Below are positions 1 to 64,000 of a stretch of 64,000 bases of DNA, in pieces. The position numbers were made by a program, and so were the translations under genes. This stretch comes from Halobaculum halobium (GTDB taxonomy: Archaea > Halobacteriota > Halobacteria > Halobacteriales > Haloferacaceae): the NCBI RefSeq assembly GCF_030127145.1, contig NZ_CP126158.1:1984001-2048000 (forward strand). The letters are read 5' to 3'. The notes beneath the pieces are model-generated. The model searched no databases and had not been told where the DNA came from. It saw nothing but the letters and a program-made list of their open reading frames with translations. Every line of letters begins with the position of its first letter. The stretch's first letter is position 1.

Positions 1-2
1 CC

Positions 3-860
3 GACGCCTCCGAGCCCGCCGCGGACGCGACCGGCGACGCCGCGGCCGTTGAGGGCGATGCCGGCGGCGACACCGATTCTCACGCCGCTCGGGCGACCGC
101 GGCGGCCGCCGAAGGAGACCACCTCCTCTCGGTCGAGGACGTGGATGCCTACTACGGGCAGAGCCACATCCTCCGCGATCTCTCGATGCACGTCGAGGAA
201 GGCGAGGTGTGCGCGCTGCTCGGACGCAACGGCGCCGGGAAGTCGACGACGCTACGTTCCATCGCGGGCGCGCGACCGCCGGACGTGCGTGATGGCACGG
301 TCTCGTTCAAGGGGACGGCCATCACCGACTATTCGACGGAGGACATCTCCTCGCTCGGGATCTCGCTGGTTCCCGAGGAGCGTCGGGTCTTCCCGAACCT
401 CTCGGTCGAGGAGAACCTCCACCTCTCGGACGTCGCACGCAACTGGTCGAACGTCGTCGGTCGCGCCGTCTCGATGGACAACGAAGGAATGAGCACCGAG
501 GAGGTGTACGAGGTGTTTCCACGCCTGGAGGAGCGTCACTCACAGAAGGCGGGGACGCTCTCGGGCGGCGAGCAGCAGATGCTCGCGATCGCTCGCGCGC
601 TCAAACAGGACACGGACCTGCTGATGCTGGACGAACCCTACGAGGGGCTCGCCCCGCAGATCATCGACACGGTCGAGGACGCCATCGAGCGAATCGCCGA
701 GACGGGCACCACGATCCTGCTCGTCGAGCAGAACGCCGTCGCCGCGATGAACATCGCCGACCGAGCGTACGTGATCGACCAGGGCGAGGTCGTCTTCGTC
801 GGCGGGTCCGAGGACCTTCGGGCCGACGAGGAGACGCGCGAGCGGTACCTGGGTGTCTAA
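3..860 (+). CDS. livF: LivF-type branched-chain amino acid ABC transporter ATP-binding protein (5' end outside window)
   Basis: This ABC ATPase probably energises uptake of branched-chain amino acids or a related substrate at the cytoplasmic face of the membrane. Walker A GRNGAGKST is encoded at about 222-248, the signature LSGGEQQ at 558-578 and Walker B LLMLDEP at about 618-640, followed by the LivF-like ILLVEQN. The reading frame is open to the left edge. It begins with about 40 Ala/Asp/Glu-rich residues before the canonical LLSVEDVDAYYG start of the domain, so the true start lies upstream. An internal ATG at 141 would cut into the first strand and is unlikely. The next gene starts 2 nt after the stop. 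LivF is the best family match; the substrate is inferred. Confidence 0.8.
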   Translation, partial: DASEPAADATGDAAAVEGDAGGDTDSHAARATAAAAEGDHLLSVEDVDAYYGQSHILRDLSMHVEEGEVCALLGRNGAGKSTTLRSIAGARPPDVRDGTVSFKGTAITDYSTEDISSLGISLVPEERRVFPNLSVEENLHLSDVARNWSNVVGRAVSMDNEGMSTEEVYEVFPRLEERHSQKAGTLSGGEQQMLAIARALKQDTDLLMLDEPYEGLAPQIIDTVEDAIERIAETGTTILLVEQNAVAAMNIADRAYVIDQGEVVFVGGSEDLRADEETRERYLGV

Positions 861-862
861 CA

Positions 863-1582
863 GTGAACGCCAACTCCAATTCCGGACCGCCGGTCGATCA
901 GCCCGACCCAGAGGCGATGCTCGATCGGCTGATCGAGGTCGGCGCGATCCGCGAGGACGACGACGGCGCGTTGCGCGTCTCGTCGGCGCTGGACGACATC
1001 ATCGACCTGTACGATCAGAGCTACGGCGACCTCCCCGACAAGGAGTTCACCGAGGCCGTCGCCGACGCGTTCGGGCTCGACTACTCGGAGGCCGTCAGCC
1101 GGATCGACGAGGAGGGCGTCACCCGCGAGGAGTTCGTCGCGTACCTCTCGTTGCGCGCGCACTTCGAAGACGAGGACGAGCCGGTGCCCGACCCCGTCGA
1201 ACGCGCGACGATGGCACAGCTCGTCGTCGACGTAGCGCCGGCGACGCCCGTTCCACAGGACATGCGCGAGCTCGACGACGACGAGATCGAGTCGTTCCTC
1301 GCGAGCAACGACCGCGCGGTCGTGTTCGTCTGGCGCCTCCGGTGTGACCCGTGCGAGTCGATGAAACCGGAACTCGAGGAGACGCTCGATCTGATCCCCG
1401 ACGACGTTGCTGTCGCCGGAGTCGACGGCGAGTCGACGCCGACCGCCCGGGCGCTGTTCGACGTTGACGTCGCGCCGGCGGTGGTGTGCGTCGCCGACGG
1501 GGAACCCGTGGGGACCGAATCCGGCTATCAGTCGCCCTCGGCCGTCGCCGACCTGGTGGCGGACGCCTTCGGCGACGACTGA
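863..1582 (+). CDS. Thioredoxin-like protein
   Basis: The 239-residue soluble protein has an acidic helical N-terminal half and a C-terminal thioredoxin-like fold. The redox motif reads RCDPC (CxxC) near residue 156, after a predicted strand VVFVWRLR. The fold continues with VAVAGVDGE and VAPAVVCVADGEPVG, the usual place of the cis-proline loop. It starts at GTG 2 nt after the LivF-like stop, so the two are probably co-transcribed, although a link to transport is not evident. Haloarchaea have many such proteins of unknown partner. Thiol-disulfide exchange is inferred from the motif. Confidence 0.7.
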   Translation: MNANSNSGPPVDQPDPEAMLDRLIEVGAIREDDDGALRVSSALDDIIDLYDQSYGDLPDKEFTEAVADAFGLDYSEAVSRIDEEGVTREEFVAYLSLRAHFEDEDEPVPDPVERATMAQLVVDVAPATPVPQDMRELDDDEIESFLASNDRAVVFVWRLRCDPCESMKPELEETLDLIPDDVAVAGVDGESTPTARALFDVDVAPAVVCVADGEPVGTESGYQSPSAVADLVADAFGDD

Positions 1583-1766
1583 CCGGCCGGCCGGTTTGTG
1601 GCCGGTCGACTCCGACGGAGCGCCGTCGCGACCGGACTGACGTTCGCTGTCACGTCACCACCGGCGGAACGCCCAGCTCGAACGGATCGACCCCGTACGA
1701 CGGTTTTGTGTCCCGTACTCGCTGTACAGTGCGCCTTACTAAGCCCAGTTGGTGCCATTTGTGTCC

Positions 1767-2474
1767 ATGTCACAGATCAGCGACGCGGTCACGTACCCGA
1801 CCGAGCACGACGACTGGGTGAAGACGATACTCATCGGCGGTGTCCTCTCCGCGTTCGGGTTCCTGTTGCTCCCGCTGCTTCCAGTGTACGGATACATCGT
1901 TCGGGTCATCCGACACACGCTGGAGGAGGATCCGCGACCGCCGACGTTCGGTGACTGGGAGGAACTCGTCGTCGACGGCGCGAAGGCGGTCGTCGTCGGG
2001 GTCGTGTACATGCTCGTGCCCGGGATCGTAGGGGCGATCGCAGTCGGCGGTTCGATCGTCGCCATCGCGACGGGAACGAGGAGCGCCACCGCCGCGGGGC
2101 TCGCCGGACTCGCCGTCGGCGCGCTGCTCACGGTCGTTCTCTCGCTCGTGTTCGGATACGTGGCCGTGGCCGCGGTCGTCGCCTTCGCGGACGAGCGCCG
2201 CGTCGGCGCGGCGTTCGACGTCGGGATCCTCAAACCGGTCGTCCTCAGCGGGGAGTATGCGACCGCGTGGGCGCTCTCCATCGCGGTCTTTCTCGCGGCC
2301 GGCGTGCTCGTCGGCGTGTTGAACGGGATCCCGATTCTCGGTGCGGTCGTCGGAGCGTTCGTGTTCTTCTACGCTCAGGTCGTGGCCGCGCGCCTGTGGG
2401 CGGGCGGGTACACCGACGCTCGCACGCGCGCCGGAGGGCTGAACAGTCCCGATGTCGGCGGTTCGGCCGTCTGA
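1767..2474 (+). CDS. DUF4013 family membrane protein
   Basis: The 235-residue protein has several strongly hydrophobic segments, roughly residues 20-45, 75-100, 105-140 and 165-215, and short charged loops. The order of a first helix, a VYGYIVRVIR stretch, PPTFGDWEELVVDGAKA and then a GIVGAI helix matches the DUF4013 family common in archaea. I chose ATG 1767 over an in-frame GTG at 1749 because MSQISDAVTYP is the usual beginning. Function is unknown; it stands alone between two intergenic gaps. Confidence 0.7.
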   Translation: MSQISDAVTYPTEHDDWVKTILIGGVLSAFGFLLLPLLPVYGYIVRVIRHTLEEDPRPPTFGDWEELVVDGAKAVVVGVVYMLVPGIVGAIAVGGSIVAIATGTRSATAAGLAGLAVGALLTVVLSLVFGYVAVAAVVAFADERRVGAAFDVGILKPVVLSGEYATAWALSIAVFLAAGVLVGVLNGIPILGAVVGAFVFFYAQVVAARLWAGGYTDARTRAGGLNSPDVGGSAV

Positions 2475-2650
2475 CATCGACGGATCACACGTCCGATCTC
2501 GGCGACTCGGCCGTCACCCGAGCCACTCACTGAGCCGACCGCCGCGCGGGTCGGGATCGCCAATCCCACAGCAGTCGCTGCGTGTGCGACTACACGTGTA
2601 GAGGTCTTCGCCGGTCCCGCCGAGTGTGACGGAATCGGGCTGGAACCGCG

Positions 2651-3052
2651 TTATTCGCCGTCGACGACGCCGGTGACCATCACCGGGCGGCCGCCGTTGA
2701 GAATGACCGTCTGGGTGACCGAGCCGAACAGCGCCTTCCCCGCGGGCGAGCGCTTGCGGCCGCCGACGACGATCAGATCCGCGTCCGTCTCGTCGCTCAC
2801 CTCGATGATCGCGTCCGCGGGGTCGCCGCTGGACTCGGTCACGTCGACGGTGACGCCGGCCTCCTCCAGCAGCTTCTGGGCCTCGCGAACGGAGGCGACC
2901 TGGGTCGCGGAGGCGCCGCTGGGATTGTCCTGGAAGACGTGAACGATCGTGACCTCGGTCTCGCTCCCGTCGCCCGGCAGCTCCGTGATCTCCTTGGCAG
3001 CGGCGCGCGCGTGCTCTTCGTCGTCATCGACGCCGAGTACTACGTGGTACAT
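2651..3052 (-). CDS. Universal stress protein (UspA family)
   Basis: The 133-residue protein has the UspA fold: an N-terminal strand YHVVLGVDDDEEHA, an alternating alpha/beta core and the nucleotide-binding region DLIVVGGRKRSPAGKALFGSVTQTVI (GGRxRxxxGKxxxGSV). This corresponds to the ATP-binding G-2x-G-9x-G(S/T) motif. The start at ATG 3052 gives the standard MYHVVLGVD beginning; an in-frame ATG at 3064 adds four residues. It is a single gene transcribed towards the DUF4013 gene. The stress or nucleotide-sensing role is the family assignment. Confidence 0.85.
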   Translation of the reverse strand: MYHVVLGVDDDEEHARAAAKEITELPGDGSETEVTIVHVFQDNPSGASATQVASVREAQKLLEEAGVTVDVTESSGDPADAIIEVSDETDADLIVVGGRKRSPAGKALFGSVTQTVILNGGRPVMVTGVVDGE

Positions 3053-3152
3053 ACGGTGGACCACTCCCGGACGGGGATTAGTCCTTTCGCCGTCGGCGAG
3101 GATCGGGCCCGTCGCTGATCGTTGCTACCGGCTCCCGCGGACGGTCTCCGCC

Positions 3153-3506
3153 TCACTCGTCGACCGCGTTCGGATCGTCGATCCGCCGGGAGACGTACAC
3201 CACGAGTGCGAGCGGGATCCCGAGCACCGTCGCGATCGTGACGGCGCCGTACACGCCGAACCCCAACGTCGTCGCCGGGAGCGGGATCACCGCATAGAGC
3301 GCAGGCGCGCTCAGATCGTCGACGAACGTGGCGACGAGCACGCCGGCGACGCCGCCGACGGCCGTGAGAACGAGATAGAGGACGATCACCAGCCGCGGGC
3401 CGTTGAATCGCCTGTCACGTCCTCGCCCGGGCTCGCGGTCGGCGTCGCCCCCGTCGCGACCGCGGCCGCTCGCGTCCGCGCTCGCGTCGTCACGGGCCGC
3501 GGTCAC
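3153..3506 (-). CDS. Small two-helix membrane protein of the oxidase locus
   Basis: The 117-residue protein has an Arg/Asp/Gly-rich N-terminus, then two hydrophobic segments (about residues 43-64 and 75-105) and a short charged tail ending PNAVDE. I chose the GTG start at 3506 because it forms a GTGA overlap with the stop of the 28-residue gene just upstream, which implies translational coupling. It sits downstream of the heme-copper oxidase genes on the same strand. Haloarchaeal oxidase loci often carry such small uncharacterised proteins, so a role in oxidase assembly is inferred from position only. Confidence 0.55.
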   Translation of the reverse strand: MTAARDDASADASGRGRDGGDADREPGRGRDRRFNGPRLVIVLYLVLTAVGGVAGVLVATFVDDLSAPALYAVIPLPATTLGFGVYGAVTIATVLGIPLALVVYVSRRIDDPNAVDE

Positions 3507-3589
3507 TGTAACACGAGGATCAGGCCCGTCGCAAACATGAGCAGGGCGATGCCGCCGAGCACGATCCCGAGGAGGTCCTTGTCGCTCAT
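3503..3589 (-). CDS. 28-residue single-span membrane microprotein
   Basis: An ATG at 3589 opens a 28-codon frame beginning MSDKDLLGIVLGGIALLMF and ending with LILVLQ and TGA. It has a short charged head and then one hydrophobic helix. The stop overlaps the GTG start of the next gene (GTGA), which is strong evidence that the frame is translated. It lies about 150 nt downstream of oxidase subunit I on the same strand. Tiny one-span subunits are common in heme-copper oxidases; that role here is inferred. Confidence 0.55.
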   Translation of the reverse strand: MSDKDLLGIVLGGIALLMFATGLILVLQ

Positions 3590-3735
3590 ACTCCCGCTCG
3601 GGGCCGCGCAACCAAAAGCCCCGCCGTCGCGGTCGGCGGATGAGTCGCTTCTCACGATGAAATCAAGAACCTCACCGAAACGAACACAAAAGATCGCTGA
3701 AACGCCCCCGACCGCCGTCGCGCAGGGTCGTCGCG

Positions 3736-5523
3736 TTATTCGGCCGTGTCGTCGTCGTCGGCCGCGGCCTCCTGACCGCCGTCGGTCTCGACGGGCTCAC
3801 CGCCGTCGGTCGCCGCGAGCGAGGTCTCGCGCTTCGCCTCGAACCAGTCCCACTCGGCGGTGTTGAGGTTGGTCTCGTCGAGGCGCCACGGGTCGCCCGA
3901 TTCGACGTGCGGCCCCTCCATCCACGAGACGAAGACGTTGTACACCCAGATGACCCCGCCCACGAGGAGCAGGAACGCTCCCAGCGAGGCGATCTGGTGC
4001 AGGGTCGCGAACTGCGGGAGGTACGTCGCGTACCGGCGCGGCATGCCGCCGTAGCCGAGCAGCACCATCGCGAAGAACGTGATGTTGGTGCCGATCATCC
4101 ACAGCCAGAAGTGCGCCTTCGCGAGGCGCCGCTGGTACCACCGCCCGGTGACGAGCGGGAACCAGTAGTAGATGCCCGCCATCCCGGCGAAGGTGATGGC
4201 GCCCATCACGATGTAGTGGAAGTGGCCGACGACGTAGTATGTGTCGTGAAGCACGAGGTCGACGGGGATCGAGGCGAGGAACACGCCCGTCACGCCGCCG
4301 ATGATGAAGTTGCTCACGAACCCGATACAGAACAGCATCGGCGTGGTGAGCCGGAGCTTCCCGTTCCACATCGTCGTGATCCAGTTGAACGTCTTCACGG
4401 CCGAGGGTATGGCGATGGCCAACGACACCGCCATGAACGAGGCGCGCAGGCGCGGGTCGATCCCCGTCGCGAACATGTGGTGGGCCCACACGCCGAACGA
4501 GAGCACGCCGATCGCGAGCGTGGAGTAGACGACGAACTTGAAGCCGAACAGCTTCCGGCCGGAGAAGCGTGGGAGCACGTAGCTCACGATCCCCATCGGC
4601 GGGAGCACGAGGATGTACACTTCGGGATGGCCGAAGAACCAGAAGAGGTGCTGCCAGAGGATGGGACCGCCCCCGTCGACGGCGAAGAACGTCGTCGCGA
4701 AGTTGCGGTCGAGCAGCAGCATCACCAGCGCGCTGCCCAGCAGCGGGAACGCGAACAGGATGAGCCCCGACTGCGTCAGGATCGTCCACGAGAAGATGTC
4801 GAGGTTGGCCCAGGTGACCTCCTCGGCGCGCTCGGTGAAGATGGTCGCGATGAAGTTGATCGCCCCCATCGTCGCCGAGACGCCGGTGAGGTGGAGGCCG
4901 AGCAGCATCAGGTCGACCCCGACGTTCATCTGGTTACCGTTCCCGACGCCCGCCGACAGCGGCGTGTACATCGTCCAGGCGGTCTGGGCGGGGATGACGT
5001 CCGGGATCGGGAAGAAGCCGGCCCAGATGAGCAGCGCACCGGGCGGCAGCAGCCAGAACGCGATGGCGTTGATCCGCGGGAACGCCATGTCGTCCGCGCC
5101 GATGATGAGCGGGATGAGGTAGTTCGCGAACGCCGCGATGATCGGCGTCCCGAACAGGAACAGCATCGTGATCCCGTGGCTGGTGAGCAGCGAGTTGTAG
5201 AACGTCGCAGAGCCCAACACCGCCGTGTCGGGGGTGGTCAGCTCTGCGCGCATCAGCACCACCATCAGCCCGCCGACGACGAACGCGATGGTGGCGTACA
5301 AGCCGTACAGCAGCCCGATGTCCTTGTGATCGACTGTCGTGAACCAGCGGATGAGTCCGGCGGGCTTCTCCGAGTGCCCGTACCCGGTCTCACCGACAGT
5401 GCCGCCGCCGGCGCCCAGCGGCGTGTAGGACCGCCAGTCCTCGACCCGCGCGAGGAAGGCGGCCACGCCCAGGAGGAACGCCCCCATGAGCACCGTCAGC
5501 AGTAGTTGGCCGGTAGTCTCCAT
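3736..5523 (-). CDS. coxA: Heme-copper (cytochrome c/quinol type) oxidase subunit I
   Basis: The 595-residue polytopic membrane protein is the catalytic subunit of a terminal oxidase that reduces O2 and pumps protons. Visible ligands are the low-spin heme His in TSHGITMLF near residue 115, the CuB His with its cross-linkable Tyr in FGHPEVYI near 297, the CuB His pair in AHHMFATGID near 347, and the two heme ligands in HDTYYVVGHFHYI near 425-437. The EVY arrangement is typical of A-type oxidases. The C-terminus carries an acidic tail of about 40 residues, normal for haloarchaea. ATG 5523 is the start. Subunit II is not in the window, so the electron donor cannot be told. Confidence 0.93.
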   Translation of the reverse strand: METTGQLLLTVLMGAFLLGVAAFLARVEDWRSYTPLGAGGGTVGETGYGHSEKPAGLIRWFTTVDHKDIGLLYGLYATIAFVVGGLMVVLMRAELTTPDTAVLGSATFYNSLLTSHGITMLFLFGTPIIAAFANYLIPLIIGADDMAFPRINAIAFWLLPPGALLIWAGFFPIPDVIPAQTAWTMYTPLSAGVGNGNQMNVGVDLMLLGLHLTGVSATMGAINFIATIFTERAEEVTWANLDIFSWTILTQSGLILFAFPLLGSALVMLLLDRNFATTFFAVDGGGPILWQHLFWFFGHPEVYILVLPPMGIVSYVLPRFSGRKLFGFKFVVYSTLAIGVLSFGVWAHHMFATGIDPRLRASFMAVSLAIAIPSAVKTFNWITTMWNGKLRLTTPMLFCIGFVSNFIIGGVTGVFLASIPVDLVLHDTYYVVGHFHYIVMGAITFAGMAGIYYWFPLVTGRWYQRRLAKAHFWLWMIGTNITFFAMVLLGYGGMPRRYATYLPQFATLHQIASLGAFLLLVGGVIWVYNVFVSWMEGPHVESGDPWRLDETNLNTAEWDWFEAKRETSLAATDGGEPVETDGGQEAAADDDDTAE

Positions 5524-5615
5524 GGGAACGCTTCAGCGGCGAATACACAAGAAAGATTCGGGTCGCTTCTGCCCGTGGGCCGTCGATTCTGGGCTCGTTC
5601 GGAGGTCGGATTCGA

Positions 5616-6065
5616 CTACTCCTCGTCGGTGTCTGTATCCGTGTCGACTTCGTCGTCGGTGTCCACATCGGCGTCGACCTCGTCCTCGGCGTCTGCGTCG
5701 GTAGCGGCGTCGTCCTCGTCAGCGTCCCCTTCGGCGTCCGAGTCGGCCTCGCCCGTCGCCTCCGCCTCGATCGCTTCCTCGGCCTCGTGTCTCCCCTGGG
5801 CACCCTCCATCGTCGCCTGTCCCTGGAAGAACACCTCCGAGCGCTTCTCGTCGCCAGCGATCGCCTTCCCCGAGACGTACGTGAGTATGGCGAGCGCGAC
5901 GAACGGGAACGCCAGCAGTCCCATCTGAAGCACGCGCCCGTAGAAGTCCAGTCCGCCGAACGGGTCGATGAGGACGAACGCCGCGACGAAGAACAGGATG
6001 ATGCCCAGCGGGATGACGTTGACCGTCAGATCCAGCAGGGTGTCCCTGTCGAAGATCTCTGCCAT
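5616..6065 (-). CDS. Oxidase-associated small membrane protein (DUF6684-like)
   Basis: The 149-residue protein begins MAEIFDRDTLLDLTVNVIPLG and has two transmembrane helices (about residues 12-36 and 46-70). A long tail made almost only of Asp, Glu, Ala and Thr follows, with D/T-V-D repeats. The first half matches what I recall as DUF6684, a family encoded beside haloarchaeal oxidase subunit I genes. I took ATG 6065 rather than 6080 because MAEIFDRDTL is the natural beginning. The acidic tail is probably a disordered, halophilic extension. Function is unknown. Confidence 0.7.
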   Translation of the reverse strand: MAEIFDRDTLLDLTVNVIPLGIILFFVAAFVLIDPFGGLDFYGRVLQMGLLAFPFVALAILTYVSGKAIAGDEKRSEVFFQGQATMEGAQGRHEAEEAIEAEATGEADSDAEGDADEDDAATDADAEDEVDADVDTDDEVDTDTDTDEE

Positions 6066-6159
6066 GCCCGGAACGTACACCGTCGCGACCTAATACCTTG
6101 CCCATTTCGGCGCCCTCGACCCACGTCCGCGTCCGGTTCCGTGGCGTCCAACGCCGGGG

Positions 6160-6537
6160 CTACAGCCCGGGTTCGGCGTCGCGCGCGAACAGGTCGCCGC
6201 CGACGCCGGCGAGCAACATCAGCACGCCGGTGCCGATCATCGAGTACGCCCGGATCAGCAGGTCGGACGCGGTCGCCGAGTCGGCGTACCACAGCGCCAG
6301 CCCCCCGGCGAGGACGAACGCCGAGAGGACGGCGAGCCCGCGCCAGGCGGAGGAGACGTACCCGTTCTCGCGGAGGATCCCGGCGATCGACCCGCAAAAC
6401 AGGAGCAGCCCGCCCACGGCCAGCGGTACCAGGCCGAACAGGATCCCGATCTCGGCGATCGGGAGCCCGAGCGCAACGAACAGTGGCCACGGGCTGGCCA
6501 TCCGGTACTCCTCGCTCAACCCCGGATTCTCGTCCAT
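6160..6537 (-). CDS. Four-helix membrane protein of the oxidase locus (DUF7541-like)
   Basis: The 125-residue protein begins MDENPGLSEEYRMASPWPLF and contains four hydrophobic segments at about residues 16-40, 45-58, 62-84 and 92-115. It ends with a short charged tail. It lies on the same strand as the oxidase genes, about 95 nt upstream of the DUF6684-like gene. I recall this as a haloarchaeal family (tentatively DUF7541) found with oxidase genes. A helper or accessory role in the respiratory complex is an inference from neighbours. Confidence 0.6.
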   Translation of the reverse strand: MDENPGLSEEYRMASPWPLFVALGLPIAEIGILFGLVPLAVGGLLLFCGSIAGILRENGYVSSAWRGLAVLSAFVLAGGLALWYADSATASDLLIRAYSMIGTGVLMLLAGVGGDLFARDAEPGL

Positions 6538-6594
6538 GTCCCACCGACGGGCCTGTACGTACAAAGGCTGTCGGTCGTCCCCCGACTGCCGCGC

Positions 6595-6795
6595 TCAGGG
6601 GATAGAGATTCCCTGGCGCGCGAGGAAGTCCGACACCGCCTTGATCTCGACGGGGCTGCCGATGATCCGGCACTCCTCGCCGTTCGTGAACACAGAGACC
6701 GTGAACTCCGATTCGAGTGACGACCGGATCCCGTCCAGTTCGCGCCGCGGGAGAACGATCTGCGTGCTGTCCCGGAGGGTGGAGGGGTCCGGCAT
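6595..6795 (-). CDS. Small conserved haloarchaeal protein (VNG_1110C-like)
   Basis: The 66-residue soluble protein begins MPDPSTLRDSTQIVLPRREL and ends with EIKAVSDFLARQGISIP. It looks like a compact alpha/beta domain with one Cys. The sequence resembles a short, strongly conserved haloarchaeal family that I associate with the name VNG_1110C; the identification is from memory. It is upstream of, and co-directional with, the oxidase-locus genes and divergent from the GTPase gene. No function is known to me. Confidence 0.6.
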   Translation of the reverse strand: MPDPSTLRDSTQIVLPRRELDGIRSSLESEFTVSVFTNGEECRIIGSPVEIKAVSDFLARQGISIP

Positions 6796-6858
6796 GCCGT
6801 CCTTGAATCCAGATCAGATCCGCCGTGATATAGTGGTACCGAAGTCCACTTCGAGGGG

Positions 6859-6961
6859 CCGAGGGGTCCCCTCGGGTGGTCGTCCCAATCCGATCGATCC
6901 GGCGGCTTCGGGGGTGTCCGCCGAAGGGACGGGTCGGGCCTTCGGCTGTCCGCCGAAGGGA
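6859..6961. promoter_or_regulatory. Repeat- and hairpin-rich divergent intergenic region
   Basis: Between the divergent small gene and the GTPase gene lie a near-perfect palindrome at 6859-6875 (CCGAGGGG, T, CCCCTCGG), a perfect 15-bp direct repeat TGTCCGCCGAAGGGA at 6915-6929 and 6947-6961, and a hairpin at 6939-6959 (CCTTCGGC, 5-nt loop, GCCGAAGG). The last ends 37 nt before the GTPase ATG. The spacing fits an operator or a structured leader; nothing identifies a regulator. Confidence 0.4.
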
Positions 6962-6996
6962 AGCGTTTAGGCGCGCGGACGGCCGAGCACCTAGCG

Positions 6997-8106
6997 ATGG
7001 GACTGGAGGACGAGATCGAGGAACTCCGCGAGGAGATCGCCGAAACCCCGTACAACAAGTCCACAGAGGCCCATATCGGTCGGCTGAAGTCGAAGCTCGC
7101 CCAGAAGAAGGAGAAGCTGGAGAACCAGTCCTCCTCGGGCGGCGGACAGGGATACGCCGTCGAGAAGACCGGCGACGCGACGGTCGCGCTCGTCGGCTTC
7201 CCCTCCGTCGGCAAGTCCACGCTCATCAACGCGCTCACCAACGCCGACAGCGAGATCGGCGAGTACGAGTTCACCACGCTGAACGTCAACCCGGGGATGC
7301 TGAAGTACCGCGGGGCGAACATCCAGATCCTCGACGTTCCGGGGCTGATCGAGGGCGCCGCCGGCGGCCGCGGCGGTGGCAAGGAGGTGCTGTCGGTCGT
7401 TCGGACGGCCGACCTCGTCGTGTTCGTCCTCTCGGTGTTCGAGATCGACCAGTACGAGCGCCTTCGCCACGAGCTGTACGAGAACAAGGTGCGCCTCGAC
7501 ACGGACCCACCGAACATCTCCGTCCGCAAAACGCACAAGGACGGCATTCAGGTGACGATGCGCGACGACGTCTCGCTCGACGAGACGACGATCAAGGACG
7601 TCCTGCGCGCCCACGGCTTCGTCAACGCCGACGTGACGATCCCCCACGACCTCACGATCGACGAGCTCATCGACGGCGTGATGGACAACCGCGAGTACCT
7701 CCCCTCCATCGTCTCGGTGAACAAGGCGGACCTGATCGAGGAGGACTATCTGCCCACGGTCGAGGAGGACCTCCGCGAACACGACATCGAGCCCGACGAC
7801 GCGATCTTCATCTCTGCGGTGGAGGAGAAGGGCCTCGACGTGCTGAAAGAGCGCATCTTCGACGCGCTCGGACTCATCCGCATCTACATGGACAAACCCA
7901 GCCGCGGCGTCGACTACGAGGAGCCGCTCGTGCTCCGCGAGGGCGACACCGTCGGCGACGCGTGCAAGAAGCTCGGGGGCAGCTTCGACGAGCGCTTCAA
8001 GTTCGCGCGCGTCTCGGGGCCCTCGGCGAAACACGACGAACAGCAGGTCGGACAGGGGCACGAGCTCGCGGACGAGGACGTGCTCCGGATCGTGGCTCGA
8101 AAGTAA
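6997..8106 (+). CDS. DRG/Rbg-family (OBG-type) GTP-binding protein with TGS domain
   Basis: The 369-residue GTPase is of the developmentally regulated (DRG) group, found in archaea and eukaryotes and associated with ribosomes. It has an N-terminal basic helical region, G1 GFPSVGKST near residues 67-75, a G2 threonine in FTTLNVNPG, G3 DVPGLIEG near 113, G4 NKAD near 242 and G5 SAVEEKG near 269. The last 80 residues form a TGS domain (IYMDKPSR to EDVLRIVARK). ATG 6997 gives the standard MGLEDEIEELREEIAET start. The next gene begins 1 nt after the stop. Confidence 0.92.
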   Translation: MGLEDEIEELREEIAETPYNKSTEAHIGRLKSKLAQKKEKLENQSSSGGGQGYAVEKTGDATVALVGFPSVGKSTLINALTNADSEIGEYEFTTLNVNPGMLKYRGANIQILDVPGLIEGAAGGRGGGKEVLSVVRTADLVVFVLSVFEIDQYERLRHELYENKVRLDTDPPNISVRKTHKDGIQVTMRDDVSLDETTIKDVLRAHGFVNADVTIPHDLTIDELIDGVMDNREYLPSIVSVNKADLIEEDYLPTVEEDLREHDIEPDDAIFISAVEEKGLDVLKERIFDALGLIRIYMDKPSRGVDYEEPLVLREGDTVGDACKKLGGSFDERFKFARVSGPSAKHDEQQVGQGHELADEDVLRIVARK

Positions 8107-8107
8107 C

Positions 8108-8557
8108 GTGGCCGGCACGGCTCTCCGGCTCCCGCGAGCGACGCCGGTTCGCGTGCTGGTGGCCGTCTTCTCGTGCGGGCTCGTCCCGTGGTCCGTCCAG
8201 ACGTTCGCCGACAGCGGCGTTCCGTTCTTGCGATTCGCGTGGGGCGGCCTCTCGTTCACGCCCGTCCTGTACGCGCGGACGCTGATCGAGTACCTCGCGC
8301 TGTCTGGGTCGCCGCTGGTCCTCCCCTGGGTCGTCGCGACCGGCTGCTGGGTCCTCGCGATCGCGTCGGCGTCGCTGGCGTTCCTCGACCGCGAGGACCC
8401 GCGCGTCACCGCCGGGCTCCTCGTGCTCGCGGGCGCGGTGAACGCCTCCGTCGCTGTTCGGTTCGGGATCCAGCCGCTTCGGACGGGGTATCCCGTCGGC
8501 ACGCTCGCGCTGTGGGGCGTTGCGGCGTGGCGCTACCGGGCGTGGACGCGAGCGTGA
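8108..8557 (+). CDS. TIGR04206-like membrane protein
   Basis: The 149-residue protein starts at GTG immediately after the GTPase stop. It has four hydrophobic segments at about residues 12-30, 45-65, 72-95 and 98-118, with an RFGIQPLRTGYPVGT stretch before a final helix. The pattern fits a small haloarchaeal membrane family that I recall as TIGR04206. Function is unknown. The 1-nt gap suggests co-transcription with the GTPase. Confidence 0.55.
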   Translation: MAGTALRLPRATPVRVLVAVFSCGLVPWSVQTFADSGVPFLRFAWGGLSFTPVLYARTLIEYLALSGSPLVLPWVVATGCWVLAIASASLAFLDREDPRVTAGLLVLAGAVNASVAVRFGIQPLRTGYPVGTLALWGVAAWRYRAWTRA

Positions 8558-8600
8558 CTCGGCGGTCGTCGCCCGCCGCGACCGGCGAACCGGCCACAGC

Positions 8601-9500
8601 TCAGGCGGTGGCCACCTCGAACGCCGCGACGTGGGTGAGGAGCCGGTCCGTCTCCGCGAGCGCCCGCCTCGATCGCTCGTCGAGGTCGGACACGTCCGCC
8701 TCGACGGGGTCGAGCGCCGACGCCCAGTCTCCGAGCAGGTCGTCGACAACGCGGCGCGCCTCCTGTGGAAGCGGATCGAGGTGCAGCGTCGGTGCGTCGG
8801 TGGCGGTGTCGTCGGTCGGCGTCACGCTCGCGACGTACCACACCTCGTTCGAGAAGAACGCGGCGTCGGTCTGTTGACGCTCGCGCCCCCGGTACACCGT
8901 TCCTTGATACCGGACGTAGCTCCCGACGAACGCTCTGCGCGCCCACGTTCCCAGCGGGGTCTGCGGCTCGACGGTCGCGCGACCGCCCTCGATGGCTTCG
9001 ACCGCGAGCGTTCGGCGATCGTCCGCGAGGTCGTCGACGGCCACGACCTCGGCATCCGTCGGCGGGTCCTCGACTGCCGTCGCACCGAGGAGCCACTCGT
9101 ACAGCAACCCGCCGTCGATGTCGAGCGCGTACGCCCCGTCTTCGATCTCGGTGCTCGCGAGGTAGACGGTCTGTTCGCCCGACACGAGCGGCGGCCGTCC
9201 GGTCAGGAGAATCGAGTCCGTTGTCCGGACCAGCCCGTCAGTCGCGGCGCCGCCTTCGAGGAGCCGAGCGAGCGGACGCGGGTGAACCCGGATCGGGCGG
9301 TCGGTCGGAAGTCCGTCGGCCGCAGCGAGACGGAGGGTGTCGACGTCGGAGGCATCGTCGCCCGAGTCGGCGCTCGGATCGGGGTCGGTCGCATCGGTCG
9401 CCGAGCCGTCCGTCGAGTCGGTCGGTCCGTCTCCGAGACAGCCCGCGACGGCGGACGCACCGAGCGCGGCGAGGAGGGATCTGCGTCGCGTGGGACCCAT
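8601..9500 (-). CDS. Tat-exported lipoprotein of unknown function
   Basis: The 299-residue protein begins MGPTRRRSLLAALGASAVAG followed by Cys, a twin-arginine signal with a lipobox (AGC). An Asp/Ser/Thr-rich linker of about 30 residues comes next, typical of haloarchaeal surface lipoproteins. The mature part has alternating strands, including QTVYLASTEIEDGAYALDID and SNEVWYVASVTP, with no domain I recognise. It is convergent with the TIGR04206-like gene. The cell-surface location is well supported and the role is unknown. Confidence 0.65.
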   Translation of the reverse strand: MGPTRRRSLLAALGASAVAGCLGDGPTDSTDGSATDATDPDPSADSGDDASDVDTLRLAAADGLPTDRPIRVHPRPLARLLEGGAATDGLVRTTDSILLTGRPPLVSGEQTVYLASTEIEDGAYALDIDGGLLYEWLLGATAVEDPPTDAEVVAVDDLADDRRTLAVEAIEGGRATVEPQTPLGTWARRAFVGSYVRYQGTVYRGRERQQTDAAFFSNEVWYVASVTPTDDTATDAPTLHLDPLPQEARRVVDDLLGDWASALDPVEADVSDLDERSRRALAETDRLLTHVAAFEVATA

Positions 9501-9560
9501 ACCTCCCGTGTCTCGGATCCGTCGAGATGTGCTTTGTGGGGGCTCTGGGCTTCGACCGGC

Positions 9561-10061
9561 TCACGGACTCGGCGAGTCGTCGTCGGCCGCGACGCGTCGG
9601 ACGTCCTCGTGATACTGGTCGTGTCGCCACACGTCCCAGATCAGGTCGGTGAGTACGTGCACGTACAGGACGACCGCCATCGCGAGCGCGGCCGCGGTCG
9701 CCGTCACTTCGAAGCCGGCAGCAGCGAGCGCGTCGCCGCCGACCCACGCCCCGGCCACCCCGATCGGGGCGAGCACGGCGTGGCTGAGGAGTCGGTGGAG
9801 CGGCCACAGGTCGCCCGGGTCGAACAGCTCCGACTGGTCGAGCACGGCCGCGTGGGGGTTGGCGATCGCCCGGCGTGCGTTGGCCCAGTCGCCGCGGACG
9901 AGCCGCGCCATCAGAAAGTGGTCGAGGTCGATCGCGACGCCCGCGGCGGTGAGCGCTGCCCACACGACGGCCGCGACGGCGGGCGTCGCGCCGAGCGGCA
10001 ACGCGAGAACCAGCCCGGCGGCGACGGCCGCAGAGACCGCTGCGTGGTGTCGGGAGTACAT
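9561..10061 (-). CDS. Putative membrane-bound metal-dependent hydrolase
   Basis: The 166-residue protein begins MYSRHHAAVSAAVAAGLVLA and has about four hydrophobic helices. Conserved-looking polar residues sit inside them: AIDLDHFLM, HRLLSHAVLAP and VLYVHVLTDLIWDVW. The D-x-D-H and H-x4-H spacing resembles the YdjM/LexA-binding inner-membrane hydrolase group. ATG 10061 is the first plausible start; the much longer open frame upstream is antisense to the next gene. Enzymatic activity is inferred only from the His/Asp pattern. Confidence 0.55.
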   Translation of the reverse strand: MYSRHHAAVSAAVAAGLVLALPLGATPAVAAVVWAALTAAGVAIDLDHFLMARLVRGDWANARRAIANPHAAVLDQSELFDPGDLWPLHRLLSHAVLAPIGVAGAWVGGDALAAAGFEVTATAAALAMAVVLYVHVLTDLIWDVWRHDQYHEDVRRVAADDDSPSP

Positions 10062-10205
10062 GGCGGATGCCGACGTGGTGGAACCACAAAACCCCACGCA
10101 ACCGCTCCCGGTACGCGCGTGGCGCCGGGTGTGCACTGCGTGAGAATCAGTCGTGACATTCGGCGCCGAAGCGTTATGACCGCCCGGCAGGCTCCCTACG
10201 ATCGA

Positions 10206-11288
10206 ATGGAGTCCGACGCGCTCGTGTGTTTTCAGCAGACTCGTCGGGGGACCGGCGAGCGGTGGTACAAGGTGTACCGCGTCGGCGTCGACTCCCCAGA
10301 TGGCTTCGCCGACCGCATGGGGGAGTACGTCCGTCGAACGCACTTCGACGGACCGGTCACGGCGCCTCACTGGTTCGACACCTCGAACGGCCCCACGATG
10401 AAGTGCCGCCTCGCGGAGTTGGGCGAGAACCTCGTCCCGTTTTCGACGCCCGACGTGTACGTCGTCACCCACAAGCAGGTCCGCCCGCTGTTGGTCGTCC
10501 CCATGGCGATCGAGATCGTGCCCGTCCTCGCGGCGGGACTTCGAACCCGCGAGTACGACGCCGCCGACTGCGACACCGACGGCGACGACCCGTCGCTCGC
10601 GCCCGACGCGGACGCGACGCCGACGCGTGTCGTTGACGCCGACTCGTTCGACCCGCCACTCTCCGGGGAAGCATCGGCCGGCGGTCGGATCGAGTGGTTC
10701 CACCTGTTCGCGTTGCAGGCCGCCTACCGGCTTGCGGTCGGCCCCCGGACCGGCGTAGTCGAGACGGGCGGTGACCACCCGACGATGCGCGTCCGCGACG
10801 GCGACGGGGTGTTGTGTTTGGATCTCCTCGACACCGGCGCGCTCAAGCGCATCGACCGCGACCTGCTGTTCCTCGACTACGCGCCCGACGAGGACGCCGA
10901 GCGATCGCTGGACGAGTCACTCACGCTGGCGCTGCGCGACACCGCGCGGCTCCGCTGGCGGTACGCGAGCCACCTCTGGCACGTGCGCCACGGCGAGACC
11001 GACGAGCGGTTCGCGTCGACCGCGCGCAACAAAGCTGAACCGGAGTACGCAGACGAACTGGCGGCGACACGCGGAGACTTCCTCGAGGCGCTCTCGGCGG
11101 AGTACAGCGACTCGCTGACGCCGTTCTCGACCGGCGTCGCCGGCGCGGCGCTCCGGTACGAGACGGGCACGCGCGCGGACACCTTCTCGCTCACCGAGAC
11201 GCCGTCGTTCACCCACGACTCGGCCGCCGAGGTCATGGGCCGGGTCGATCCGGGGTACGTCCCGGAAAAACGAAAGAAGCGGTTCTGA
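10206..11288 (+). CDS. Conserved haloarchaeal protein of unknown function
   Basis: The 360-residue protein has no signal peptide or transmembrane helix. It begins MESDALVCFQQTRRGTGERW, has an internal acidic linker near residues 120-150 (YDAADCDTDGDDPS) and a predicted alpha-rich C-terminal half ending PGYVPEKRKKRF. I do not recognise the family. ATG 10206 is preferred; an in-frame ATG at 10176 would add MTARQAPYDR. The composition is that of a typical cytosolic halophilic protein. Confidence 0.6.
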   Translation: MESDALVCFQQTRRGTGERWYKVYRVGVDSPDGFADRMGEYVRRTHFDGPVTAPHWFDTSNGPTMKCRLAELGENLVPFSTPDVYVVTHKQVRPLLVVPMAIEIVPVLAAGLRTREYDAADCDTDGDDPSLAPDADATPTRVVDADSFDPPLSGEASAGGRIEWFHLFALQAAYRLAVGPRTGVVETGGDHPTMRVRDGDGVLCLDLLDTGALKRIDRDLLFLDYAPDEDAERSLDESLTLALRDTARLRWRYASHLWHVRHGETDERFASTARNKAEPEYADELAATRGDFLEALSAEYSDSLTPFSTGVAGAALRYETGTRADTFSLTETPSFTHDSAAEVMGRVDPGYVPEKRKKRF

Positions 11289-11427
11289 GGGATTCACGCC
11301 GGGATTCAGGGGACGCTTGAGGAGTCTTCAGATCGTCTTTGTCGGTTTTCAGCACGTCCAATACTACCTGATAAGGCACTGATATCCGCGGTATGAGCAG
11401 TCGATCCGTTCGCCTGCGTGGTTCCGA

Positions 11428-14400
11428 ATGAAGCGGCGGAAGCGTATTGCTGTCCTCCTGATGGCCGCCGCAGTAGTCACGGCGGGTATCCCGTTAACCG
11501 GTGCGTTCACGAGCGTCTCCGCGGAACGTTCCGTCTCTGTGGCGGTCGCGGACGACGACGAGGCGTTCCTGTCGTTGGAACCGTCGGACGGCTCCAACGG
11601 TGTGTACGCGGCACAAACTGACGGAACGCTGGAGCTCCGGTTCGACGGAACTGGGACACTCGCGTCGGGCCTCAATCCGGACGCAACGACGTATGTTGAT
11701 GGCGTGTTCGTAGTCACGAACCGTGGAACGAACGACGTGACTCTCACGATCGACGACCCGGCTGAGGGGCTCGCGTTCTATGCGACGTACAATGGGACAC
11801 AGCACCGACTCGACGGTCCCGACGCAGAGGGTGTCCCTGTCGGGGTCGGCGAGACAGCGAACGTCTCGATCGAACTTGACACGTCGAACGAGAGTGCGAT
11901 CGAGGCTGTCGACGAGATCACGATCGCCGCGAACGCGTCAGCCGACGTCGGGGAAGGCGGATCGGATGACGGCGACACGGATCCAGGTGGAGGTGCGGAC
12001 GAAGATACGCCGCAGACGCGAGTCTCTGGGGATGAACTTCGTCTGACCGGTTCGGCGACAGCCGGCCAGTCACTGACCCTCGATCTTAGTCAGCTCTCCG
12101 ACACCGACCAAGACGATATCCGAGTCGACTCGCTTGAGATCAACTATACCAACGAGACGATAATCGAGACGACTGTTGACGCCGTCGACGGATCGAACAC
12201 CAACTCGTCGACGGATCGGACCGCACCGGGTAACCGCACCGCTCCTACAAATGCCTCGGTGCTCACCTATCTGAACGTTTCCCACCCCGAGACCGCTGAC
12301 GACTCGATAGGCGACGCGACGTTCCAGTTCGTGCTTCCACACGGGCCACAGCGGACGCCGACGGCCGTCGACCTCCTCCGGTATAACGAGCAGAACGACA
12401 CGTGGGAGACGACGTCGACACGGATCTCGTTCGTCGCGAACACCAGCGATGGATACGTCTACGAGGCACGAACGGAGTCACTCTCGTTGTTTGCTGTCGT
12501 GGAGGTGATCCGTGGGGAGGTGATCGAAATCGACGGAACGGCACAGCCGGTCGACGCGGCGCTCATAACGGATCCAAGTGCCTCCTTCCCGACGACTGCG
12601 TATGACACGTACCACGACGAGGCGTTCAACGCCAGCTACTGGAACGCCGAGGCGACGAGTGATGCAGACGACGCGGCCGCGGTGATCCGCGAGAGACTCC
12701 GGATCGATCTGAAGCAGGCGGCGAAGGACAGTGTAATCTCGAAAATCGTCTCGTACGCCGACGGTGTGCTCAAGACTGCCATCGGGTTCAGCGGTATTGG
12801 CACGCTGCTAACGGTGCTTGATATCACGCTATCCTCGAGCGAGTTTGTCGGGTCGCTCGGTCCGGCGATTCAAAAGCAGGCAGTCGCCATCCACGTTGAT
12901 CCGGGAGAGCAGTCGCACGATGAACTCCGAGCGAACCTCCGTGCCCTTGAGGAGAACTCCGCGGCTCTGAAGAACGCGACCGCCGAGGGCGACACGGCCG
13001 AACGCCGTGCGTTGCTCCGAGAGCGCGAGACGCTCCTCCGTGAGACGTATCAGCTGCTGCCCCGGTACACGAACGATGTCCACGAGGACGTCGTCGGGAA
13101 CGCCGCAGGCATGGAGGACCCACAGTCGTACAAGCTGATCCGCTCGAATACGGAATCGCTGCGCGTCCTGTTGAAAGAGGACTACAGGGAGACGACGAAA
13201 CAGCTGTACGGTGCGCCGAAGCGCTCACTCGCGTACGACACGTCGATGCCGACGCACGGCTGGGTCGCCTTCGGGAACGCGGAGGTGTACGACACGATGG
13301 ACCACGGCAACGACTACGTCGTGGTGGCGGTTGACGCAAGCCAGGCAGTCGAGGCTGATGCCGACGTGAGCATCTCGGTTACGGGTGCGGACGCATCCGA
13401 ACTGGATACCGCGCTCGTCTCCGACCGACCGGACGATCCGCGGACGGTCACCGGGCGCTCGCTCGGGCCCGACGGCACTGCAGTCGTTGATGACCCCGAA
13501 GAGACGATGTACCTGGTCGTTCGTCCAGGCGGGACGAGCGGTCCTGTCCGTATCCAGGCCGACGCAGGGTCGACACCTATTCGAATGTCGGTCGCAGAGC
13601 GGGCCGGCCCGGACATCCAGCGACCACACGCCGACCTCGTGTCCGGTCCCGATCCGGTGACGCTGCGTGACGGCGACGTCGTCTATCCGACGAACGACTC
13701 GGACACGGACCTTGTGTGGCGCCTGTGGGACGACAAGACCGAGACAACTGCGATCGATTACCGACTTCGCGTCGATGACGGTGACGGCTTCGACACGTGG
13801 ACCGCGTGGCAGGGCGCGCCCGCTGACGGTCGCGTCAGTCCGGACCTGACGTACGACGACGGACTTACGCGCGTCCAGTTGCAGGTCCGCGACGGCGCCG
13901 GTCGTACGACCGTCCGCAACGCGGACGTGGTCATGACCGCGGGGGTGCCTCAGACTGCGCTTGCGGCGCCCGACGCCGCCAACCCCGAATCGGGCGAGGT
14001 GTTCGTCCGGGTGCTCCCCGAGCGGCGAATGGAACGTATCGACGTCCAGTATCGTCCGGTCGGCAACGACACATGGCGTGATCTGCGGACGGTGACCGAC
14101 ACCGCGGGCTTCGAGAGCGTGATGGCTCCGCCCGAGGGCAAGGTCGTGATACGCGCCCGCGCGGCGAACCTTGCGGGCGAGACGGGCGAGTGGGCCACCG
14201 AGAAGCTCACGTACGACCCCACTGACCCGCCCGATACGACGCCTCCGGAGGTCGATCTTGAGCAGGCGCCCGACCGTCGTCTGACCCTCGTCGACGGCGA
14301 GCGCGTCGAACGGCGCGTCGTCTCCGCGGAGACGGCGACGGTTCGGTGGTCGGCCACCGACGACGAGACGCTTGTTTCCGACCTCGAGTACCGTGTCCGG

Positions 14401-17400
14401 GTTGATAATGAGTCGTGGTCCGAGTGGAGGACGTCCAGTGGAGAGTGGTTCGGTGCTGATCCGACCGTCTCGACTGACGGGACAACAGTTCACATAGAGG
14501 TACGTGACGCCGCGGGCAACGTTGCGAGACGGTCGGTGTCGATACTACGTGACACATCCGACCCGACCGTCGACGTGACTGCAACGAGCGACATCACCGG
14601 TGCGGTCGTGAACCCGAGCGCCGATGAGCCGCTCGAGTCAGTCCAGCTTCAGTACCGTCCCGCTGGCGAGACAGAGTGGCGCGAGTGGGACACGATCGGG
14701 TCGACAGATACCACCGCAGTCGACCTTGATTCGATCGGCAGCTTCGAACTGCGCGCTCGTGGCGTCGACACCGCGGGCAACGTCGGCCCGTGGACGGAGC
14801 CCGTCGCGTTCGACAGTCTCCCAGCCGAGCGGTCAGACTCGATCTCGGACGGATCGCGGTCAGTGGCTGGTGGGAACACTACCGAGTACGACTACCCGAA
14901 CGCCTCCAAGGTCGGAGCGGATGCCGCACGCGGGTATCTCATGTACAACGCGCTCGTCGACGAGATCGACGGAGAGCTCCTGCTCGACGTATACATGGTG
15001 TCTCGCGACGGCAATGAGGTTCCCATCTCGTCGATCGAGTTGACTGAGGAGCGTAACCAGACGGTCGTCGCCGATCTTCCCGGTAACCTCACCGACGCCG
15101 ACCGCCTCAGAGTTGAAGTCAGCGGCAACGGAACGGTCGTCCTCTCGAGTCTCCGTGCGATCGGCTCGGAGCCAACGGTCCCGCCAGTGTCGGCATCGCC
15201 GATGAACGCCACGGTCGGGCAGACCGTGATCGTGTCGACCGACGGAGAGGTGGACGAGGAGTACATTCAGGCGTACGAGTGGGATCTCAACGGCGACGAC
15301 GAGTTCGAGCGGACAACCGACGCGCCGACGACTGACGTCGCGTACGACGACTCCGGCACTCGAACGATCACGCTCCGCGTCACGGACGTGTTCGGCGCCA
15401 GCGCGAGCGAGACGGCGACGGTCCGCGTGAACGCACCGCCGCGCGCCGAGGTGACGGGCGAAAGAACGGTGCTGACCGGCGAACTGGCGACACTCAACGC
15501 TGGCGACAGCGTCGATCCCGACGGCGAAGTTGAGTCGGTCGCATGGGACACCGACGGCGACGGGACGACAGAGGCGACTGGCTGGACCACCCCAGTCTCG
15601 TACGCAGATGACGGTGAGTACCCAGTGTCGGTGACAGTGACCGACGACGACGGGGATCAGGACACCACGACGACGAACGTTACGGTCCGCAACCGGCCAC
15701 CGACCGCTAATGCGGCGGCCAATCAAACGACTCCACTCGTCGGCGAGTCAGTTGCCTTCGACGCGACTGGAAGTTCTGATCCAGACGGCCAGGTTACCAC
15801 CTCCGAGTGGGACGTTGACGGCGACGGAACGTTTGAGCGGACGGGCGAGACCATCGCGACATCGTTCACCGAGCCTGGAAACCGAACCGTCACTGTGCGC
15901 GTGACTGACGACGACGGGGTGACCGACGAGACGACGGTCACTGTCCATGTCAACGCCCCGCCGGAGGCGGCGCTGAACGCCACATCACCGGTCTATACCG
16001 ACGAAGAGGTCGATCTCGATGCGACCGAGAGCGCCGATCCGGACGGCACGATCGTCGGCTACGGCTGGACAGTTGATGGACCTACCCCAGCACCTGATGG
16101 TGGCGCGAGCGGGACGGTGACCTTCAGTGACGACGGGGAATACCCGGTGTCGGTGATTGTCACGGACGACGATGGGGCCAGTGACACTGTGATGGCGAAC
16201 GTGACAGTGTTGAATCGACCGCCGAACGTCAAAGGAACAGTTACGACTGATGTACCGGTCGTCGGCGAGTCGGTCGCCTTTGATGCGTCCGAGAGCAGCG
16301 ATCCGGACGGGACAGTCGTTGCCTCCGAGTGGGACGTCGACGGTGACGGTACCGCTGAGAAGAACGGCTCGACTGTCTCTGCCGCCTACGAGGCGTACGG
16401 AACGAAGACTGCGACGGTCGCCGTGACTGATGACGACGGCGCGACAAACGAAACGACCGTCAGCTTCTACGTGAACGCGCCGCCTGAGCCCGCGATCGAC
16501 GCCGATACTCCCGTCTACACGGACGAACCGATCACGCTCGATGCCGGTGACAGTATCGATCCCGACGGCGACGTCGTCGCCTACCTGTGGGACACCGACG
16601 CCGACGGGGCAGTCGACGCGAACGGTCAGACCACGTCGGTCTCGTACCCCGACGACGGTACCTACGAGGTCACACTGACCGTCGAGGACAACAACGGCAC
16701 CACCCGAACAGCGACGGGGAACGTGACGGTGCTGAACCGACCGCCCCAGGCGGTCGCGGCGGCCAATGAGAGTGACCCGACCGTTAGATCGGTCATGCGC
16801 TTCGACGCCGCAGACAGCGTCGATCCTGACGGCGAGGTCGAGGCTTACGAGTGGGACCTCGACGGTGATGGTTCGTTCGAACGAATGGGTGAGGCCGTCA
16901 CGACGTCGTTCGCCGAGTCCGGCAACCAGACTGTCACCGTCCGCGTGACCGACGACGACGGTGCGACGAACCGGACGAACGTAACCGTGGATGTGAACGC
17001 GCCGCCCGAGCCGGCGGTGGATCTCCCCTCCTCGGTGCTGACCGGCGAGGAACTCACGCTGAACGCCAGCGAGAGCGCCGACCCCGACGGCGAGATAGTT
17101 GCGTACGAATGGGATCTCGGCGGGACTGCGGTCCAGACCGGCGAGACCGTCTCCCGAGAGTACGCCGACGACGGCACCTACGCGGTCACACTCACCGTCA
17201 CGGACGACGACGGTGCGAGCGCGTCGCTCACGCGCAACGTGACCGTCGAGAACCGGCCGCCGGAGCTGTGGCTCACCCGTGTTTCGCCCGACACGACACC
17301 GGTTGAAACGTACGAGACCGTGGAGTACACCGTCGACGCGCTCGACGACGACGGGACCGCGGGGAACACCTCGATCACGTTCACGTCGCCGACGAACCGC

Positions 17401-19164
17401 ACGCGGACCGTCCTCGCCGACGGGACTACCACCGTCCGATTCAACGAGAGCGGCAACTGGACGGTCGTGGCGACGGTCTTCGACGACGACGGCGCGACGA
17501 CGACTGTGAACCGGACGCTACCGGTGAACGCGCCGCCGGACGCGGGGATCGACGCGCGCACGGAGGTCGTCGCAGGCGAGTCGGTGACGCTGTCGGCCGA
17601 CGCGGTCGACACTGACGGTACCGTCCGAGAGTACACGTGGCTCGTCGGCAACGACAGCTATACTGGGCAGAACGTGACGGTCACACTGTCCGAGGCGGGC
17701 GACGTTCGTGTTGATCTCTTCGTTGAGGACGACGACGGCGCTGTGACCGAGGTGAACCGAACGATCGAGGTCGAACCGGCCTACGATCTCTCCCTCGAGG
17801 TCGAACCGCTCTTCGGGGGACGGGTGCTCTCCGCCAGTTCGTATCCGGACTACCGCTACGACGACGAGAACGTCTCCTTCGAGTGGGATCTCGACGGCGA
17901 CGGACGCTTCGAGACCGCCGGTGGATATGTCCACGACCGGATCGTCAACGAGTCGGGAACCTACGAGGTCGCAGTCCGCGTGAGCGGGCCGGAGATCCCG
18001 ACGACCACGGAGACGGAGACAGTGTCCGTCGACTCGGTCGACACGAACGTGACGATCGACTGGCGGCGCGACGTCGGTATCGGCGAGACGGTCACCGTGA
18101 CTAACGACCGGGTGATCGTCTCCGGCGGTGAGGAGCAAGCTCCCGAAGGCGAGGACGAGGGTGGATCGACGATCCGTGCGCTCTCGCGGTCGAACGGCTC
18201 GACCATCTGGGAGGCGACGCTCCCGTTCGGCGCATACGAGACGATCGTTCGCGACGGAGCAGTGTACGCCGTGGGCGAGGGCGTCGCGCGGGTGGACGTC
18301 GACACCGGCGCCGTCGACTGGACGTGGAGCGGCGATGGCTATGTCGACGCGACGGTCGCCGGGGAGTCAGTGTACGTCACCGACGACCGGAGGGCGGTGG
18401 CACTGGCTATCGACGACGGACTTGAGCGGTGGAACCGTACCGCGGACGCCCCGGTCTACGAGCAGGTCGTCGGTGCGGACGTGATCGCGACGTACGGGCA
18501 GACGTACAACGAGACGTCGAACCGCCTGGTCTCGTCGCTCGTCGTCCGCGACCGTGACACCGGGACGATTCTCTGGTCGCTGACCCGCGAGGGGGCGCCC
18601 TCGCTCGCGGGCGTCGTCGACGGTCGTGTCCTCGTCTCGACGGACGGTAACCTCACCGCGCGCGACGCCGGGGACGGCGAGGAGCTGTGGACGCGCCGAC
18701 TCCCCGACGCCGCCGAGTATTCGTACATTTCGGACGTTCGGATCGAGGGGGACACGATCTACGCGATGGCCGAACAGTACCCGAACCGGTCGGTGACCGC
18801 ACTACGCTCGAACGGCACTCGGGTGTGGTCGACGCGGGTCCGCGACGACGCCGAGTTCCGCGTCGGCCCGGAGCACGTCGTCGTCGCGGCCGAGGGAGGC
18901 GTCACCGCCTACGACCGGACCGACGGCTCGGTCGTGTGGAACCGTAGCCTGTCGATCGACTATCCCAACGTCGTCCGGATCGTTGACGGTCGAGTCCTCG
19001 TTGAGTCCGACGGGATCGGAACGGTCCTTGACGCAGAGACCGGCGAGACCCGGTGGCGTGGCGCGACCGACTACGCCCTTTACGGCGCCGGCTATCGCGA
19101 CGGGACGCTGTACGTCGGCACCGGTGCGGGCGTGTACGCCGTCTCCGTCGAGGACGATCGGTAG
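11428..19164 (+). CDS. Giant secreted PKD-repeat protein with C-terminal PQQ-type beta-propeller
   Basis: The 2578-residue exported protein has a Sec-type signal (MKRRKRIAVLLMAAAVVTAG) and an N-terminal region resembling haloarchaeal DUF1102-type surface precursors. A helical stretch at about residues 470-590 is followed by several Ig-like repeats with WSEW and DxAGN motifs. Ten to eleven PKD domains run from about 15181 to 18050 (EWDxDGDG and VTDDDG signatures). A PQQ/Kelch-like propeller of W-containing blades (18060-19164) ends the chain. The PKD linkers alternate NAPP and NRPP, so the unit of duplication is a domain pair. I see no PGF-CTERM and no terminal helix, so it is secreted or held non-covalently. 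N-x-S/T sequons are abundant. An adhesive or surface role is inferred. Confidence 0.8.
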   Translation: MKRRKRIAVLLMAAAVVTAGIPLTGAFTSVSAERSVSVAVADDDEAFLSLEPSDGSNGVYAAQTDGTLELRFDGTGTLASGLNPDATTYVDGVFVVTNRGTNDVTLTIDDPAEGLAFYATYNGTQHRLDGPDAEGVPVGVGETANVSIELDTSNESAIEAVDEITIAANASADVGEGGSDDGDTDPGGGADEDTPQTRVSGDELRLTGSATAGQSLTLDLSQLSDTDQDDIRVDSLEINYTNETIIETTVDAVDGSNTNSSTDRTAPGNRTAPTNASVLTYLNVSHPETADDSIGDATFQFVLPHGPQRTPTAVDLLRYNEQNDTWETTSTRISFVANTSDGYVYEARTESLSLFAVVEVIRGEVIEIDGTAQPVDAALITDPSASFPTTAYDTYHDEAFNASYWNAEATSDADDAAAVIRERLRIDLKQAAKDSVISKIVSYADGVLKTAIGFSGIGTLLTVLDITLSSSEFVGSLGPAIQKQAVAIHVDPGEQSHDELRANLRALEENSAALKNATAEGDTAERRALLRERETLLRETYQLLPRYTNDVHEDVVGNAAGMEDPQSYKLIRSNTESLRVLLKEDYRETTKQLYGAPKRSLAYDTSMPTHGWVAFGNAEVYDTMDHGNDYVVVAVDASQAVEADADVSISVTGADASELDTALVSDRPDDPRTVTGRSLGPDGTAVVDDPEETMYLVVRPGGTSGPVRIQADAGSTPIRMSVAERAGPDIQRPHADLVSGPDPVTLRDGDVVYPTNDSDTDLVWRLWDDKTETTAIDYRLRVDDGDGFDTWTAWQGAPADGRVSPDLTYDDGLTRVQLQVRDGAGRTTVRNADVVMTAGVPQTALAAPDAANPESGEVFVRVLPERRMERIDVQYRPVGNDTWRDLRTVTDTAGFESVMAPPEGKVVIRARAANLAGETGEWATEKLTYDPTDPPDTTPPEVDLEQAPDRRLTLVDGERVERRVVSAETATVRWSATDDETLVSDLEYRVRVDNESWSEWRTSSGEWFGADPTVSTDGTTVHIEVRDAAGNVARRSVSILRDTSDPTVDVTATSDITGAVVNPSADEPLESVQLQYRPAGETEWREWDTIGSTDTTAVDLDSIGSFELRARGVDTAGNVGPWTEPVAFDSLPAERSDSISDGSRSVAGGNTTEYDYPNASKVGADAARGYLMYNALVDEIDGELLLDVYMVSRDGNEVPISSIELTEERNQTVVADLPGNLTDADRLRVEVSGNGTVVLSSLRAIGSEPTVPPVSASPMNATVGQTVIVSTDGEVDEEYIQAYEWDLNGDDEFERTTDAPTTDVAYDDSGTRTITLRVTDVFGASASETATVRVNAPPRAEVTGERTVLTGELATLNAGDSVDPDGEVESVAWDTDGDGTTEATGWTTPVSYADDGEYPVSVTVTDDDGDQDTTTTNVTVRNRPPTANAAANQTTPLVGESVAFDATGSSDPDGQVTTSEWDVDGDGTFERTGETIATSFTEPGNRTVTVRVTDDDGVTDETTVTVHVNAPPEAALNATSPVYTDEEVDLDATESADPDGTIVGYGWTVDGPTPAPDGGASGTVTFSDDGEYPVSVIVTDDDGASDTVMANVTVLNRPPNVKGTVTTDVPVVGESVAFDASESSDPDGTVVASEWDVDGDGTAEKNGSTVSAAYEAYGTKTATVAVTDDDGATNETTVSFYVNAPPEPAIDADTPVYTDEPITLDAGDSIDPDGDVVAYLWDTDADGAVDANGQTTSVSYPDDGTYEVTLTVEDNNGTTRTATGNVTVLNRPPQAVAAANESDPTVRSVMRFDAADSVDPDGEVEAYEWDLDGDGSFERMGEAVTTSFAESGNQTVTVRVTDDDGATNRTNVTVDVNAPPEPAVDLPSSVLTGEELTLNASESADPDGEIVAYEWDLGGTAVQTGETVSREYADDGTYAVTLTVTDDDGASASLTRNVTVENRPPELWLTRVSPDTTPVETYETVEYTVDALDDDGTAGNTSITFTSPTNRTRTVLADGTTTVRFNESGNWTVVATVFDDDGATTTVNRTLPVNAPPDAGIDARTEVVAGESVTLSADAVDTDGTVREYTWLVGNDSYTGQNVTVTLSEAGDVRVDLFVEDDDGAVTEVNRTIEVEPAYDLSLEVEPLFGGRVLSASSYPDYRYDDENVSFEWDLDGDGRFETAGGYVHDRIVNESGTYEVAVRVSGPEIPTTTETETVSVDSVDTNVTIDWRRDVGIGETVTVTNDRVIVSGGEEQAPEGEDEGGSTIRALSRSNGSTIWEATLPFGAYETIVRDGAVYAVGEGVARVDVDTGAVDWTWSGDGYVDATVAGESVYVTDDRRAVALAIDDGLERWNRTADAPVYEQVVGADVIATYGQTYNETSNRLVSSLVVRDRDTGTILWSLTREGAPSLAGVVDGRVLVSTDGNLTARDAGDGEELWTRRLPDAAEYSYISDVRIEGDTIYAMAEQYPNRSVTALRSNGTRVWSTRVRDDAEFRVGPEHVVVAAEGGVTAYDRTDGSVVWNRSLSIDYPNVVRIVDGRVLVESDGIGTVLDAETGETRWRGATDYALYGAGYRDGTLYVGTGAGVYAVSVEDDR

Positions 19165-19319
19165 ACGACCGTCGCCTTACCGGGCTCGCACCGCCGACCG
19201 TTCCCGAATCGCCCGACGGGATCGTGTCGTTCCGCTCCGATCTGATTCGATCGATTCGAACGCCCGATTCGGATTCCCCGTCCGGTATGCTTTTCGAGCG
19301 CGCGGCCGGTGTATCGTGT

Positions 19320-20072
19320 ATGGCGTATACACTCGACCACGTGATGATGCGGATCGAGGACGAGGAGGAGTCCCTCGACTGGTACACCGAGCACCTCGAT
19401 TACGAGATCAAAGGCGAGATGGAAGGCGGCGACTTCACGAACTACTACCTCGGGCCCGAGGACGTGCACGAGGACGGCGCGCTGCTGGAGCTCACCTACA
19501 ACCACGGCGACCACACCTACGAGATGGGCGACGCGTGGGGCCACATCGCCGTCCGCGTCGAGGACGTGGAGGAGGCGTACTACGAGCTGATGGACGAGGG
19601 CGTCGAGGACTACCGCCCGCCCGAGGAGAACCCCGGCTACGCGTTCGTCAAGGACCCCGACGGTCACGAGATCGAGATCGTCGAGCGCGACCACGGCGCC
19701 CGCTGGTCGATCGACCACACGATGATCCGCGTCGAGGACGCCACCGAGGCGCTCGGCTACTGGACGCGCACCTTCGAGTACGAACACACCGGCCGCTGGG
19801 AGGCCGACACGTTCGCGAACTACTTCATGAAGCCCGAGGACGCCGCCGAGGAGGCGATGGCTGTGGAGCTGACGTACAACTACGACGGCCGCGAGTACAC
19901 GATGGGCGACGCGTGGGGGCACCTGTGTGTTCGCGTGGATGACCTAGAGGAAGACTGGGAGACGGTGCTGATGCGGGAGTCGGCTGAGTATCGTGATCCG
20001 GAGTCGTGTGGGTACAGCTATGCGTTCACGACGGACTCAGACGGACATGAGATTGAGTTGTTAGAGCGGTAA
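19320..20072 (+). CDS. Two-domain glyoxalase/VOC-superfamily protein
   Basis: The 250-residue protein consists of two tandem VOC (glyoxalase I-like) domains. Each begins LDHVMMRIED or IDHTMIRVED and contains LELTYN or VELTYN, an EMGDAWGH or TMGDAWGH strand and a final DPDGHEIEIVER or DSDGHEIELLER. The paired His and Glu residues are the usual metal ligands. It probably acts in methylglyoxal detoxification or on a related substrate. ATG 19320 is chosen from the standard MAYTLDHVM. Codon use changes near 19,920 from strongly G/C-ending to mixed codons, at the border with the archaellin island. Confidence 0.8.
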   Translation: MAYTLDHVMMRIEDEEESLDWYTEHLDYEIKGEMEGGDFTNYYLGPEDVHEDGALLELTYNHGDHTYEMGDAWGHIAVRVEDVEEAYYELMDEGVEDYRPPEENPGYAFVKDPDGHEIEIVERDHGARWSIDHTMIRVEDATEALGYWTRTFEYEHTGRWEADTFANYFMKPEDAAEEAMAVELTYNYDGREYTMGDAWGHLCVRVDDLEEDWETVLMRESAEYRDPESCGYSYAFTTDSDGHEIELLER

Positions 20073-20266
20073 GCCGACAACATCTTTAATACAGGAATCG
20101 AAATATGATTGATAGTACGTGATTGGCGAACCTAGCCCCTCGGATCTGGCTCTGCTGTGACGTACTTTTAAGGACGTACCCTTGAATTTTGATCACCTTG
20201 CTCCCGTCGTATCTAACCCTTTATAGGAGTAAATATGGTTATCATATCTGATTTGTACAGGGTTAC

Positions 20267-20327
20267 AGGTAAGTACACCTTCAGAATATCGGGAGATAGC
20301 TCCGGAAAGAGAGCGTACAACAACACA
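20267..20327 (+). repeat. 61-bp leader repeat upstream of archaellin 1 (copy A)
   Basis: The 61 nt before the archaellin-1 ATG, beginning AGGTAAGTAC, match the 61 nt before archaellin 5 (27803-27863) with few differences and no gap. The 34 nt nearest the ATG (AGATAGCTCCGGA onwards) also recur before archaellin 4. The conserved length and spacing suggest a duplicated promoter or leader. Confidence 0.7.
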
Positions 20328-20939
20328 ATGTTTGAGTTTATCACCGACGAGGAAAAGCGCGGGCAGGTTGGTATTGGGACGCTCATCGTGTTCATCGCGA
20401 TGGTACTCGTAGCAGCGATCGCCGCTGGCGTCCTGATCAACACTGCTGGCTTCCTCCAGAGTAAGTCGCAAGAAACGGGTCAACAGAGTAGTAAGCAAGT
20501 TAGCGACCGTGTGCAAGAGGTTGCAACCGTCGGGAAGGTGACCGGCTCTCCCGAGAAAGTCAGTATCGTGAACGTCACAGTTACCCAGGCCCCCGGAGCT
20601 GGTGAGATTGACGTCCATAACGCGACCGTCACCTGGATCGGTCCCAGCGGGACGTACCAATTAATCGCGAACAGTACTGGGACATTCGATAAGCTGGGTT
20701 CTGGCCTTCAGGGGAAGGAGTTCGGCTACCAGCCTGTCAAGGATTCTGACGGTAGCTCGAATGTCCTGAACGATCCGGACGACCGCCTCAACCTCGTGTT
20801 CGACGTAGACACGTTTGCAAATGATCTCACCGAGGGCTCGGAGGTCACGATCAAGATCAACACGATGGCCGGCGCGACAACGAGTATCCGCTTCACTGTT
20901 CCCGAGTCGCTTGGGAACAAGGAAGCCGTCGAGCTGTAA
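20328..20939 (+). CDS. arlB: Archaellin (archaeal flagellin) 1
   Basis: The 203-residue structural subunit of the archaellum filament has a class III signal ending RG|QVGIGTL, which should be cut by the prepilin-type peptidase ArlK/PibD. A hydrophobic helix [19 protein letters not shown] follows, then [13 protein letters not shown] and a variable beta-rich head. The conserved C-terminal segment is [20 protein letters not shown]. Several N-x-S/T sequons (NVTVT, NATVT, NSTGT) are possible glycosylation sites. I chose ATG 20328 because MFEFITDEE is invariant. It has EEK where the other copies have EEE. It is most similar to archaellin 5, 7.5 kb away. Confidence 0.93.
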
Positions 20940-20959
20940 CGCCACGAAATCATCATTTT

Positions 20960-21025
20960 GGGGACGATTGGAACCAACCTGAGCGGGTCTTACGGTTCAC
21001 GAAGGGTTGGTTTCAATTGGTCCCC
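20960..21025 (+). terminator. Long imperfect stem-loop after archaellin 1
   Basis: The arm at 20960-20979 (GGGGACGATTGG then AACCAACC) pairs almost completely with 21005-21025 (GGTTGGTTTCAATTGG then TCCCC) around a 25-nt loop. It starts 20 nt after the archaellin-1 stop and ends about 150 nt before the archaellin-2 start. It may end transcription or protect the 3' end of the first archaellin transcript. Confidence 0.45.
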
Positions 21026-21175
21026 GATATTCAGTCTGAAGCGCTTTCACGCTCTACTGTTTCGGTACGTAACCTCTATCTGTGAATATCAAGTAAGATA
21101 TTTTCTGCAGTGCGTTATAGTAGTAGTTCTACACAATCCCCAATTGACCCGCAACGACCGCGTGGTCAATCAAGC

Positions 21176-21781
21176 ATGTTTGAGTTCATCACAGATGAGG
21201 AAGAGCGCGGGCAGGTTGGTATTGGGACGCTCATCGTGTTCATTGCGATGGTGCTGGTGGCAGCGATCGCTGCCGGTGTCCTGATCAACACTGCCGGCTT
21301 CCTCCAAAGCAAATCACAAGAAACGGGTCAACAGTCAACCAAACAGGTCAGCAACCGACTGCAAGAGGTTGTGACTGTTGGACAAGTGAGTGACAATGGT
21401 GTCACTGATGTTAACGTGACAGTCACACAGGCTCCGGGCGCCGGCGAGATTGATTTGTCCAATGCGACGATCAATTGGATCGGTCCTTCGGGGACTGAAA
21501 CGCTTACGCACAAGAGCGCAGGTCAAACTGACTGGGTCTTCACAACAACTGCAGTGAAAAATAGCGACGGTACTACGGATAGCACTGTCCTGAATGATGC
21601 TGACGACCGGTTCAATATTAATTTCAATCTTAGTACATCGACTGGGATTAGTAACGGACCGGGACTACTGCAGGAAGGTCAGTCTGTGACGATCAAGATC
21701 AACACCATGGCGGGTGCGACTACGACTATCCGCTTTACCGTGCCTGAGTCGCTCGGTAAGAAGGACGCTGTGGAACTGTAA
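21176..21781 (+). CDS. arlB: Archaellin 2
   Basis: The 201-residue archaellin starts at ATG 21176 ([13 protein letters not shown]) and has the same peptidase site, hydrophobic helix and [10 protein letters not shown] segment as its neighbours. The head differs, with [20 protein letters not shown], then [10 protein letters not shown] and a Thr/Asn-rich stretch. The C-terminus is [19 protein letters not shown]. Its stop is 2 nt before the ATG of archaellin 3, so the two form one transcription unit. Its upstream region does not share the 61-bp leader of copies 1 and 5. Confidence 0.92.
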
Positions 21782-21783
21782 CA

Positions 21784-22395
21784 ATGTTCGAGTTCATTAC
21801 AGATGAGGAAGAGCGTGGGCAGGTTGGTATCGGGACGCTCATCGTGTTCATCGCGATGGTGCTCGTGGCTGCGATCGCGGCTGGCGTTCTCATCAACACC
21901 GCTGGCTTCCTCCAAAGTAAGTCACAGGAAACAGGTCAACAGTCGACCAAACAGGTCAGCGACCGCCTGCAGGAGGTCACAACTGTCGGTAATGTCACAC
22001 AGAACGGTGGCGAAGACGTCATTGGTGCCGTAAATGTGACAGTGACACAATCTCCTGGTGCAGGTGAGATCGATCTCCAGAATACGACGATAACCTGGAT
22101 CGGTCCAGAAGGGACGTTCACTCTCATCCATGAAGATGCGTCAGGGAATGTCGACAGTAAGTTCGGTACATCGATAATCAAGAACGCTGACGGAGACTCC
22201 ACAAGTACAGTGTTGAACGATCCTGACGATCGATTCACCATTGACTTTGATCTCTCCGATACAAGCGAACAGCCGAACTTCCTCCACGAGGGTGATGAAG
22301 TGACAATCAAGATCAATACGATGGCAGGAGCGACGACGACGATCCGCTTCACTGTGCCCGAGTCGCTTGGGCAAAGCCAAGGCGTCGAGTTGTAG
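21784..22395 (+). CDS. arlB: Archaellin 3
   Basis: The 203-residue archaellin begins 2 nt after the stop of archaellin 2. The first 60 residues are almost identical to the other copies. The head includes [18 protein letters not shown] and [12 protein letters not shown], and the end reads [12 protein letters not shown], where the other copies end K(E/D)AVEL. Sequons NVTQ and NVTVT are present. It should be a filament subunit made together with copy 2. A set of inverted repeats follows at 22478-22534. Confidence 0.92.
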
Positions 22396-22477
22396 GCCAT
22401 CGGAGCAATTGATTTTTGCTGCGGAATAGCATGAGCCCACAGCTTGGGTAGAAGATGTTATATGCGAGTTGTGTATA

Positions 22478-22534
22478 GGCCCATTTGGGCCTGCTCGGCC
22501 CATGAATTCGAACAGTGGTGGTTCTCCCACCACT
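22478..22534 (+). promoter_or_regulatory. Mutually exclusive stem-loops between archaellins 3 and 4
   Basis: GGCCCA (22478-22483), TGGGCC (22486-22491) and GGCCCA (22497-22502) can pair either as the first two (2-nt spacer) or the last two (TGCTC loop), but not both. A perfect hairpin AGTGGTGG, TTCTC, CCACCACT follows at 22514-22534, then a short pyrimidine-rich run. The layout recalls a terminator or attenuator that decides read-through to archaellin 4. Confidence 0.4.
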
Positions 22535-22640
22535 CTTCTAACCCTACTTGAGTGACAACCATCGGATAGCTGTACATTCTCACGAATATCGAAGTTGATT
22601 CTCTGTGGGGAATGCTCTAATAGCATCTTGTTTTCCGATA

Positions 22641-22674
22641 AGATAGCTCCGGATAGGGAGCCAATCACAACACA
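22641..22674 (+). repeat. 34-bp leader repeat upstream of archaellin 4
   Basis: AGATAGCTCCGGA followed by a GGGAGC-rich stretch and CAACACAATG reproduces the last 34 nt of the leaders of archaellins 1 and 5 at exactly the same distance from the ATG. Upstream of 22641 the similarity stops. Confidence 0.6.
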
Positions 22675-23283
22675 ATGTTCGAGTTTATCACCGATGAGGA
22701 AGAGCGCGGGCAGGTTGGTATTGGGACGCTCATCGTGTTCATCGCGATGGTGCTGGTGGCAGCGATCGCTGCCGGTGTCCTGATCAACACTGCTGGCTTC
22801 CTCCAAAGTAAGTCACAGGAAACGGGTCAACAGAGTAGTAAGCAAGTTAGTAATCGTCTACAGGAGGTCGTCACGACCGGAACAGTCAACACGACCGATA
22901 ATACAGTTAAGAGCGTCAACGTGACGGTAACGCAGGCACCCGGTGCCGGCGAGATCGATCTCTCGAACGCGACGATCAACTGGATCGGCCCACAGGGAAC
23001 TGAGACCCTGACTCACTCCAGTTCCAGCGAGGCTGGCTGGGAGTTCAACACCCACCAGGTGAAGAACACCGACGACTCGACCACGGTCCTCAACGACGCC
23101 GACGATCGATTTAATATCGAATTCCCACTGAGAGACAACGGATTCGGTGACACGGATGCACCGAACAACCTCAACGAGGGCGACGAGGTTACGATCAAGA
23201 TCAACACGATGTCCGGTGCGACGACAACTATCCGCTTTACTGTGCCCGAATCGCTCGGGGGTAAGGAAGCAGTCGAACTATAA
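22675..23283 (+). CDS. arlB: Archaellin 4
   Basis: The 202-residue archaellin starts at ATG 22675 and has its own leader (34-bp repeat), so it is probably transcribed separately from copies 2 and 3. The N-terminal 65 residues match the family. The head contains [20 protein letters not shown] and [11 protein letters not shown] and is close to archaellin 2 in this region. The C-terminus is [20 protein letters not shown], with Ser replacing the usual Ala. It probably contributes an alternative or minor filament subunit. Confidence 0.92.
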
Positions 23284-23407
23284 TTCGAATATTCCTGCGG
23301 ACGACTTTTCGGACTCCGCATTCAGAACCGAAAGAGACCGCTGAACCGTCACTACGTGATCTCATAGTTTCGAATCAATTAAGTCAACGTGCTGACCTAA
23401 TCACGAC

Positions 23408-24598
23408 GTGAACGAGAAGCGCCTCGTCGTCGCGCTGTTCGGGCTCGCGGTCGCAGTCGTCATCGGGGCGCTCGCGTACCGCTTCATCGCGGCGTTCACC
23501 GTCTCGGTGTTCCTCTACTATTCGACGCGACGCTATCACCGGTTCCTGGCGCGGTTCCGGCTCCCGCCGCGGGTGCGGGCGGGGGTCGTGCTCGCGTCGC
23601 TGGCGATCCCGTTGATCTTGCTCATCAGCTACGCGGGCGTCCTGCTCGTCGTCGAGGCGCGGCAGTTCGTCGCCGACACCGCGTTGGTGAGCGCGGCGGC
23701 ATCGAACATCGCGTGGTTCGCCGCGATCGAGCGCATCCCGGAGTTCACCGTGCAGGGGATCTACGAGGCGTATCGCTCGGGCGACCTGGAGCCGTTCGTC
23801 GAGTTCGCGACTGATAACGCCGCGTTCCTCACGACGGTCGTTTCGGAGTTCGTGCTCAATCTCTTCGTCGTCACCATCGTCACCTACTACCTCCTCGTCG
23901 ACGGCGATCGAATCAGCGACTGGTTGCTTCGGTTCGACGACGACGCCATCATCCGCGAGTACCTGGAGGCCGTCGACCGCGAACTAGAGGCGGTCCTGTT
24001 CGGCAACCTCCTGAACGTCGTCGCCATCTCGCTCATCGCGATTGCAACGTTCAGCGCGTACAACGCGCTCGTCCCCGCAGGCGTTCGCGTGCCGTACCCC
24101 GCCCTTGCCGGCGCACTCACCGGGGTCGCGAGCCTGGTTCCGATCGTCGGGATGAAGATCGTGTACCTCCCCGTCACCGCGGCGATGGCGGTCCCGCCGC
24201 TGCTCGACGGGTCGATCGGGGAGTTCGGGTACGTCCTCGCGTTTCTCGTCGTCGCGGTCGTCGTCGTCGACACGGTCCCGGATCTGGTGTTGCGGCCGCT
24301 GTTGAGCGGCGACGAGACCCACGTCGGCCTGCTGATGCTGGCGTACACGCTCGGCCCGGTCGTGCTCGGGTTCTACGGGCTGTTCTTCGCACCGATCGTG
24401 CTCGTGATCGGGCTGACATTCGCGAACACCGCTCTCCCGCGGCTGCTCGGGGCCGACGACGCCCAGACGACGCTATCGGCGTCCGACGACGCCGAGGGCG
24501 ACCGCGAGCGCGACGATGATTCGGGACCTCGCGTGGATGAAGGTGCCGGCACAGATGTCGACGAGGGTGCCGGTGTCGATCCCGACCCGACCAGGTAG
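23408..24598 (+). CDS. AI-2E family transporter (PF01594-like)
   Basis: The 396-residue polytopic protein begins at GTG 23408. It has early hydrophobic segments (about residues 7-40 and 58-82), a soluble middle region and a dense membrane block at about residues 190-350 containing FGNLLNVVAISLIAIATF and VASLVPIVGMKIVYLP. These are the features of the AI-2 exporter-like family (YdiK/PerM). The last 40 residues are acidic and low-complexity (DEGAG repeats). The substrate cannot be told; archaeal members are uncharacterised and autoinducer transport should not be assumed. Confidence 0.8.
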   Translation: MNEKRLVVALFGLAVAVVIGALAYRFIAAFTVSVFLYYSTRRYHRFLARFRLPPRVRAGVVLASLAIPLILLISYAGVLLVVEARQFVADTALVSAAASNIAWFAAIERIPEFTVQGIYEAYRSGDLEPFVEFATDNAAFLTTVVSEFVLNLFVVTIVTYYLLVDGDRISDWLLRFDDDAIIREYLEAVDRELEAVLFGNLLNVVAISLIAIATFSAYNALVPAGVRVPYPALAGALTGVASLVPIVGMKIVYLPVTAAMAVPPLLDGSIGEFGYVLAFLVVAVVVVDTVPDLVLRPLLSGDETHVGLLMLAYTLGPVVLGFYGLFFAPIVLVIGLTFANTALPRLLGADDAQTTLSASDDAEGDRERDDDSGPRVDEGAGTDVDEGAGVDPDPTR

Positions 24599-24682
24599 CC
24601 GCCATGAACGACTGTCGCCGGGGTGGGCATGCGGGCTACCGAAGAACAAGACACTTGGTACGCTCGCGTGCAGTTCCGGGCG

Positions 24683-25363
24683 ATGGTCCCCTCCAAACCT
24701 ACCCGACGACGAACCCTCCTCGGCGCCGCCGGGGCGCTCGCGGCGCTCGCGGGCTGCAGCGGAAGCGACAGCAGCGGTGACCGCGTGACGCCGACCGAGC
24801 CTGCACGCGAACCGTTCGACCCTGAGTCGGTGCCCCCGCACCGGCGCCTCCGTGGGACGATTGACGGGCCGCTGGTGTGGCTGCCCGACGAGACGCAAAC
24901 TGAGACGAACGGGGAGCCGCGCCGTCGCCGGCCCACGTTCCTCACGTCCGGCGACCAGGTCGACCGCCTCCAATTTGCCGACGTCGAGGGCGTCGAGACC
25001 GCCCGAACGTTCCTCGAGGAAACGGCGTTCGACTCGGCAACGATCTTCCTCGAACGGTTTCCCGTTCGGCGCTGCTACGAGCTCCAGTTGTGCGACGTGT
25101 CGTGGTCGGCGACGGACATCGATACGCAGTTCGGCCGGGTGCTTCGCGACGCGGACGTCGCCTGCGAGCCCGACGCCCGCGATTCGACGGCGTGGCTCGT
25201 CCGCATCCCCGAGGCGCTCGACACCGACCAGATCACGAGCTACGGCTCGGGCGTGAGCGGGAACTCGTGTGGCGAGCGGCGCCATCCGCCCGAGCGCGAG
25301 CAACCGATCACCGCCGACGCGGTCCCGGCGCCGAACGCGACCGCGGAGGGCGACGATGCGTGA
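24683..25363 (+). CDS. Tat-exported lipoprotein, hypothetical
   Basis: The 226-residue protein begins MVPSKPTRRRTLLGAAGALA and reaches the lipobox LAGC, a twin-arginine lipoprotein signal. The mature domain contains paired Cys (RRCYELQLC, VACEPD and GNSCGERR) that might form disulfides outside the cell. Its stop overlaps the ATG of the next lipoprotein gene by 8 nt (ATGCGTGA), so the two are translationally coupled and probably work together. I chose the ATG nearest the signal; upstream in-frame ATGs at 24623 and 24629 would bury it. Function is unknown. Confidence 0.65.
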   Translation: MVPSKPTRRRTLLGAAGALAALAGCSGSDSSGDRVTPTEPAREPFDPESVPPHRRLRGTIDGPLVWLPDETQTETNGEPRRRRPTFLTSGDQVDRLQFADVEGVETARTFLEETAFDSATIFLERFPVRRCYELQLCDVSWSATDIDTQFGRVLRDADVACEPDARDSTAWLVRIPEALDTDQITSYGSGVSGNSCGERRHPPEREQPITADAVPAPNATAEGDDA

Positions 25364-26675
25364 GTCGACCGGGCGGACACGTCGTGGGATCCTCGCGGGC
25401 GCGGGTGCGGCCGTCACCGCGTCGCTCGCGGGCTGTTCGGGGCTCCCGTTCGGCGACGACGAGCCGACAGTCACGGGCGAACAGCTCTCTGCGGTCCTCG
25501 ACGAGGAGGCGCCGGCGATCCCCGACCGACTCCCGGTCGGGATGGGGCGATCGTACCTCGACGAGGTCGCGAGCGAACTGGAGTCGGCGCTGGCGTCGGT
25601 TCCAGCGCCGTTCGACGCCGCGCAGATTCCCAACGGCGCGATCCGGGACCAACTCAACCACGAGTCGGAGACCGCTCGCGAGACGCTCGCCGGGGCGGGC
25701 GAGGAGCCGGCACCCTGGGAACGCGCCGGCAGCCTCCGCCGTGCCCGACAGGAGATGGGGTTCGTGGTCGGCGGTTGGACGGCGATCGACGACGACCGGA
25801 CGATCCCCGACGTACGGGAAGATGGGGAGGTCATTCGCGGCGAACTCGACACGTTTCGTCGCCGATGGGCGTACCTCGGCACGGACACGATCGAGGCCGT
25901 CGTCGTCAACTCCGCGATCGCGGGGCTCGTTCGGGCGTGCATCGGAGACCTGAACCATGTGCTGTCAGTGCGCGAGCGTGACTCGACGACCGTGCTCGAT
26001 GTCGCCGAAGCCGACGAGCGGTTGGCGTCCGCCCGCGGGGAGCTCCGGGACGCGGCCCACCTCCTCGATCGCCTCCGCGAACGCGACGGGGTTCGGGATC
26101 GTCGGGACGCGCTCGCGGCCGCGGCCGACGCGCTGGTCGACCGCGTGGACGAGCGTCGCCCCGCGGCCGGGTTCGATGAGGGCGTGTTCACTGCCGAAGC
26201 CGACCGGGAAGCGACGCCCGCCGAGCGGGCGCTGCGCGACCTCCGCGACGACATCCGCCGCGGCGACATCGGAGAGACACGGGACGCCGGCGCGTTCCCG
26301 CAGGCGATCGTCGAGGCACACAACGCGCTCGCGACGATCGGCGCCGTCGAGACGCTCCGGGCGCGGATCGACGCCGGGGAGGCGATCAACCCCGCGTCGG
26401 TCGAGGACGTCGACACGATCCGTACTCGCGCCCGAGAGGCGCTCGTCGCGGTCCACGCCGACGGAGCGTACCCGCGGCTCGACCGGCTTCAGACGCATCG
26501 CCTCGCGGCTGTATTGGGGTACGTCGACGACGAACTGTCGCACTTCGACGCCGACGACGAGTTCGCGCTCTCGCGGCTGAACTGGGAGCTGCGCGATTAC
26601 GTCCGGATCGAGGCGGTCGCGCGGTCTGTCGGCGACGCCAGCGCCGCGGTGGCGCGGGCGCTGGAACGCGAGTGA
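25356..26675 (+). CDS. Tat-exported alpha-helical lipoprotein, hypothetical
   Basis: The 439-residue protein begins MRESTGRTRRGILAGAGAAV with lipobox LAGC, so it is a twin-arginine lipoprotein. The rest is almost wholly predicted helix, rich in Glu, Arg and Ala, with several coiled-coil-like stretches (RLRERDGVRDRRDALAAAAD and others) and no recognisable catalytic motif. It overlaps the preceding lipoprotein gene by 8 nt. The pair probably forms an extracellular membrane-anchored complex; the role is unknown. Confidence 0.65.
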   Translation: MRESTGRTRRGILAGAGAAVTASLAGCSGLPFGDDEPTVTGEQLSAVLDEEAPAIPDRLPVGMGRSYLDEVASELESALASVPAPFDAAQIPNGAIRDQLNHESETARETLAGAGEEPAPWERAGSLRRARQEMGFVVGGWTAIDDDRTIPDVREDGEVIRGELDTFRRRWAYLGTDTIEAVVVNSAIAGLVRACIGDLNHVLSVRERDSTTVLDVAEADERLASARGELRDAAHLLDRLRERDGVRDRRDALAAAADALVDRVDERRPAAGFDEGVFTAEADREATPAERALRDLRDDIRRGDIGETRDAGAFPQAIVEAHNALATIGAVETLRARIDAGEAINPASVEDVDTIRTRAREALVAVHADGAYPRLDRLQTHRLAAVLGYVDDELSHFDADDEFALSRLNWELRDYVRIEAVARSVGDASAAVARALERE

Positions 26676-26756
26676 CTGTGATCTCGTGGGCAGGCCGTTC
26701 GGGGTGTATCTAAGGAGTGCAGCGAGGTCCGTATCGCGATAATAATCACCCAAATA

Positions 26757-26885
26757 ATGGTCTTCTACGACCGGGTCGACGAGTTTGCGGCGCTCGAAGA
26801 GGCGTTTGAGTCGCCAGGTCACGACTGCTTCGTCGTGTACGGGCGCCGGGCTCGTCTAACGATAAGGGCTCCGCAGCCGACGTGA
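26757..26885 (+). pseudogene. 5' fragment of an archaeal PF01637-type ATPase gene
   Basis: The 42-codon frame reads MVFYDRVDEFAALEEAF, a short link and then CFVVYGRRA before leaving the family pattern. It copies the start of archaeal AAA ATPases of the PF01637 type, which begin FYDREEELxxLE and run into VVYGRRRVGKTEL. Here the sequence breaks exactly where the Walker A lysine should follow and stops after 11 unrelated residues. It is a remnant without ATPase function, and it marks an old rearrangement between the lipoprotein pair and the UppP gene. Confidence 0.5.
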
Positions 26886-26939
26886 GATTCCAGTAGCAAA
26901 TCAGTATGCCATTATAGCCGGACGGTCCTCTCTTTGAGT

Positions 26940-27752
26940 GTGGACCGTTCGCTCGTCGTCGCGCTCGTCATCGGTGCACTCCAAGGGATTTTCGAGTGGC
27001 TCCCTATCTCCAGTGAGGGGAATATCACGATCGCGCTCTCTGCCTTGGGTCGCCCACCCGAGACAGCTGTCGCGTTCGCATTGTTTCTCCATCTGGGAAC
27101 CGCGCTCTCTGCGACCGTCTACTACCGTGAGGAACTTCGTGGACTGATTGCGTTGTTGCCACGGTGGCGTCCGGGTCGCGCATTTGAGGGTGAACAAGCA
27201 GTCGTCACGTTTCTCGCGATCGGGACGCTCGTCTCGGGTGTTGTGGGTATCGCCGCCTACGCGACGCTTGAGGAGGTCGTCCCAGCGCTCACTGGCGGTG
27301 CAGTGGTCGTTGCGATTGGCGTACTGTTGGTGCTGACCGGCGTGTTTCAGCGGGTCTCTTCACGGCTGGATGTAGATGAGCGGAGCGATCCGGATGCGAT
27401 TGACGCTGTTCTCGTGGGGATCGCACAAGGACTCGCTATCCTTCCGGGGATTTCTCGGTCGGGGATGACGACTGGAACGCTCCTGTTGCGGGGGCATGAC
27501 GCGCCCGATTCATTCCGGTACTCGTTCGTACTATCGATTCCGGCAGCTGTCGGCGGGGGACTACTCGCGTATCTCGATACAGGATTGGGTGGGGTGACTC
27601 CCACTGCGGCGCTCGTTTCGCTTGCGGCAGCGTGTGTCGTCGGGTATGCCACAATCGACGTGCTCATTCGTATCGTTGAGCGCGTTTCCTTCTGGGCGGT
27701 GTGTGTTGGATTGGGGGGGTTGGCGATGGCTGGTGGGCTCTTAGTGGTGTGA
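26940..27752 (+). CDS. uppP: Undecaprenyl/dolichyl-diphosphate phosphatase-like membrane protein
   Basis: The UppP/BacA-family integral membrane phosphatase recycles polyprenyl diphosphate lipid carriers, in archaea plausibly the dolichol-type carrier for glycans. The family motifs are intact: GIFEWLPISSEG near residues 16-27 and LPGISRSGMTTG near 175. The rest is hydrophobic helices with glycine-rich turns. I set the start at GTG 26940; TTG at 26934 is the alternative. Together with the nearby STT3-like gene and sequon-bearing archaellins it suggests surface glycosylation. Base composition is lower in GC than region 1. Confidence 0.85.
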   Translation: MDRSLVVALVIGALQGIFEWLPISSEGNITIALSALGRPPETAVAFALFLHLGTALSATVYYREELRGLIALLPRWRPGRAFEGEQAVVTFLAIGTLVSGVVGIAAYATLEEVVPALTGGAVVVAIGVLLVLTGVFQRVSSRLDVDERSDPDAIDAVLVGIAQGLAILPGISRSGMTTGTLLLRGHDAPDSFRYSFVLSIPAAVGGGLLAYLDTGLGGVTPTAALVSLAAACVVGYATIDVLIRIVERVSFWAVCVGLGGLAMAGGLLVV

Positions 27753-27802
27753 TCTTCCTGTCGGAGTCGTCTGATTATTAGTTCTGATTAGTGTGGAGTT
27801 AG

Positions 27803-27863
27803 AGGTAAGTACTCCTTCGGAATATCGGGAGATAGCTCCGGAGAGGGAGCGGACAACAACACA
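27803..27863 (+). repeat. 61-bp leader repeat upstream of archaellin 5 (copy B)
   Basis: This matches 20267-20327 at the same distance from the ATG with only scattered changes. Together with the following 5' half of the gene it forms a long direct repeat with archaellin 1. Upstream of it lie the last codons and 3' flank of the UppP gene. Confidence 0.7.
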
Positions 27864-28472
27864 ATGTTCGAGTTTATCACCGACGAGGAAGAGCGCGGGC
27901 AAGTTGGTATTGGGACGCTCATCGTGTTCATCGCGATGGTACTCGTAGCAGCGATCGCCGCTGGTGTCCTCATCAACACTGCTGGCTTCCTCCAGAGTAA
28001 GTCGCAAGAAACGGGTCAACAGAGTAGTAAGCAAGTTAGCAACCGCCTGCAGGAAGTTGCAACCGTCGGGAACGTGACCGGCTCTCCCGAGAAGGTAGAC
28101 TTCGTGAACGTAACGGTGACGCAGGCACCTGGTGCTGGTGAGATCGACCTCCAGAACGCAACTGTCACCTGGATCGGACCAAAGGGAACGTACCAGCTGA
28201 CGCACGGTGCGAACTTCACCGCCGGTGAAGTGGTGCCGGCGGATACCAAGGAGTTCGGTCACAAGGTGACGAAAGACACGGACAACTCCGCACCGGTGCT
28301 GAACGACGCTGACGATAGACTTCAGATGGTCTTCGATGTCAGTACGTTCACCAGCGATCTGGGTGAGGGCAATGAAGTGACGATCAAGATCAACACGATG
28401 GCTGGTGCCACCACAAGTATCCGGTTTAGTGTGCCCGAAGCGCTCGGGAACAAGGAAGCGGTCGAGCTGTAA
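27864..28472 (+). CDS. arlB: Archaellin 5
   Basis: The 202-residue archaellin starts at ATG 27864 with the standard peptidase site and filament helix. The head carries [33 protein letters not shown] and [12 protein letters not shown], clearly the closest relative of archaellin 1. The C-terminus is [20 protein letters not shown]. It is separated from the other four by 4.6 kb, with unrelated genes between. It has sequons NVTGS, NVTVT, NATVT and NFTAG. Either a distal duplication or an insertion between copies would explain its place. Confidence 0.92.
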
Positions 28473-28536
28473 CGTCGCTGCACCCTTTTTCGATCAGCTA
28501 TTTTAATACAGTAATAGCTTCTGAGCTATCCGATAG

Positions 28537-28599
28537 TTAGCTCCACAAAAGCGGTCCGTGAGGACTGCTCCAATGTTTGAGTTCACTGAGTCCGGATAG
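28537..28599 (+). pseudogene. Possible vestigial archaellin leader and start
   Basis: A TTAGCTCC box lies 35 nt before an ATG at 28573, and the frame reads MFEFTESG then stops at 28597-28599. The box, its spacing and the MFEF beginning imitate the other archaellin leaders and starts. Only eight codons remain, so chance cannot be excluded. The rest of 28473-28701 holds no gene. Confidence 0.3.
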
Positions 28600-28701
28600 G
28601 GCTCAGCACGCTATATTCGTGTTCTCCCTGGGCTAAGTGTATCGACCAGGTACCAGCATGTGTGGTTGTCTGGAAGAGAACTCACTTCAGTGCGTCCGCA
28701 T

Positions 28702-29106
28702 TCAGATTCGCTGGATCCGCACGTAGCGCACGCGGCGCTCAATGTAGAACCAAATCCCGACGAGGATGCTTCCGAGCATATTCGCAAGCAGATCGCCCCA
28801 GCCGAAGTAGCGATTCGGGAGCGTTCCCTGGATCAGTTCGATTCCAGCTCCGACCGCGAACGCGCCCCCAATGACGATGGCCGCACGAACAGCCGGGCGG
28901 TCGCGGTATCGAACGGTCGCGTACGCCAGCGTGAGTGCGAGGCCCGCATATGCAGCGAAGTGTAGGTGTTTGTCCCAGAAGGGGGTCTGTGCAGGTGCCG
29001 ACGGTGGTGCAGTGAATAACGAAAAGTACCCGATGACGCCGAGCACACTCGCAACTCCGAGGTACCGGACCCACCGCGGGAGGAGTGGGAACCTGATTCG
29101 ATTCAT
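28702..29106 (-). CDS. VanZ-like membrane protein
   Basis: The 134-residue protein has four transmembrane segments and the VanZ-family signature: WDKHLHFAAYAGLALTLAYA (K-x-x-H-x3-Y), then ELIQGTLPNRYFGWGDLLAN (E-x-x-Q, R-x-x-x-x-x-D-x-x-AN). The start ATG 29106 overlaps the stop of the STT3-like gene by 4 nt, so the two are translationally coupled. VanZ-like proteins are widespread near cell-envelope genes. Glycopeptide resistance has no meaning in an archaeon, and the role here is unknown. Confidence 0.8.
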   Translation of the reverse strand: MNRIRFPLLPRWVRYLGVASVLGVIGYFSLFTAPPSAPAQTPFWDKHLHFAAYAGLALTLAYATVRYRDRPAVRAAIVIGGAFAVGAGIELIQGTLPNRYFGWGDLLANMLGSILVGIWFYIERRVRYVRIQRI

Positions 29107-31397
29107 GAGCCTGTATTCTCTGTGATTGTCGTTCCGTTGTTGACCACTGATTCGTTAACAGCGACTGTTCCATTTGGAACGCTGTACTTCCCGGGTTGTG
29201 CCACACGCAGTGTATATGCGCCGTTCGGATTGGCTGTCGTCTGTCTCGTGTAGGTGAACGATGCGCCCTCGACCTCGACAGTTGTCTCGGCGGTCACAGT
29301 CGCATTCGGCGTTGCAGTTCCACGGATGACCGCACCGGGAACGAGTGTGAATACCTTGTACTGCTCGTCGCTGCTAACGTACTGCAGTCGGTAGTGGGCG
29401 AGGCCGTCTGTTCCGTTGGCACCGGAGCCATGCTCGCGGTACAGACGCGTACCCAGTTGAGAGTCGTTCCCGACAACGTTGGGTGTGACGACCACGTATC
29501 CAGCACGATTGTTGAGGCGATTGTACCAACCGCCCCCATCAGTTGCCGAAACGAATGACCCGTAGTTCGCTCGTGCGTATCCGTAGGATCGGGACTCGCC
29601 ACTCACGAAGTAGTTGTAGTGGCGATTATCCGGCCAGAAGCTGAACACGTAGTTCTGTGGATATTCGTTGTTATGTTCTGCTGCGTGGTCACTCATCCAC
29701 GACGTCGTCTGGAACTGTTCTTGGGTGTGGACGATTTGTGAACTCTTGAGCGGTACTTGGGCGGCACCGAACGCACCAAGCAGGATGAATAACGCGCCGA
29801 CCGCGAAGACGGTCTGTCGATCCGGTGTGCCGATATCACGGACTGGGTCGCCACCGAAGGGAGTCGGTGGTCTGGCGACATCGACACGCTCGGCGAGGTG
29901 GACGAACGCGAGGCCACCGAAGATGCCGAGGAACGGCCCGAGTTGGCCGACAAAGCGGATTTGCACCGCCGCAAGCGCGAGGAAGTACCACGTGTAGATG
30001 ACGGGGACCAGCCATTTGCTGTCGTTGCGTACCCGGTAGGTCGCCCACAGGAGGTACGGGACGCCGACGAACAGGAGCAACCCAATGAGCAGGAGCCACC
30101 CACCTGATTCACCGAACAGCCCTGTCGTCTCGGCGATCGAGTCTGTACGGAACAGGCGGGAATTGAGGCTCTGCTCTATGCGGGCCCACAGGTCTGGTGC
30201 GAGTCTGGTGAATGCGATGGTGCCGCCGATTGCGCCGATGACTGTGACTCCAGCGAGGCCTGTCGTTGGGAGGTCAAAGCGGTGTGTAAGGGTGCCGGCG
30301 AGGACGACCCCGACGCCGCCGGCCGCTAGGAGTGCTGGCGAGATGACGACGAGCGTCGTGTGCCAGTCGAAGGAGGTGTGAGCGATCCAGACGAGCCCCG
30401 CTCCAAGCGCACTCGCGATGATGAGCGGTCCGCCGCTTCGCAGCGGGTCGCGGTCGGTGTAGACCGCGACGACGGCGTCCGCGGCGATGAGGAGACCGAG
30501 CGGAACGAGGAGGAGCGGGCCGGCGTCCCACGCGAGCGTCTGTGCGGCGACGCCGACAGTGACTGCCGCCATTGCGGCGACCGTTCGCAGTGAGGTGAGT
30601 GGTCGTGCATCGATCGCATCGCGCACAATCACTGTTGCACCGAGTGCAGTGAGCAGCAGCCAAATATAGTCGAATGCGTGGTGGTCGGCGAATCCGAGGC
30701 TCGTGCGAAGGCCGTGGCCAGCAACGGTGCCCATGAACACGACGGCTGCGATCCCGATGCGGCGATCGTCGGTGACCTCAACGGTCAGGCCGTACACGAA
30801 CACGCCGGTAATGAGCGCAGAGACGACGGGATACCACGCAAAGACCTGCCCGGTGACGGCTTTGGTCCCACCAAGGATGGAACTGACCAGCCATAGCGTG
30901 GCAACGAGGAGCGGCTCACCCTTTGCGATCCCACCTGGAACGGTGGTGAGTGTGGTGTCGGGATTGGTGAGCATGCGCTCGACCCAGTACCGGTAGAAGT
31001 AGGGATCGTTCGCAGTGAGGACGACCTCTCCTTGGAAGACAGTCGAGAACGTCGTGATGCGGAGCAGGACCACAACTGCTAACGCTCCAGCAAGTCCTGT
31101 GAGAACGCGCGTGTTCGGGAGGGAGGGAAGCGAGAGGTCGAATTCTGCGGTGTGGCTGTCGGCCTGTTCGGAGACCTCACCAGTGAGTGCCTGTCGTGTG
31201 GCCTCGCGATCCGCGACGACGTAGCCGTCGTCGGTCTTCGTGACGACGCCGCGTGAGACTAATTCGCCGAAGGCACCCGAGTCGACGTCAACGTCTTCGA
31301 ACGTCCAGGGGTCGTTGGGTTCGAGGACGGCGGTGATTGCGGGTTCGAGATCAGGCCGCTCGTCCAGGAGGTCCCTGATGTCGCGAGCGGTTACCAT
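29103..31397 (-). CDS. Divergent STT3/AglB-like membrane protein with N-terminal winged-helix-like domain
   Basis: The 764-residue protein opens with about 75 residues that look like a small winged-helix module (ARDIRDLLDERPDL to VVTKTDDGYVVADRE). Twelve or so transmembrane segments follow. Acidic loop motifs of oligosaccharyltransferase STT3 are seen: ANDPYFYRYWVERML in the first external loop and LGFADHHAFDYIW in a later one. The C-terminal soluble domain has FSFWPDNRHYNYF where STT3 has WWDYG, so the acceptor-binding motif is altered. I chose ATG 31397 since residues before it are not protein-like. It may glycosylate surface proteins such as the archaellins; this is inferred. Confidence 0.75.
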   Translation of the reverse strand: MVTARDIRDLLDERPDLEPAITAVLEPNDPWTFEDVDVDSGAFGELVSRGVVTKTDDGYVVADREATRQALTGEVSEQADSHTAEFDLSLPSLPNTRVLTGLAGALAVVVLLRITTFSTVFQGEVVLTANDPYFYRYWVERMLTNPDTTLTTVPGGIAKGEPLLVATLWLVSSILGGTKAVTGQVFAWYPVVSALITGVFVYGLTVEVTDDRRIGIAAVVFMGTVAGHGLRTSLGFADHHAFDYIWLLLTALGATVIVRDAIDARPLTSLRTVAAMAAVTVGVAAQTLAWDAGPLLLVPLGLLIAADAVVAVYTDRDPLRSGGPLIIASALGAGLVWIAHTSFDWHTTLVVISPALLAAGGVGVVLAGTLTHRFDLPTTGLAGVTVIGAIGGTIAFTRLAPDLWARIEQSLNSRLFRTDSIAETTGLFGESGGWLLLIGLLLFVGVPYLLWATYRVRNDSKWLVPVIYTWYFLALAAVQIRFVGQLGPFLGIFGGLAFVHLAERVDVARPPTPFGGDPVRDIGTPDRQTVFAVGALFILLGAFGAAQVPLKSSQIVHTQEQFQTTSWMSDHAAEHNNEYPQNYVFSFWPDNRHYNYFVSGESRSYGYARANYGSFVSATDGGGWYNRLNNRAGYVVVTPNVVGNDSQLGTRLYREHGSGANGTDGLAHYRLQYVSSDEQYKVFTLVPGAVIRGTATPNATVTAETTVEVEGASFTYTRQTTANPNGAYTLRVAQPGKYSVPNGTVAVNESVVNNGTTITENTGS

Positions 31398-31608
31398 AGC
31401 GCCAGTCTGTGTCACTCGGGTAAAGAAGCCGTCGTCTCCAGTACGTGCGAGTACGCCACGGGACCGGTGACCGAACCTGTTTTGAGTAGTCGATATATGA
31501 AACTTAGAAGATTGCGTAGAACTATCTCCATCAACGCTTAGAAACATCTCTACTCAGCAATATACAAATAGACAATAGTTATATCACAATATCCGTCGAA
31601 ATCGGTCT

Positions 31609-32013
31609 ATGGGATTCGAAAAATTCGACGAGGCAGGTTCCGGCCGCGGTCGACCAGCAGGTACCGACCCGATGATCTCTATCCGGAAGTCGGGAAGCAT
31701 CGGTGTGAACCGGGCAGCACTTGAGGAGTTCTTCGAGGACAACGAGGGTGCAGTCTTATACTTTGACGAGGACGTGAATCGGATCGGAATCGAACCTGTT
31801 CCCGATACGGACGCCGATGATGCCGCCTATACCGTCTCGGTGACCGATTCGGGTGGAACGATCGCACCGAAGGCGTTTCTCGAAACGTACGACCTCATCC
31901 CCGATGTGACCACGCAGTATGACCCTGTCTGGGACGACGATGACGACCAGTCGCTGGTCGTCTTAAATTTGGAGGACCCAACGGGGACATATGGATCGCC
32001 TGACGACGAGTAG
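31609..32013 (+). CDS. Conserved haloarchaeal acidic protein of unknown function
   Basis: The 134-residue protein begins MGFEKFDEAGSGRGRPAGTD. A predicted beta-rich, AbrB-like segment (MISIRKSGSIGVNRAALEEF) is followed by YTVSVTDSGGTIAPKAFLET and a very acidic tail. I recall close relatives in many haloarchaeal genomes, often near mobile regions, with no function assigned. It is divergent from the STT3-like gene across 211 nt of AT-rich sequence that probably holds both promoters. Confidence 0.65.
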   Translation: MGFEKFDEAGSGRGRPAGTDPMISIRKSGSIGVNRAALEEFFEDNEGAVLYFDEDVNRIGIEPVPDTDADDAAYTVSVTDSGGTIAPKAFLETYDLIPDVTTQYDPVWDDDDDQSLVVLNLEDPTGTYGSPDDE

Positions 32014-32034
32014 TAGTTGGGCGGCGTAATGCCT

Positions 32035-32538
32035 TCAGCGATCGTCGTCGACGTGCTCGCTTTCAGTACCACTCGTTTGCTCATGTGTCTCCACGCGACC
32101 GGTGTCGGAGTGTTTTGTGTCTCCCTCGGGCGGTTCAGGTGGTTCAAGGATTCGAATGATGAGCTGCCCGGCTCGCGTCTCTGCAGCCTGCTCACCGAGT
32201 ACGACAGCGTGGGTGAGGCCGCGCTTGATCATCGACCCGCGCCAGTAGGGGAGCACTCGCTCGATCAGCCAGTCGAGTAATGCGATGAATGGCCCGACAG
32301 TCCACGTTTCTCGAAGATCAATGACGATCACCTCCGGTTCGGGCTCTTTCGTCAACCAGGTGTACAGCCACGAGTTTTGTACAAATGTGCTGATACGCGT
32401 TCTGAGGGTCGAGAACGATGATGTTCGTGCTGCGTCGGCGAGGCTGGCGATAGTCGACCCAATCGTCGAGTCCACAGCGACGTGTTGGACACGCCTCTTC
32501 AGCCGTTGCACGGGCGATTTTGGGTTCTGGTTCGACAT
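32035..32538 (-). CDS. Hypothetical protein paired with DUF4330 gene
   Basis: The 167-residue protein has a basic N-terminal third, a central alpha/beta segment PEVIVIDLRETWTVGPFIAL, then WLIERVLPYWRGSMIKRG and an acidic disordered tail. No helix is long enough to be clearly transmembrane. It lies 67 nt downstream of the DUF4330-like gene on the same strand, so they are probably one transcription unit. I do not recognise the domain. Confidence 0.55.
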   Translation of the reverse strand: MSNQNPKSPVQRLKRRVQHVAVDSTIGSTIASLADAARTSSFSTLRTRISTFVQNSWLYTWLTKEPEPEVIVIDLRETWTVGPFIALLDWLIERVLPYWRGSMIKRGLTHAVVLGEQAAETRAGQLIIRILEPPEPPEGDTKHSDTGRVETHEQTSGTESEHVDDDR

Positions 32539-32605
32539 TACTTGTCTGGATTTCTGTTCAGGTTGGCCGCTATGGGCAGTTGCGTCACGAGGTGAGGTTG
32601 GCTAG

Positions 32606-34003
32606 TCACCTGACCGAGACCACCGTTGCGCGGATAGTGATCGACCCGAGATCTAACACGACGGTCGAGCCTTGCTGGATTGTCTGTCCCTTGAACTGGA
32701 CGCCCGAGGTAGTCTCACGGACCTGCAGTGTCGTCGTGAGTGTCACATCCCGGAGCGTGGGGTGGTCGTACACACCAAGAGTTCCACGGTCACCCTCAAG
32801 AATGATCGTCGACGGCTCGATACTCACGCGGTTGACGCGTGCGATCGTTTCGCCGTCGGAGCGCTCACGCAAGCCGGCGTCGATGGATTGTGCCATCGGT
32901 TGTCGGACTTCGCGCATACTCAGTGTGACTGTGCGTTTTGCGAGTGTCCCGCGTTGGGTCGTCGCGCCCACGCGCTCGATGTCGCCAGTCAGGCTGTAGG
33001 CGTCCGTCGCGAACGTCAACTGCGACCCCTGCCGGAGTTCGGTCGACCCGAACTGAGGTTCGGAACCGGTGGTGACTGTCGTCAGTGACAGCCCAACGAA
33101 CACGCGCTTGCGATCGGGGTCGTTCGTTCCGTAGGTGGCAACGTGTTCGACGGTGGCGATGTCTTGCATCCCTGCGGCCGCGGTGTCGCCCTCAGAGATT
33201 TGGTCAGCGACATCTGTCGGGACAACTTCGCTGATGAGCACCTCCGACTGCCCGCTCTCGAGACCAGTTCTGACCGAGAGGACGCGCCCGTCGATCATGT
33301 ACCCGTCTCCCGGAAGCGTAACCGTTTGTCCGCGACGGAGTTGGTTCCCACCGTATCGGAGTGTTCCGCTTTGTCGATGCGTGCTGAGGTTCGCTGTTAG
33401 ATAGACTTGGTGTTGACCCGAATCGTCGGTTGGGTATGCACGGACTGTCTCGACTGTCGCGACTGTGCGGCCCGATAGCCGGATCTCATCGCCGGCAGTC
33501 AGGTCACGGGCGTCTTGTGTGGAGAGGGTGTCGCGGATGACCACAGGAGTCTCGGGGGTTTCGAGTGCGGTCCCGGAGCCGACTGCGCGGATTTGGCCTT
33601 CAATTTGGTAAAGATCCGTCGCGATCTGGAGCGTGCGTCCTAATCGGGCTGGTGCACCGTCATAGCTGAAGCCACCTGACTGGACGCCCTGTATCTGGAC
33701 ACGAAGGATAGCCCGCGTCTGGTCTTCTTGGGGAGTGAAGTGGACGTCGGTGATCGTGATCTGTTGGTTGCTTCCGGGGCTGTAGCTGTCTCCTTCATTG
33801 ATCTCGTCGGCGACATACTGAGGGACCGTCCCGAGATCAAGCGTCGCGTTTCTGGTCGCGGTATTCGATCCCTCTGGTTCCGGGTCGGGCTGGAGGACGA
33901 ACGCCGCACCCGCGGCGACGACGGCGAGAACGAGGAGTACGGCGAGGGCGTCGATGACATTGATGACGCCAAAGAGGTTGCCCTCGTCGTCGATGAGATT
34001 CAT
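32606..34003 (-). CDS. DUF4330-like membrane-anchored protein with repeated domains
   Basis: The 465-residue protein begins MNLIDDEGNLFGVINVIDAL, runs into a transmembrane helix LAVLLVLAVVAAGAAFVL and then a long external part. That part contains about four copies of a beta-rich unit marked by LRRGQTVTLPGDGYMIDG, LGRTLQIATDLYQIEG, LRQGSQLTFATDAYSLTG and IQQGSTVVLDLGSITIR. The N-terminus fits DUF4330. It sits near the STT3-like gene, and such genes often lie in surface-glycan neighbourhoods. Anchoring with the repeats outside is inferred from the helix position. Confidence 0.7.
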   Translation of the reverse strand: MNLIDDEGNLFGVINVIDALAVLLVLAVVAAGAAFVLQPDPEPEGSNTATRNATLDLGTVPQYVADEINEGDSYSPGSNQQITITDVHFTPQEDQTRAILRVQIQGVQSGGFSYDGAPARLGRTLQIATDLYQIEGQIRAVGSGTALETPETPVVIRDTLSTQDARDLTAGDEIRLSGRTVATVETVRAYPTDDSGQHQVYLTANLSTHRQSGTLRYGGNQLRRGQTVTLPGDGYMIDGRVLSVRTGLESGQSEVLISEVVPTDVADQISEGDTAAAGMQDIATVEHVATYGTNDPDRKRVFVGLSLTTVTTGSEPQFGSTELRQGSQLTFATDAYSLTGDIERVGATTQRGTLAKRTVTLSMREVRQPMAQSIDAGLRERSDGETIARVNRVSIEPSTIILEGDRGTLGVYDHPTLRDVTLTTTLQVRETTSGVQFKGQTIQQGSTVVLDLGSITIRATVVSVR

Positions 34004-34814
34004 TGGAAGTCACCCGCTAGTCGCATTGCTCCGTACGTGTAGTATCTGCAGCAAAACGGTTCCGGATCGAATCCCACGCACACACTGCTCCCGTACGATT
34101 GTACCCTCCGGTACCGTCGTGACTGGCAGTTCAAGCACAATCGGTTGTATCCCCCGGGAAGTAGCATGCTGAGCAGTTGCAATCACACTGTGTAGTCCGT
34201 CGTCGCCCCCGGGGGGACCCCGACACGAAGATCCAGAGCAGTGTGTGAGCGCGGGGCTCGCGTACGAGAACAGCGATGTCGTCGTTGCTTGGGCGGTCAG
34301 TGAGCAGTCTGCAACGAGTGTACAGTCTCCTCTCGAAGGCGCTCACACATGGGTCGCGTCTTGCGGTTTCAGTCTCACACCTCACTCACCCGGCGCTGCG
34401 AGGGTCGACCACGCGGTCACCACAGACGCGCATCTCATCGAGACTGGAGGAGTACAGCCCTGAAACCCTCGATCGCCGACGACAGTTATCGGCCACCCCC
34501 CGCGAATCGCGCTTCACACACGCCCACTCAATCCCTTCAGACACCCGATTGCGGTGGCTGGAGGCGATTGTGCAACTCCCACGGCGCATCCTCTCCCCAC
34601 GAGACACTCCCTCGGCGCCGCTGTCGATTGTTCTCTCGTTCTAGATATTGTTCAGACATGAATGGATTCTCGTGCTGATGTACCGCCGAACAGTGAGTGG
34701 TCTCCCTCGTTGACGCATACCGAGTCCGTTGTGCACCAGTCAGAGCGCGCGTTAAGGGCCGATACAGTATCGAGGAGACGGCCACCGATCGGGAACGCGT
34801 GTTCGAGCGCTCGT
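34004..34814. other. Gene-poor 0.8-kb stretch between the surface island and the conjugative element
   Basis: Short frames occur on both strands but none has haloarchaeal composition, a recognisable motif or a coupled neighbour. A C/G run at about 34205-34217 could fold. The left junction of the mobile region probably falls here or nearby; I could not find a pair of att-like direct repeats by eye. Confidence 0.4.
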
Positions 34815-37800
34815 TCACATTCGCTTCTTCCGGAGGTATTCGACCGGGAAGACCGCGGTGAGGCCCGGTGTGTCGATCCGGAACTGACTCGGCGGGGTAT
34901 TCGGGCTGTAGGTCTTCTCGACGCGGGGGTCACCATCGAGCGGGTCGTTCAACGCACCGAGGACGTCGTGGCCAGCGCTGCGGGTCATCACCACCCAGAT
35001 GGCCTCCTCGACATCGCAGTCGGCCATCTTATCGAAGTCCTCAGGAACAGCTCGTCGAAGGTCGTGATTCACGCGTTCGGCCTCGACCGCGATGACGATC
35101 TCGCCGTCCTCATCGACGGCGGCGATATCGAGGCGACGGTTCTCATCGAGATCGTAATAGGGGATGACCTCGGCGACGGACGACTCGGGGTCGTCGACGT
35201 ACTCTGTGATGAGGTACTGCCGTGCGAGTTCGATCGCGAACACGTGTTGACTCGACTCTTCGAGGTCGCCTGCGCCGTGGCCGTAATCAACACCCTGGCG
35301 ATAGCTCTCGCCGATGGCGGTGCGGCCGTCAGGCGTCACCGTGTACAGCCGGTGGGGATGATCCGTATCGTGGCGAAGCAGACCCGCATCAATGAGGTCA
35401 TGAATCGCACTCGAGTCGATGCCGACGTACTCCTGCAGGCGGATCATCGAATCCGAGAGCAGGTCATATTCGAGTGGATCATACCGCAACTGCTGGGCGT
35501 TGTACACCGCTTGGAGGAACATGAGGTGGTGGTCATCCCACTCGGAGACGGCTCGCTCATCGGGTGTGAGCTTCACATTCAGGTCGCAGATGGGGATATC
35601 GTCTTTCTCGACAGCGTCCATGCTGTGACAACAGCGGATCGCCCGTTGCATCCCGCGGATATCCGGGTCGTATCGATTCGAACACGACTGGCAGCGGAGG
35701 GCATGCAGTGCGGCGTCGTACTCGACCGCCTCCGGCAACCGGTTCGTATACGGGAGTGCCGAGTCGATCCGCGGGAGGTCCTCGGGATCGACGGCATCAT
35801 CATCTTCTTCGGCACCATCCCGATCAACTCCCCCGGGCGTGGTGAGGTGGATGCCCGCCCGGTCACCCGTCTCGACAGCACACGCCTGCAGCAGGTGTTG
35901 AAACCGCGTCTCTTCTGCAGGAGTGAGCGGGCGTGTGCTTTCTGGATGTCCCGCAGGCAGTGGTGCGGATTCGACGAGAAACGGTCGCGGTGCGGGCTTG
36001 CCGAATCCTGCTGGGAGTGAGACGAACCACTGTCCACGCTTGAGTGCACGCAGCCGTGCGCGGACGGCCCTCGAGTTCAGATCTTCGGTTGCGAGCCGCT
36101 CGGCGAGATCGCGGTCGAGTGGGACGTTCCCCGTGATGATCGTCGAGACGTTGTTGAGCACTTCCTCGTACGTCCCGGCTTCATGCTGGGCGAATTGCCC
36201 CGGGAACTGCGTCGCGAGGGTGACTGCACAATCGAAGCTACGCGCCTGTGACAACAGCGTCGAGAGGAGATCAGAGACGGCGACGCTCGCGGCCTCTTCG
36301 AGATAGAGGTTCACCAGCGGGTCATCTCTCTCGGTTTCTGTGTGCGGGTCCAATTTCCGCCGTCGAAGAGCCGTCCAGAGATTCGACAGCAAGACGAGCG
36401 TGAGGACACGCTGTGCTTCCGAGCGCAGCCCACCCGTATCGAAGATGAGGAGGACGTCCTCATCGAGGTAGTCGGCGAGGTCGAAGTGTGGGTCATCCCC
36501 CTCGGGGACGTGATTGAAGATCGCGGCGAGACGGCGGTCGACGGGAATCTTCTCGATACGGTTTGCGACCCCGCCCATGAGTTCATCGAAGGTTTGGGCG
36601 CGATTCGAGACGACGCCTTCGAGCATCCGTTCAAGGTCGCCATCAGAAACGGGGGGTGCTGCACGGCGCTCGTGCATCTGACGGGCCATCGAGTGGAACT
36701 GGCGATGTGAGTAGGCGTCATACCCGGAGACGGGGTCGAACATCGCCTTCACGAGATAGCGGATGATGTCTGGAGCACGGACCGCGCGCTCGAAGCGCTC
36801 ACGGCCCATGACCTGCATCAGGATCTCAAGGTAGTGGTCGACCCGATCCTCGACTGCGGTCGTTCGGTCAACCCCCGCAGCAAGCTCTGCGCGGATATCG
36901 AAAAACGAGAGCGCGGGCAGCACCTCCGCACAATCGAAGTAGACGACATCGTCGAGGTTTCCATGGCGAGCGTAGTGTGCCCTGAGGAGTTCAGTCGGCA
37001 TGCCATCCCCCTTAGGGTCGATAACGATGCTCGCGCCAGCTGTCGCCTCGTGGTTCGCGAGGATGGCGTTGATGAGTGCGATCGTCTTCCCGTGGCCGGT
37101 GCGCCCACTCCAGAGCGTGTGCATCGGCTGGTGGCTTGGTGGGAGTGCGATCGGCGTCGGGTCGCTCGTGCCATCCTCGCCGAGGGGGTGGCCAAGCAGC
37201 AGGCCGGGCGTGTGATATCGCTCAAGCTGCGCTACAGGTGGTGCAGGCAGGGTGTGTCGCTCTCCCGGTGTCGGTGCGAGCGTCCGCCCGCCTTCGGCAG
37301 TGAGTGCGTTGCCATCGACGAACGCGAAGCTCGCGAGTTCGGCTTCGTCGACGACGATCCCACGGGTCGCATTCGAAGTTCCAGGGAGGCGTCGTCGCCC
37401 ACCGTGAGCGGGCGGAGGCGAAACGCGCGCGGCAAGGTCGTCAATAACCCCGCGTGCGTCGCGTCCTGTTCGAACCCGTCCATCGACTCCGTTGAACGGC
37501 GTCGACAGCGTCTCGAACGCGTCGGCGAGTTCGCGAGCGAGTCGGGTCCCCCCAGCCTCGTCGGTTGTGACGCCAGCCCGGGCGGTGAGTGTGAAGGTGT
37601 TGTGGGCGTGTCGGGTTTCGAGGCCGGCGATTCGATCGCGTTCTGTCGGAAGGAGGTCCTCGACGTCTGTCTGTGGGTCCGGTGCCCCGAGCAACGTATT
37701 CGCGACTTGCTGCCTGAACGTATCCTGATTCGCCTGCAGGCGTGCGATTCGATCCGAGACCGCTCCCGTGAGATCTGGGTGAGGTGTGATCAGCGCCTGG

Positions 37801-38366
37801 TACACCCCCGCGCCTGTCGTCTCGGTGAGTGTGTCGATCACCGACCCTAACGGAAGTCGGTGCGCCTCTTCGGTGTAGGCGTCGGCAAAGCGCCCGAGAG
37901 GCATGAGCCAGTCGCGTCTACGTGAAGGGGCTCCGTAGTACTCGACGGCCGTTGAAGTCGTGTGTGGGTCATCCTCGGCCACCTGAAGCGAGGTTGTCGG
38001 CCACGTCTCGCTCCGGGTGACTCGCTGAAATTCATACGTATCCGGAAATGCTGCTCGAAGCACGTGTTCGATCGAGGCGGTGGCCTCGGGATCGTCGATA
38101 CCGATGTAGTAGGAGACGGTGGTCGTCTCGGCGGGCGAAACGAGGAGGACTTCAAGTGTCGCTGAATCTCGAGTGCTGAAGAGGCGTGTGAGTATTCCCT
38201 GCTCGCTAGAGTCAGGCGAACACAGTGCGTGAAGACGCCGAAGCTGCTGCGTAATGCGTGACGGCGAAAGCGGGTCATCACTCGGCGTGATCTGCAGGTA
38301 GGTCCGCGTTGTCGTTGCGGGAACGGGGAGATTCCGCTTATCGGGGTCTGAATGTGGGGCTGACAT
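34815..38366 (-). CDS. VirD4/TraG-like coupling ATPase with C-terminal zinc-site and nuclease-like region
   Basis: The 1183-residue protein resembles conjugative coupling proteins that feed DNA to a secretion channel. Walker A SGRTGHGKT is near residue 420 and Walker B VNLYLEEA near 684, followed by LLSQARSFDCAVTLATQFPG, the usual T4CP/FtsK-like core. After about residue 890 comes a Cys cluster (CQSCSN and RCCHS). A helical segment follows, then RRLDIAAVDEDGEIVIAVEA near 1079, a beta-hairpin with Asp and E-x-E spaced like a PD-(D/E)xK nuclease but lacking the lysine. The start is ATG 38366. It is on the opposite strand from the secretion operon. There is no obvious N-terminal transmembrane helix. 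Confidence 0.75.
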   Translation of the reverse strand: MSAPHSDPDKRNLPVPATTTRTYLQITPSDDPLSPSRITQQLRRLHALCSPDSSEQGILTRLFSTRDSATLEVLLVSPAETTTVSYYIGIDDPEATASIEHVLRAAFPDTYEFQRVTRSETWPTTSLQVAEDDPHTTSTAVEYYGAPSRRRDWLMPLGRFADAYTEEAHRLPLGSVIDTLTETTGAGVYQALITPHPDLTGAVSDRIARLQANQDTFRQQVANTLLGAPDPQTDVEDLLPTERDRIAGLETRHAHNTFTLTARAGVTTDEAGGTRLARELADAFETLSTPFNGVDGRVRTGRDARGVIDDLAARVSPPPAHGGRRRLPGTSNATRGIVVDEAELASFAFVDGNALTAEGGRTLAPTPGERHTLPAPPVAQLERYHTPGLLLGHPLGEDGTSDPTPIALPPSHQPMHTLWSGRTGHGKTIALINAILANHEATAGASIVIDPKGDGMPTELLRAHYARHGNLDDVVYFDCAEVLPALSFFDIRAELAAGVDRTTAVEDRVDHYLEILMQVMGRERFERAVRAPDIIRYLVKAMFDPVSGYDAYSHRQFHSMARQMHERRAAPPVSDGDLERMLEGVVSNRAQTFDELMGGVANRIEKIPVDRRLAAIFNHVPEGDDPHFDLADYLDEDVLLIFDTGGLRSEAQRVLTLVLLSNLWTALRRRKLDPHTETERDDPLVNLYLEEAASVAVSDLLSTLLSQARSFDCAVTLATQFPGQFAQHEAGTYEEVLNNVSTIITGNVPLDRDLAERLATEDLNSRAVRARLRALKRGQWFVSLPAGFGKPAPRPFLVESAPLPAGHPESTRPLTPAEETRFQHLLQACAVETGDRAGIHLTTPGGVDRDGAEEDDDAVDPEDLPRIDSALPYTNRLPEAVEYDAALHALRCQSCSNRYDPDIRGMQRAIRCCHSMDAVEKDDIPICDLNVKLTPDERAVSEWDDHHLMFLQAVYNAQQLRYDPLEYDLLSDSMIRLQEYVGIDSSAIHDLIDAGLLRHDTDHPHRLYTVTPDGRTAIGESYRQGVDYGHGAGDLEESSQHVFAIELARQYLITEYVDDPESSVAEVIPYYDLDENRRLDIAAVDEDGEIVIAVEAERVNHDLRRAVPEDFDKMADCDVEEAIWVVMTRSAGHDVLGALNDPLDGDPRVEKTYSPNTPPSQFRIDTPGLTAVFPVEYLRKKRM

Positions 38367-38741
38367 GACTGCGTGGCGTAGACGGCGACTACTGGCATCC
38401 GGTTCGAGTCTTCTGTAATAAGCCCGAACGACCGTATCTGAAGCTGATCGTGAACCCATCCGGCTGGATGTTGTCGCAATCTGTCTCGTCGACGCCTCCA
38501 TCGGAGATACCAGTGTTCACATCGCAGACGGCACGCCGCGCTCGCCTCTCACGGCCGGGTTCACGGCGCTCCTGTCGTCGCGCCGTGCGTCGCTCGTGCC
38601 TCCCCGGCACGCCAGCAGGCTGTGGCTTGCGGTCGCTTCGCGCGCTCGTCCCTCGCGTGCTCGCGACACGCAACCCACGCTCTGCTGGCCGCTCGCCCCG
38701 ACCGCTTCGGCGCGCGCGGCTGGTTGTGTCCCTTCCATCGG

Positions 38742-38790
38742 CGCGCGCCGCCCGCGCCCTGCGGGCGCGTGAAGGCGCGAGCGGCGCGCG
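38742..38790. repeat. Nested GC-rich inverted repeat
   Basis: The outer perfect 10-bp arms CGCGCGCCGC (38742-38751) and GCGGCGCGCG (38781-38790) enclose an inner perfect hairpin CGCGCCC, TGC, GGGCGCG (38753-38769). It lies in a 500-bp, very GC-rich, gene-free interval between the divergent coupling ATPase and OB-fold genes. It is a candidate transfer or replication signal, or a structured RNA. Confidence 0.45.
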
Positions 38791-38827
38791 AAGACGAATC
38801 TCAGTAGAGTAGTCGGTTCGTGTTGAA

Positions 38828-38849
38828 AATCCGCGGTGGAGCGCGGATT
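38828..38849. promoter_or_regulatory. Inverted repeat upstream of the OB-fold gene
   Basis: AATCCGCG, a 6-nt spacer (GTGGAG) and CGCGGATT form a perfect 8-bp dyad ending 36 nt before ATG 38886. This is where an archaeal promoter element or operator would lie, so a dimeric regulator is plausible. Confidence 0.4.
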
Positions 38850-38885
38850 GTGGGCGTCGTGAAACGCCTTCGGTCAAGTAGACCA

Positions 38886-39746
38886 ATGAGTAGTCAATAC
38901 GCACTCGGTAGTGAAGCTGTCGGACAGGACACTGAACAATCGGCGGACGCGGTGGTTGATGAAGACGGATTCGAGGTGATCGATGAGGCGGCAGAGCGGG
39001 AAGCGGCACTGCGGCCCACAGTCGAGATGGAGACGCAGGCGGTGATCGATACGGACAACCCGGCGGCTCGGAAGGCGGGATTGACGCTGGAAGAAGCAGA
39101 ATGCATTGCGGCGTGGGAGTTCGAGATCGCGCGGACGGTCGAGCGGGCAGACCGTGGTCAGGGACGGCTGCGTGAGGCGTGTACACAAGACGTTGTGGAG
39201 ACGGCGTCGCGGACGGCGCGTGCGGCGTTCGATAAGCGGGCGGCGAGTGTCGACCCGCGGTTCGACCCGGTCGACCCGAGAGAGCGGTTGGCGCGCGAGG
39301 AGTTGGCGGCTGTGAATCAGGAGGCGGCACGGTTGGAGGCGGGGCTGGCGAACGGGACGTCCCGGGCGGCGCTTGCACGGCAGTTGGCCGAGCGAGTCGA
39401 GCAAGGGCGGTCACTCATGAGCGCGTCACTGGCAGTTGTGGAAGCCGAGCAAACGCGGCCCGAGCGGGTGGTCGATATCGCGCGGGTCGGAGATGTTCAA
39501 TCGGGGGAAGTGAGTCTCGAAGGCGAGGTGACGCAGCTATTCGAGCACACGTCACAGGCGATCGCGCAGGTGGGACTCATCGAGGATGATACGGGGACGA
39601 TCAAGTTCACTGCCTGGAAGCGCAGCGGTGTCGACCCAGTCAGGGTGGGCGAGCGGGTGCGGCTGTGTCACGTCGCGAAGAACTGGTACAATGGGCGTGT
39701 GAGCGTGTCACTGACGGGGTGGAGCGAGGTGGAGTGGGTCGGCTAA
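38886..39746 (+). CDS. OB-fold (RPA-like) single-stranded-DNA-binding protein
   Basis: The 286-residue protein has a helical, acidic N-terminal 170 residues and a C-terminal OB fold. The fold reads VQSGEVSLEGEVTQLFEHTS, then QVGLIEDDTGTIKFTAWKRS, VRVGERVRLCHV and WYNGRVSVSLTGW. This is the pattern of archaeal replication protein A. The start at ATG 38886 (MSSQYALGSEAVG) is preferred over an in-frame upstream codon at 38820. As a cargo gene of the conjugative region it probably coats single-stranded plasmid DNA. No zinc finger follows, unlike many chromosomal RPAs. Confidence 0.7.
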   Translation: MSSQYALGSEAVGQDTEQSADAVVDEDGFEVIDEAAEREAALRPTVEMETQAVIDTDNPAARKAGLTLEEAECIAAWEFEIARTVERADRGQGRLREACTQDVVETASRTARAAFDKRAASVDPRFDPVDPRERLAREELAAVNQEAARLEAGLANGTSRAALARQLAERVEQGRSLMSASLAVVEAEQTRPERVVDIARVGDVQSGEVSLEGEVTQLFEHTSQAIAQVGLIEDDTGTIKFTAWKRSGVDPVRVGERVRLCHVAKNWYNGRVSVSLTGWSEVEWVG

Positions 39747-39888
39747 CGAGCGAGCGCGTTCGATTTTGCCTCCAAAGCGTTGGGAACAGTGCCGTGTTCG
39801 AGAAGTGGGTCCTTCCGTTGGAGCGCCCACCGTCAAATCGGGTTGGCGATAGCACTTCGTATTCGTAATATCATACTCGCAAGTACGA

Positions 39889-40083
39889 TCATTCGGGAGG
39901 ATTTTCTTCTGCGAACGCACGAACACGCTGTTCGTGTTCGGCCGACAGTCCCGTCTCCTGTGCACTACGGAGTTGCTCGTTTACCACAGCGTTTTGCTGA
40001 GGGCCCCACTCCTCAGGCGGATGTGTCTGAATGTACTCGACCCACGGATTTGCCCCCGTCGGACGCACCGGAGTCCCATGCAC
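39889..40083 (-). CDS. Small acidic hypothetical protein
   Basis: The 64-residue frame begins MHGTPVRPTGANPWVEYIQT and continues with PEEWGPQQNAVVNEQL, then SAEHEQRVRAFAEENPPE. Composition and lack of frame-shift features look like a genuine halophilic protein. No domain is recognised. It is transcribed against its neighbours in the mobile region. Confidence 0.45.
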   Translation of the reverse strand: MHGTPVRPTGANPWVEYIQTHPPEEWGPQQNAVVNEQLRSAQETGLSAEHEQRVRAFAEENPPE

Positions 40084-40172
40084 CAGTTTGCGGGGTGCGA
40101 TGGCCGGAGCGACCCCGAGCGCGGATGGGGAAACCTCGCCGTGTACGGCCAGGAGGATGTCATCAACCGAGA

Positions 40173-40201
40173 GCTGTCTATCATCCCCTGACGGGTGCGG
40201 G
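40173..40201 (+). promoter_or_regulatory. 29-bp shared element, copy 1 (before SWIM gene)
   Basis: GCTGTCTATCAT followed by the core CCCCTGACGGGTGCGGG. The same element occurs at 40728-40756 and 43598-43626. It ends 30 nt before the ATG at 40232. Confidence 0.65.
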
Positions 40202-40231
40202 TGGCCTCACGAGGCTACTCGGATCGAACAG

Positions 40232-40714
40232 ATGACTCCAGCAGACGCACTCAGACAGCTAGCACCGACAACGCGCGTCCTCAAGCGTGCACAATACGAA
40301 GCATTCGAGTTCTCCATCCGAACTGACGGCATCCACGTCAGGAATGCGAGTTACGCGGATCCTGAGAATCACGAGTATCTCGTGACGCTCTCAGAGGAGA
40401 TTCCAGCGGCGTGTACGTGCCCCGCGGATGCGCGGTTCGACGGGGCGTGCAAACACCGGGTTGCCGTCGCGATTCGAAGTCCCGTGCTGGCTGCAGCACG
40501 CGACGTGAGCACGACCCGCGTTGCGGCCGACGGTGGGGAGCGTGGCGCGGTCACTCCCCGTAGATCGCCCGTCGATACCGACTCGATCGACGAGGACGAC
40601 ACACCTGCAGGCGGTGGCGACGTGGAGACCCCCGAAGACTGCGAGTGCGACGGCCTCGATGGCTTCCCGTGCTGGGCATGTGTGGATGCGGGTCGCCGCA
40701 CAGTCCCCGAGTAG
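40232..40714 (+). CDS. SWIM zinc-finger protein
   Basis: The 160-residue protein contains a SWIM-type zinc-binding motif, CTCPADARFDGACKH (C-x-C-x8-C-x-H), near residues 58-72. It follows a region predicted to form strands (FEFSIRTDGIHVRNASY). A linker leads to a second Cys cluster, EDCECDGLDGFPCWACVD, near the C-terminus. SWIM domains bind DNA or protein. The start at ATG 40232 (MTPADALRQLAPT) is set by the 29-bp element exactly 30 nt upstream. It belongs to the same putative regulon as the TFB and DUF932-like genes. Confidence 0.65.
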   Translation: MTPADALRQLAPTTRVLKRAQYEAFEFSIRTDGIHVRNASYADPENHEYLVTLSEEIPAACTCPADARFDGACKHRVAVAIRSPVLAAARDVSTTRVAADGGERGAVTPRRSPVDTDSIDEDDTPAGGGDVETPEDCECDGLDGFPCWACVDAGRRTVPE

Positions 40715-40727
40715 GATCGTGGCGTGG

Positions 40728-40756
40728 GCTGTTTATCGCCCCCTGACGGGTGCGGG
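40728..40756 (+). promoter_or_regulatory. 29-bp shared element, copy 2 (before TFB gene)
   Basis: GCTGTTTATCGC followed by the core CCCCTGACGGGTGCGGG. It ends 28 nt before the TFB ATG at 40785 and aligns without gaps to copies 1 and 3. Confidence 0.65.
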
Positions 40757-40784
40757 GCGCGTGATGTGCTTCGCGTGACTACCG

Positions 40785-41729
40785 ATGACGACAGAGATCG
40801 ACTACTTCGACGAGCAGTACGATGACGAATACGGCGGCGAGCTCCCGACAGCGACCTGCCCAGAATGCGAAGGTGGGCTTCGAACCGACGGCGGCGAGAC
40901 AGCGTGCACGGCGTGTGGACTACTCATCGACGAGTATCGCTACGATCACGGTGCGACGCCGCGGTCGTTCGCTGAGTGTGACCAGAGCCGAGAACAGGTG
41001 GGTGCACCACTCACGGAGACGCGCCATGACCGCGGCCTCTCGACGACGATCGGCCGCGGAAGGGACGCGAATGGTGCGTTCCTCACCGGGAAGAAGCGTG
41101 CGCAACTCCAGCGCCTTCGGCGTGAGGATAGCCGTGGGCTGTTCGCGTCGAAAGCCGAGCGGAATCTCGCGGCCGCTCTGAGTGAGATCGCCCGGCTCAC
41201 GAGTGCACTCGAACTCGACCGGGCAACGCGCGAACTTGCCTCGCGGATCTACCGGGAGGCCCAGACACACGACTTGATTGTCGGGCGGTCGATCGAGGGG
41301 ATGGCAGCCGCGAGTGTGTATGCTGGCTGTCGGTGTGGCTCGAGCACCCGGACCCTTGCGTCGATCGCGGCGGTCTCACACTGTTCGACGGAGGAGATTC
41401 GCGCGCGATACAGCGTGCTCAACACGGAACTGGGCCTTGAAGCAGAGCCACCAACACCCATGGAGACACTCGCCCGCCTCGCGAGCGAGTTCGACGTGCC
41501 CGCGGCGGTCCGCGCGAGAGCGACCGACGTGGCCACAGCGGTTTTCGAGGTGAAGCGTGGGACCGGATGCAATCCGGCCGGGATCGCAGCCGCGTGTGTG
41601 TATCTCGCGGCTCGCGAACACGATGTTCCGCTTCTCCAGCGAGCGGTCGCGGAGGCAGCGGGCGTGACAGATGTGACGCTTCGAGCGCGGATGAATGACG
41701 CTGCGGCGATTGGCGCGATCGAGTCGTAA
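40785..41729 (+). CDS. tfb: Transcription initiation factor IIB (TFB), element-borne
   Basis: The 314-residue TFB recruits RNA polymerase to TBP-bound promoters. The N-terminal zinc ribbon has Cys 25, 28, 41 and 44 (CPEC and CTAC). The B-finger/linker region (GAPLTETRHDRGLSTTIGRG) is present. Two cyclin-like repeats follow, marked by LDRATRELASRIYREA with GMAAASVYAGCR, and by AVRARATDVATAVFEV with GIAAACVYLAARE. Haloarchaea encode several TFBs, and one carried by a conjugative region could redirect transcription to its own promoters. It has the 29-bp element at its own promoter, so it may be self-regulated. Confidence 0.9.
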   Translation: MTTEIDYFDEQYDDEYGGELPTATCPECEGGLRTDGGETACTACGLLIDEYRYDHGATPRSFAECDQSREQVGAPLTETRHDRGLSTTIGRGRDANGAFLTGKKRAQLQRLRREDSRGLFASKAERNLAAALSEIARLTSALELDRATRELASRIYREAQTHDLIVGRSIEGMAAASVYAGCRCGSSTRTLASIAAVSHCSTEEIRARYSVLNTELGLEAEPPTPMETLARLASEFDVPAAVRARATDVATAVFEVKRGTGCNPAGIAAACVYLAAREHDVPLLQRAVAEAAGVTDVTLRARMNDAAAIGAIES

Positions 41730-41808
41730 TGTAGATCACAATGAACAGGCCGTGTTTTTCTGGAGAAATTGATTACTACCGGGACCTCAAATATGAGGAA
41801 GAATAGCG

Positions 41809-42210
41809 ATGGGAGCGTTCGATCGACTCCGATTCGAAGACGGCCTTGCTATTGAGTTCCCGGGCATCGGTGCTGATCCATTCGAGATCACGTGGCAGAA
41901 GAAATCGATTACTCGCCACAACCCGCTGATGGAGAATTACAAAATAACGAACGCAGGCCGTCTGTTCAAGGAAGATACCGACTACGAGCACGTTCCTGAG
42001 GAAGAGCGCCCACACTACGACGAAGATGCCGGTGGGTTCGAGAGCCCACTTATGAGGGCCGCGGGTAGTCTGCAGAAGGTGCACCATGGGTGGTCGGATA
42101 CAGACTATCACGGGATATTCGAATTCCACCGGACCGTGGACGGCGATTATGTCAGCCTTGAAGCGAAGTTCACTGATGGTCGACTTGTAGAGATCACGCG
42201 CAGCGACTGA
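41809..42210 (+). CDS. Hypothetical protein
   Basis: The 133-residue soluble protein begins MGAFDRLRFEDGLAIEFPGI and has three Trp/Tyr-rich stretches, including LQKVHHGWSDTDYHGIFEFH and DGDYVSLEAKFTDG. It is predicted mostly beta. No signal peptide and no known motif are visible. It lies alone between TFB and the MNT/HEPN pair, with slightly lower GC than TFB. Confidence 0.5.
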   Translation: MGAFDRLRFEDGLAIEFPGIGADPFEITWQKKSITRHNPLMENYKITNAGRLFKEDTDYEHVPEEERPHYDEDAGGFESPLMRAAGSLQKVHHGWSDTDYHGIFEFHRTVDGDYVSLEAKFTDGRLVEITRSD

Positions 42211-42294
42211 GTGTCTGGCGAGAGAATCGTACACTGCAGTGATGTGACCTCTGTGTAGCTCTGCTGGTACGACTTCCAGCAAAAAACAAATTTA

Positions 42295-42322
42295 TAGGAA
42301 TGTATTCCTAATAGGAATCCTA
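42295..42322 (+). promoter_or_regulatory. Double dyad operator and TATA box of the MNT/HEPN operon
   Basis: A TTTATA box at 42291-42296 overlaps a dyad TAGGAAT, GT, ATTCCTA (42295-42310). A second dyad, TAGGA, A, TCCTA (42312-42322), runs into the ATG at 42322. A third ATAGGAATG half-site lies just inside the gene. The TATA position fits a leaderless transcript. The MNT protein carries a winged helix, so autorepression is likely. Confidence 0.6.
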
Positions 42323-42990
42323 TGCCCAATAGGAATGGATCGGCTACAATTGCGCTGGAGTATCCATTTCCCGATGACCGAGTATTTCGATACCAGGCGA
42401 TGCAGGATGTCCTCTCGGTTCTTATTGAGGAGCCCTACGAAGAGTTCACCGTCAGCGAACTAGGGGAGCTAGTCGGGGCGAACCAAGCAACAGTCTCGAA
42501 AGCCGTTCAGCTCCTCAAAGAACTAGGACCGATTCAGACCCGCCGCGACGGTCGGAAACAGTACGTGAGTATCGATCGTGACCGACTCACGAATTCCGAT
42601 CCAGTGCTCTTGATTCCACAAGCGGAGTTTCACAAGCCGGTTCGAACGTTCGTCGACCGCGTCCAAACGAAGATCTCCGGACTTGTCGGAATCGTTCTGT
42701 TCGGCAGCGTTGCGCGTGGAGAGGCTGACAGAGCGAGTGATATCGATCTCATCGTCTTCGTTGAAGAAAACAAGACCCAGGCTCGTCAAACCGTCCAATC
42801 AATCGTAAGGGATCTTGAAGAGACAAAGTTCGACGGAAACCGCTATGCGTTTGAGGTATTGGTTGAGTCGACCGACAGCGCGAAACGAATCGGGGATCGA
42901 CTCCATCAGCAGTTCGACGGTGGAATCACGCTTGTCAGTTCCGACGAACTGACCACTATCCGACGGAGGGCCCACACAGATGGAGAATAG
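42322..42990 (+). CDS. Winged-helix MNT nucleotidyltransferase (antitoxin of an MNT/HEPN pair)
   Basis: The 222-residue protein has an N-terminal winged helix (FTVSELGELVGANQATVSKA, residues 42-61, and a wing TRRDGRKQYVSI). A minimal nucleotidyltransferase domain follows, whose motif is G128-S129 and D140-x-D142 (GSVARGEADRASDID). In characterised MNT/HEPN systems the MNT enzyme modifies and silences the HEPN RNase. The stop overlaps the HEPN start by 11 nt. The fused DNA-binding domain and the dyads in the promoter suggest autoregulation. Confidence 0.8.
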   Translation: MPNRNGSATIALEYPFPDDRVFRYQAMQDVLSVLIEEPYEEFTVSELGELVGANQATVSKAVQLLKELGPIQTRRDGRKQYVSIDRDRLTNSDPVLLIPQAEFHKPVRTFVDRVQTKISGLVGIVLFGSVARGEADRASDIDLIVFVEENKTQARQTVQSIVRDLEETKFDGNRYAFEVLVESTDSAKRIGDRLHQQFDGGITLVSSDELTTIRRRAHTDGE

Positions 42991-43465
42991 CGACGTTTTG
43001 GATGCACTGGCAGAGGCGGAGCACAGTTTCGAACAGTCACCAGATACAGTGGAGGACGGGCTTGACGTCGACGAGCCGGAGTTAGTACAGCTCCGGCGGG
43101 CGTGCCGGCTCCTCGCAGCTAGCTCACTGCTACTCGAAGATGGCTACTACACGGTCGTCATCGAGTCCTCATTCGTGGCAATCGAGCGGACGATACAGTT
43201 CCGGCTTATTCACGATGGCGCAATGGATCCATCTCAGGTCATCAGTAGTCATCGCCGGCTCTACCAGCGCGGTGCCGAGATCGGGCTCTATGACGAGGCG
43301 TTCGGTGACGAATTAGCGGAGTTGTGGAATCAGAACCGAACAAAAACGTACTACCGCCTCCGCATCGCGACGAAAGAGCAGGCTGAAGCGATGCAGGAAC
43401 TCGCAAATGCAGTTCATATTCATCTCGTTGACGAGAGTCGAGCGAGCTATCAGTGTCTCTGTTGA
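42980..43465 (+). CDS. HEPN-domain protein (toxin partner of MNT)
   Basis: The 161-residue, all-helical protein is of the HEPN type. The place of the catalytic R-x4-6-H motif reads NRTKTYYR with R120 followed by Tyr 124 and 125, so the histidine is replaced by tyrosine. The pair may therefore have reduced or altered RNase activity. Helices LRRACRLLAASSLLLEDGYY and SSFVAIERTIQFRL match the fold. It overlaps the MNT gene by 11 nt and is probably translated with it. It probably serves element maintenance or defence. Confidence 0.7.
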   Translation: MENSDVLDALAEAEHSFEQSPDTVEDGLDVDEPELVQLRRACRLLAASSLLLEDGYYTVVIESSFVAIERTIQFRLIHDGAMDPSQVISSHRRLYQRGAEIGLYDEAFGDELAELWNQNRTKTYYRLRIATKEQAEAMQELANAVHIHLVDESRASYQCLC

Positions 43466-43597
43466 TGAGTAGACGCACCACTTGAGCGTGTTAATTGACG
43501 CTTGAGGGAATTTCCAGATGAGATCTGGTCAGGTTCGTCCTTCTCGTGTTGGGTATGGTTGAGTACTGTCGCGGTCGGCGTTTCACTTTCGCATAGA

Positions 43598-43626
43598 GCT
43601 GTTTGTTGCCCCCTGACGGGTGCGGG
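43598..43626 (+). promoter_or_regulatory. 29-bp shared element, copy 3 (before DUF932-like gene)
   Basis: GCTGTTTGTTGC followed by the core CCCCTGACGGGTGCGGG. It ends 30 nt before ATG 43657, the same placement as copies 1 and 2. Confidence 0.65.
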
Positions 43627-43656
43627 CGCACAGAACATCGCGCTCGTGAGAACTCG

Positions 43657-44814
43657 ATGTCGAACACACCACACACAACCGTGTTTGCGGGTATCGATGC
43701 ACGAACGCCAGCGAGCCTCCCCGAGTGGTACCGTCGTCACCACCACGATCCGGAGACGATCACCTTCTCTGAGGCGATCAGGTGCCTTCCACGGGCGAGC
43801 ACCACCGAGGTTGCCTACAGAAATCCCTACCTGGATGACTGGGTTGCGACCGATCGGTTCACAGCGATCGTCGAGCCCGGGCGATTGGCCGAGCAGCAGT
43901 CCGATGAAGCCGAAGAGCCGCTATTCGCGATCCCGACTGATGCGTACTCTGTGATCAACCCCGTTGACGTGTACGGACCGCTCGAAAAGGTGCTCCATGA
44001 GACAGAGTACGACGACAGAGTGCTCGGGGAGGTGACGTTCGGCGAGATACGCCAATCGCGCGGCGGTGGCGAAGTCCACATGGACATCCTCTTCGACGGC
44101 TACTCGGTCGAACTTCCCGGTCGCCGTGAGCCCATTACACTCGGTGTGACTACTGGATACGATTACTTCGGCGGGCACGCGGTCTACGTCGAGGGCTTCG
44201 CACGCGATACCGTGTGTGCGAACTCGATTCGACAGCTCACCGATCGTGAGACAGTGCGACACGTCGGCGCGATTGGCGACTTCCGCGAGTGGTGGGAGCG
44301 CATCCTCACACAGTTGGACCTCGTTGCTAACGACCTCATCGCGTTCATCGCCGAGGCGAGCGACAGTTCCGTCGACTTCACCGAGGTTCCGTTCGACCTC
44401 GCCGAGTTCTACGCCCTGCTTGGATTCCCCGAGTACCTCGTCGACCACGCGGTTCGCGATGTCCGTGCGATGGCGAGCAACCCACTCGATGTGGATATGT
44501 GGACACTTCACTCGGGAGCGACGTATGCACTCACGCACTTCTTCACGGGCGGTGATGGAGTGGCTCTCGACCGCTACGTCACGACCGCGAACGATATCTT
44601 GTTTAACCCGAGTGCGACGCTGGACGTGGTCGAACGAAGCTTCGAACGACGTGCGGCTGAAGCGAGGGAGACGAACGGGCAGACTGATCTCGAAAGCCAG
44701 GTTGCCCTCGCACAACTCGAACGCGTCGGCGAAGACATCCATTCGAACGCGCGCCGATTCGAGGAGCGAGAAGCAGAACTTCGCAGCCGGTTTGCGTCAG
44801 TCGCTGACGACTGA
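43657..44814 (+). CDS. DUF932-like plasmid protein
   Basis: The 385-residue soluble protein begins MSNTPHTTVFAGIDARTPAS. The middle region resembles DUF932, a family carried by plasmids and phages: GYSVELPGRREPITLGVTTG, YDYFGGHAVYVEGFARDTVC, ANSIRQL and VRHVGAIGDFREWW. A long helical C-terminal part ends in a likely coiled coil (HSNARRFEEREAELRSRFAS). ATG 43657 is set by the 29-bp element 30 nt upstream. Function is unknown; DUF932 proteins are often linked to plasmid maintenance or anti-defence. Confidence 0.6.
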   Translation: MSNTPHTTVFAGIDARTPASLPEWYRRHHHDPETITFSEAIRCLPRASTTEVAYRNPYLDDWVATDRFTAIVEPGRLAEQQSDEAEEPLFAIPTDAYSVINPVDVYGPLEKVLHETEYDDRVLGEVTFGEIRQSRGGGEVHMDILFDGYSVELPGRREPITLGVTTGYDYFGGHAVYVEGFARDTVCANSIRQLTDRETVRHVGAIGDFREWWERILTQLDLVANDLIAFIAEASDSSVDFTEVPFDLAEFYALLGFPEYLVDHAVRDVRAMASNPLDVDMWTLHSGATYALTHFFTGGDGVALDRYVTTANDILFNPSATLDVVERSFERRAAEARETNGQTDLESQVALAQLERVGEDIHSNARRFEEREAELRSRFASVADD

Positions 44815-45180
44815 GTTGGACACGATTCGCTTTCCTCAGTAGCCGCATAGTCTGTGCGGTCTGTACGTTCTTCTGATTCTGTGTAGCTCATTTGGCATTC
44901 TCCTTTCTCGTCGGCGAGAGCGTTCTGATCTGTTGGGAACCCTCGGCGTGTGCACGTGGTCGAACGCCGTCTGACCCCGCGAATTTACGACTCAGATGTG
45001 TCATAGATATCTCTCTTACAGCACCGGATGATAGCCTGGTTTTCACCGGATACAGCTAATTGGCCACCATTTCTTACTCAATAATTAAAGAGAAATTTTA
45101 TTAGCGCGTTCTCCTCCGAGTGAATCGTCGATCTCCACGCACTGCGGCTGTCGCTGCTGGCTGCGGGTATTCGACAGATC
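44815..45180. promoter_or_regulatory. Intergenic region and probable promoter of the secretion operon
   Basis: This gene-free interval becomes AT-rich towards its right side (TCAATAATTAAAGAGAAATT at about 45080-45099), the best TATA-like candidate for the operon starting at 45181. No copy of the 29-bp element was found here. Confidence 0.4.
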
Positions 45181-45576
45181 ATGCTAGGAATATCCTACTC
45201 GATCGTTCGCTGGATCGCCGCTCGTCGTATTCGCCTTCACGGGCCACTGACCGCGCTCGTGTTGTTCGCGATCGTCGCTATCGCCCCGGTGCAGGCACAG
45301 ACCACGGGGACGGCCTTCTGTGAAACCGATATGGTCGCGACGATCAAGAACGTCTTCACGCTCATCCAGTTCGGCGGGCCGCTCATCGGCGGCGTGATCG
45401 CGTTGGGAGCGACGGTCGCACTCCCCGCCGTTTCGCGTGCAGACCGCAAGAAGGAACTCACCGAGATGCGCAATCAGGCAGTCGTCTGGGGGGTGCTTGT
45501 GGCGCCGCTCGGGACGGCCATCATCGCGTTCCTGCTCAACAACGTGGTCGTCGGAGGCACCAGTTGCGGCTTCTAA
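45181..45576 (+). CDS. VirB2/TrbC-like pilin-type membrane protein
   Basis: The 131-residue protein has an N-terminal basic stretch and a signal-like helix (GPLTALVLFAIVAIAPVQAQ) with a likely cleavage after AQA. Two hydrophobic helices (FTLIQFGGPLIGGVIALGA and WGVLVAPLGTAIIAFLL) follow, joined by a short basic loop (SRADRKKELTEM). A signal plus two helices and a small loop is the layout of VirB2/TrbC conjugative pilins. Two Cys flank the mature chain. It heads the operon and overlaps the next gene by 13 nt. Confidence 0.65.
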   Translation: MLGISYSIVRWIAARRIRLHGPLTALVLFAIVAIAPVQAQTTGTAFCETDMVATIKNVFTLIQFGGPLIGGVIALGATVALPAVSRADRKKELTEMRNQAVVWGVLVAPLGTAIIAFLLNNVVVGGTSCGF

Positions 45577-47297
45577 CCACGGCGACGCGGTCTGTCCTCC
45601 TCGCGTTGCTGGTCGTGGCTACAGTCGTCGCGACGACATCGCATTCGCTCGCCCACCCGGTGAACGAGACTGACCACGGCGTCAACGAGTCGACGCACGC
45701 GACGCTGTGGTCAGGAGATACAGACACCGCGAACCTCACAGCGCTGGCCAACTCGAGGGGTGACGGCGAATCTCCCTCCGAACTCCGACTGCTTGCCGCG
45801 GGGACGGACATTCCCTTGGATGCGCCGCCTGCCGCAGTCGAGCAGTGGAACGAGGGCGAGCTCACCGAATTTCCGGAGACCGGTCCGAGTGAATCAGTGT
45901 ATCCTGCGCGTGCAGAGCCAGTTGATGGGCGATTCATCGCGGATGCACACGCGACGCTGGTCACAGTGCAGCCGTCGACGCGTGCACGGCTTTCAGTCGG
46001 TGACGCTCCGTTATATGTCGCTGATCGCGGCGACGTGCTCGGCGTTGTGGACTATCGCATCGCAGTTCCCCGTGATGATCGCAGCGGCCTGTACCGCGTG
46101 TCATGGCGCTTGGCCGATCACGAGATCACTGAAACGCGACTATTGGTCAACGAGAGTATCGTCGCCCGCGGTGACGGGACTCGGACACCCACACTCGCGT
46201 ACGATCTCGATGATGCAGCCGACGAGCCGCGAACGCTCACACTCGAAGCTGAAATCGCCATTTCACTCATCCGGACGACGCGCGTCGGCGACCGAACCTG
46301 CCGGAGTGTGAACAACAGCACGAACTGCACGACGACGTGGACGACGAGTGTTCGGACCATTGAGGAGACGCGTACGGTCTCCGATTCCATCGATGTCGTT
46401 GGGTACGAACTCGACGTTTCTGGAGCGCGAACGCGCTATCCGAACGGCGATATCGGCATCGTCCTCTACAAGAACCAGCCTTGGCTCGGCTATTCGCTCG
46501 GCGAGGGCTCGGTTAGCGGCGTGTGGCGCTTCTACTCTGCACGCGACTTGTCGTGGGATACGCTTACGCGGAGTGACGGAACGGGAGAGACGGTCGAGCA
46601 CTCGCCAGTGCATCCGCTACAGGTACACGCGTATCCGATCAAGACGGGGCCGACCGCGGCGCCGCGCTCACACATCGAGCTTGTGGAGACCTACGGCGAG
46701 CAAGTCGTTCCACCCACGCTGCCCGAGGACATCAACCTCGACGTGCTCACTGACCCATACACGGCCAGCTACGGGATCGCAACGCGCTCCGCTGGGGACG
46801 AGACTGCTCCGTGGCAGGTCACCGCACGTGGACTGGTTGGCCGCGAGCACGTCGTCCTTGACCCTGCGGATCTCCCATCGGTACCGATGAACCGTAGCAA
46901 TCTCACACTCGCTATCGAGAACACGACCGGCGAGACGATCACGGTTCGACTCGACCTCCGTGATGCTGGCTCTGGAGCAGCGATCGATACCAGCGAACGC
47001 AACGAATCAATCCACATTGCCGACCGCGAAGTCGACACCGGCCCCGATGGAACGGCGACTGTGACGCTTGATCGCGATGTCGGTGGGGTCTCTGCCCGAT
47101 ATGAGCCACGCCCGTGGTGGTTCGGCGGGACCGCATACGTCGGGGACTCTGATGCGGTGTATCCCCGAGGTGTGGTTCTCCAGACGGTACGGACGCTCTT
47201 CGAGTTCGCCATACCGCTGGCGTTGCTCTTGTTCGGGGTGTTCGTCATCGACCGGTTGACAGGCTGGGCCGTGTGGCCACCATGGAGGGGGCTGTAG
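45564..47297 (+). CDS. Ectodomain membrane protein of the secretion operon
   Basis: The 577-residue protein has an N-terminal signal (RSVLLALLVVATVVATTSHS), an external, beta-rich region of about 500 residues with many N-x-S/T sequons (NETD, NEST, NLTA, NNST) and a C-terminal helix FEFAIPLALLLFGVFVIDRL near residue 555. It starts at TTG 45564 inside the 3' end of the pilin-like gene; no better start is visible. Placed between VirB2- and VirB6-like genes, it may be the surface or mating-contact part of the machine. I do not recognise a named domain. Confidence 0.6.
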   Translation: MRLLTTATRSVLLALLVVATVVATTSHSLAHPVNETDHGVNESTHATLWSGDTDTANLTALANSRGDGESPSELRLLAAGTDIPLDAPPAAVEQWNEGELTEFPETGPSESVYPARAEPVDGRFIADAHATLVTVQPSTRARLSVGDAPLYVADRGDVLGVVDYRIAVPRDDRSGLYRVSWRLADHEITETRLLVNESIVARGDGTRTPTLAYDLDDAADEPRTLTLEAEIAISLIRTTRVGDRTCRSVNNSTNCTTTWTTSVRTIEETRTVSDSIDVVGYELDVSGARTRYPNGDIGIVLYKNQPWLGYSLGEGSVSGVWRFYSARDLSWDTLTRSDGTGETVEHSPVHPLQVHAYPIKTGPTAAPRSHIELVETYGEQVVPPTLPEDINLDVLTDPYTASYGIATRSAGDETAPWQVTARGLVGREHVVLDPADLPSVPMNRSNLTLAIENTTGETITVRLDLRDAGSGAAIDTSERNESIHIADREVDTGPDGTATVTLDRDVGGVSARYEPRPWWFGGTAYVGDSDAVYPRGVVLQTVRTLFEFAIPLALLLFGVFVIDRLTGWAVWPPWRGL

Positions 47298-48164
47298 ATG
47301 CGGCGTGATCAACGGTGGTCACGTCGGCGTGTGCTCGCGGGCGTTGGTGCGCTTGGTGCGACAGCGGTCGCGGGCTGTGTAGGTGGCGACGGACCGTCGA
47401 GTGAGACGCCATCGCGCGATTCCGTCTTTGAGTCGATCGAGTTCGAGGGCCAACATCTCGTGATTCGACTTCGGGAAGACCACGATGTCTCAGCAGTCAA
47501 CGTGATCGGGCCCGATGGGAGTCTGTTCGCACAGCGAGGTGTGGCAGTCGGGGAGACCCAAGTGGCAATTGAGATGCTTGACCCGCGCTCTGGAATGTCC
47601 GATCACTACACGACCGGTACCCACGAGGTCATCGCAATTTCAGGTGAATCGCAGGAATCTGTTGAGCTTCAGCTGGCTCCTGATATCCGAATTACGGATG
47701 TCTCACAGTACACTGATGGGAAATCCAACATAGACTTGGCCAGACTTGTTGTCACGGTTGAAAATACTGGTACTGCTCCGGCTTGGCTCACAGACTTCGC
47801 GGTTCGTGGTGCTCCGAATTGGGCTACCAATGAAGAGCTAATTGTCGGATCAGGTATCCCCTATTTTGGTATCCAAGAAACTCCTGCTGAGGCTCTCATT
47901 GAAGCCGGTGAAAGTCAACAATACGTTGCCGATGAGAGTCCGTTCCTCTTCGATGAGGACGGCATAATGTGCGATAGCGGCGATGAGGTGATTCTACTTG
48001 TAGGAATTAGTGATGGATCACACATCCGCCTGGATCTTGATGTCTCATATGGAGGCGATGTCTATACAGTGAGATTTGGGGAAACCGTTTGTTCAGCCCT
48101 CTCGATATCAATAACTCGTCAACGACTGGCACATGCAAATCCGAGCATTAGAGGTGCGACATGA
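47298..48164 (+). CDS. Tat-exported lipoprotein of the secretion operon
   Basis: The 288-residue protein begins MRRDQRWSRRRVLAGVGALG and has the lipobox VAGC, so it is a twin-arginine lipoprotein. The mature part contains a beta-sandwich-like region (IDLARLVVTVENTGTAPAWL, typical of CARDB-like folds). It starts immediately after the previous stop and overlaps the VirB6-like gene by 4 nt. From about 47,640 the DNA becomes clearly AT-richer than before, a sign of mosaic origin. It may occupy the place that VirB7-type lipoproteins have in bacteria. Confidence 0.65.
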   Translation: MRRDQRWSRRRVLAGVGALGATAVAGCVGGDGPSSETPSRDSVFESIEFEGQHLVIRLREDHDVSAVNVIGPDGSLFAQRGVAVGETQVAIEMLDPRSGMSDHYTTGTHEVIAISGESQESVELQLAPDIRITDVSQYTDGKSNIDLARLVVTVENTGTAPAWLTDFAVRGAPNWATNEELIVGSGIPYFGIQETPAEALIEAGESQQYVADESPFLFDEDGIMCDSGDEVILLVGISDGSHIRLDLDVSYGGDVYTVRFGETVCSALSISITRQRLAHANPSIRGAT

Positions 48165-49459
48165 ACTCGCTCATTGAGGTGATCATTGAAGCACTGAAGC
48201 AGTTTATCGAGGACTTGCTGAATGAAGTACCATCTGTAATCGAATCGAACGTTGAGGCAGTCATCAAAACTATCGTTGGAACACCGCGTCCAGATTCCGT
48301 GTTTACTCGCCCAACAAACAACGCTTGGCCCGCAATGTACGACCAGTACTGGGAATTCATCTTCCCGCTTGCACTCCTCCTTTGGGGACTCTCAATCGGG
48401 ATTGTGATCTTTCTCGAATCGACGAGCTACCTGTTCAGCGGATACCACCGCTCAAAACTGAAGAAGCGGGCTTTTTCGGGGCTTCTCGGAATCCTCTTCT
48501 GGTGGTGGATCGCCGCACTCTCGTTGCGGTTCATGGAGGCTCTCACTGGCTATCTCGTTCCGGATATCTCAGATATTACGCTCTTTGAGACCCTCTCATT
48601 CGGCACAATCGGTGTTCTCGGGGTTGCGCTCTCTCTTTCTGTTAATCTCACATTGTTCGTCCTCGTCGGACTCGTCTACTTCGTTCGCGAGATCGTCCTC
48701 TATTTGTTCGTTCTGATGATGCCGATCCTCATCGCCCTCTGGGTTCCCGGGGTCGGTCCGTTCACACTGGTTTCTGGATTCGTCCGTCGCCTTGCCGGCT
48801 TCTACGTGCCGTTCTTATTCATGACAGTCCCGGTGGCGATCCTCTTTCGTCTCGGAGAGATCCTCGGCGATAGCGTCACGCTCTCCCCGGATGGAATCGG
48901 CGCATGGATCACGGCACTCGTGATCCCCGTCGTCGCAGTCGCGTCGCCGTTCGTATTGTTCTGGCAGGCAGGGGCCCTACTGTTCACAGCCGATCGGACG
49001 GCCCAACACGTGTCTGCAGAACGCGCTCGTCGACGAGCCACGCAAGCGACGACTGCCAGCCAGTCAGGGGCGCACCACGGACGGAATTTCCTCCGTGGCG
49101 TCCGCGGCGACGGCGCGATCGCTCGTGATGGAACCCGCGAGTTCGGGTCGGGTGACTCACGCGCGAATCGGGCGGGGATGCAACTGCGCTCGCGGACGCG
49201 CAAGACGAAGACGAAACTCGCCGACCGCGTCGCACGACCGACACGTGATGATGCATCTAACCGCGACGGCGGGCTTCGCGAACGCGTCGGCCGTGGACGT
49301 GGAGACACGCGGCGTGATCCGCTTGCACCGGATCGCGCTTCAGGAGGGGAAAATCCTGAACGATCGTTCAGAGAAGAGACGGGGAGCGCACCGTCTCGCT
49401 CTCGGCCAAAACAAGATGCACCCGGTCGAGATGATCGTGATCGGAGGGACCGATCATGA
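48161..49459 (+). CDS. VirB6/TrbL-like polytopic channel protein
   Basis: The 432-residue protein begins with an amphipathic helix and has about seven transmembrane segments (residues 60-85, 105-128, 145-165, 168-190, 193-210, 220-240 and 250-275). A long, basic, hydrophilic tail of about 150 residues follows, rich in Arg, Asp and Ser. This is the shape of VirB6/TrbL-type inner-membrane channel components. It overlaps both neighbours by 4 nt (ATGA). The 5' half is AT-rich and the tail strongly GC-rich. The assignment rests on topology and operon position. Confidence 0.65.
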   Translation: MNSLIEVIIEALKQFIEDLLNEVPSVIESNVEAVIKTIVGTPRPDSVFTRPTNNAWPAMYDQYWEFIFPLALLLWGLSIGIVIFLESTSYLFSGYHRSKLKKRAFSGLLGILFWWWIAALSLRFMEALTGYLVPDISDITLFETLSFGTIGVLGVALSLSVNLTLFVLVGLVYFVREIVLYLFVLMMPILIALWVPGVGPFTLVSGFVRRLAGFYVPFLFMTVPVAILFRLGEILGDSVTLSPDGIGAWITALVIPVVAVASPFVLFWQAGALLFTADRTAQHVSAERARRRATQATTASQSGAHHGRNFLRGVRGDGAIARDGTREFGSGDSRANRAGMQLRSRTRKTKTKLADRVARPTRDDASNRDGGLRERVGRGRGDTRRDPLAPDRASGGENPERSFREETGSAPSRSRPKQDAPGRDDRDRRDRS

Positions 49460-50466
49460 GCACGAGCGACCCAGCGAAGCGTATTCCGAAATTCATCGGG
49501 ACGGAGACGAAGCTGTTTGGCTCATACACGCTTACTGACCTCGCGGTTGCGCTCTCACCAGGCGTCGCAGTCATTCTCCTGACGCAGGTGCTCCTCCCAT
49601 CGGAGTTCACAGTCGGGGGGTATCACCCACAGACGCTCACACTTCCGCTCGCGGGAGTGGGAATCGCAGTCGGTGTGCTCTTTGTCTACCTCACTCCGGC
49701 GTACACCACAAGTCTGGACTGGTTCGTTACCTTCGTCGGCTTCCACCGGAGTGAGCACGAACTCACCCACGAGGAGGCGAAGCAGTACACACACGTCGAG
49801 CGTGTGCACCCGATCGAGGGTGTGATCGAGCGGACCGACGGCGCGTTCGTCGGGCTGATCCACGTCAAGCCGCCGTCGATGGCACTTGCGACGAGTGCAG
49901 AGTGGGGAGCGAAAGCCCATGCGTTCGAGGAGTTCTGCAACACGGTCGTTGAGTATCCGATTCAGATCTACTCGACGACACAGCCGTTTCCCGTCGACGA
50001 GTTCCTCGCCGAATATGAAGCACGACTCAGCGATCCGGATGTGAAGGCAAACCCGCGGTTGGCGGCGCTCATCGAGCACTACCTCGAGTGGTATGCGAGT
50101 GAACTCGATAACCGACAGATGACGATCCGCGATCACTATATCGTGATCCCCGTAACGCCAGCGGAGGTTCGCTTCGAACGCGAGAGCCTCATCGAGAAAC
50201 TCGCGGCCGTGCCCGTGCTCGGCGTATTCCTCAATGTCTGGCTGGCGCCGTCTGTTGACGACCAACGATCGGCGATGCTCGATGAACTCGACGAGCGCTT
50301 GCGACACGTCGAGGCGGGGATTCGCGAGATCGACGGCTGCGGGGCGAGTCGACTCGCGGTTGAGGATGCAACGACGCTTCTTGCCGAGTTCTGGGCTGGC
50401 GAGACACGAGAATATGCAAATCTGGAGCAGGTGCTTCGAACGCGCCCGCTCGTGAGCAATGATTAG
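49456..50466 (+). CDS. PrgI/VirB3-like membrane protein fused to a VirB4 N-terminal domain
   Basis: The 336-residue protein begins like PrgI (IPKFIGTETKLFGSYTLTDL), followed by two transmembrane helices at about residues 28-48 and 55-77. A soluble part of about 240 residues then resembles the N-terminal domain of VirB4/TraC ATPases (DGAFVGLIHVKPPSMALAT, QMTIRDHYIVIPV and later helices). The motor domain is absent here and encoded by the next gene, which overlaps by 8 nt. It therefore looks like a VirB3-VirB4N part of a split VirB4. Confidence 0.7.
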   Translation: MSTSDPAKRIPKFIGTETKLFGSYTLTDLAVALSPGVAVILLTQVLLPSEFTVGGYHPQTLTLPLAGVGIAVGVLFVYLTPAYTTSLDWFVTFVGFHRSEHELTHEEAKQYTHVERVHPIEGVIERTDGAFVGLIHVKPPSMALATSAEWGAKAHAFEEFCNTVVEYPIQIYSTTQPFPVDEFLAEYEARLSDPDVKANPRLAALIEHYLEWYASELDNRQMTIRDHYIVIPVTPAEVRFERESLIEKLAAVPVLGVFLNVWLAPSVDDQRSAMLDELDERLRHVEAGIREIDGCGASRLAVEDATTLLAEFWAGETREYANLEQVLRTRPLVSND

Positions 50467-52555
50467 AGATAGACTGCCATTTACTGGAAACGGTGGGGGC
50501 CCGAGTGATGAACACGCTGTGGAGACGGCGAACGAAGATACCGAGGACTCGAAAGACGAGCATGAAGGCGAACCCTCGGATCGACTCTCAATCAATTACG
50601 AGACAAATGACTCCCCACTGGGGAGTATCGAGTCTGTCCACCAGTCAATCCTCACGCCCTCGGATATCGAGCGGACGCCAAATGCAACCCGAACGGGCGA
50701 ACAGTGGGCGCAAACACTGTGGGTAAGTGAGTTTCCAGACGCACCGAGTGACGGGCTCTTCGAAGGACTCTATTCAACACCAGAAACGCGCACAACGGAC
50801 ATCTCGTTACACATCGAGCCACGTGATACGCATCGGACGCTTGACTCACTTGAGAACAAACTCGAGTCGCTGGAGGCGAATCACGAATATCTCGCAGAGA
50901 AGCGCCGCGCCGGTGCCCGTGGCGTGCAGAAAGATCTTGCCGACTACCAGGAACTGTATGATGTCCTCAGGAACACGTCGATGCGGGCGTTCGACGCCTC
51001 GATGTATCTCACCGTCCGGGGTGACTCGGCTGATGAGATCAACGTCGACGGCGTGAGTAACGCTGCGCGACGCTCCCCATCGAATCTCACGCCGGTGACG
51101 CCGCGGTGGGCACAACTCGACTCACTCATCTCGGCGAGTCCAATCGGCGTGGACACGCTCAACCAGTCGATGGATACCCGGACGCCCATGCTCGGTGGCG
51201 CACTGGGTGCGATGTTCCCGTTCGTCGCCGGCGCGTTCGCCGAGCCCGGGATCGAGTACGGGACGTATGCCCTGAACGAAAGCCCGCTTATTCTCGATCG
51301 GTTCAATCGCGAGACAGGCTACTGTGCGATGGTCATCGGAAAGCTCGGTGCGGGCAAGTCCTTCTCGACAAAGCTCCAGCTGCTCCGTCGGGCGATGTAC
51401 GATGAGGACACACTCATCGTCATGCTCGATCCACTGGAGGGCTTCGCGGGCGTGAACGACGCGCTCGGCGGCGAGCGTGTGACTATCGGCGGGACGCGCG
51501 GGCTGAATCCGCTTGAGCTGAAGGCGACGCCCGACGCGATCCTTGCGGACGTCCCTGACCTCGATCCGTGGTCTGAGCAGATCTCGTGGGTGCTCACCTT
51601 CTTCGAGACGTTCTTCGCACACATCGCGGCGAATCCGCTCGGTGACCGAACACAGACGCTTCGGCGGGCGATCCAAGAGGCGTACGAGCGCAAGGGAATC
51701 ACACGTGATCCGTCGACGCACTCGCGTGCATCGCCGACCGTCCGTGATGTGGTCGGTGTGCTTGAGGACCTGCTCGCAGACCCGGGTGACTTCGGGTATG
51801 TGACTGCAGGTGAGCAAGAGAGCGTCGCTGCGGACGCACAATCGCTGTTGAAGGACCTTCGTCCCTCGTTCCGCGACGGTGGCGACCTCGCGAACCTCGC
51901 CGAGCCGACCGAGCTCGAACTCGACTCGGACGTGATCTACCTCGACTTACACCAAGAGGAGGGTACCCGCGGACGCTCGGAGACGAGCCTCATGATGCAG
52001 GTACTATTCAACGCGGTGTATGAACGCGCGAAGGAGACCGACAAGCGCGTCGTGTTCGTCATCGACGAAGCGCACTACCTGATGTCGGATGCGACCTCAC
52101 TCGGGTTTCTGGAGACGGCCGTACGTCACAGCAGGCACTACGACCTGTCGCTGCAGTTTATCACGCAAACTGGTGGTGAATTCGCCTTGACACCGGAGGC
52201 GCGGACGATCGCGAGCCTCTGCTCGATGACACTCATCCACCGTGTGCAAGAGGAGGCTGAGAAGCTCGCCGAGTGGTTCGGGTTGAGCGAACGCGAGGTG
52301 AACTGGGTGCAGACGGCAAAAGCTGGGAATGATGAAGACGGGTATTCAGAGGCGTTACTCGGTATCGACGAGGAAGGGTGGTTCCCGCTTCGCGTGCGGG
52401 CCAGTGGGTTCGAAGCGCAGGTGATCGCGAGTGGAATGCCAGGACCTGCACCTGCTGGAGTCGAGCGTGAGAACAAGCCTGTGTCTGGATCGACGCCAGA
52501 GAGCGGTCTATCGGAGTCCCTGACGGGTGATGACTCGATCCCTCGGAAGTTGTGA
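50459..52555 (+). CDS. VirB4/TraC-like conjugation ATPase
   Basis: The 698-residue secretion ATPase has an acidic N-terminus and then a coiled-coil region near residues 130-170 (NKLESLEANHEYLAEKRRAG). The motor has Walker A IGKLGAGKSFSTK near residues 292-304 and Walker B VVFVIDEAHYLM near 530, followed by RHSRHYDLSLQFITQTGG, the usual VirB4 core. It powers pilus building or DNA transfer at the inner face of the membrane. It overlaps the PrgI-VirB4N gene, which should supply its N-domain. Confidence 0.85.
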   Translation: MIRDRLPFTGNGGGPSDEHAVETANEDTEDSKDEHEGEPSDRLSINYETNDSPLGSIESVHQSILTPSDIERTPNATRTGEQWAQTLWVSEFPDAPSDGLFEGLYSTPETRTTDISLHIEPRDTHRTLDSLENKLESLEANHEYLAEKRRAGARGVQKDLADYQELYDVLRNTSMRAFDASMYLTVRGDSADEINVDGVSNAARRSPSNLTPVTPRWAQLDSLISASPIGVDTLNQSMDTRTPMLGGALGAMFPFVAGAFAEPGIEYGTYALNESPLILDRFNRETGYCAMVIGKLGAGKSFSTKLQLLRRAMYDEDTLIVMLDPLEGFAGVNDALGGERVTIGGTRGLNPLELKATPDAILADVPDLDPWSEQISWVLTFFETFFAHIAANPLGDRTQTLRRAIQEAYERKGITRDPSTHSRASPTVRDVVGVLEDLLADPGDFGYVTAGEQESVAADAQSLLKDLRPSFRDGGDLANLAEPTELELDSDVIYLDLHQEEGTRGRSETSLMMQVLFNAVYERAKETDKRVVFVIDEAHYLMSDATSLGFLETAVRHSRHYDLSLQFITQTGGEFALTPEARTIASLCSMTLIHRVQEEAEKLAEWFGLSEREVNWVQTAKAGNDEDGYSEALLGIDEEGWFPLRVRASGFEAQVIASGMPGPAPAGVERENKPVSGSTPESGLSESLTGDDSIPRKL

Positions 52556-52562
52556 TTCGATT

Positions 52563-53450
52563 GTGAATCCGAATGCACTCCCGGTCGATCTTCGCTCCCG
52601 TCCCCAGTGGGTGTGCTGGGCGTCGCGTGAACGCGGTGGCAAGCAAACGAAAGTCCCACTCGACCCGGTGAGCAGGACGTTCGCCTCGACAGCCGACCCG
52701 GAGACGTGGAGTACGTTCGAGGAAGCCCTCTCGACAGCGACGCGCCCCGATGTCAGCGGTATTGGTTTCGTGTTCACGAGTGATGATCCGTATGTCGGCG
52801 TCGACTTGGACGACTGTCGCGATCCAGAATCCGGGGCCTTCGATCCGGATGCAATCCGTATCGTCACACGATTGCAGTCATACACGGAGGTCTCGCCGTC
52901 AGGCACGGGTGTCCACGTGATCGCACGCGGTCGACTTCCGGGTGGGCCGCGACGCCGCGGCGGCGTCGAGATGTACGACGACGCGCGCTTCTTCACGATG
53001 ACCGGCGATCGAGTACAGGGAACGCCTGAGCGGGCCTGTGTCCGCCCCAGTGCGCTTCGGTGGGTCCATGCGTCGTATGTGGCGGACGACGATGACGAAG
53101 GCCCTGATGAGGCTGTGTCAAGTCGGGTTGCGCAGGTTGGCTCTGTGTCTACTACGATGGACGATACGGAGGTGCTCCAGCGTGCGAAGGCTGCGAAAAA
53201 CGGTGAGAAGTTCTCCAGACTGTGGAACGGCTCAATCAGTGGATACGAAAGTCACTCTGAGGCCGACATGGCATTGTGTTGTTTGCTCGCGTTCTGGACC
53301 GGTGGCGATGACGTCCAGATGGATCGCCTCTTTCGAGAGTCTGGACTTCTTCGGGAGAAGTGGGATGAGGTTCACTTCAGTGACGGCGCGACGTACGGCG
53401 AACGAACGATCGAGCGAGCGATCGTGAGGACAGACGATTTATACAGATAA
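52563..53450 (+). CDS. Plasmid primase/polymerase-like protein with NrS-1-type helper domain
   Basis: The protein has about 295 residues. It begins NPNALPVDLRSRPQWVCWAS and contains VGVDLDDCRDPESG, SYTEVSPSGTGVHVIARGRL and a GGVEMYDDARFFTMTGDR segment. These are motifs of the N-terminal primase/polymerase-like region of plasmid and phage replication proteins. The last 90 residues (HSEADMALCCLLAFWTGGDD and MDRLFRESGLLREKWDEVHF) resemble the NrS-1 polymerase helix-bundle domain. The C-terminal helicase is missing, so it may act with other proteins. The start is uncertain: GTG 52563, or ATG 52530 overlapping the VirB4 gene. Confidence 0.65.
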   Translation: MNPNALPVDLRSRPQWVCWASRERGGKQTKVPLDPVSRTFASTADPETWSTFEEALSTATRPDVSGIGFVFTSDDPYVGVDLDDCRDPESGAFDPDAIRIVTRLQSYTEVSPSGTGVHVIARGRLPGGPRRRGGVEMYDDARFFTMTGDRVQGTPERACVRPSALRWVHASYVADDDDEGPDEAVSSRVAQVGSVSTTMDDTEVLQRAKAAKNGEKFSRLWNGSISGYESHSEADMALCCLLAFWTGGDDVQMDRLFRESGLLREKWDEVHFSDGATYGERTIERAIVRTDDLYR

Positions 53451-53463
53451 ACAAGGCGAGTGC

Positions 53464-53482
53464 CTCGGGGCTTGACCCCGAG
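53464..53482 (+). terminator. Hairpin after the secretion/primase operon
   Basis: CTCGGGG, CTTGA, CCCCGAG is a perfect 7-bp stem with a 5-nt loop, starting 13 nt after the primase-like stop. It probably ends or protects the long operon transcript. Confidence 0.5.
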
Positions 53483-53533
53483 ACGGTTCACTCCACGGGA
53501 GGCGATCGACTGTCCGAATGTCTTGAGACCACC

Positions 53534-53560
53534 GAGTGAGAGAGTACATTTCGTGTGTTC
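53534..53560 (-). repeat. Origin-type repeat (inverted copy 1)
   Basis: This 27-bp repeat is the exact reverse complement of the consensus GAACACACGAAATG then TACTCTCTCACTC found upstream of the orc1/cdc6 gene. It lies downstream of that gene, about 210 bp from its stop. Confidence 0.7.
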
Positions 53561-53723
53561 TCGCGTCCACTGGTGGAACCCCTCTTGTCGGGTTCTCGGC
53601 AGAGGTCGTGCGGAAGCTGATGGTCTGGTCTTTGTTATCGACGAAGAGACCTGTCCTTCGTCATAGTTCTGTTTTGGAGTATCTACTGGCGTTTTCTGGA
53701 TACGTGGCCGTCCGCGGGAGTAC

Positions 53724-53750
53724 GAGTGAGAGAGTACATTTCGTGTGTTC
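53724..53750 (-). repeat. Origin-type repeat (inverted copy 2)
   Basis: This 27-bp copy is identical to 53534-53560 and in the same inverted orientation, 190 bp further on and 18 bp from the 3' end of the orc1/cdc6 gene. Confidence 0.7.
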
Positions 53751-53768
53751 TCAGAGCGAACTACACCG

Positions 53769-54977
53769 CTACGTGTGGCGCGCGATTTCCGCCCGAGTCT
53801 CAAGGATGATCTCCTGATCGAGGTTGAGTTCATACTCGTAGTACTGCCCCCCACTGCGCCCGTGGTTTCGCTCGTGGCGAATGAGAAACCCAAGCATCTG
53901 GAGGTCAGAGAGATGATCTTGAACGCTTTTGAGTGTCGTCAGTGGCGTCGCACCGTGTGAGTCAGCAACAGTTTCATACACTGTTTGGACCGCCTTCGAA
54001 CGCGCCGGTAAGTCGTCTGTCTCTGCCAGCCGTGCAATCGCCTCGAGGATGTACTGGGCGTGTTCAGTCTGATCGCGGATCTTGTTCTCCAATCGACCGC
54101 GCCTGACGAGTCCTCGCGCCCGCTCAATGTGTTCGTCGGTCACGTGAGCTTCGCCAGTTCGTTCTGCAACCTCAGAGCCAACCCGCAGGAAATCGATCGC
54201 TTGTCGTGCATTTCCCATGTCCTGCGCTGCGAGGGCGGCGGCCTTCGCGATCGCAGACTGCTTACAGACGCCATCACGAAACGCCTTGTCGGCACGGTAC
54301 TGGAGAATTGTCTGAAGCTCAGCGGCGTCGTACGGACTGAAGGATATCTCGGTTTCCATCAGTGTATCTTTGACTTTTGGGGAGAGCGACTGTCGAAACG
54401 TGTAGTCGTTGCTGATTCCAACGATTCCAACGAACGCGTTTGAGATATGGTCGTTTGCCCGTGCCCGTGGGAGCTCATACAGTAGCGTGTTCACGTCCTC
54501 CAGGTGGTCAATCTCATCAATAACGAACAGATGCGTCCCGCCGATCCGGTCGAGTTGCGCATATAGTTCGTCGAATGCGTCCCCAGTTCCGAGTCCGCGT
54601 TTCGGAAACGGACTCGCGTTCTCTGGTAAGAGTTCATTCACCAGTTCGCGGACTACCATGAACAGCGTTCGGCCGTTACAATTGATTTTGTGGATGTGGA
54701 CGTGGTCTGCTTCAGGACGGGTATCCACTTCAGCCAGCAGCTCGTTCATCATATACGTCGTCACGGCAGTCTTCCCGAGTCCAGCTTTACCGTACAAGAA
54801 AATGTTCTCGGGTTCGCGACCGAACAGGATATCCTGTAGTGCGTGACTGTAGGCTTCGATCTCCTCATCCCGCTCTAGAATCGTATCCGGTTGATAGCTT
54901 TCGGTGAGAACGGATTTGTTTTCGAAGATCGTGTTTCCCACATCACTGAACGGGCCCGACATCGGTTGTCTCTGCAA
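53769..54977 (-). CDS. orc1: Orc1/Cdc6-family replication initiator
   Basis: The 402-residue AAA+ initiator recognises origin repeats and loads the replicative helicase. Walker A GKAGLGKT is at residues 63-70 and Walker B FVIDEIDHLE at about 151-160. Sensor-type segments (GIVGISNDYTF) follow, and a C-terminal winged helix covers about residues 310-400 (TPLTTLKSVQDHLSDLQMLG). The start is ATG 54977; a second ATG at 54962 gives MSGPFSDVGNTIF. Six copies of a 27-bp repeat flank the gene (four upstream, two downstream, opposite orientation), so this should be the element's own origin. Confidence 0.92.
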   Translation of the reverse strand: MQRQPMSGPFSDVGNTIFENKSVLTESYQPDTILERDEEIEAYSHALQDILFGREPENIFLYGKAGLGKTAVTTYMMNELLAEVDTRPEADHVHIHKINCNGRTLFMVVRELVNELLPENASPFPKRGLGTGDAFDELYAQLDRIGGTHLFVIDEIDHLEDVNTLLYELPRARANDHISNAFVGIVGISNDYTFRQSLSPKVKDTLMETEISFSPYDAAELQTILQYRADKAFRDGVCKQSAIAKAAALAAQDMGNARQAIDFLRVGSEVAERTGEAHVTDEHIERARGLVRRGRLENKIRDQTEHAQYILEAIARLAETDDLPARSKAVQTVYETVADSHGATPLTTLKSVQDHLSDLQMLGFLIRHERNHGRSGGQYYEYELNLDQEIILETRAEIARHT

Positions 54978-55093
54978 TACCTGAGTGATTTTATAAAGGT
55001 ACTGTTCGCGAGTTTTGTTTGTTATCGCTGTTCATCCTACTATCAGTGCAGCAAGGGCACTGTTAGCGATTTCCCGGGATAGACCACGTGAGA

Positions 55094-55280
55094 ATACACA
55101 CGAAATGTACTCTCTCACTCATCGAAGGCCCCTGCACCTCCGCGAATGGAACACACGAAATGTACTCTTTCACTCATAGAAGGCCCCCGCACCTCCGCGA
55201 ATGGAACACACGAAATGTACTCTCTCTCATCCACAGAAGAATCCGAGACCTGCTAGAGTAGAACACACGAAATGTACTCT
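55094..55280 (+). repeat. Origin repeat array: four direct copies, period 55-57 bp
   Basis: Copies of ACACACGAAATGTACTCT with its flanks begin at 55094, 55149, 55204 and 55261, giving spacings of 55, 55 and 57 bp. Between the first copies the spacer itself repeats (GAAGGCCCC, then GCACCTCCGCGAATG), so the first units are tandem duplicates of 55 bp. The first copy has one change at its left end, the second has T for C near the right end, and the last is cut short. The array lies about 120 bp upstream of the orc1 start, the usual place of an archaeal ORB cluster. Confidence 0.8.
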
Positions 55281-55300
55281 CACACGGTTCTGGTCAACTA

Positions 55301-55349
55301 CCCCACCCTACTTCGCTCACCCTGACGGGTTTGCTCGTTGAGGGTGGGG
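55301..55349 (-). other. Right-end stem-loop of the TnpB element (candidate omega-RNA 3' end)
   Basis: The arms CCCCACCCT (55301-55309) and AGGGTGGGG (55341-55349) pair across a 31-nt loop that contains a smaller CCCTGACGGG fold. The stem lies at the 3' end of the tnpB fragment. This resembles the right ends of haloarchaeal IS1341/IS605-type elements as I recall them, where the guide RNA ends. Confidence 0.5.
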
Positions 55350-56240
55350 CTTGTCCGTGAACCCGGCTTCGAACCCGTCTGGGTGGGCGGTGAATCCGCC
55401 ACTCGGCGTCACTGTTCCAGACTTCAGGGCGAGCTGACTGTCGCCCGTCCGTCGAGACGACTGTTGGCCTCGACGGACATACCGCATCCCGATGTTCTTT
55501 GCTGCGTTGTAGTCCGCGTTCGCCTCTGACTCGCACTTCACGCACCGGAAGTCAGTACGAGTCAGGCGGTTTTCGGCTGCCGTGAACCCGCACTCGGCAC
55601 ACCGCTGCGACGTGTACGCCGACCCCACTTGCTTCACCGAGATGCCATCTACCTCGGCTTTGTACGCTACTTGCTCGTACAGCGTTCGGAACGCCCATTT
55701 GTGCCCCCACGACGCGCCTGTCCGGTCGCGGATGTGGGTTAAGTCCTCGAACGCGATCACGTCACACTCGTATCGGAGTGCTTCTTCTACAATAGCGTTC
55801 GACGCTTGGTGAAGCACGTCACGAACGTATCGTAGCTCGCGTCCACTTGACTGTTCGAGTGTTCTGTGGGCGCTTCGCGTCCCGGTCTGTTGGAGTCCTG
55901 CACGAACTTTTTCGAACTCGCGGAGGGTATGAGCGAGTTCGCGCCCATTGATGAATCGGGCGGTGCTAGTGACGGCGAGGTTTTCGATACCGAGGTCAAC
56001 CCCGAGAACCGTTCCGTCCTCGGCGGTGTTTCGCTCGGTGTCTGTCTTGGGTCGGCGAAACCCCATGTGCAGGAAGTAGTCGCCGTCGCGGGCGGTGAGC
56101 GTGCTTTCCGTGACGCTCCACGTGTCCGAGTCGAGATACTGCCGTTGGTAGCCGTCGTCGGCGTGGGGCAGAGCAAGGTCGCACCGGACGCGACTCTCCG
56201 TTGTGGAGAGCGACAAGGTATCGTCGTCAAACAGTGTCAT
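55317..56240 (-). pseudogene. tnpB: TnpB RNA-guided nuclease gene, 5'-truncated
   Basis: About 307 residues of an IS200/IS605-type TnpB remain. The RuvC-like catalytic Asp (VLGVDLGIENLAV), Glu (VIAFEDLTHIRDR) and Asp (SEANADYNAAKNIG) are intact, as is the zinc site CAECG and CVKCE. About 100 N-terminal residues are missing. At about 56,235 the frame passes straight into sequence antisense to a Na+/Ca2+ exchanger fragment, so an apparent 417-residue protein is a fusion artefact. Without its N-terminal RNA-binding lobe it is probably inactive. No tnpA is seen. Confidence 0.75.
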
Positions 56241-56586
56241 CGCCGCAGGAACGAGTTTGCCCGACACGTTCGTCAGCGTCCGCGCCGCTCGCAACGACGA
56301 CAGCGTCACCAGCCTCACGAACGTCTTGGGGAGCAACACGTTCAACCTCCTCGTTGCCATTCCAATCGGCGTCCTCCTCGCGGGATCGGCGACCATCAAC
56401 TTCCTCGCGGCGATACCGACGATGGGGTTTCTCGCGTTCGCCACCCTGGTATTCATCGTGTTCGCCCGCACGGACTTGGAGCTCACCAATCTCGAAGCCG
56501 TCGGTTTCATCGCGCTGTATGGGCTGTTCCTCGTCTGGATGACCCTCGAATCGATCGGTGCGATCAACACCGTCCGGGGGATCTGA
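56236..56586 (+). pseudogene. C-terminal fragment of a Na+/Ca2+ exchanger (CaCA family)
   Basis: The frame encodes the second alpha-repeat of a sodium/calcium antiporter: VIAAGTSLPDTFVSVRAARN and LTNVLGSNTFNLLVAIPIGV (GTSLPD and GSNxFN signatures). Three more transmembrane helices follow, ending INTVRGI. The first alpha-repeat and the N-terminal half are absent, so no transport is possible. The break coincides with the truncated 5' end of tnpB on the other strand. Confidence 0.75.
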
Positions 56587-56952
56587 ATCGCGGGCCCACC
56601 GAACGAAGACGGTCAAGCGACGGTATCGGTCTCATCGCGTGAATACGAGTGATCGGAGGTGGTCTCACACGGACGCTGTCGGGGATCACTCCCCCGACGC
56701 TGTCGGGAGATCCGTGACGAACTCGACCGGAAATCGGCTCGTGTCCCCCGTCCGACTTCGGGCGCACGTGGTGGATGGGACGTTCGCCAGCCCCTGCCTT
56801 CCACAGCGCGGATTCATCGCCCGACGGTGAGCGTTTCTCACGAACTACTCCGGCTGGTGACGCGGAACCACGTACCGACCGGGCGGACGGGAGCGGCGAC
56901 GCCGTCACGGATTCTGGGCGTGAGGACCGGCTACGCGACGCGAGGCGCCCAC
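56587..56952. other. Intergenic stretch before the ABC exporter
   Basis: No convincing gene is seen here. Several short frames are open because of high GC. A near-repeat ACGCTGTCGGGGA and ACGCTGTCGGGAG lies at about 56672-56712. The promoter of the exporter is probably in this interval. Confidence 0.35.
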
Positions 56953-58887
56953 ATGCTGATGAGTGTGGGCGGCGGGAAGTACCGTATGTGCGAGCGGACG
57001 TCCGGCGCCGAGGGCCAACCTAGGAATGTCGTCTGGCGGCTGTACACGGAGTACGCCGACGACGGACGCCGATACGCGGCCCTGGGGACGGTCGCGACCC
57101 TGGTCGGGCGGACCGTCAGCCTGGTTCCCGCGCTGGTGATCGGGCTAGCGGTCGACGCGGTCTTTCTCGCACAGCGACCCTACAACCTTCCCTTCGTCCC
57201 GGCCGACCTGATCCCTGCGGATGCGACGGGGCAGTTGTACTTCTCGGTCACCGTGCTGGTCGTCGCGACCGCGGTCGGCGCGGTCGCCTCTTGGGTCGAA
57301 GACTGGGGGTGGAGCGTGTTCGCCCAGCGCGTCCAGCGTTCGCTCCGTGTCGACGCCTACGACGCCCTCCAGCGCCAGGAGTTGGCGTACTTCACCCGAC
57401 GGCGCACCGGCGACCTCATGTCGGTCCTGAACAACGACGTCAACGCCCTGCAGACGTTCTTGGAGGACGGCCTCAGCGCGACGGTGTGGATCCTCGCGAC
57501 TGTCGCCGGCATCGGCGCGATCCTCGTCGGCTTGAATCCGGCGCTGACGGCGATCACCCTGTTGCCGATCCCCCTGCTTGCCGCGTTCACACTGGCGTTC
57601 ACGCGGATCGTCGAGCCGCGGTACTTGGGTGTCCGCGAGGAGATCGGCGATCTCAACGCCCGGCTGGAAAACAGCGTCAGCGGCATCGAGGTCATCAAGA
57701 CGCAGGGTGGGGAGTCCTTCGAGACCGAGCGAGTGCGCGAGGCGTCCGAGAGCTACCTCCGGGCCAGCCTGGCGGCCATCCGCGTCCGGATCACCTACTT
57801 CCCGGGACTCACACTCATCTCCGGCGCCGGGTTCGCGGTCACCTTCCTAGTCGGCGGACTGTGGGTACTCGGCGTCGCCCCGTTCGGCTTTTCGGGGACG
57901 CTCACGCCGGGCGCGTTCGTCACGTTCGTCATCTACGCCCAGCAGTTCATCTGGCCAATTATTCGGCTGGGCGACGTTGTCGACGACTACGAGCGGGCGA
58001 AAACAGCCGGCCTCCGGGTAGACGAACTACTCGGACGCGACGCGGCCGTAACCGACCGTCCCGACGCCCCCGACCTGACGGTGACGGACGGCGCCGTGAC
58101 GTTCGCGGACGTCTCGTTCGCCTACCGTGAGCAACCGGTGATCCGAGACGTCGACGTCGACATCGCGGGCGGCGCGACCGTCGGGGTGGTCGGACCCACC
58201 GGCGCCGGAAAGTCGACGCTGTTGAAGCTCCTGCCGCGCCTGTACGACGCCGACGAGGGGAGCGTCCGCATCGACGGGCAGGACATCAGAGACGTCACCA
58301 TTCGGAGCCTCCGGCAGTCGATCGGCTACGTGAGCCAGGACCCGTTCCTGTTCTACGGGACGGTCGCCGAGAACATCCGCTACGGCACCTTCGACGCAAC
58401 GGACGAAGAGGTCGAGCGGGCCGCCGAGCGAGCACAGGCCGCCGAGTTCGTCCGGAAGCTCCCCGACGGGTTCGACACGCCCGTCGGCGAGCGCGGGGTG
58501 AAACTCTCGGGCGGCCAGCGCCAGCGGCTCGCCATCGCCCGGACGATGCTCAAAGACCCCGAGATCTTGATCCTCGACGAGGCCACTTCGGCGGTGGACA
58601 CAGAGACCGAAGCACTGATCCAGGCCAGCCTACGGGAGTTCGCCGCGGACCGGACGACGTTCGTCATCGCACACCGGCTCTCGACCGTCCGCAACGCCGG
58701 CCGGATACTCGTCCTCGACGGCGGGCGGGTCGTCGACGACGGGAGCCACGAGGACCTCCTGTGTGCGGACGGCCTGTACGCGAACCTCTGGCGCGTGCAG
58801 GTCGGAGATGTCCAGTCGTTGCCGGCGGAGTTCCTCGAACGCGCCCTCGAGCGCCAGTCGACGATCCTCTCGGACGGGGATGAGTAG
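56953..58887 (+). CDS. ABC exporter (fused membrane and ATPase domains)
   Basis: The protein has about 644 residues and is a half-transporter of the MsbA/LmrA type. Six transmembrane helices lie in the first 330 residues, with the coupling region VLNNDVNALQTFLEDG. The ATPase has Walker A GPTGAGKST, Q-loop SQDPFLF, signature LSGGQRQR, Walker B ILILDEATSAVD and H-loop IAHRLSTV. It would act as a homodimer, moving lipids, drugs or peptides outwards. The start is uncertain among ATGs 56953, 56959 and 56986; upstream residues are not protein-like. Confidence 0.88.
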   Translation: MLMSVGGGKYRMCERTSGAEGQPRNVVWRLYTEYADDGRRYAALGTVATLVGRTVSLVPALVIGLAVDAVFLAQRPYNLPFVPADLIPADATGQLYFSVTVLVVATAVGAVASWVEDWGWSVFAQRVQRSLRVDAYDALQRQELAYFTRRRTGDLMSVLNNDVNALQTFLEDGLSATVWILATVAGIGAILVGLNPALTAITLLPIPLLAAFTLAFTRIVEPRYLGVREEIGDLNARLENSVSGIEVIKTQGGESFETERVREASESYLRASLAAIRVRITYFPGLTLISGAGFAVTFLVGGLWVLGVAPFGFSGTLTPGAFVTFVIYAQQFIWPIIRLGDVVDDYERAKTAGLRVDELLGRDAAVTDRPDAPDLTVTDGAVTFADVSFAYREQPVIRDVDVDIAGGATVGVVGPTGAGKSTLLKLLPRLYDADEGSVRIDGQDIRDVTIRSLRQSIGYVSQDPFLFYGTVAENIRYGTFDATDEEVERAAERAQAAEFVRKLPDGFDTPVGERGVKLSGGQRQRLAIARTMLKDPEILILDEATSAVDTETEALIQASLREFAADRTTFVIAHRLSTVRNAGRILVLDGGRVVDDGSHEDLLCADGLYANLWRVQVGDVQSLPAEFLERALERQSTILSDGDE

Positions 58888-60043
58888 GGACGCCTGTCGT
58901 CGACTGTGGGCCCCATCCGTCGTGGTACACGGTGAACAAAGTTGAGTCAGACAGTCGCTGTGGTCTCCGTCGCCGCACCTCGGAGGGCAATATCGATGAC
59001 GCTGGTCATTGATAACGAGACGGTGATGTTCATCCAGCGCGGGTTCGCCCGGTCCACTGCCGACCGGGGACAACGCTGGTGATCGCACGCCAGTTTTCTA
59101 TGGCCAACGCGGCGGACTGCAACCTTGTTGTCGACGACGGTCGAAACGATGGGCGCGAGAAACACGATGAACTACTGGATGTTGGTGGCGGTATGGATCG
59201 TTCTCCCGTGTCAGACCCGCCCGTTGACGAGATAACGCCACCGCGACTGCGCTCCGTTGGTGAGGAGTTCCTCGAAATGGGCAACTTCCGGTTATGCGAG
59301 TACCCTGACGGGACGCTATTCGGGGCGGCCTCATTCCGAAAATCGAGTCCAGTTCGCATTCGCTGACAGCACACATCATTCTGGCGGCTGCATCGATGGG
59401 TCGATACCGATCAGATCCCCCCGGGGTTTGGTTTCGCAGTACGAGTTCTCACCTCGTAACTCGGTGAGGGTGTCCTCCAGCGTTCAGTCGACGATCCTAC
59501 AGCTGTCAGGTTCCGCCCTATCGCAGCCATCACCGTCACTGCGGATACGACTGGACGCGAGTGCTGCCGGTTGTGGGAGTCGATGTTGTGTATCCCAGAT
59601 TACGTCGCCCCCTCACGAACTCGGACGCGTGTTTGAGGAGTCTGGCGATCCTTGAGAGCCAGACAGTCACTGTCAGGGGTGATGGATGTTCGCGGTGGCG
59701 TCCAATTCGAACGCGCAAGTTCCCGGAGACAGATTCGAAGTGGAGATCACACAGGGTCTCTTCTCGACAGCATCTGATGGAGTGAACATTGAGGAGAACG
59801 TAACGTTACAAGTGGGAGCGTGCTGTGTGAGGGCGACATCTCACCGAATAGAAAGTCTACGCGTATCCCTGCTTCAGACACGAGGGCACGTAGGCTAGAG
59901 GAAAATAGTTGACTTTCAGAACATTCGACCCTATTGGGTTATTTTGGTTAGATATTTACTAAGGTTGAACAACTGATAGGAAAATTCTGCATAGTTTAAT
60001 GCTATAGTTAGATTAATACCAAGACAGAGTGTGGACTCGTTCC
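58888..60043. other. Gene-poor 1.1-kb stretch
   Basis: No frame here has a recognisable motif or a coupled neighbour. The best candidate is 59079-59366 (+), 95 codons starting at GTG, with a C-terminal part EEFLEMGNFRLCEYPDGTLF that looks protein-like. I rate it about 0.25 as a gene or gene remnant. From about 59,900 the DNA becomes AT-rich, probably the promoter of the next unit. Confidence 0.35.
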
Positions 60044-60304
60044 ATGCCTGGTAGTTCTCGCCCATCGCCAGAGAAACGAAATCAACTCGCCAAAGACGAT
60101 TGGCGTTCACCAGACAAGGTTGTCTTATCTCGACGACAAGGGGCCGCGAACTATGGATACGCCTATCAAGAACCGGGAGAATATGGAAATCCAATCTATG
60201 GCGCCGGCGACTCAGATACTGGGTTTGAGGAAGTATCAGTTTCCAAGGCTCAAGAGCATAATAAGTACCCTTGCGAGATGTGTGATCGTATTCTCGGCAA
60301 ATGA
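60044..60304 (+). CDS. Small CxxC protein coupled to the GT-C-like gene
   Basis: The 86-residue soluble protein starts MPGSSRPSPEKRNQLAKDDW and ends YPCEMCDRILGK. The single CxxC near the C-terminus could bind a metal shared between chains or be redox-active. The stop overlaps the ATG of the next gene (ATGA), so translation is coupled and the frame is very probably real. No family is recognised. Confidence 0.55.
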   Translation: MPGSSRPSPEKRNQLAKDDWRSPDKVVLSRRQGAANYGYAYQEPGEYGNPIYGAGDSDTGFEEVSVSKAQEHNKYPCEMCDRILGK

Positions 60305-62202
60305 GATCAGTCGCAGAAATTGAGGAACATACTGGGATCGATAAAAACGATGATGAGACGATCAAGGAATACGTCAAGCGGGCATCGGAGAAGTCGAAGC
60401 TGTCTCGTCAACAGGGGGAGAAACTGGCCGAGGCTTTGGCAAGCTCGGTAAATGCACCAGATGAATCGTTGGACGAAGAGGTGATCTCGCTGTTTGAAGA
60501 TCTAGTTTCGTCTGTCGATTACGCATCGTCAGCTACCAAATCATCACAAAAATCAGAGCCTGAGTCTCATTCTCCTGCCAGTATGGATAGTACAGACGCA
60601 AGCAAAGCTTCATGCGCGCCTATCACACGATCTGATGAAATTACTTCAGACATACTCCTATCAGAGATATCTAAACACGTCCGCTTCGAGGATTCTACCC
60701 AAAAGGTCACTGAAGATCTTCGATTCGGACAACTCAATCTCGCGTTTCGGTTGGTTCGGTACCTCCCAGTAGCTTTTCTAATCCCACTTCTGACAACAAA
60801 GATTCCACTCTCGCTTAGCCCAGCGCGGGAGTACGCAGGTTATTATCAAGCATTCGCATTTATTCGGGACCCTATTCAGTCGTTTACTTACATCACTCTG
60901 CAAGAATCTGACGCGGCGCTCCACCTCTCATCGATCTTAGCAAGTCCGCTTGTCGCACTCGGGTACGTTGAGGGAGGGAGGTTGGTTAGTTTCGGTGCAA
61001 CAGTAGTTGCAGCAGTTTGCCTTGCCGTCGTTGCGAAGGAACTGTTCGGACGGAGGGTCGCCCTTTTAGCCCCAGTTGCGCTTTTAGCGAACCCGTATTT
61101 CATCAGGTACTCATGGACTATCTATCCAGAGTCAGTTAGCGTGGCAACCACTGTTGCTGCTCTCGCAGCTATCTTGAAATATATTCGAACCTCGGACGAG
61201 AAGTGGTTCTATGTGAGTATAGCCGTGGCGCTGCTTGGAATTACTAATCACTCGTGGGAGGCTATTATCGGGCTTCCATTGGTGATTGTACTTCTTTGGA
61301 GATCTGAGTGGAAGAAAATCACAACGACCACAATAGCGATCTTCTCGATGGTGGGGATGATGTTCATCGCGACAGGCTTCCAGCCGAATCCTGCAGAAAC
61401 AATGAAATATGCAGTAATCAATACCGGCCCGGGTCTTCTCTGGAGCGGTGAATGGTGGTCTCGGTGGTTCCAGGTGATAAATCGATGGCCGATGCCACCG
61501 TACTTCGCCGCGCACCGACTTCATATGCTACTAGCATTCCCCACAATCGGGTTTTGGTCGTGGACTGCCCGACAAAGGGAATTAGGACCGGATGTGATGG
61601 TGGGTTGGTTAATTTCTGGACTCACAATTCCGTTTTTTCTACCTGGCGGGGTGAACCACTCATACTATCTCTGGGGATTGATGGCTCCAATGTCTTTGAC
61701 AGCTGCTGCACTTGTCGGTCAGATTGTCGATAAGATTGAGCAAGAACGAACGAAAGGATCTGCTCAAGCATGCCTTCGCGTCATTGCGATATTCGCTGTG
61801 ATCGTTGCTTCCGGAAGTATCGTAGTCCATGAGGGCTCTCTCGGACCCACCCAAGACGCAGTTGATAACTTTGCGTATCCCGCGAGTGGCCCAGCCGGAT
61901 ATACTGGCGGGGTCGCTCTCGGTCGGGAACTGAAGGCGCACGGTGTCGAGTCGCGTAGCGATGTCGTGTTCGTCGGAAACTGGTCGTACAACTCATTTAA
62001 TGGGTTCTACAGGGGTGACGCTGTCCGAATACTCACGTACTCAGGAGTGCCAATGAATGGAACGTGGCACTATGGGGCGGTCCCGGGGGCACGAGAAACA
62101 AGTCCGGAATTAGTTGACTCCAAGACACAAGTCAACCGTGACCACTGTGAAGCAATGGTGATCCGATACAACAATGGGAGCACGACGGTTGACGGATGTT
62201 GA
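60301..62202 (+). CDS. Putative GT-C-type membrane glycosyltransferase
   Basis: The 633-residue protein has about 140 hydrophilic, Ser/Glu/Asp-rich N-terminal residues followed by some ten transmembrane helices (from LVRYLPVAFLIPLL to LRVIAIFAVIVASG). The first external loop contains SPAREYAGYYQAFAFIRDPI, where GT-C enzymes keep catalytic acidic residues. The soluble C-terminus has NWSYNSFNGFYRGDAVRIL. Topology and loop pattern fit ArnT/PMT-like transferases using lipid-linked sugars, but no motif is decisive. It is AT-rich compared with the ABC exporter and is probably part of a surface-glycan region. Confidence 0.6.
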   Translation: MRSVAEIEEHTGIDKNDDETIKEYVKRASEKSKLSRQQGEKLAEALASSVNAPDESLDEEVISLFEDLVSSVDYASSATKSSQKSEPESHSPASMDSTDASKASCAPITRSDEITSDILLSEISKHVRFEDSTQKVTEDLRFGQLNLAFRLVRYLPVAFLIPLLTTKIPLSLSPAREYAGYYQAFAFIRDPIQSFTYITLQESDAALHLSSILASPLVALGYVEGGRLVSFGATVVAAVCLAVVAKELFGRRVALLAPVALLANPYFIRYSWTIYPESVSVATTVAALAAILKYIRTSDEKWFYVSIAVALLGITNHSWEAIIGLPLVIVLLWRSEWKKITTTTIAIFSMVGMMFIATGFQPNPAETMKYAVINTGPGLLWSGEWWSRWFQVINRWPMPPYFAAHRLHMLLAFPTIGFWSWTARQRELGPDVMVGWLISGLTIPFFLPGGVNHSYYLWGLMAPMSLTAAALVGQIVDKIEQERTKGSAQACLRVIAIFAVIVASGSIVVHEGSLGPTQDAVDNFAYPASGPAGYTGGVALGRELKAHGVESRSDVVFVGNWSYNSFNGFYRGDAVRILTYSGVPMNGTWHYGAVPGARETSPELVDSKTQVNRDHCEAMVIRYNNGSTTVDGC

Positions 62203-63741
62203 TCTGGTTGACAGTTTGGTGAAACCCGATGAATTTCCGGAGCTGATTTTTAATAATGTGCCGTCGGATTTCAATTTAGAACAGATAGCTATTTTCGTTT
62301 CTTCACACAGTATTCGCGTGCGAATTCCCCAGCTTCAGCTCATTGGCCATCTGCAGTAGTGAGAACACCCGATTTGACCCAATTGTCGTTCACAATTTAT
62401 GGGTCTCAGTAGTTATTATGACAGACCGTATTGTTCTGACCTGATATTCAGATCATATTTCAGATGATCATCCAGAAAGTCTAAGCTGGATCCATCTGAT
62501 GGACCGTCAGAACTCACTTGTCGCTATTTCTTCTCAGACACGGCGCCTCCGTCAGGCCGTTTGTGTGATGACTCCGACGAGGACCGGTCAGATTTGAGGG
62601 CGACACATCGCCGTCGAGGATTGATACAGCCAGCAATAAGAGAACAACTTGCTACAAAGTTTGATCCTACGCAACTTGTGCATGACTCCGTCACCTGGCG
62701 TGAGCTAAATGCAGTTGTCGTCATCTGTGTCGGTAAAGTCAGCGAGCGTTCTATGTTTCCAAGACTTCTATAGAGTCTCTGGGTTTATCCACTTAAAGCC
62801 AATAACATTGATAAAATATCCGTCTCTTTCATTGACCAAGGTTGGCTGCGTCGTTTCCTCTGATGGTATTCGCCAAGACTACAGATTTGCCCGTCGCAGC
62901 GTGGACGCGGGCGCAATACAACGTATTTTCCCCACAGTAGACCTGGTAGAATCGCCAAAAAGTACCAATATCTGTTTTCTAGGTGCATCCCGTCTTCAGG
63001 CGTTTCGTTTATCAAAAATTCGTAGTATTAACACCGTCCAGCTGAATAGCAGTCAACAGTTTCATCCCGATGGATGACGTGGCCAGGTGTGTTGTTATCT
63101 CTGTTACCGCTGAGATAGTGATTCAAGAAGCAGTTGTACCCCGTTGTTACGAATAGATCATCGTCGAGATCGTTTCCCTAGTTGACTCTCGTCTGACCGT
63201 AGTTGTGCGTTTTTTGCCGGATTGCTGGTTCTGGCTTTGACCGTGGCCTTGCTGTACTGAACGCAGGTCCTAAGTTTCAGGCGTTCAATCCCTCGATAGC
63301 AACCTAAAGAACGGTGTAAAGGTCGTCGCAACCCAGGGTGTGAATCTCTCAGACTGTGGGCCCGCGAGAATCTCTCCGCTTTTTGTAGACGACGTAGTCA
63401 ATCGCTTCACTTACGCTAAAGAGACTCTCTGGAGTTGTTGGTGTCTTTGATTGGGACTATCTATGATCTTATTGACAGCGGTGATGTCATAGGTATATGA
63501 CCCGGCGGAGACAACCATTGACCAGTGTCCGAATAAGCACTTCCACAAGCTCGATGGGATGGACATGGAGTGGGCTCCAAGTCGGGATGAAAGGCCCGCA
63601 GATTCGGTACGTACAGAGGTCGATGTTCGGCAACAAGCCACACGCCACATAAATCTTCCACGCCATTTTGGTGATTGATCGCTGGCCCATTGAATGAGAG
63701 TTCCAAACTGATTTTAGCAACGGAAGGATCTACCAATTATC
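62203..63741. other. Gene-poor, AT-richer 1.5-kb stretch
   Basis: Many stops occur in all frames and no protein motif is recognised on either strand. Short frames at 62785-63015 (-), 63411-63650 (-) and 63461-63736 (-) overlap in different frames, as in a decayed gene. It may be the remains of one or more mobile genes. Confidence 0.35.
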
Positions 63742-64000
63742 GTGGTCTCCGCACGGACAATTCGAACGATATTTGCACTGCTCCTTCTCGTCTCGGTTGG
63801 GCTGGTTGGTTCCGAGTATGTATTCGCCCAAAGAGACACCCTTGAAGAGCGATCTTCACTCCAGGGAAGTCCGTCTGAGTCGGTTGTACTGATCGAAACG
63901 AACTCCTCCTATAAGCCGAACAACTTGACCGTCGTAACGAGTGTGGCAGGAGCGATTTCTTCGGCGCAAGAACGTGGTGCACTATTTGTTGTGACGCCGA
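63742..64000 (+). CDS. Start of an exported protein (3' end outside window)
   Basis: A GTG at 63742 opens a frame that runs off the window. It begins VVSARTIRTIFALLLLVSVG, then LVGSEYVFAQ, a signal peptide or membrane anchor with a possible cleavage after FAQ. The visible mature part reads SESVVLIETNSSYKPNNLTV and SVAGAISSAQERGALFVVTP, predicted alpha/beta with a sequon (NLT, NSS). The family cannot be told from about 86 residues. Confidence 0.5.
   Translation, partial: MVSARTIRTIFALLLLVSVGLVGSEYVFAQRDTLEERSSLQGSPSESVVLIETNSSYKPNNLTVVTSVAGAISSAQERGALFVVTP

Follow-up and report, generated by a model that had tools for sequence, protein, structure and literature searches.

The locus studied here raises the question of whether a run of closely packed genes in Halobaculum halobium encodes a type IV secretion system (T4SS) and, if so, whether that system serves a mobile element, the cell itself or the export of proteins. 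The genes lie within a stretch of 64,000 nt (NZ_CP126158.1, GCF_030127145.1, positions 1,984,001-2,048,000), called here the window, to which all feature coordinates refer.

Layout and conservation of the operon

As listed in Table 1, six ORFs follow each other on the plus strand at 45181-52555, with successive junctions of -13, 0, -4, -4 and -8 bp, and all six show coding-type codon usage by a simple composition score. An earlier note had described six abutting or overlapping genes over this range, and these were found; the 3' limit that it gave was one gene short, the primase gene that overlaps virB4 having been omitted. Among 70 loci, 33 have the primase 3' of virB4, and in relatives it belongs, often together with a VirD4 gene, to the same block as the six genes.

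Table 1. Positions of the module genes and of neighbouring features in the window
Feature	Position	Strand	Evidence
VirD4-like coupling ATPase without membrane helices, 1228 aa	34815..38501	-	Walker A GRTGHGKT (466), Walker B LLIFDTGG (684)
Coupling-ATPase C-terminal part, aa 926-1228	34815..35726	-	Zinc-type motif C937xxC940...C957C958, predicted winged helix, predicted restriction-endonuclease-like core
OB-fold (RPA/SSB-like) DNA-binding protein of element	38820..39746	+	PF21473 E 0.0014; PRK07217 1e-16
Element-encoded TFB transcription factor	40785..41729	+	PF00382 E 2e-30
Conserved upstream gene	43603..44814	+	phrog_13083; precedes operon in several relatives
VirB2/TrbC-like pilin, 131 aa	45181..45576	+	Signal peptide ending near AQ40; two membrane helices, basic loop between
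Surface protein, 577 aa	45564..47297	+	Signal peptide, ~500-aa multi-beta-sandwich ectodomain, one C-terminal membrane helix
Tat lipoprotein, 288 aa	47298..48164	+	RR motif and lipobox
VirB6/TrbL-like polytopic channel protein, 432 aa	48161..49459	+	~Six membrane segments; PF19590 TrbL_3
VirB3 (PrgI/TrsC-type) plus VirB4 N-half (TrsD-type), 336 aa	49456..50466	+	Two membrane helices; NF041427; hhalign with TrsD
VirB4 ATPase, 698 aa	50459..52555	+	Walker A GKLGAGKS from aa 294, Walker B YLDL, DEAH
Primase-polymerase (NrS-1 type), 307 aa	52527..53450	+	Overlaps virB4; PF22763 E 5e-30; phrog_1829 DNA primase E 9e-92
Two exact 30-bp origin-type repeats adjoining cdc6	53533..53752	.	Repeat search
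Orc1/Cdc6 replication initiator of element	53769..54977	-	PF09079 E 2e-19
~55-bp tandem repeats, inverted versus pair across cdc6; probable origin boxes	55096..55285	.	Repeat search

These 70 loci, from other species, are the related ones with enough upstream sequence to be tested. The complete set, in the order pilin, ectodomain protein, lipoprotein, VirB6, VirB3/4N (the VirB3 plus VirB4 N-half protein), VirB4, was present in 49 of them, and only the lipoprotein was missing from a further 13 (in one of which VirB6 was called as two ORFs); because the order is kept to this extent, the operon is not a chance arrangement. VirB3/4N was fused to VirB4 in a few of the loci. The order is conserved across genera, and members of Haloferax, Haloarcula and Halorubrum carry relatives of the module. 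Of 391 Halobacteria genomes, 261 contain VirB4-type genes, and a VirD4 was found in 139 of 166 VirB4-positive genomes versus 16 of 76 others (counts uncorrected for kinship). Some modules, including close relatives of the one in the window, are carried by plasmids such as pNG600; no VirB4 was found in viral contigs.

Membrane, surface and motor proteins

The claim that this is a type IV secretion operon was borne out by the VirB6 and VirB4 profiles, together with the conserved gene order. VirB6, described earlier as a channel, matched PF19590 at E 5.2e-24 (85.3 bits for a cut-off of 23). VirB4, whose three ATPase motifs are indeed intact, matched NF045971 (E 4e-41), TraC (6e-21) and the solved VirB4 structure 4ag5 (E 1e-16). 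A profile of the haloarchaeal VirB4s picked up five VirB4s of bacterial plasmids, with E values from 6e-35 to 1e-70; at E <= 10 it reported neither the two DUF87/HerA proteins nor the four VirD4s of the genome. The tree, in which the HerA/VirD4 branches are long, also sets VirB4 apart from HerA/VirD4. Both approaches place VirB4 with the conjugative VirB4s and not with HerA or VirD4; a grouping with HerA/FtsK ATPases is what the earlier note had named as fatal to its case. Judged by its sequence, VirB4 classes as a conjugative-family ATPase distinct from HerA, FtsK and VirD4. A defence-system reading was rejected: matches to defence-type profiles were far weaker (mad8 8e-10, HerA 5e-5).

For VirB3/4N, the two halves of the earlier assignment fared differently. 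The VirB4 N-half stood: it matched the TrsD profile NF041427 at E 9e-4, under the curated cut-off, and hhalign gave 94% with TrsD of Lactococcus, which is a separate VirB4 N-half in plasmid pAF22. In Natrinema the protein is fused to VirB4, and in Halorutilus and Ods MAGs VirB4 is longer and a separate VirB3/4N gene is absent. The PrgI half is weakly identified by sequence (PrgI matches 1 of 37 family members, E 0.12, below the Pfam cut-off); its position and its two membrane helices are those expected for VirB3.

The pilin, too, is identified weakly. Its topology, assigned like that of the other operon proteins from hydropathy, fits VirB2/TrbC, as had been claimed, and cysteines C47 and C129 are invariant in 36 of 36 relatives, one of which is annotated as 'pilin' in its RefSeq record. 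Profile support was poorer: the TrbC/VirB2 profile weakly matched 19 of the 36 family members (best E 0.0018, below the Pfam cut-off) but not the window protein itself, the T4SS_pilin profile matched four (best 2e-4), and hhalign of the family with two bacterial plasmid pilins gave no signal.

The large ectodomain announced by the earlier note was confirmed by a confident AlphaFold2 model (pLDDT 88). It displays a long beta-hairpin at aa 222-280 and 11 N-glycosylation sequons, and its structural matches were partial and of the Ig/FnIII type only. Searching PDB profiles with the families of VirB3/4N, the ectodomain protein and the pilin was unproductive; a TdpA match spanned 49 residues. The lipoprotein was likewise as described, with lipobox C27 in 29 of 30 cases and C225 in all 30. 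Its profile is unspecific and also matched ordinary Tat lipoproteins encoded in the flanking chromosome, which is why lipoprotein calls rest on position.

The coupling ATPase and its tail

The VirD4-like ATPase that had been noticed some 7 kb away on the other strand lies 6.7 kb upstream of the operon. Its profile matches were weak (TraD E 7e-7, with TrwB/TraG in relatives, some above cut-off), and its family directly adjoins VirB4 on the 3' side in 34 of the 70 loci; taken together, these data argue for a coupling protein (VirD4/T4CP).

In the C-terminal part of this protein, the five candidate active-site residues E1082, D1125, E1140xE1142 and K1158 are among just 26 columns that are invariant in 23 sequences, with identity down to 27%, which suggests a catalytic site. 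The order of the motifs and a predicted alpha-beta-beta-beta-alpha-beta core agree with a PD-(D/E)XK nuclease, but no match was obtained with Pfam and PDB profiles, the model is poor (pLDDT 49) and motif II is ExE with a displaced lysine instead of (D/E)xK. With this model, the best Foldseek matches were mostly winged-helix proteins, the restriction-endonuclease fold 3ijm coming at rank 50 (E 0.29). Tails of the plasmid clade show an identical D-x14-ExE-K order, and hhalign could not align them with the window-type tails.

It is quite possible, at close to even chances, that the tail is a DNA-recognition platform in which the zinc motif and the winged helix are combined with a degenerate restriction-endonuclease-like fold, cutting being left to an unrecognised relaxase or a host enzyme. 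The preference of Foldseek for winged-helix regulators, the unorthodox motif II and the lack of a profile-level nuclease match all favour such a platform; the few invariant columns, by suggesting a catalytic site, speak against it. We also entertain, more tentatively, that in haloarchaeal conjugation the coupling ATPase is itself the DNA-processing enzyme, in which a VirD4-like motor, a zinc/winged-helix recognition unit and a restriction-endonuclease-like nuclease replacing the relaxase would be combined, so that one protein would both cut and pump DNA by a route unlike the relaxase-led strand transfer of bacteria. We infer the nuclease from the motifs and a low-confidence model: on this basis the tail resembles a DNA-cutting enzyme and might replace the nicking enzyme that archaeal conjugation apparently lacks.

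A probable transfer module within a chromosomal island

We consider it very likely that the module is the transfer part of an integrated haloarchaeal conjugative element, i.e. a reduced, single-membrane T4SS for DNA transfer, related to the MPF_FATA class of Gram-positives and archaea. The VirB6 and VirB4 profiles, the separation of VirB4 from HerA/VirD4, the TrsD match of VirB3/4N and its fusion to VirB4 in Natrinema, the conserved order, the co-occurrence of VirB4 and VirD4, the plasmid-borne modules, the joined flanks in genome G297 (below), the element-type replication genes and repeats and the invariant residues of the coupling-ATPase tail all support this. An MNT/HEPN pair was also seen near the operon.

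Some T4SSs export effectors or act in antagonism. That the present one does so, secreting proteins or mediating contact-dependent antagonism instead of moving DNA, is very improbable: the adhesin-like ectodomain and the neighbouring MNT/HEPN pair would suit such a role, but the block has no recognisable effector or immunity gene, it recurs on plasmids, and the primase, the OB-fold protein and the origin genes point to DNA.

A system domesticated by the cell, for DNA import or as an aid to chromosomal mating, is improbable, if less so. The Ced/Ted systems of Crenarchaeota are domesticated, chromosomal T4SSs with a VirB2-like pilin, a VirB6-like channel and a VirB4-like ATPase (Beltran 2023, PMC9905601), all three of which have counterparts in the window module, tentatively so for the pilin. 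The window module is chromosomal as well, no tyrosine integrase (PF00589) was matched within contig positions 1984001-2086000, and two congeners (G294 and G063) retain nothing but decayed remnants at the corresponding site. Against domestication, VirB4 co-occurs with a VirD4-like ATPase, which is outside the Ced/Ted core; the window set further adds VirB3/4N, the ectodomain protein and the lipoprotein; close relatives are on plasmids; and the patchy distribution within the genus (a VirB4 match in 5 of 11 genomes) fits mobility.

The suggestion that the conjugative element may be self-transmissible was not substantiated: besides the absence of a nearby tyrosine integrase, relaxase families PF03432, PF03389 and PF08751 were absent from the whole genome, and the ends were not found. 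In genome G297 the flanks of a 78-kb stretch are joined, but clean ends could not be derived from this join, the island being composite and the stretches compared showing no clean att or flanking direct repeats. Given the composite make-up of the island and its decay in congeners, the element may be resident and no longer mobile.

A close likeness exists to the Gram-positive MPF_FATA systems (Lactococcus pAF22 TraC-TrsD-VirB4, Lacticaseibacillus CD1110-type VirB4), with which the module has in common the arrangement of a (here putative) VirB3, VirB4N and VirB4, with VirB4 split in pAF22 as it is here, a VirD4-like ATPase and a single-membrane host. Unlike them, it has an Ig-like surface protein, a Tat lipoprotein and a coupling ATPase with a long tail and no membrane helices, whereas no relaxase was found and neither a peptidoglycan hydrolase (VirB1) nor VirB8 was recognised. 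In the Sulfolobus pNOB8-type and Thermococcus pT33-3 conjugative plasmids the relaxase is likewise unrecognised, and VirB4 and VirD4 are the sole recognisable parts (PMC12857230), whereas here VirB6 and probable counterparts of VirB2 and VirB3 can be recognised too.

How the machine assembles, and in which direction and form it would move DNA, we infer as follows. VirB6, VirB3 and the split VirB4 would make up the membrane pore and its motor; the pilin, once cut by signal peptidase, would polymerise through the S-layer; and the membrane-anchored Ig-like protein and the lipoprotein would take the place of VirB7/8/9/10, forming outer parts or acting as adhesins. DNA would be delivered to the pore by the soluble VirD4-like ATPase, and the primase would serve second-strand synthesis or replication of the element from its Orc1/Cdc6 origin. 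More tentatively, the nuclease-like domain of the coupling ATPase might cut the element DNA in place of a relaxase.

Relation to earlier work and significance

The core idea is already known: Halobacteria have been described as having large chromosomal islands that deviate in composition and carry VirB4 and VirD4/TraG genes, namely a VirB4/D4 region of 53 kb in Haloferax volcanii (Hartman et al. 2010, PMC2841640) and integrated mobile elements bearing Fsx1 (Moi et al. 2022, PMC9259645). The parts consulted of these papers name VirB4, VirD4/TraG and XerC/D, and in the latter also HerA and Fsx1; the set of pilin, VirB6, VirB3/4N, ectodomain protein and lipoprotein, and the ATPase tail, do not appear in them. 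Unlike Fsx1, the window surface protein is no fusexin (Fsx1/HAP2), its confident model giving a TM-score of 0.10-0.12 to 7P4L. What is new is the full module, the pilin with two invariant cysteines and the soluble coupling ATPase, whose C-terminal end combines a zinc motif, a predicted winged helix and a domain in which invariant E/D/ExE/K residues follow a restriction-endonuclease-like order.

No relaxase is known for archaeal conjugation, and earlier elements had yielded VirB4 and VirD4 only (PMC9905601, PMC12857230). The module offers candidates for the pilin, the channel, VirB3, the outer parts and the DNA-cutting step in mesophilic archaea that can be cultured, so that direct tests of how archaea ready their DNA for transfer come within reach. 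The module may also be relevant to haloarchaeal mating and gene exchange.

Composition and conservation of the transfer module

The window covers G000:C1:1984001-2048000 of a haloarchaeal genome (3.46 Mb, three contigs). In it, the row of six genes announced by the earlier note was found as open reading frames with junctions of -13, 0, -4, -4 and -8 bp, and the VirD4-like gene lies, as claimed, on the other strand. Two of the proposed identities are firm: the VirB6-like channel matches PF19590 (E 5.2e-24), and the VirB4 ATPase matches NF045971 (E 4e-41), TraC (6e-21) and the solved VirB4 4ag5 (E 1e-16). The latter does not group with HerA: at E ≤ 10, the haloarchaeal-VirB4 profile reported neither the genome's two DUF87/HerA proteins nor its four VirD4s, and five bacterial plasmid VirB4s (from Lacticaseibacillus, Pontibacillus, Ruminococcus, Lactococcus and Chlorohelix) scored from 6e-35 to 1e-70 against it. 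Haloarchaeal VirB4s cluster together in the tree (94/88), and the bacterial ones make up a group of their own (99/97); VirD4 and HerA are separate from both, although their branches are long. The 336-aa protein combines a probable VirB3 with the N-terminal half of VirB4: the match to TrsD lies in its second half (hhalign against pAF22 TrsD, 94% over 137 columns), its counterpart in Natrinema sp. SYSU A 869 is fused to VirB4 (1105 aa), and Halorutilus and two MAGs have a longer VirB4 and no separate gene of this type.

Of 391 Halobacteria genomes, 261 contain a VirB4-type match, and many haloarchaeal plasmids carry one too; the search of viral contigs for relatives found none. Among the named loci, 70 had sufficient DNA upstream: at 49 of these all six genes occur in order, and at 13 more the lipoprotein is the sole missing gene; VirD4 directly follows the block in 34/70 and a primase lies downstream in 33/70. 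VirD4 was found in 139/166 VirB4-positive genomes versus 16/76 of the remainder (Fisher p 4e-21, with no control for relatedness). The parts of the module (pilin and VirB3 weakly), its gene order and its VirB4 class are shown by the analysis. In the close relative G109, the same-type VirB4 and VirD4 genes are chromosomal and ~52 kb apart; the module and coupling gene are therefore not tightly linked in integrated forms. A second, diverged (~40% identical) version of the system occurs twice, ~108 kb apart, on the 167-kb contig C3 of the window genome; since the two VirB4 scores are identical, the pair may reflect either a genuine duplication or the assembly.

Coordinates of the module, its neighbours and related loci (window positions unless a genome or locus is named)
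Feature	Location	Strand	Remark
Six-gene operon	45181-52555	+
Primase-polymerase	52527-53450	+	seventh gene; overlaps virB4 end
VirD4-like coupling ATPase	34815-38501	-
Orc1/Cdc6 gene			next to module
Origin-type repeats (ACACACGAAATGTACTCTC...)	53533-53752 and 55096-55285		on both sides of cdc6, inverted
MNT-type nucleotidyltransferase (winged helix) and adjoining HEPN-like protein	42322-43465
Homologous MNT/HEPN pair	L045 35272-36424		Haladaptatus plasmid
IS605-type OrfB/TnpB-like gene	55317-56570		Cas12f1-like TNB domain; adjoins origin repeats
Archaellin gene cluster	20235-28472		left of element
2578-aa surface protein	11428-19164		chromosomal flank; ~nine PKD domains, PQQ repeats
Same-type VirB4, G109	G109:C1:1606445-1608511
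VirD4, G109	G109:C1:1660228-1663767
Second version, two copies	G000:C3 ~6038-16822 (L035) and 113890-124673 (L036)
xseA-xseB (Exonuclease VII)	L046 10081-11319 (pNG600); L048 4843-6080 (pHTS96)		just 5' of transfer operon
Distant surface-protein relative	L216 9092-10924 (G412)		same phylum, outside Halobacteria

Pilin and outer parts

For the VirB2-like pilin the earlier claim stood in topology (predicted signal peptide, helix, basic loop, helix, as in VirB2/TrbC) and only weakly in profile: of the 36 members of the family, TrbC/VirB2 matched 19 (best E 0.0018) and T4SS_pilin four (best 2e-4). Two cysteines are invariant (36/36), one right after the predicted cleavage site and the other two residues from the C-terminus; by analogy with cyclic VirB2/TrbC, a disulfide may join both ends into what is in effect a closed pilin.

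The Tat lipoprotein has RR and lipobox motifs (C27 in 29/30). The 577-aa surface protein was modelled confidently (pLDDT 88) as beta-sandwich domains with a C-terminal membrane helix and a hairpin whose two strands are 28-29 residues long; Foldseek gave partial Ig/FnIII-type matches only (query-normalised TM-score ≤ 0.17). A fusexin, considered because of the Fsx1 islands, was rejected because the archaeal fusexin ranked 37th (TM-score 0.10). The distant relative in G412 (E 1e-13) has no detectable VirB4 within 20 kb. No VirB1, VirB7-10 or VirB11 was recognised among the scanned genes.

Coupling ATPase

The 1228-aa coupling ATPase has intact Walker motifs and no predicted membrane helix; its motor is followed by a CxxC...CC motif, a winged helix and a conserved segment. 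In this segment E1082, D1125, E1140, E1142 and K1158 (alignment positions shifted by 929) are invariant among 23 sequences with identities as low as 27%. For the tail as a whole AlphaFold gave a poor model (pLDDT 49), with the conserved segment (block pLDDT ~41-80) in the helix-strand-strand-strand-helix-strand order of restriction endonucleases. Foldseek preferred winged helices, the restriction-endonuclease-like fold being weak (3ijm at rank 50), and Pfam and PDB profiles gave no match. Plasmid-clade tails keep the D-x14-ExE-K order, yet hhalign could not align them to the window-type tail. The tail is plausibly a nuclease, a reading rather than a result, and an attractive one: three relaxase families looked for in the window genome were all missing, and no archaeal relaxase is known according to PMC9905601 and PMC12857230.

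The element and its proposed working

Further genes near the module encode a TFB and an OB-fold protein, and the MNT/HEPN pair is likely a toxin-antitoxin pair. The left flank (window 26676) runs on, in the congener G297, into sequence matching G000:2088439 and beyond, so that the window genome carries ~78 kb extra. This stretch has a composite make-up, with BacA/archaellin/AglB-type genes at 26.9-34.1 kb (common to G294, partly to G063), the transfer block itself, and genes of sugar-modification type extending to ~2079343. At the same place G294 has a virB4 fragment and G063 a primase fragment; the block was therefore once there and has since decayed. No tyrosine integrase was found within 1984001-2086000, and no att repeats. 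In the archaellin cluster, Arch_flagellin matched four scanned copies and a repeat family ties in a fifth; AI-2E transporter and BacA genes lie between copies, and one paralogue is within the island.

Systems of this kind are already known, since a DNA secretion system was proposed from Haloferax VirB4/D4 genes (Hartman et al. 2010, PMC2841640), islands bearing VirB4/VirD4 with Fsx1 were described (Moi et al. 2022, PMC9259645), and VirB2, VirB6 and VirB4, which have counterparts here, were shown in Ced/Ted (Beltran et al. 2023, PMC9905601). In the accessible text of open-licence papers, no earlier description was found of the haloarchaeal module as a whole, of its outer parts or of the tailed coupling ATPase; as the search covered that literature only, one may exist elsewhere. 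We infer that VirB6, VirB3 and VirB4 would build the pore, the pilin would cross the S-layer, and the surface protein and lipoprotein would make the contact more stable or target it. DNA would be delivered by the soluble VirD4-like ATPase, and the primase would restore the second strand or assist in replication. More tentatively, the coupling-ATPase tail may recognise and cut the element's DNA.
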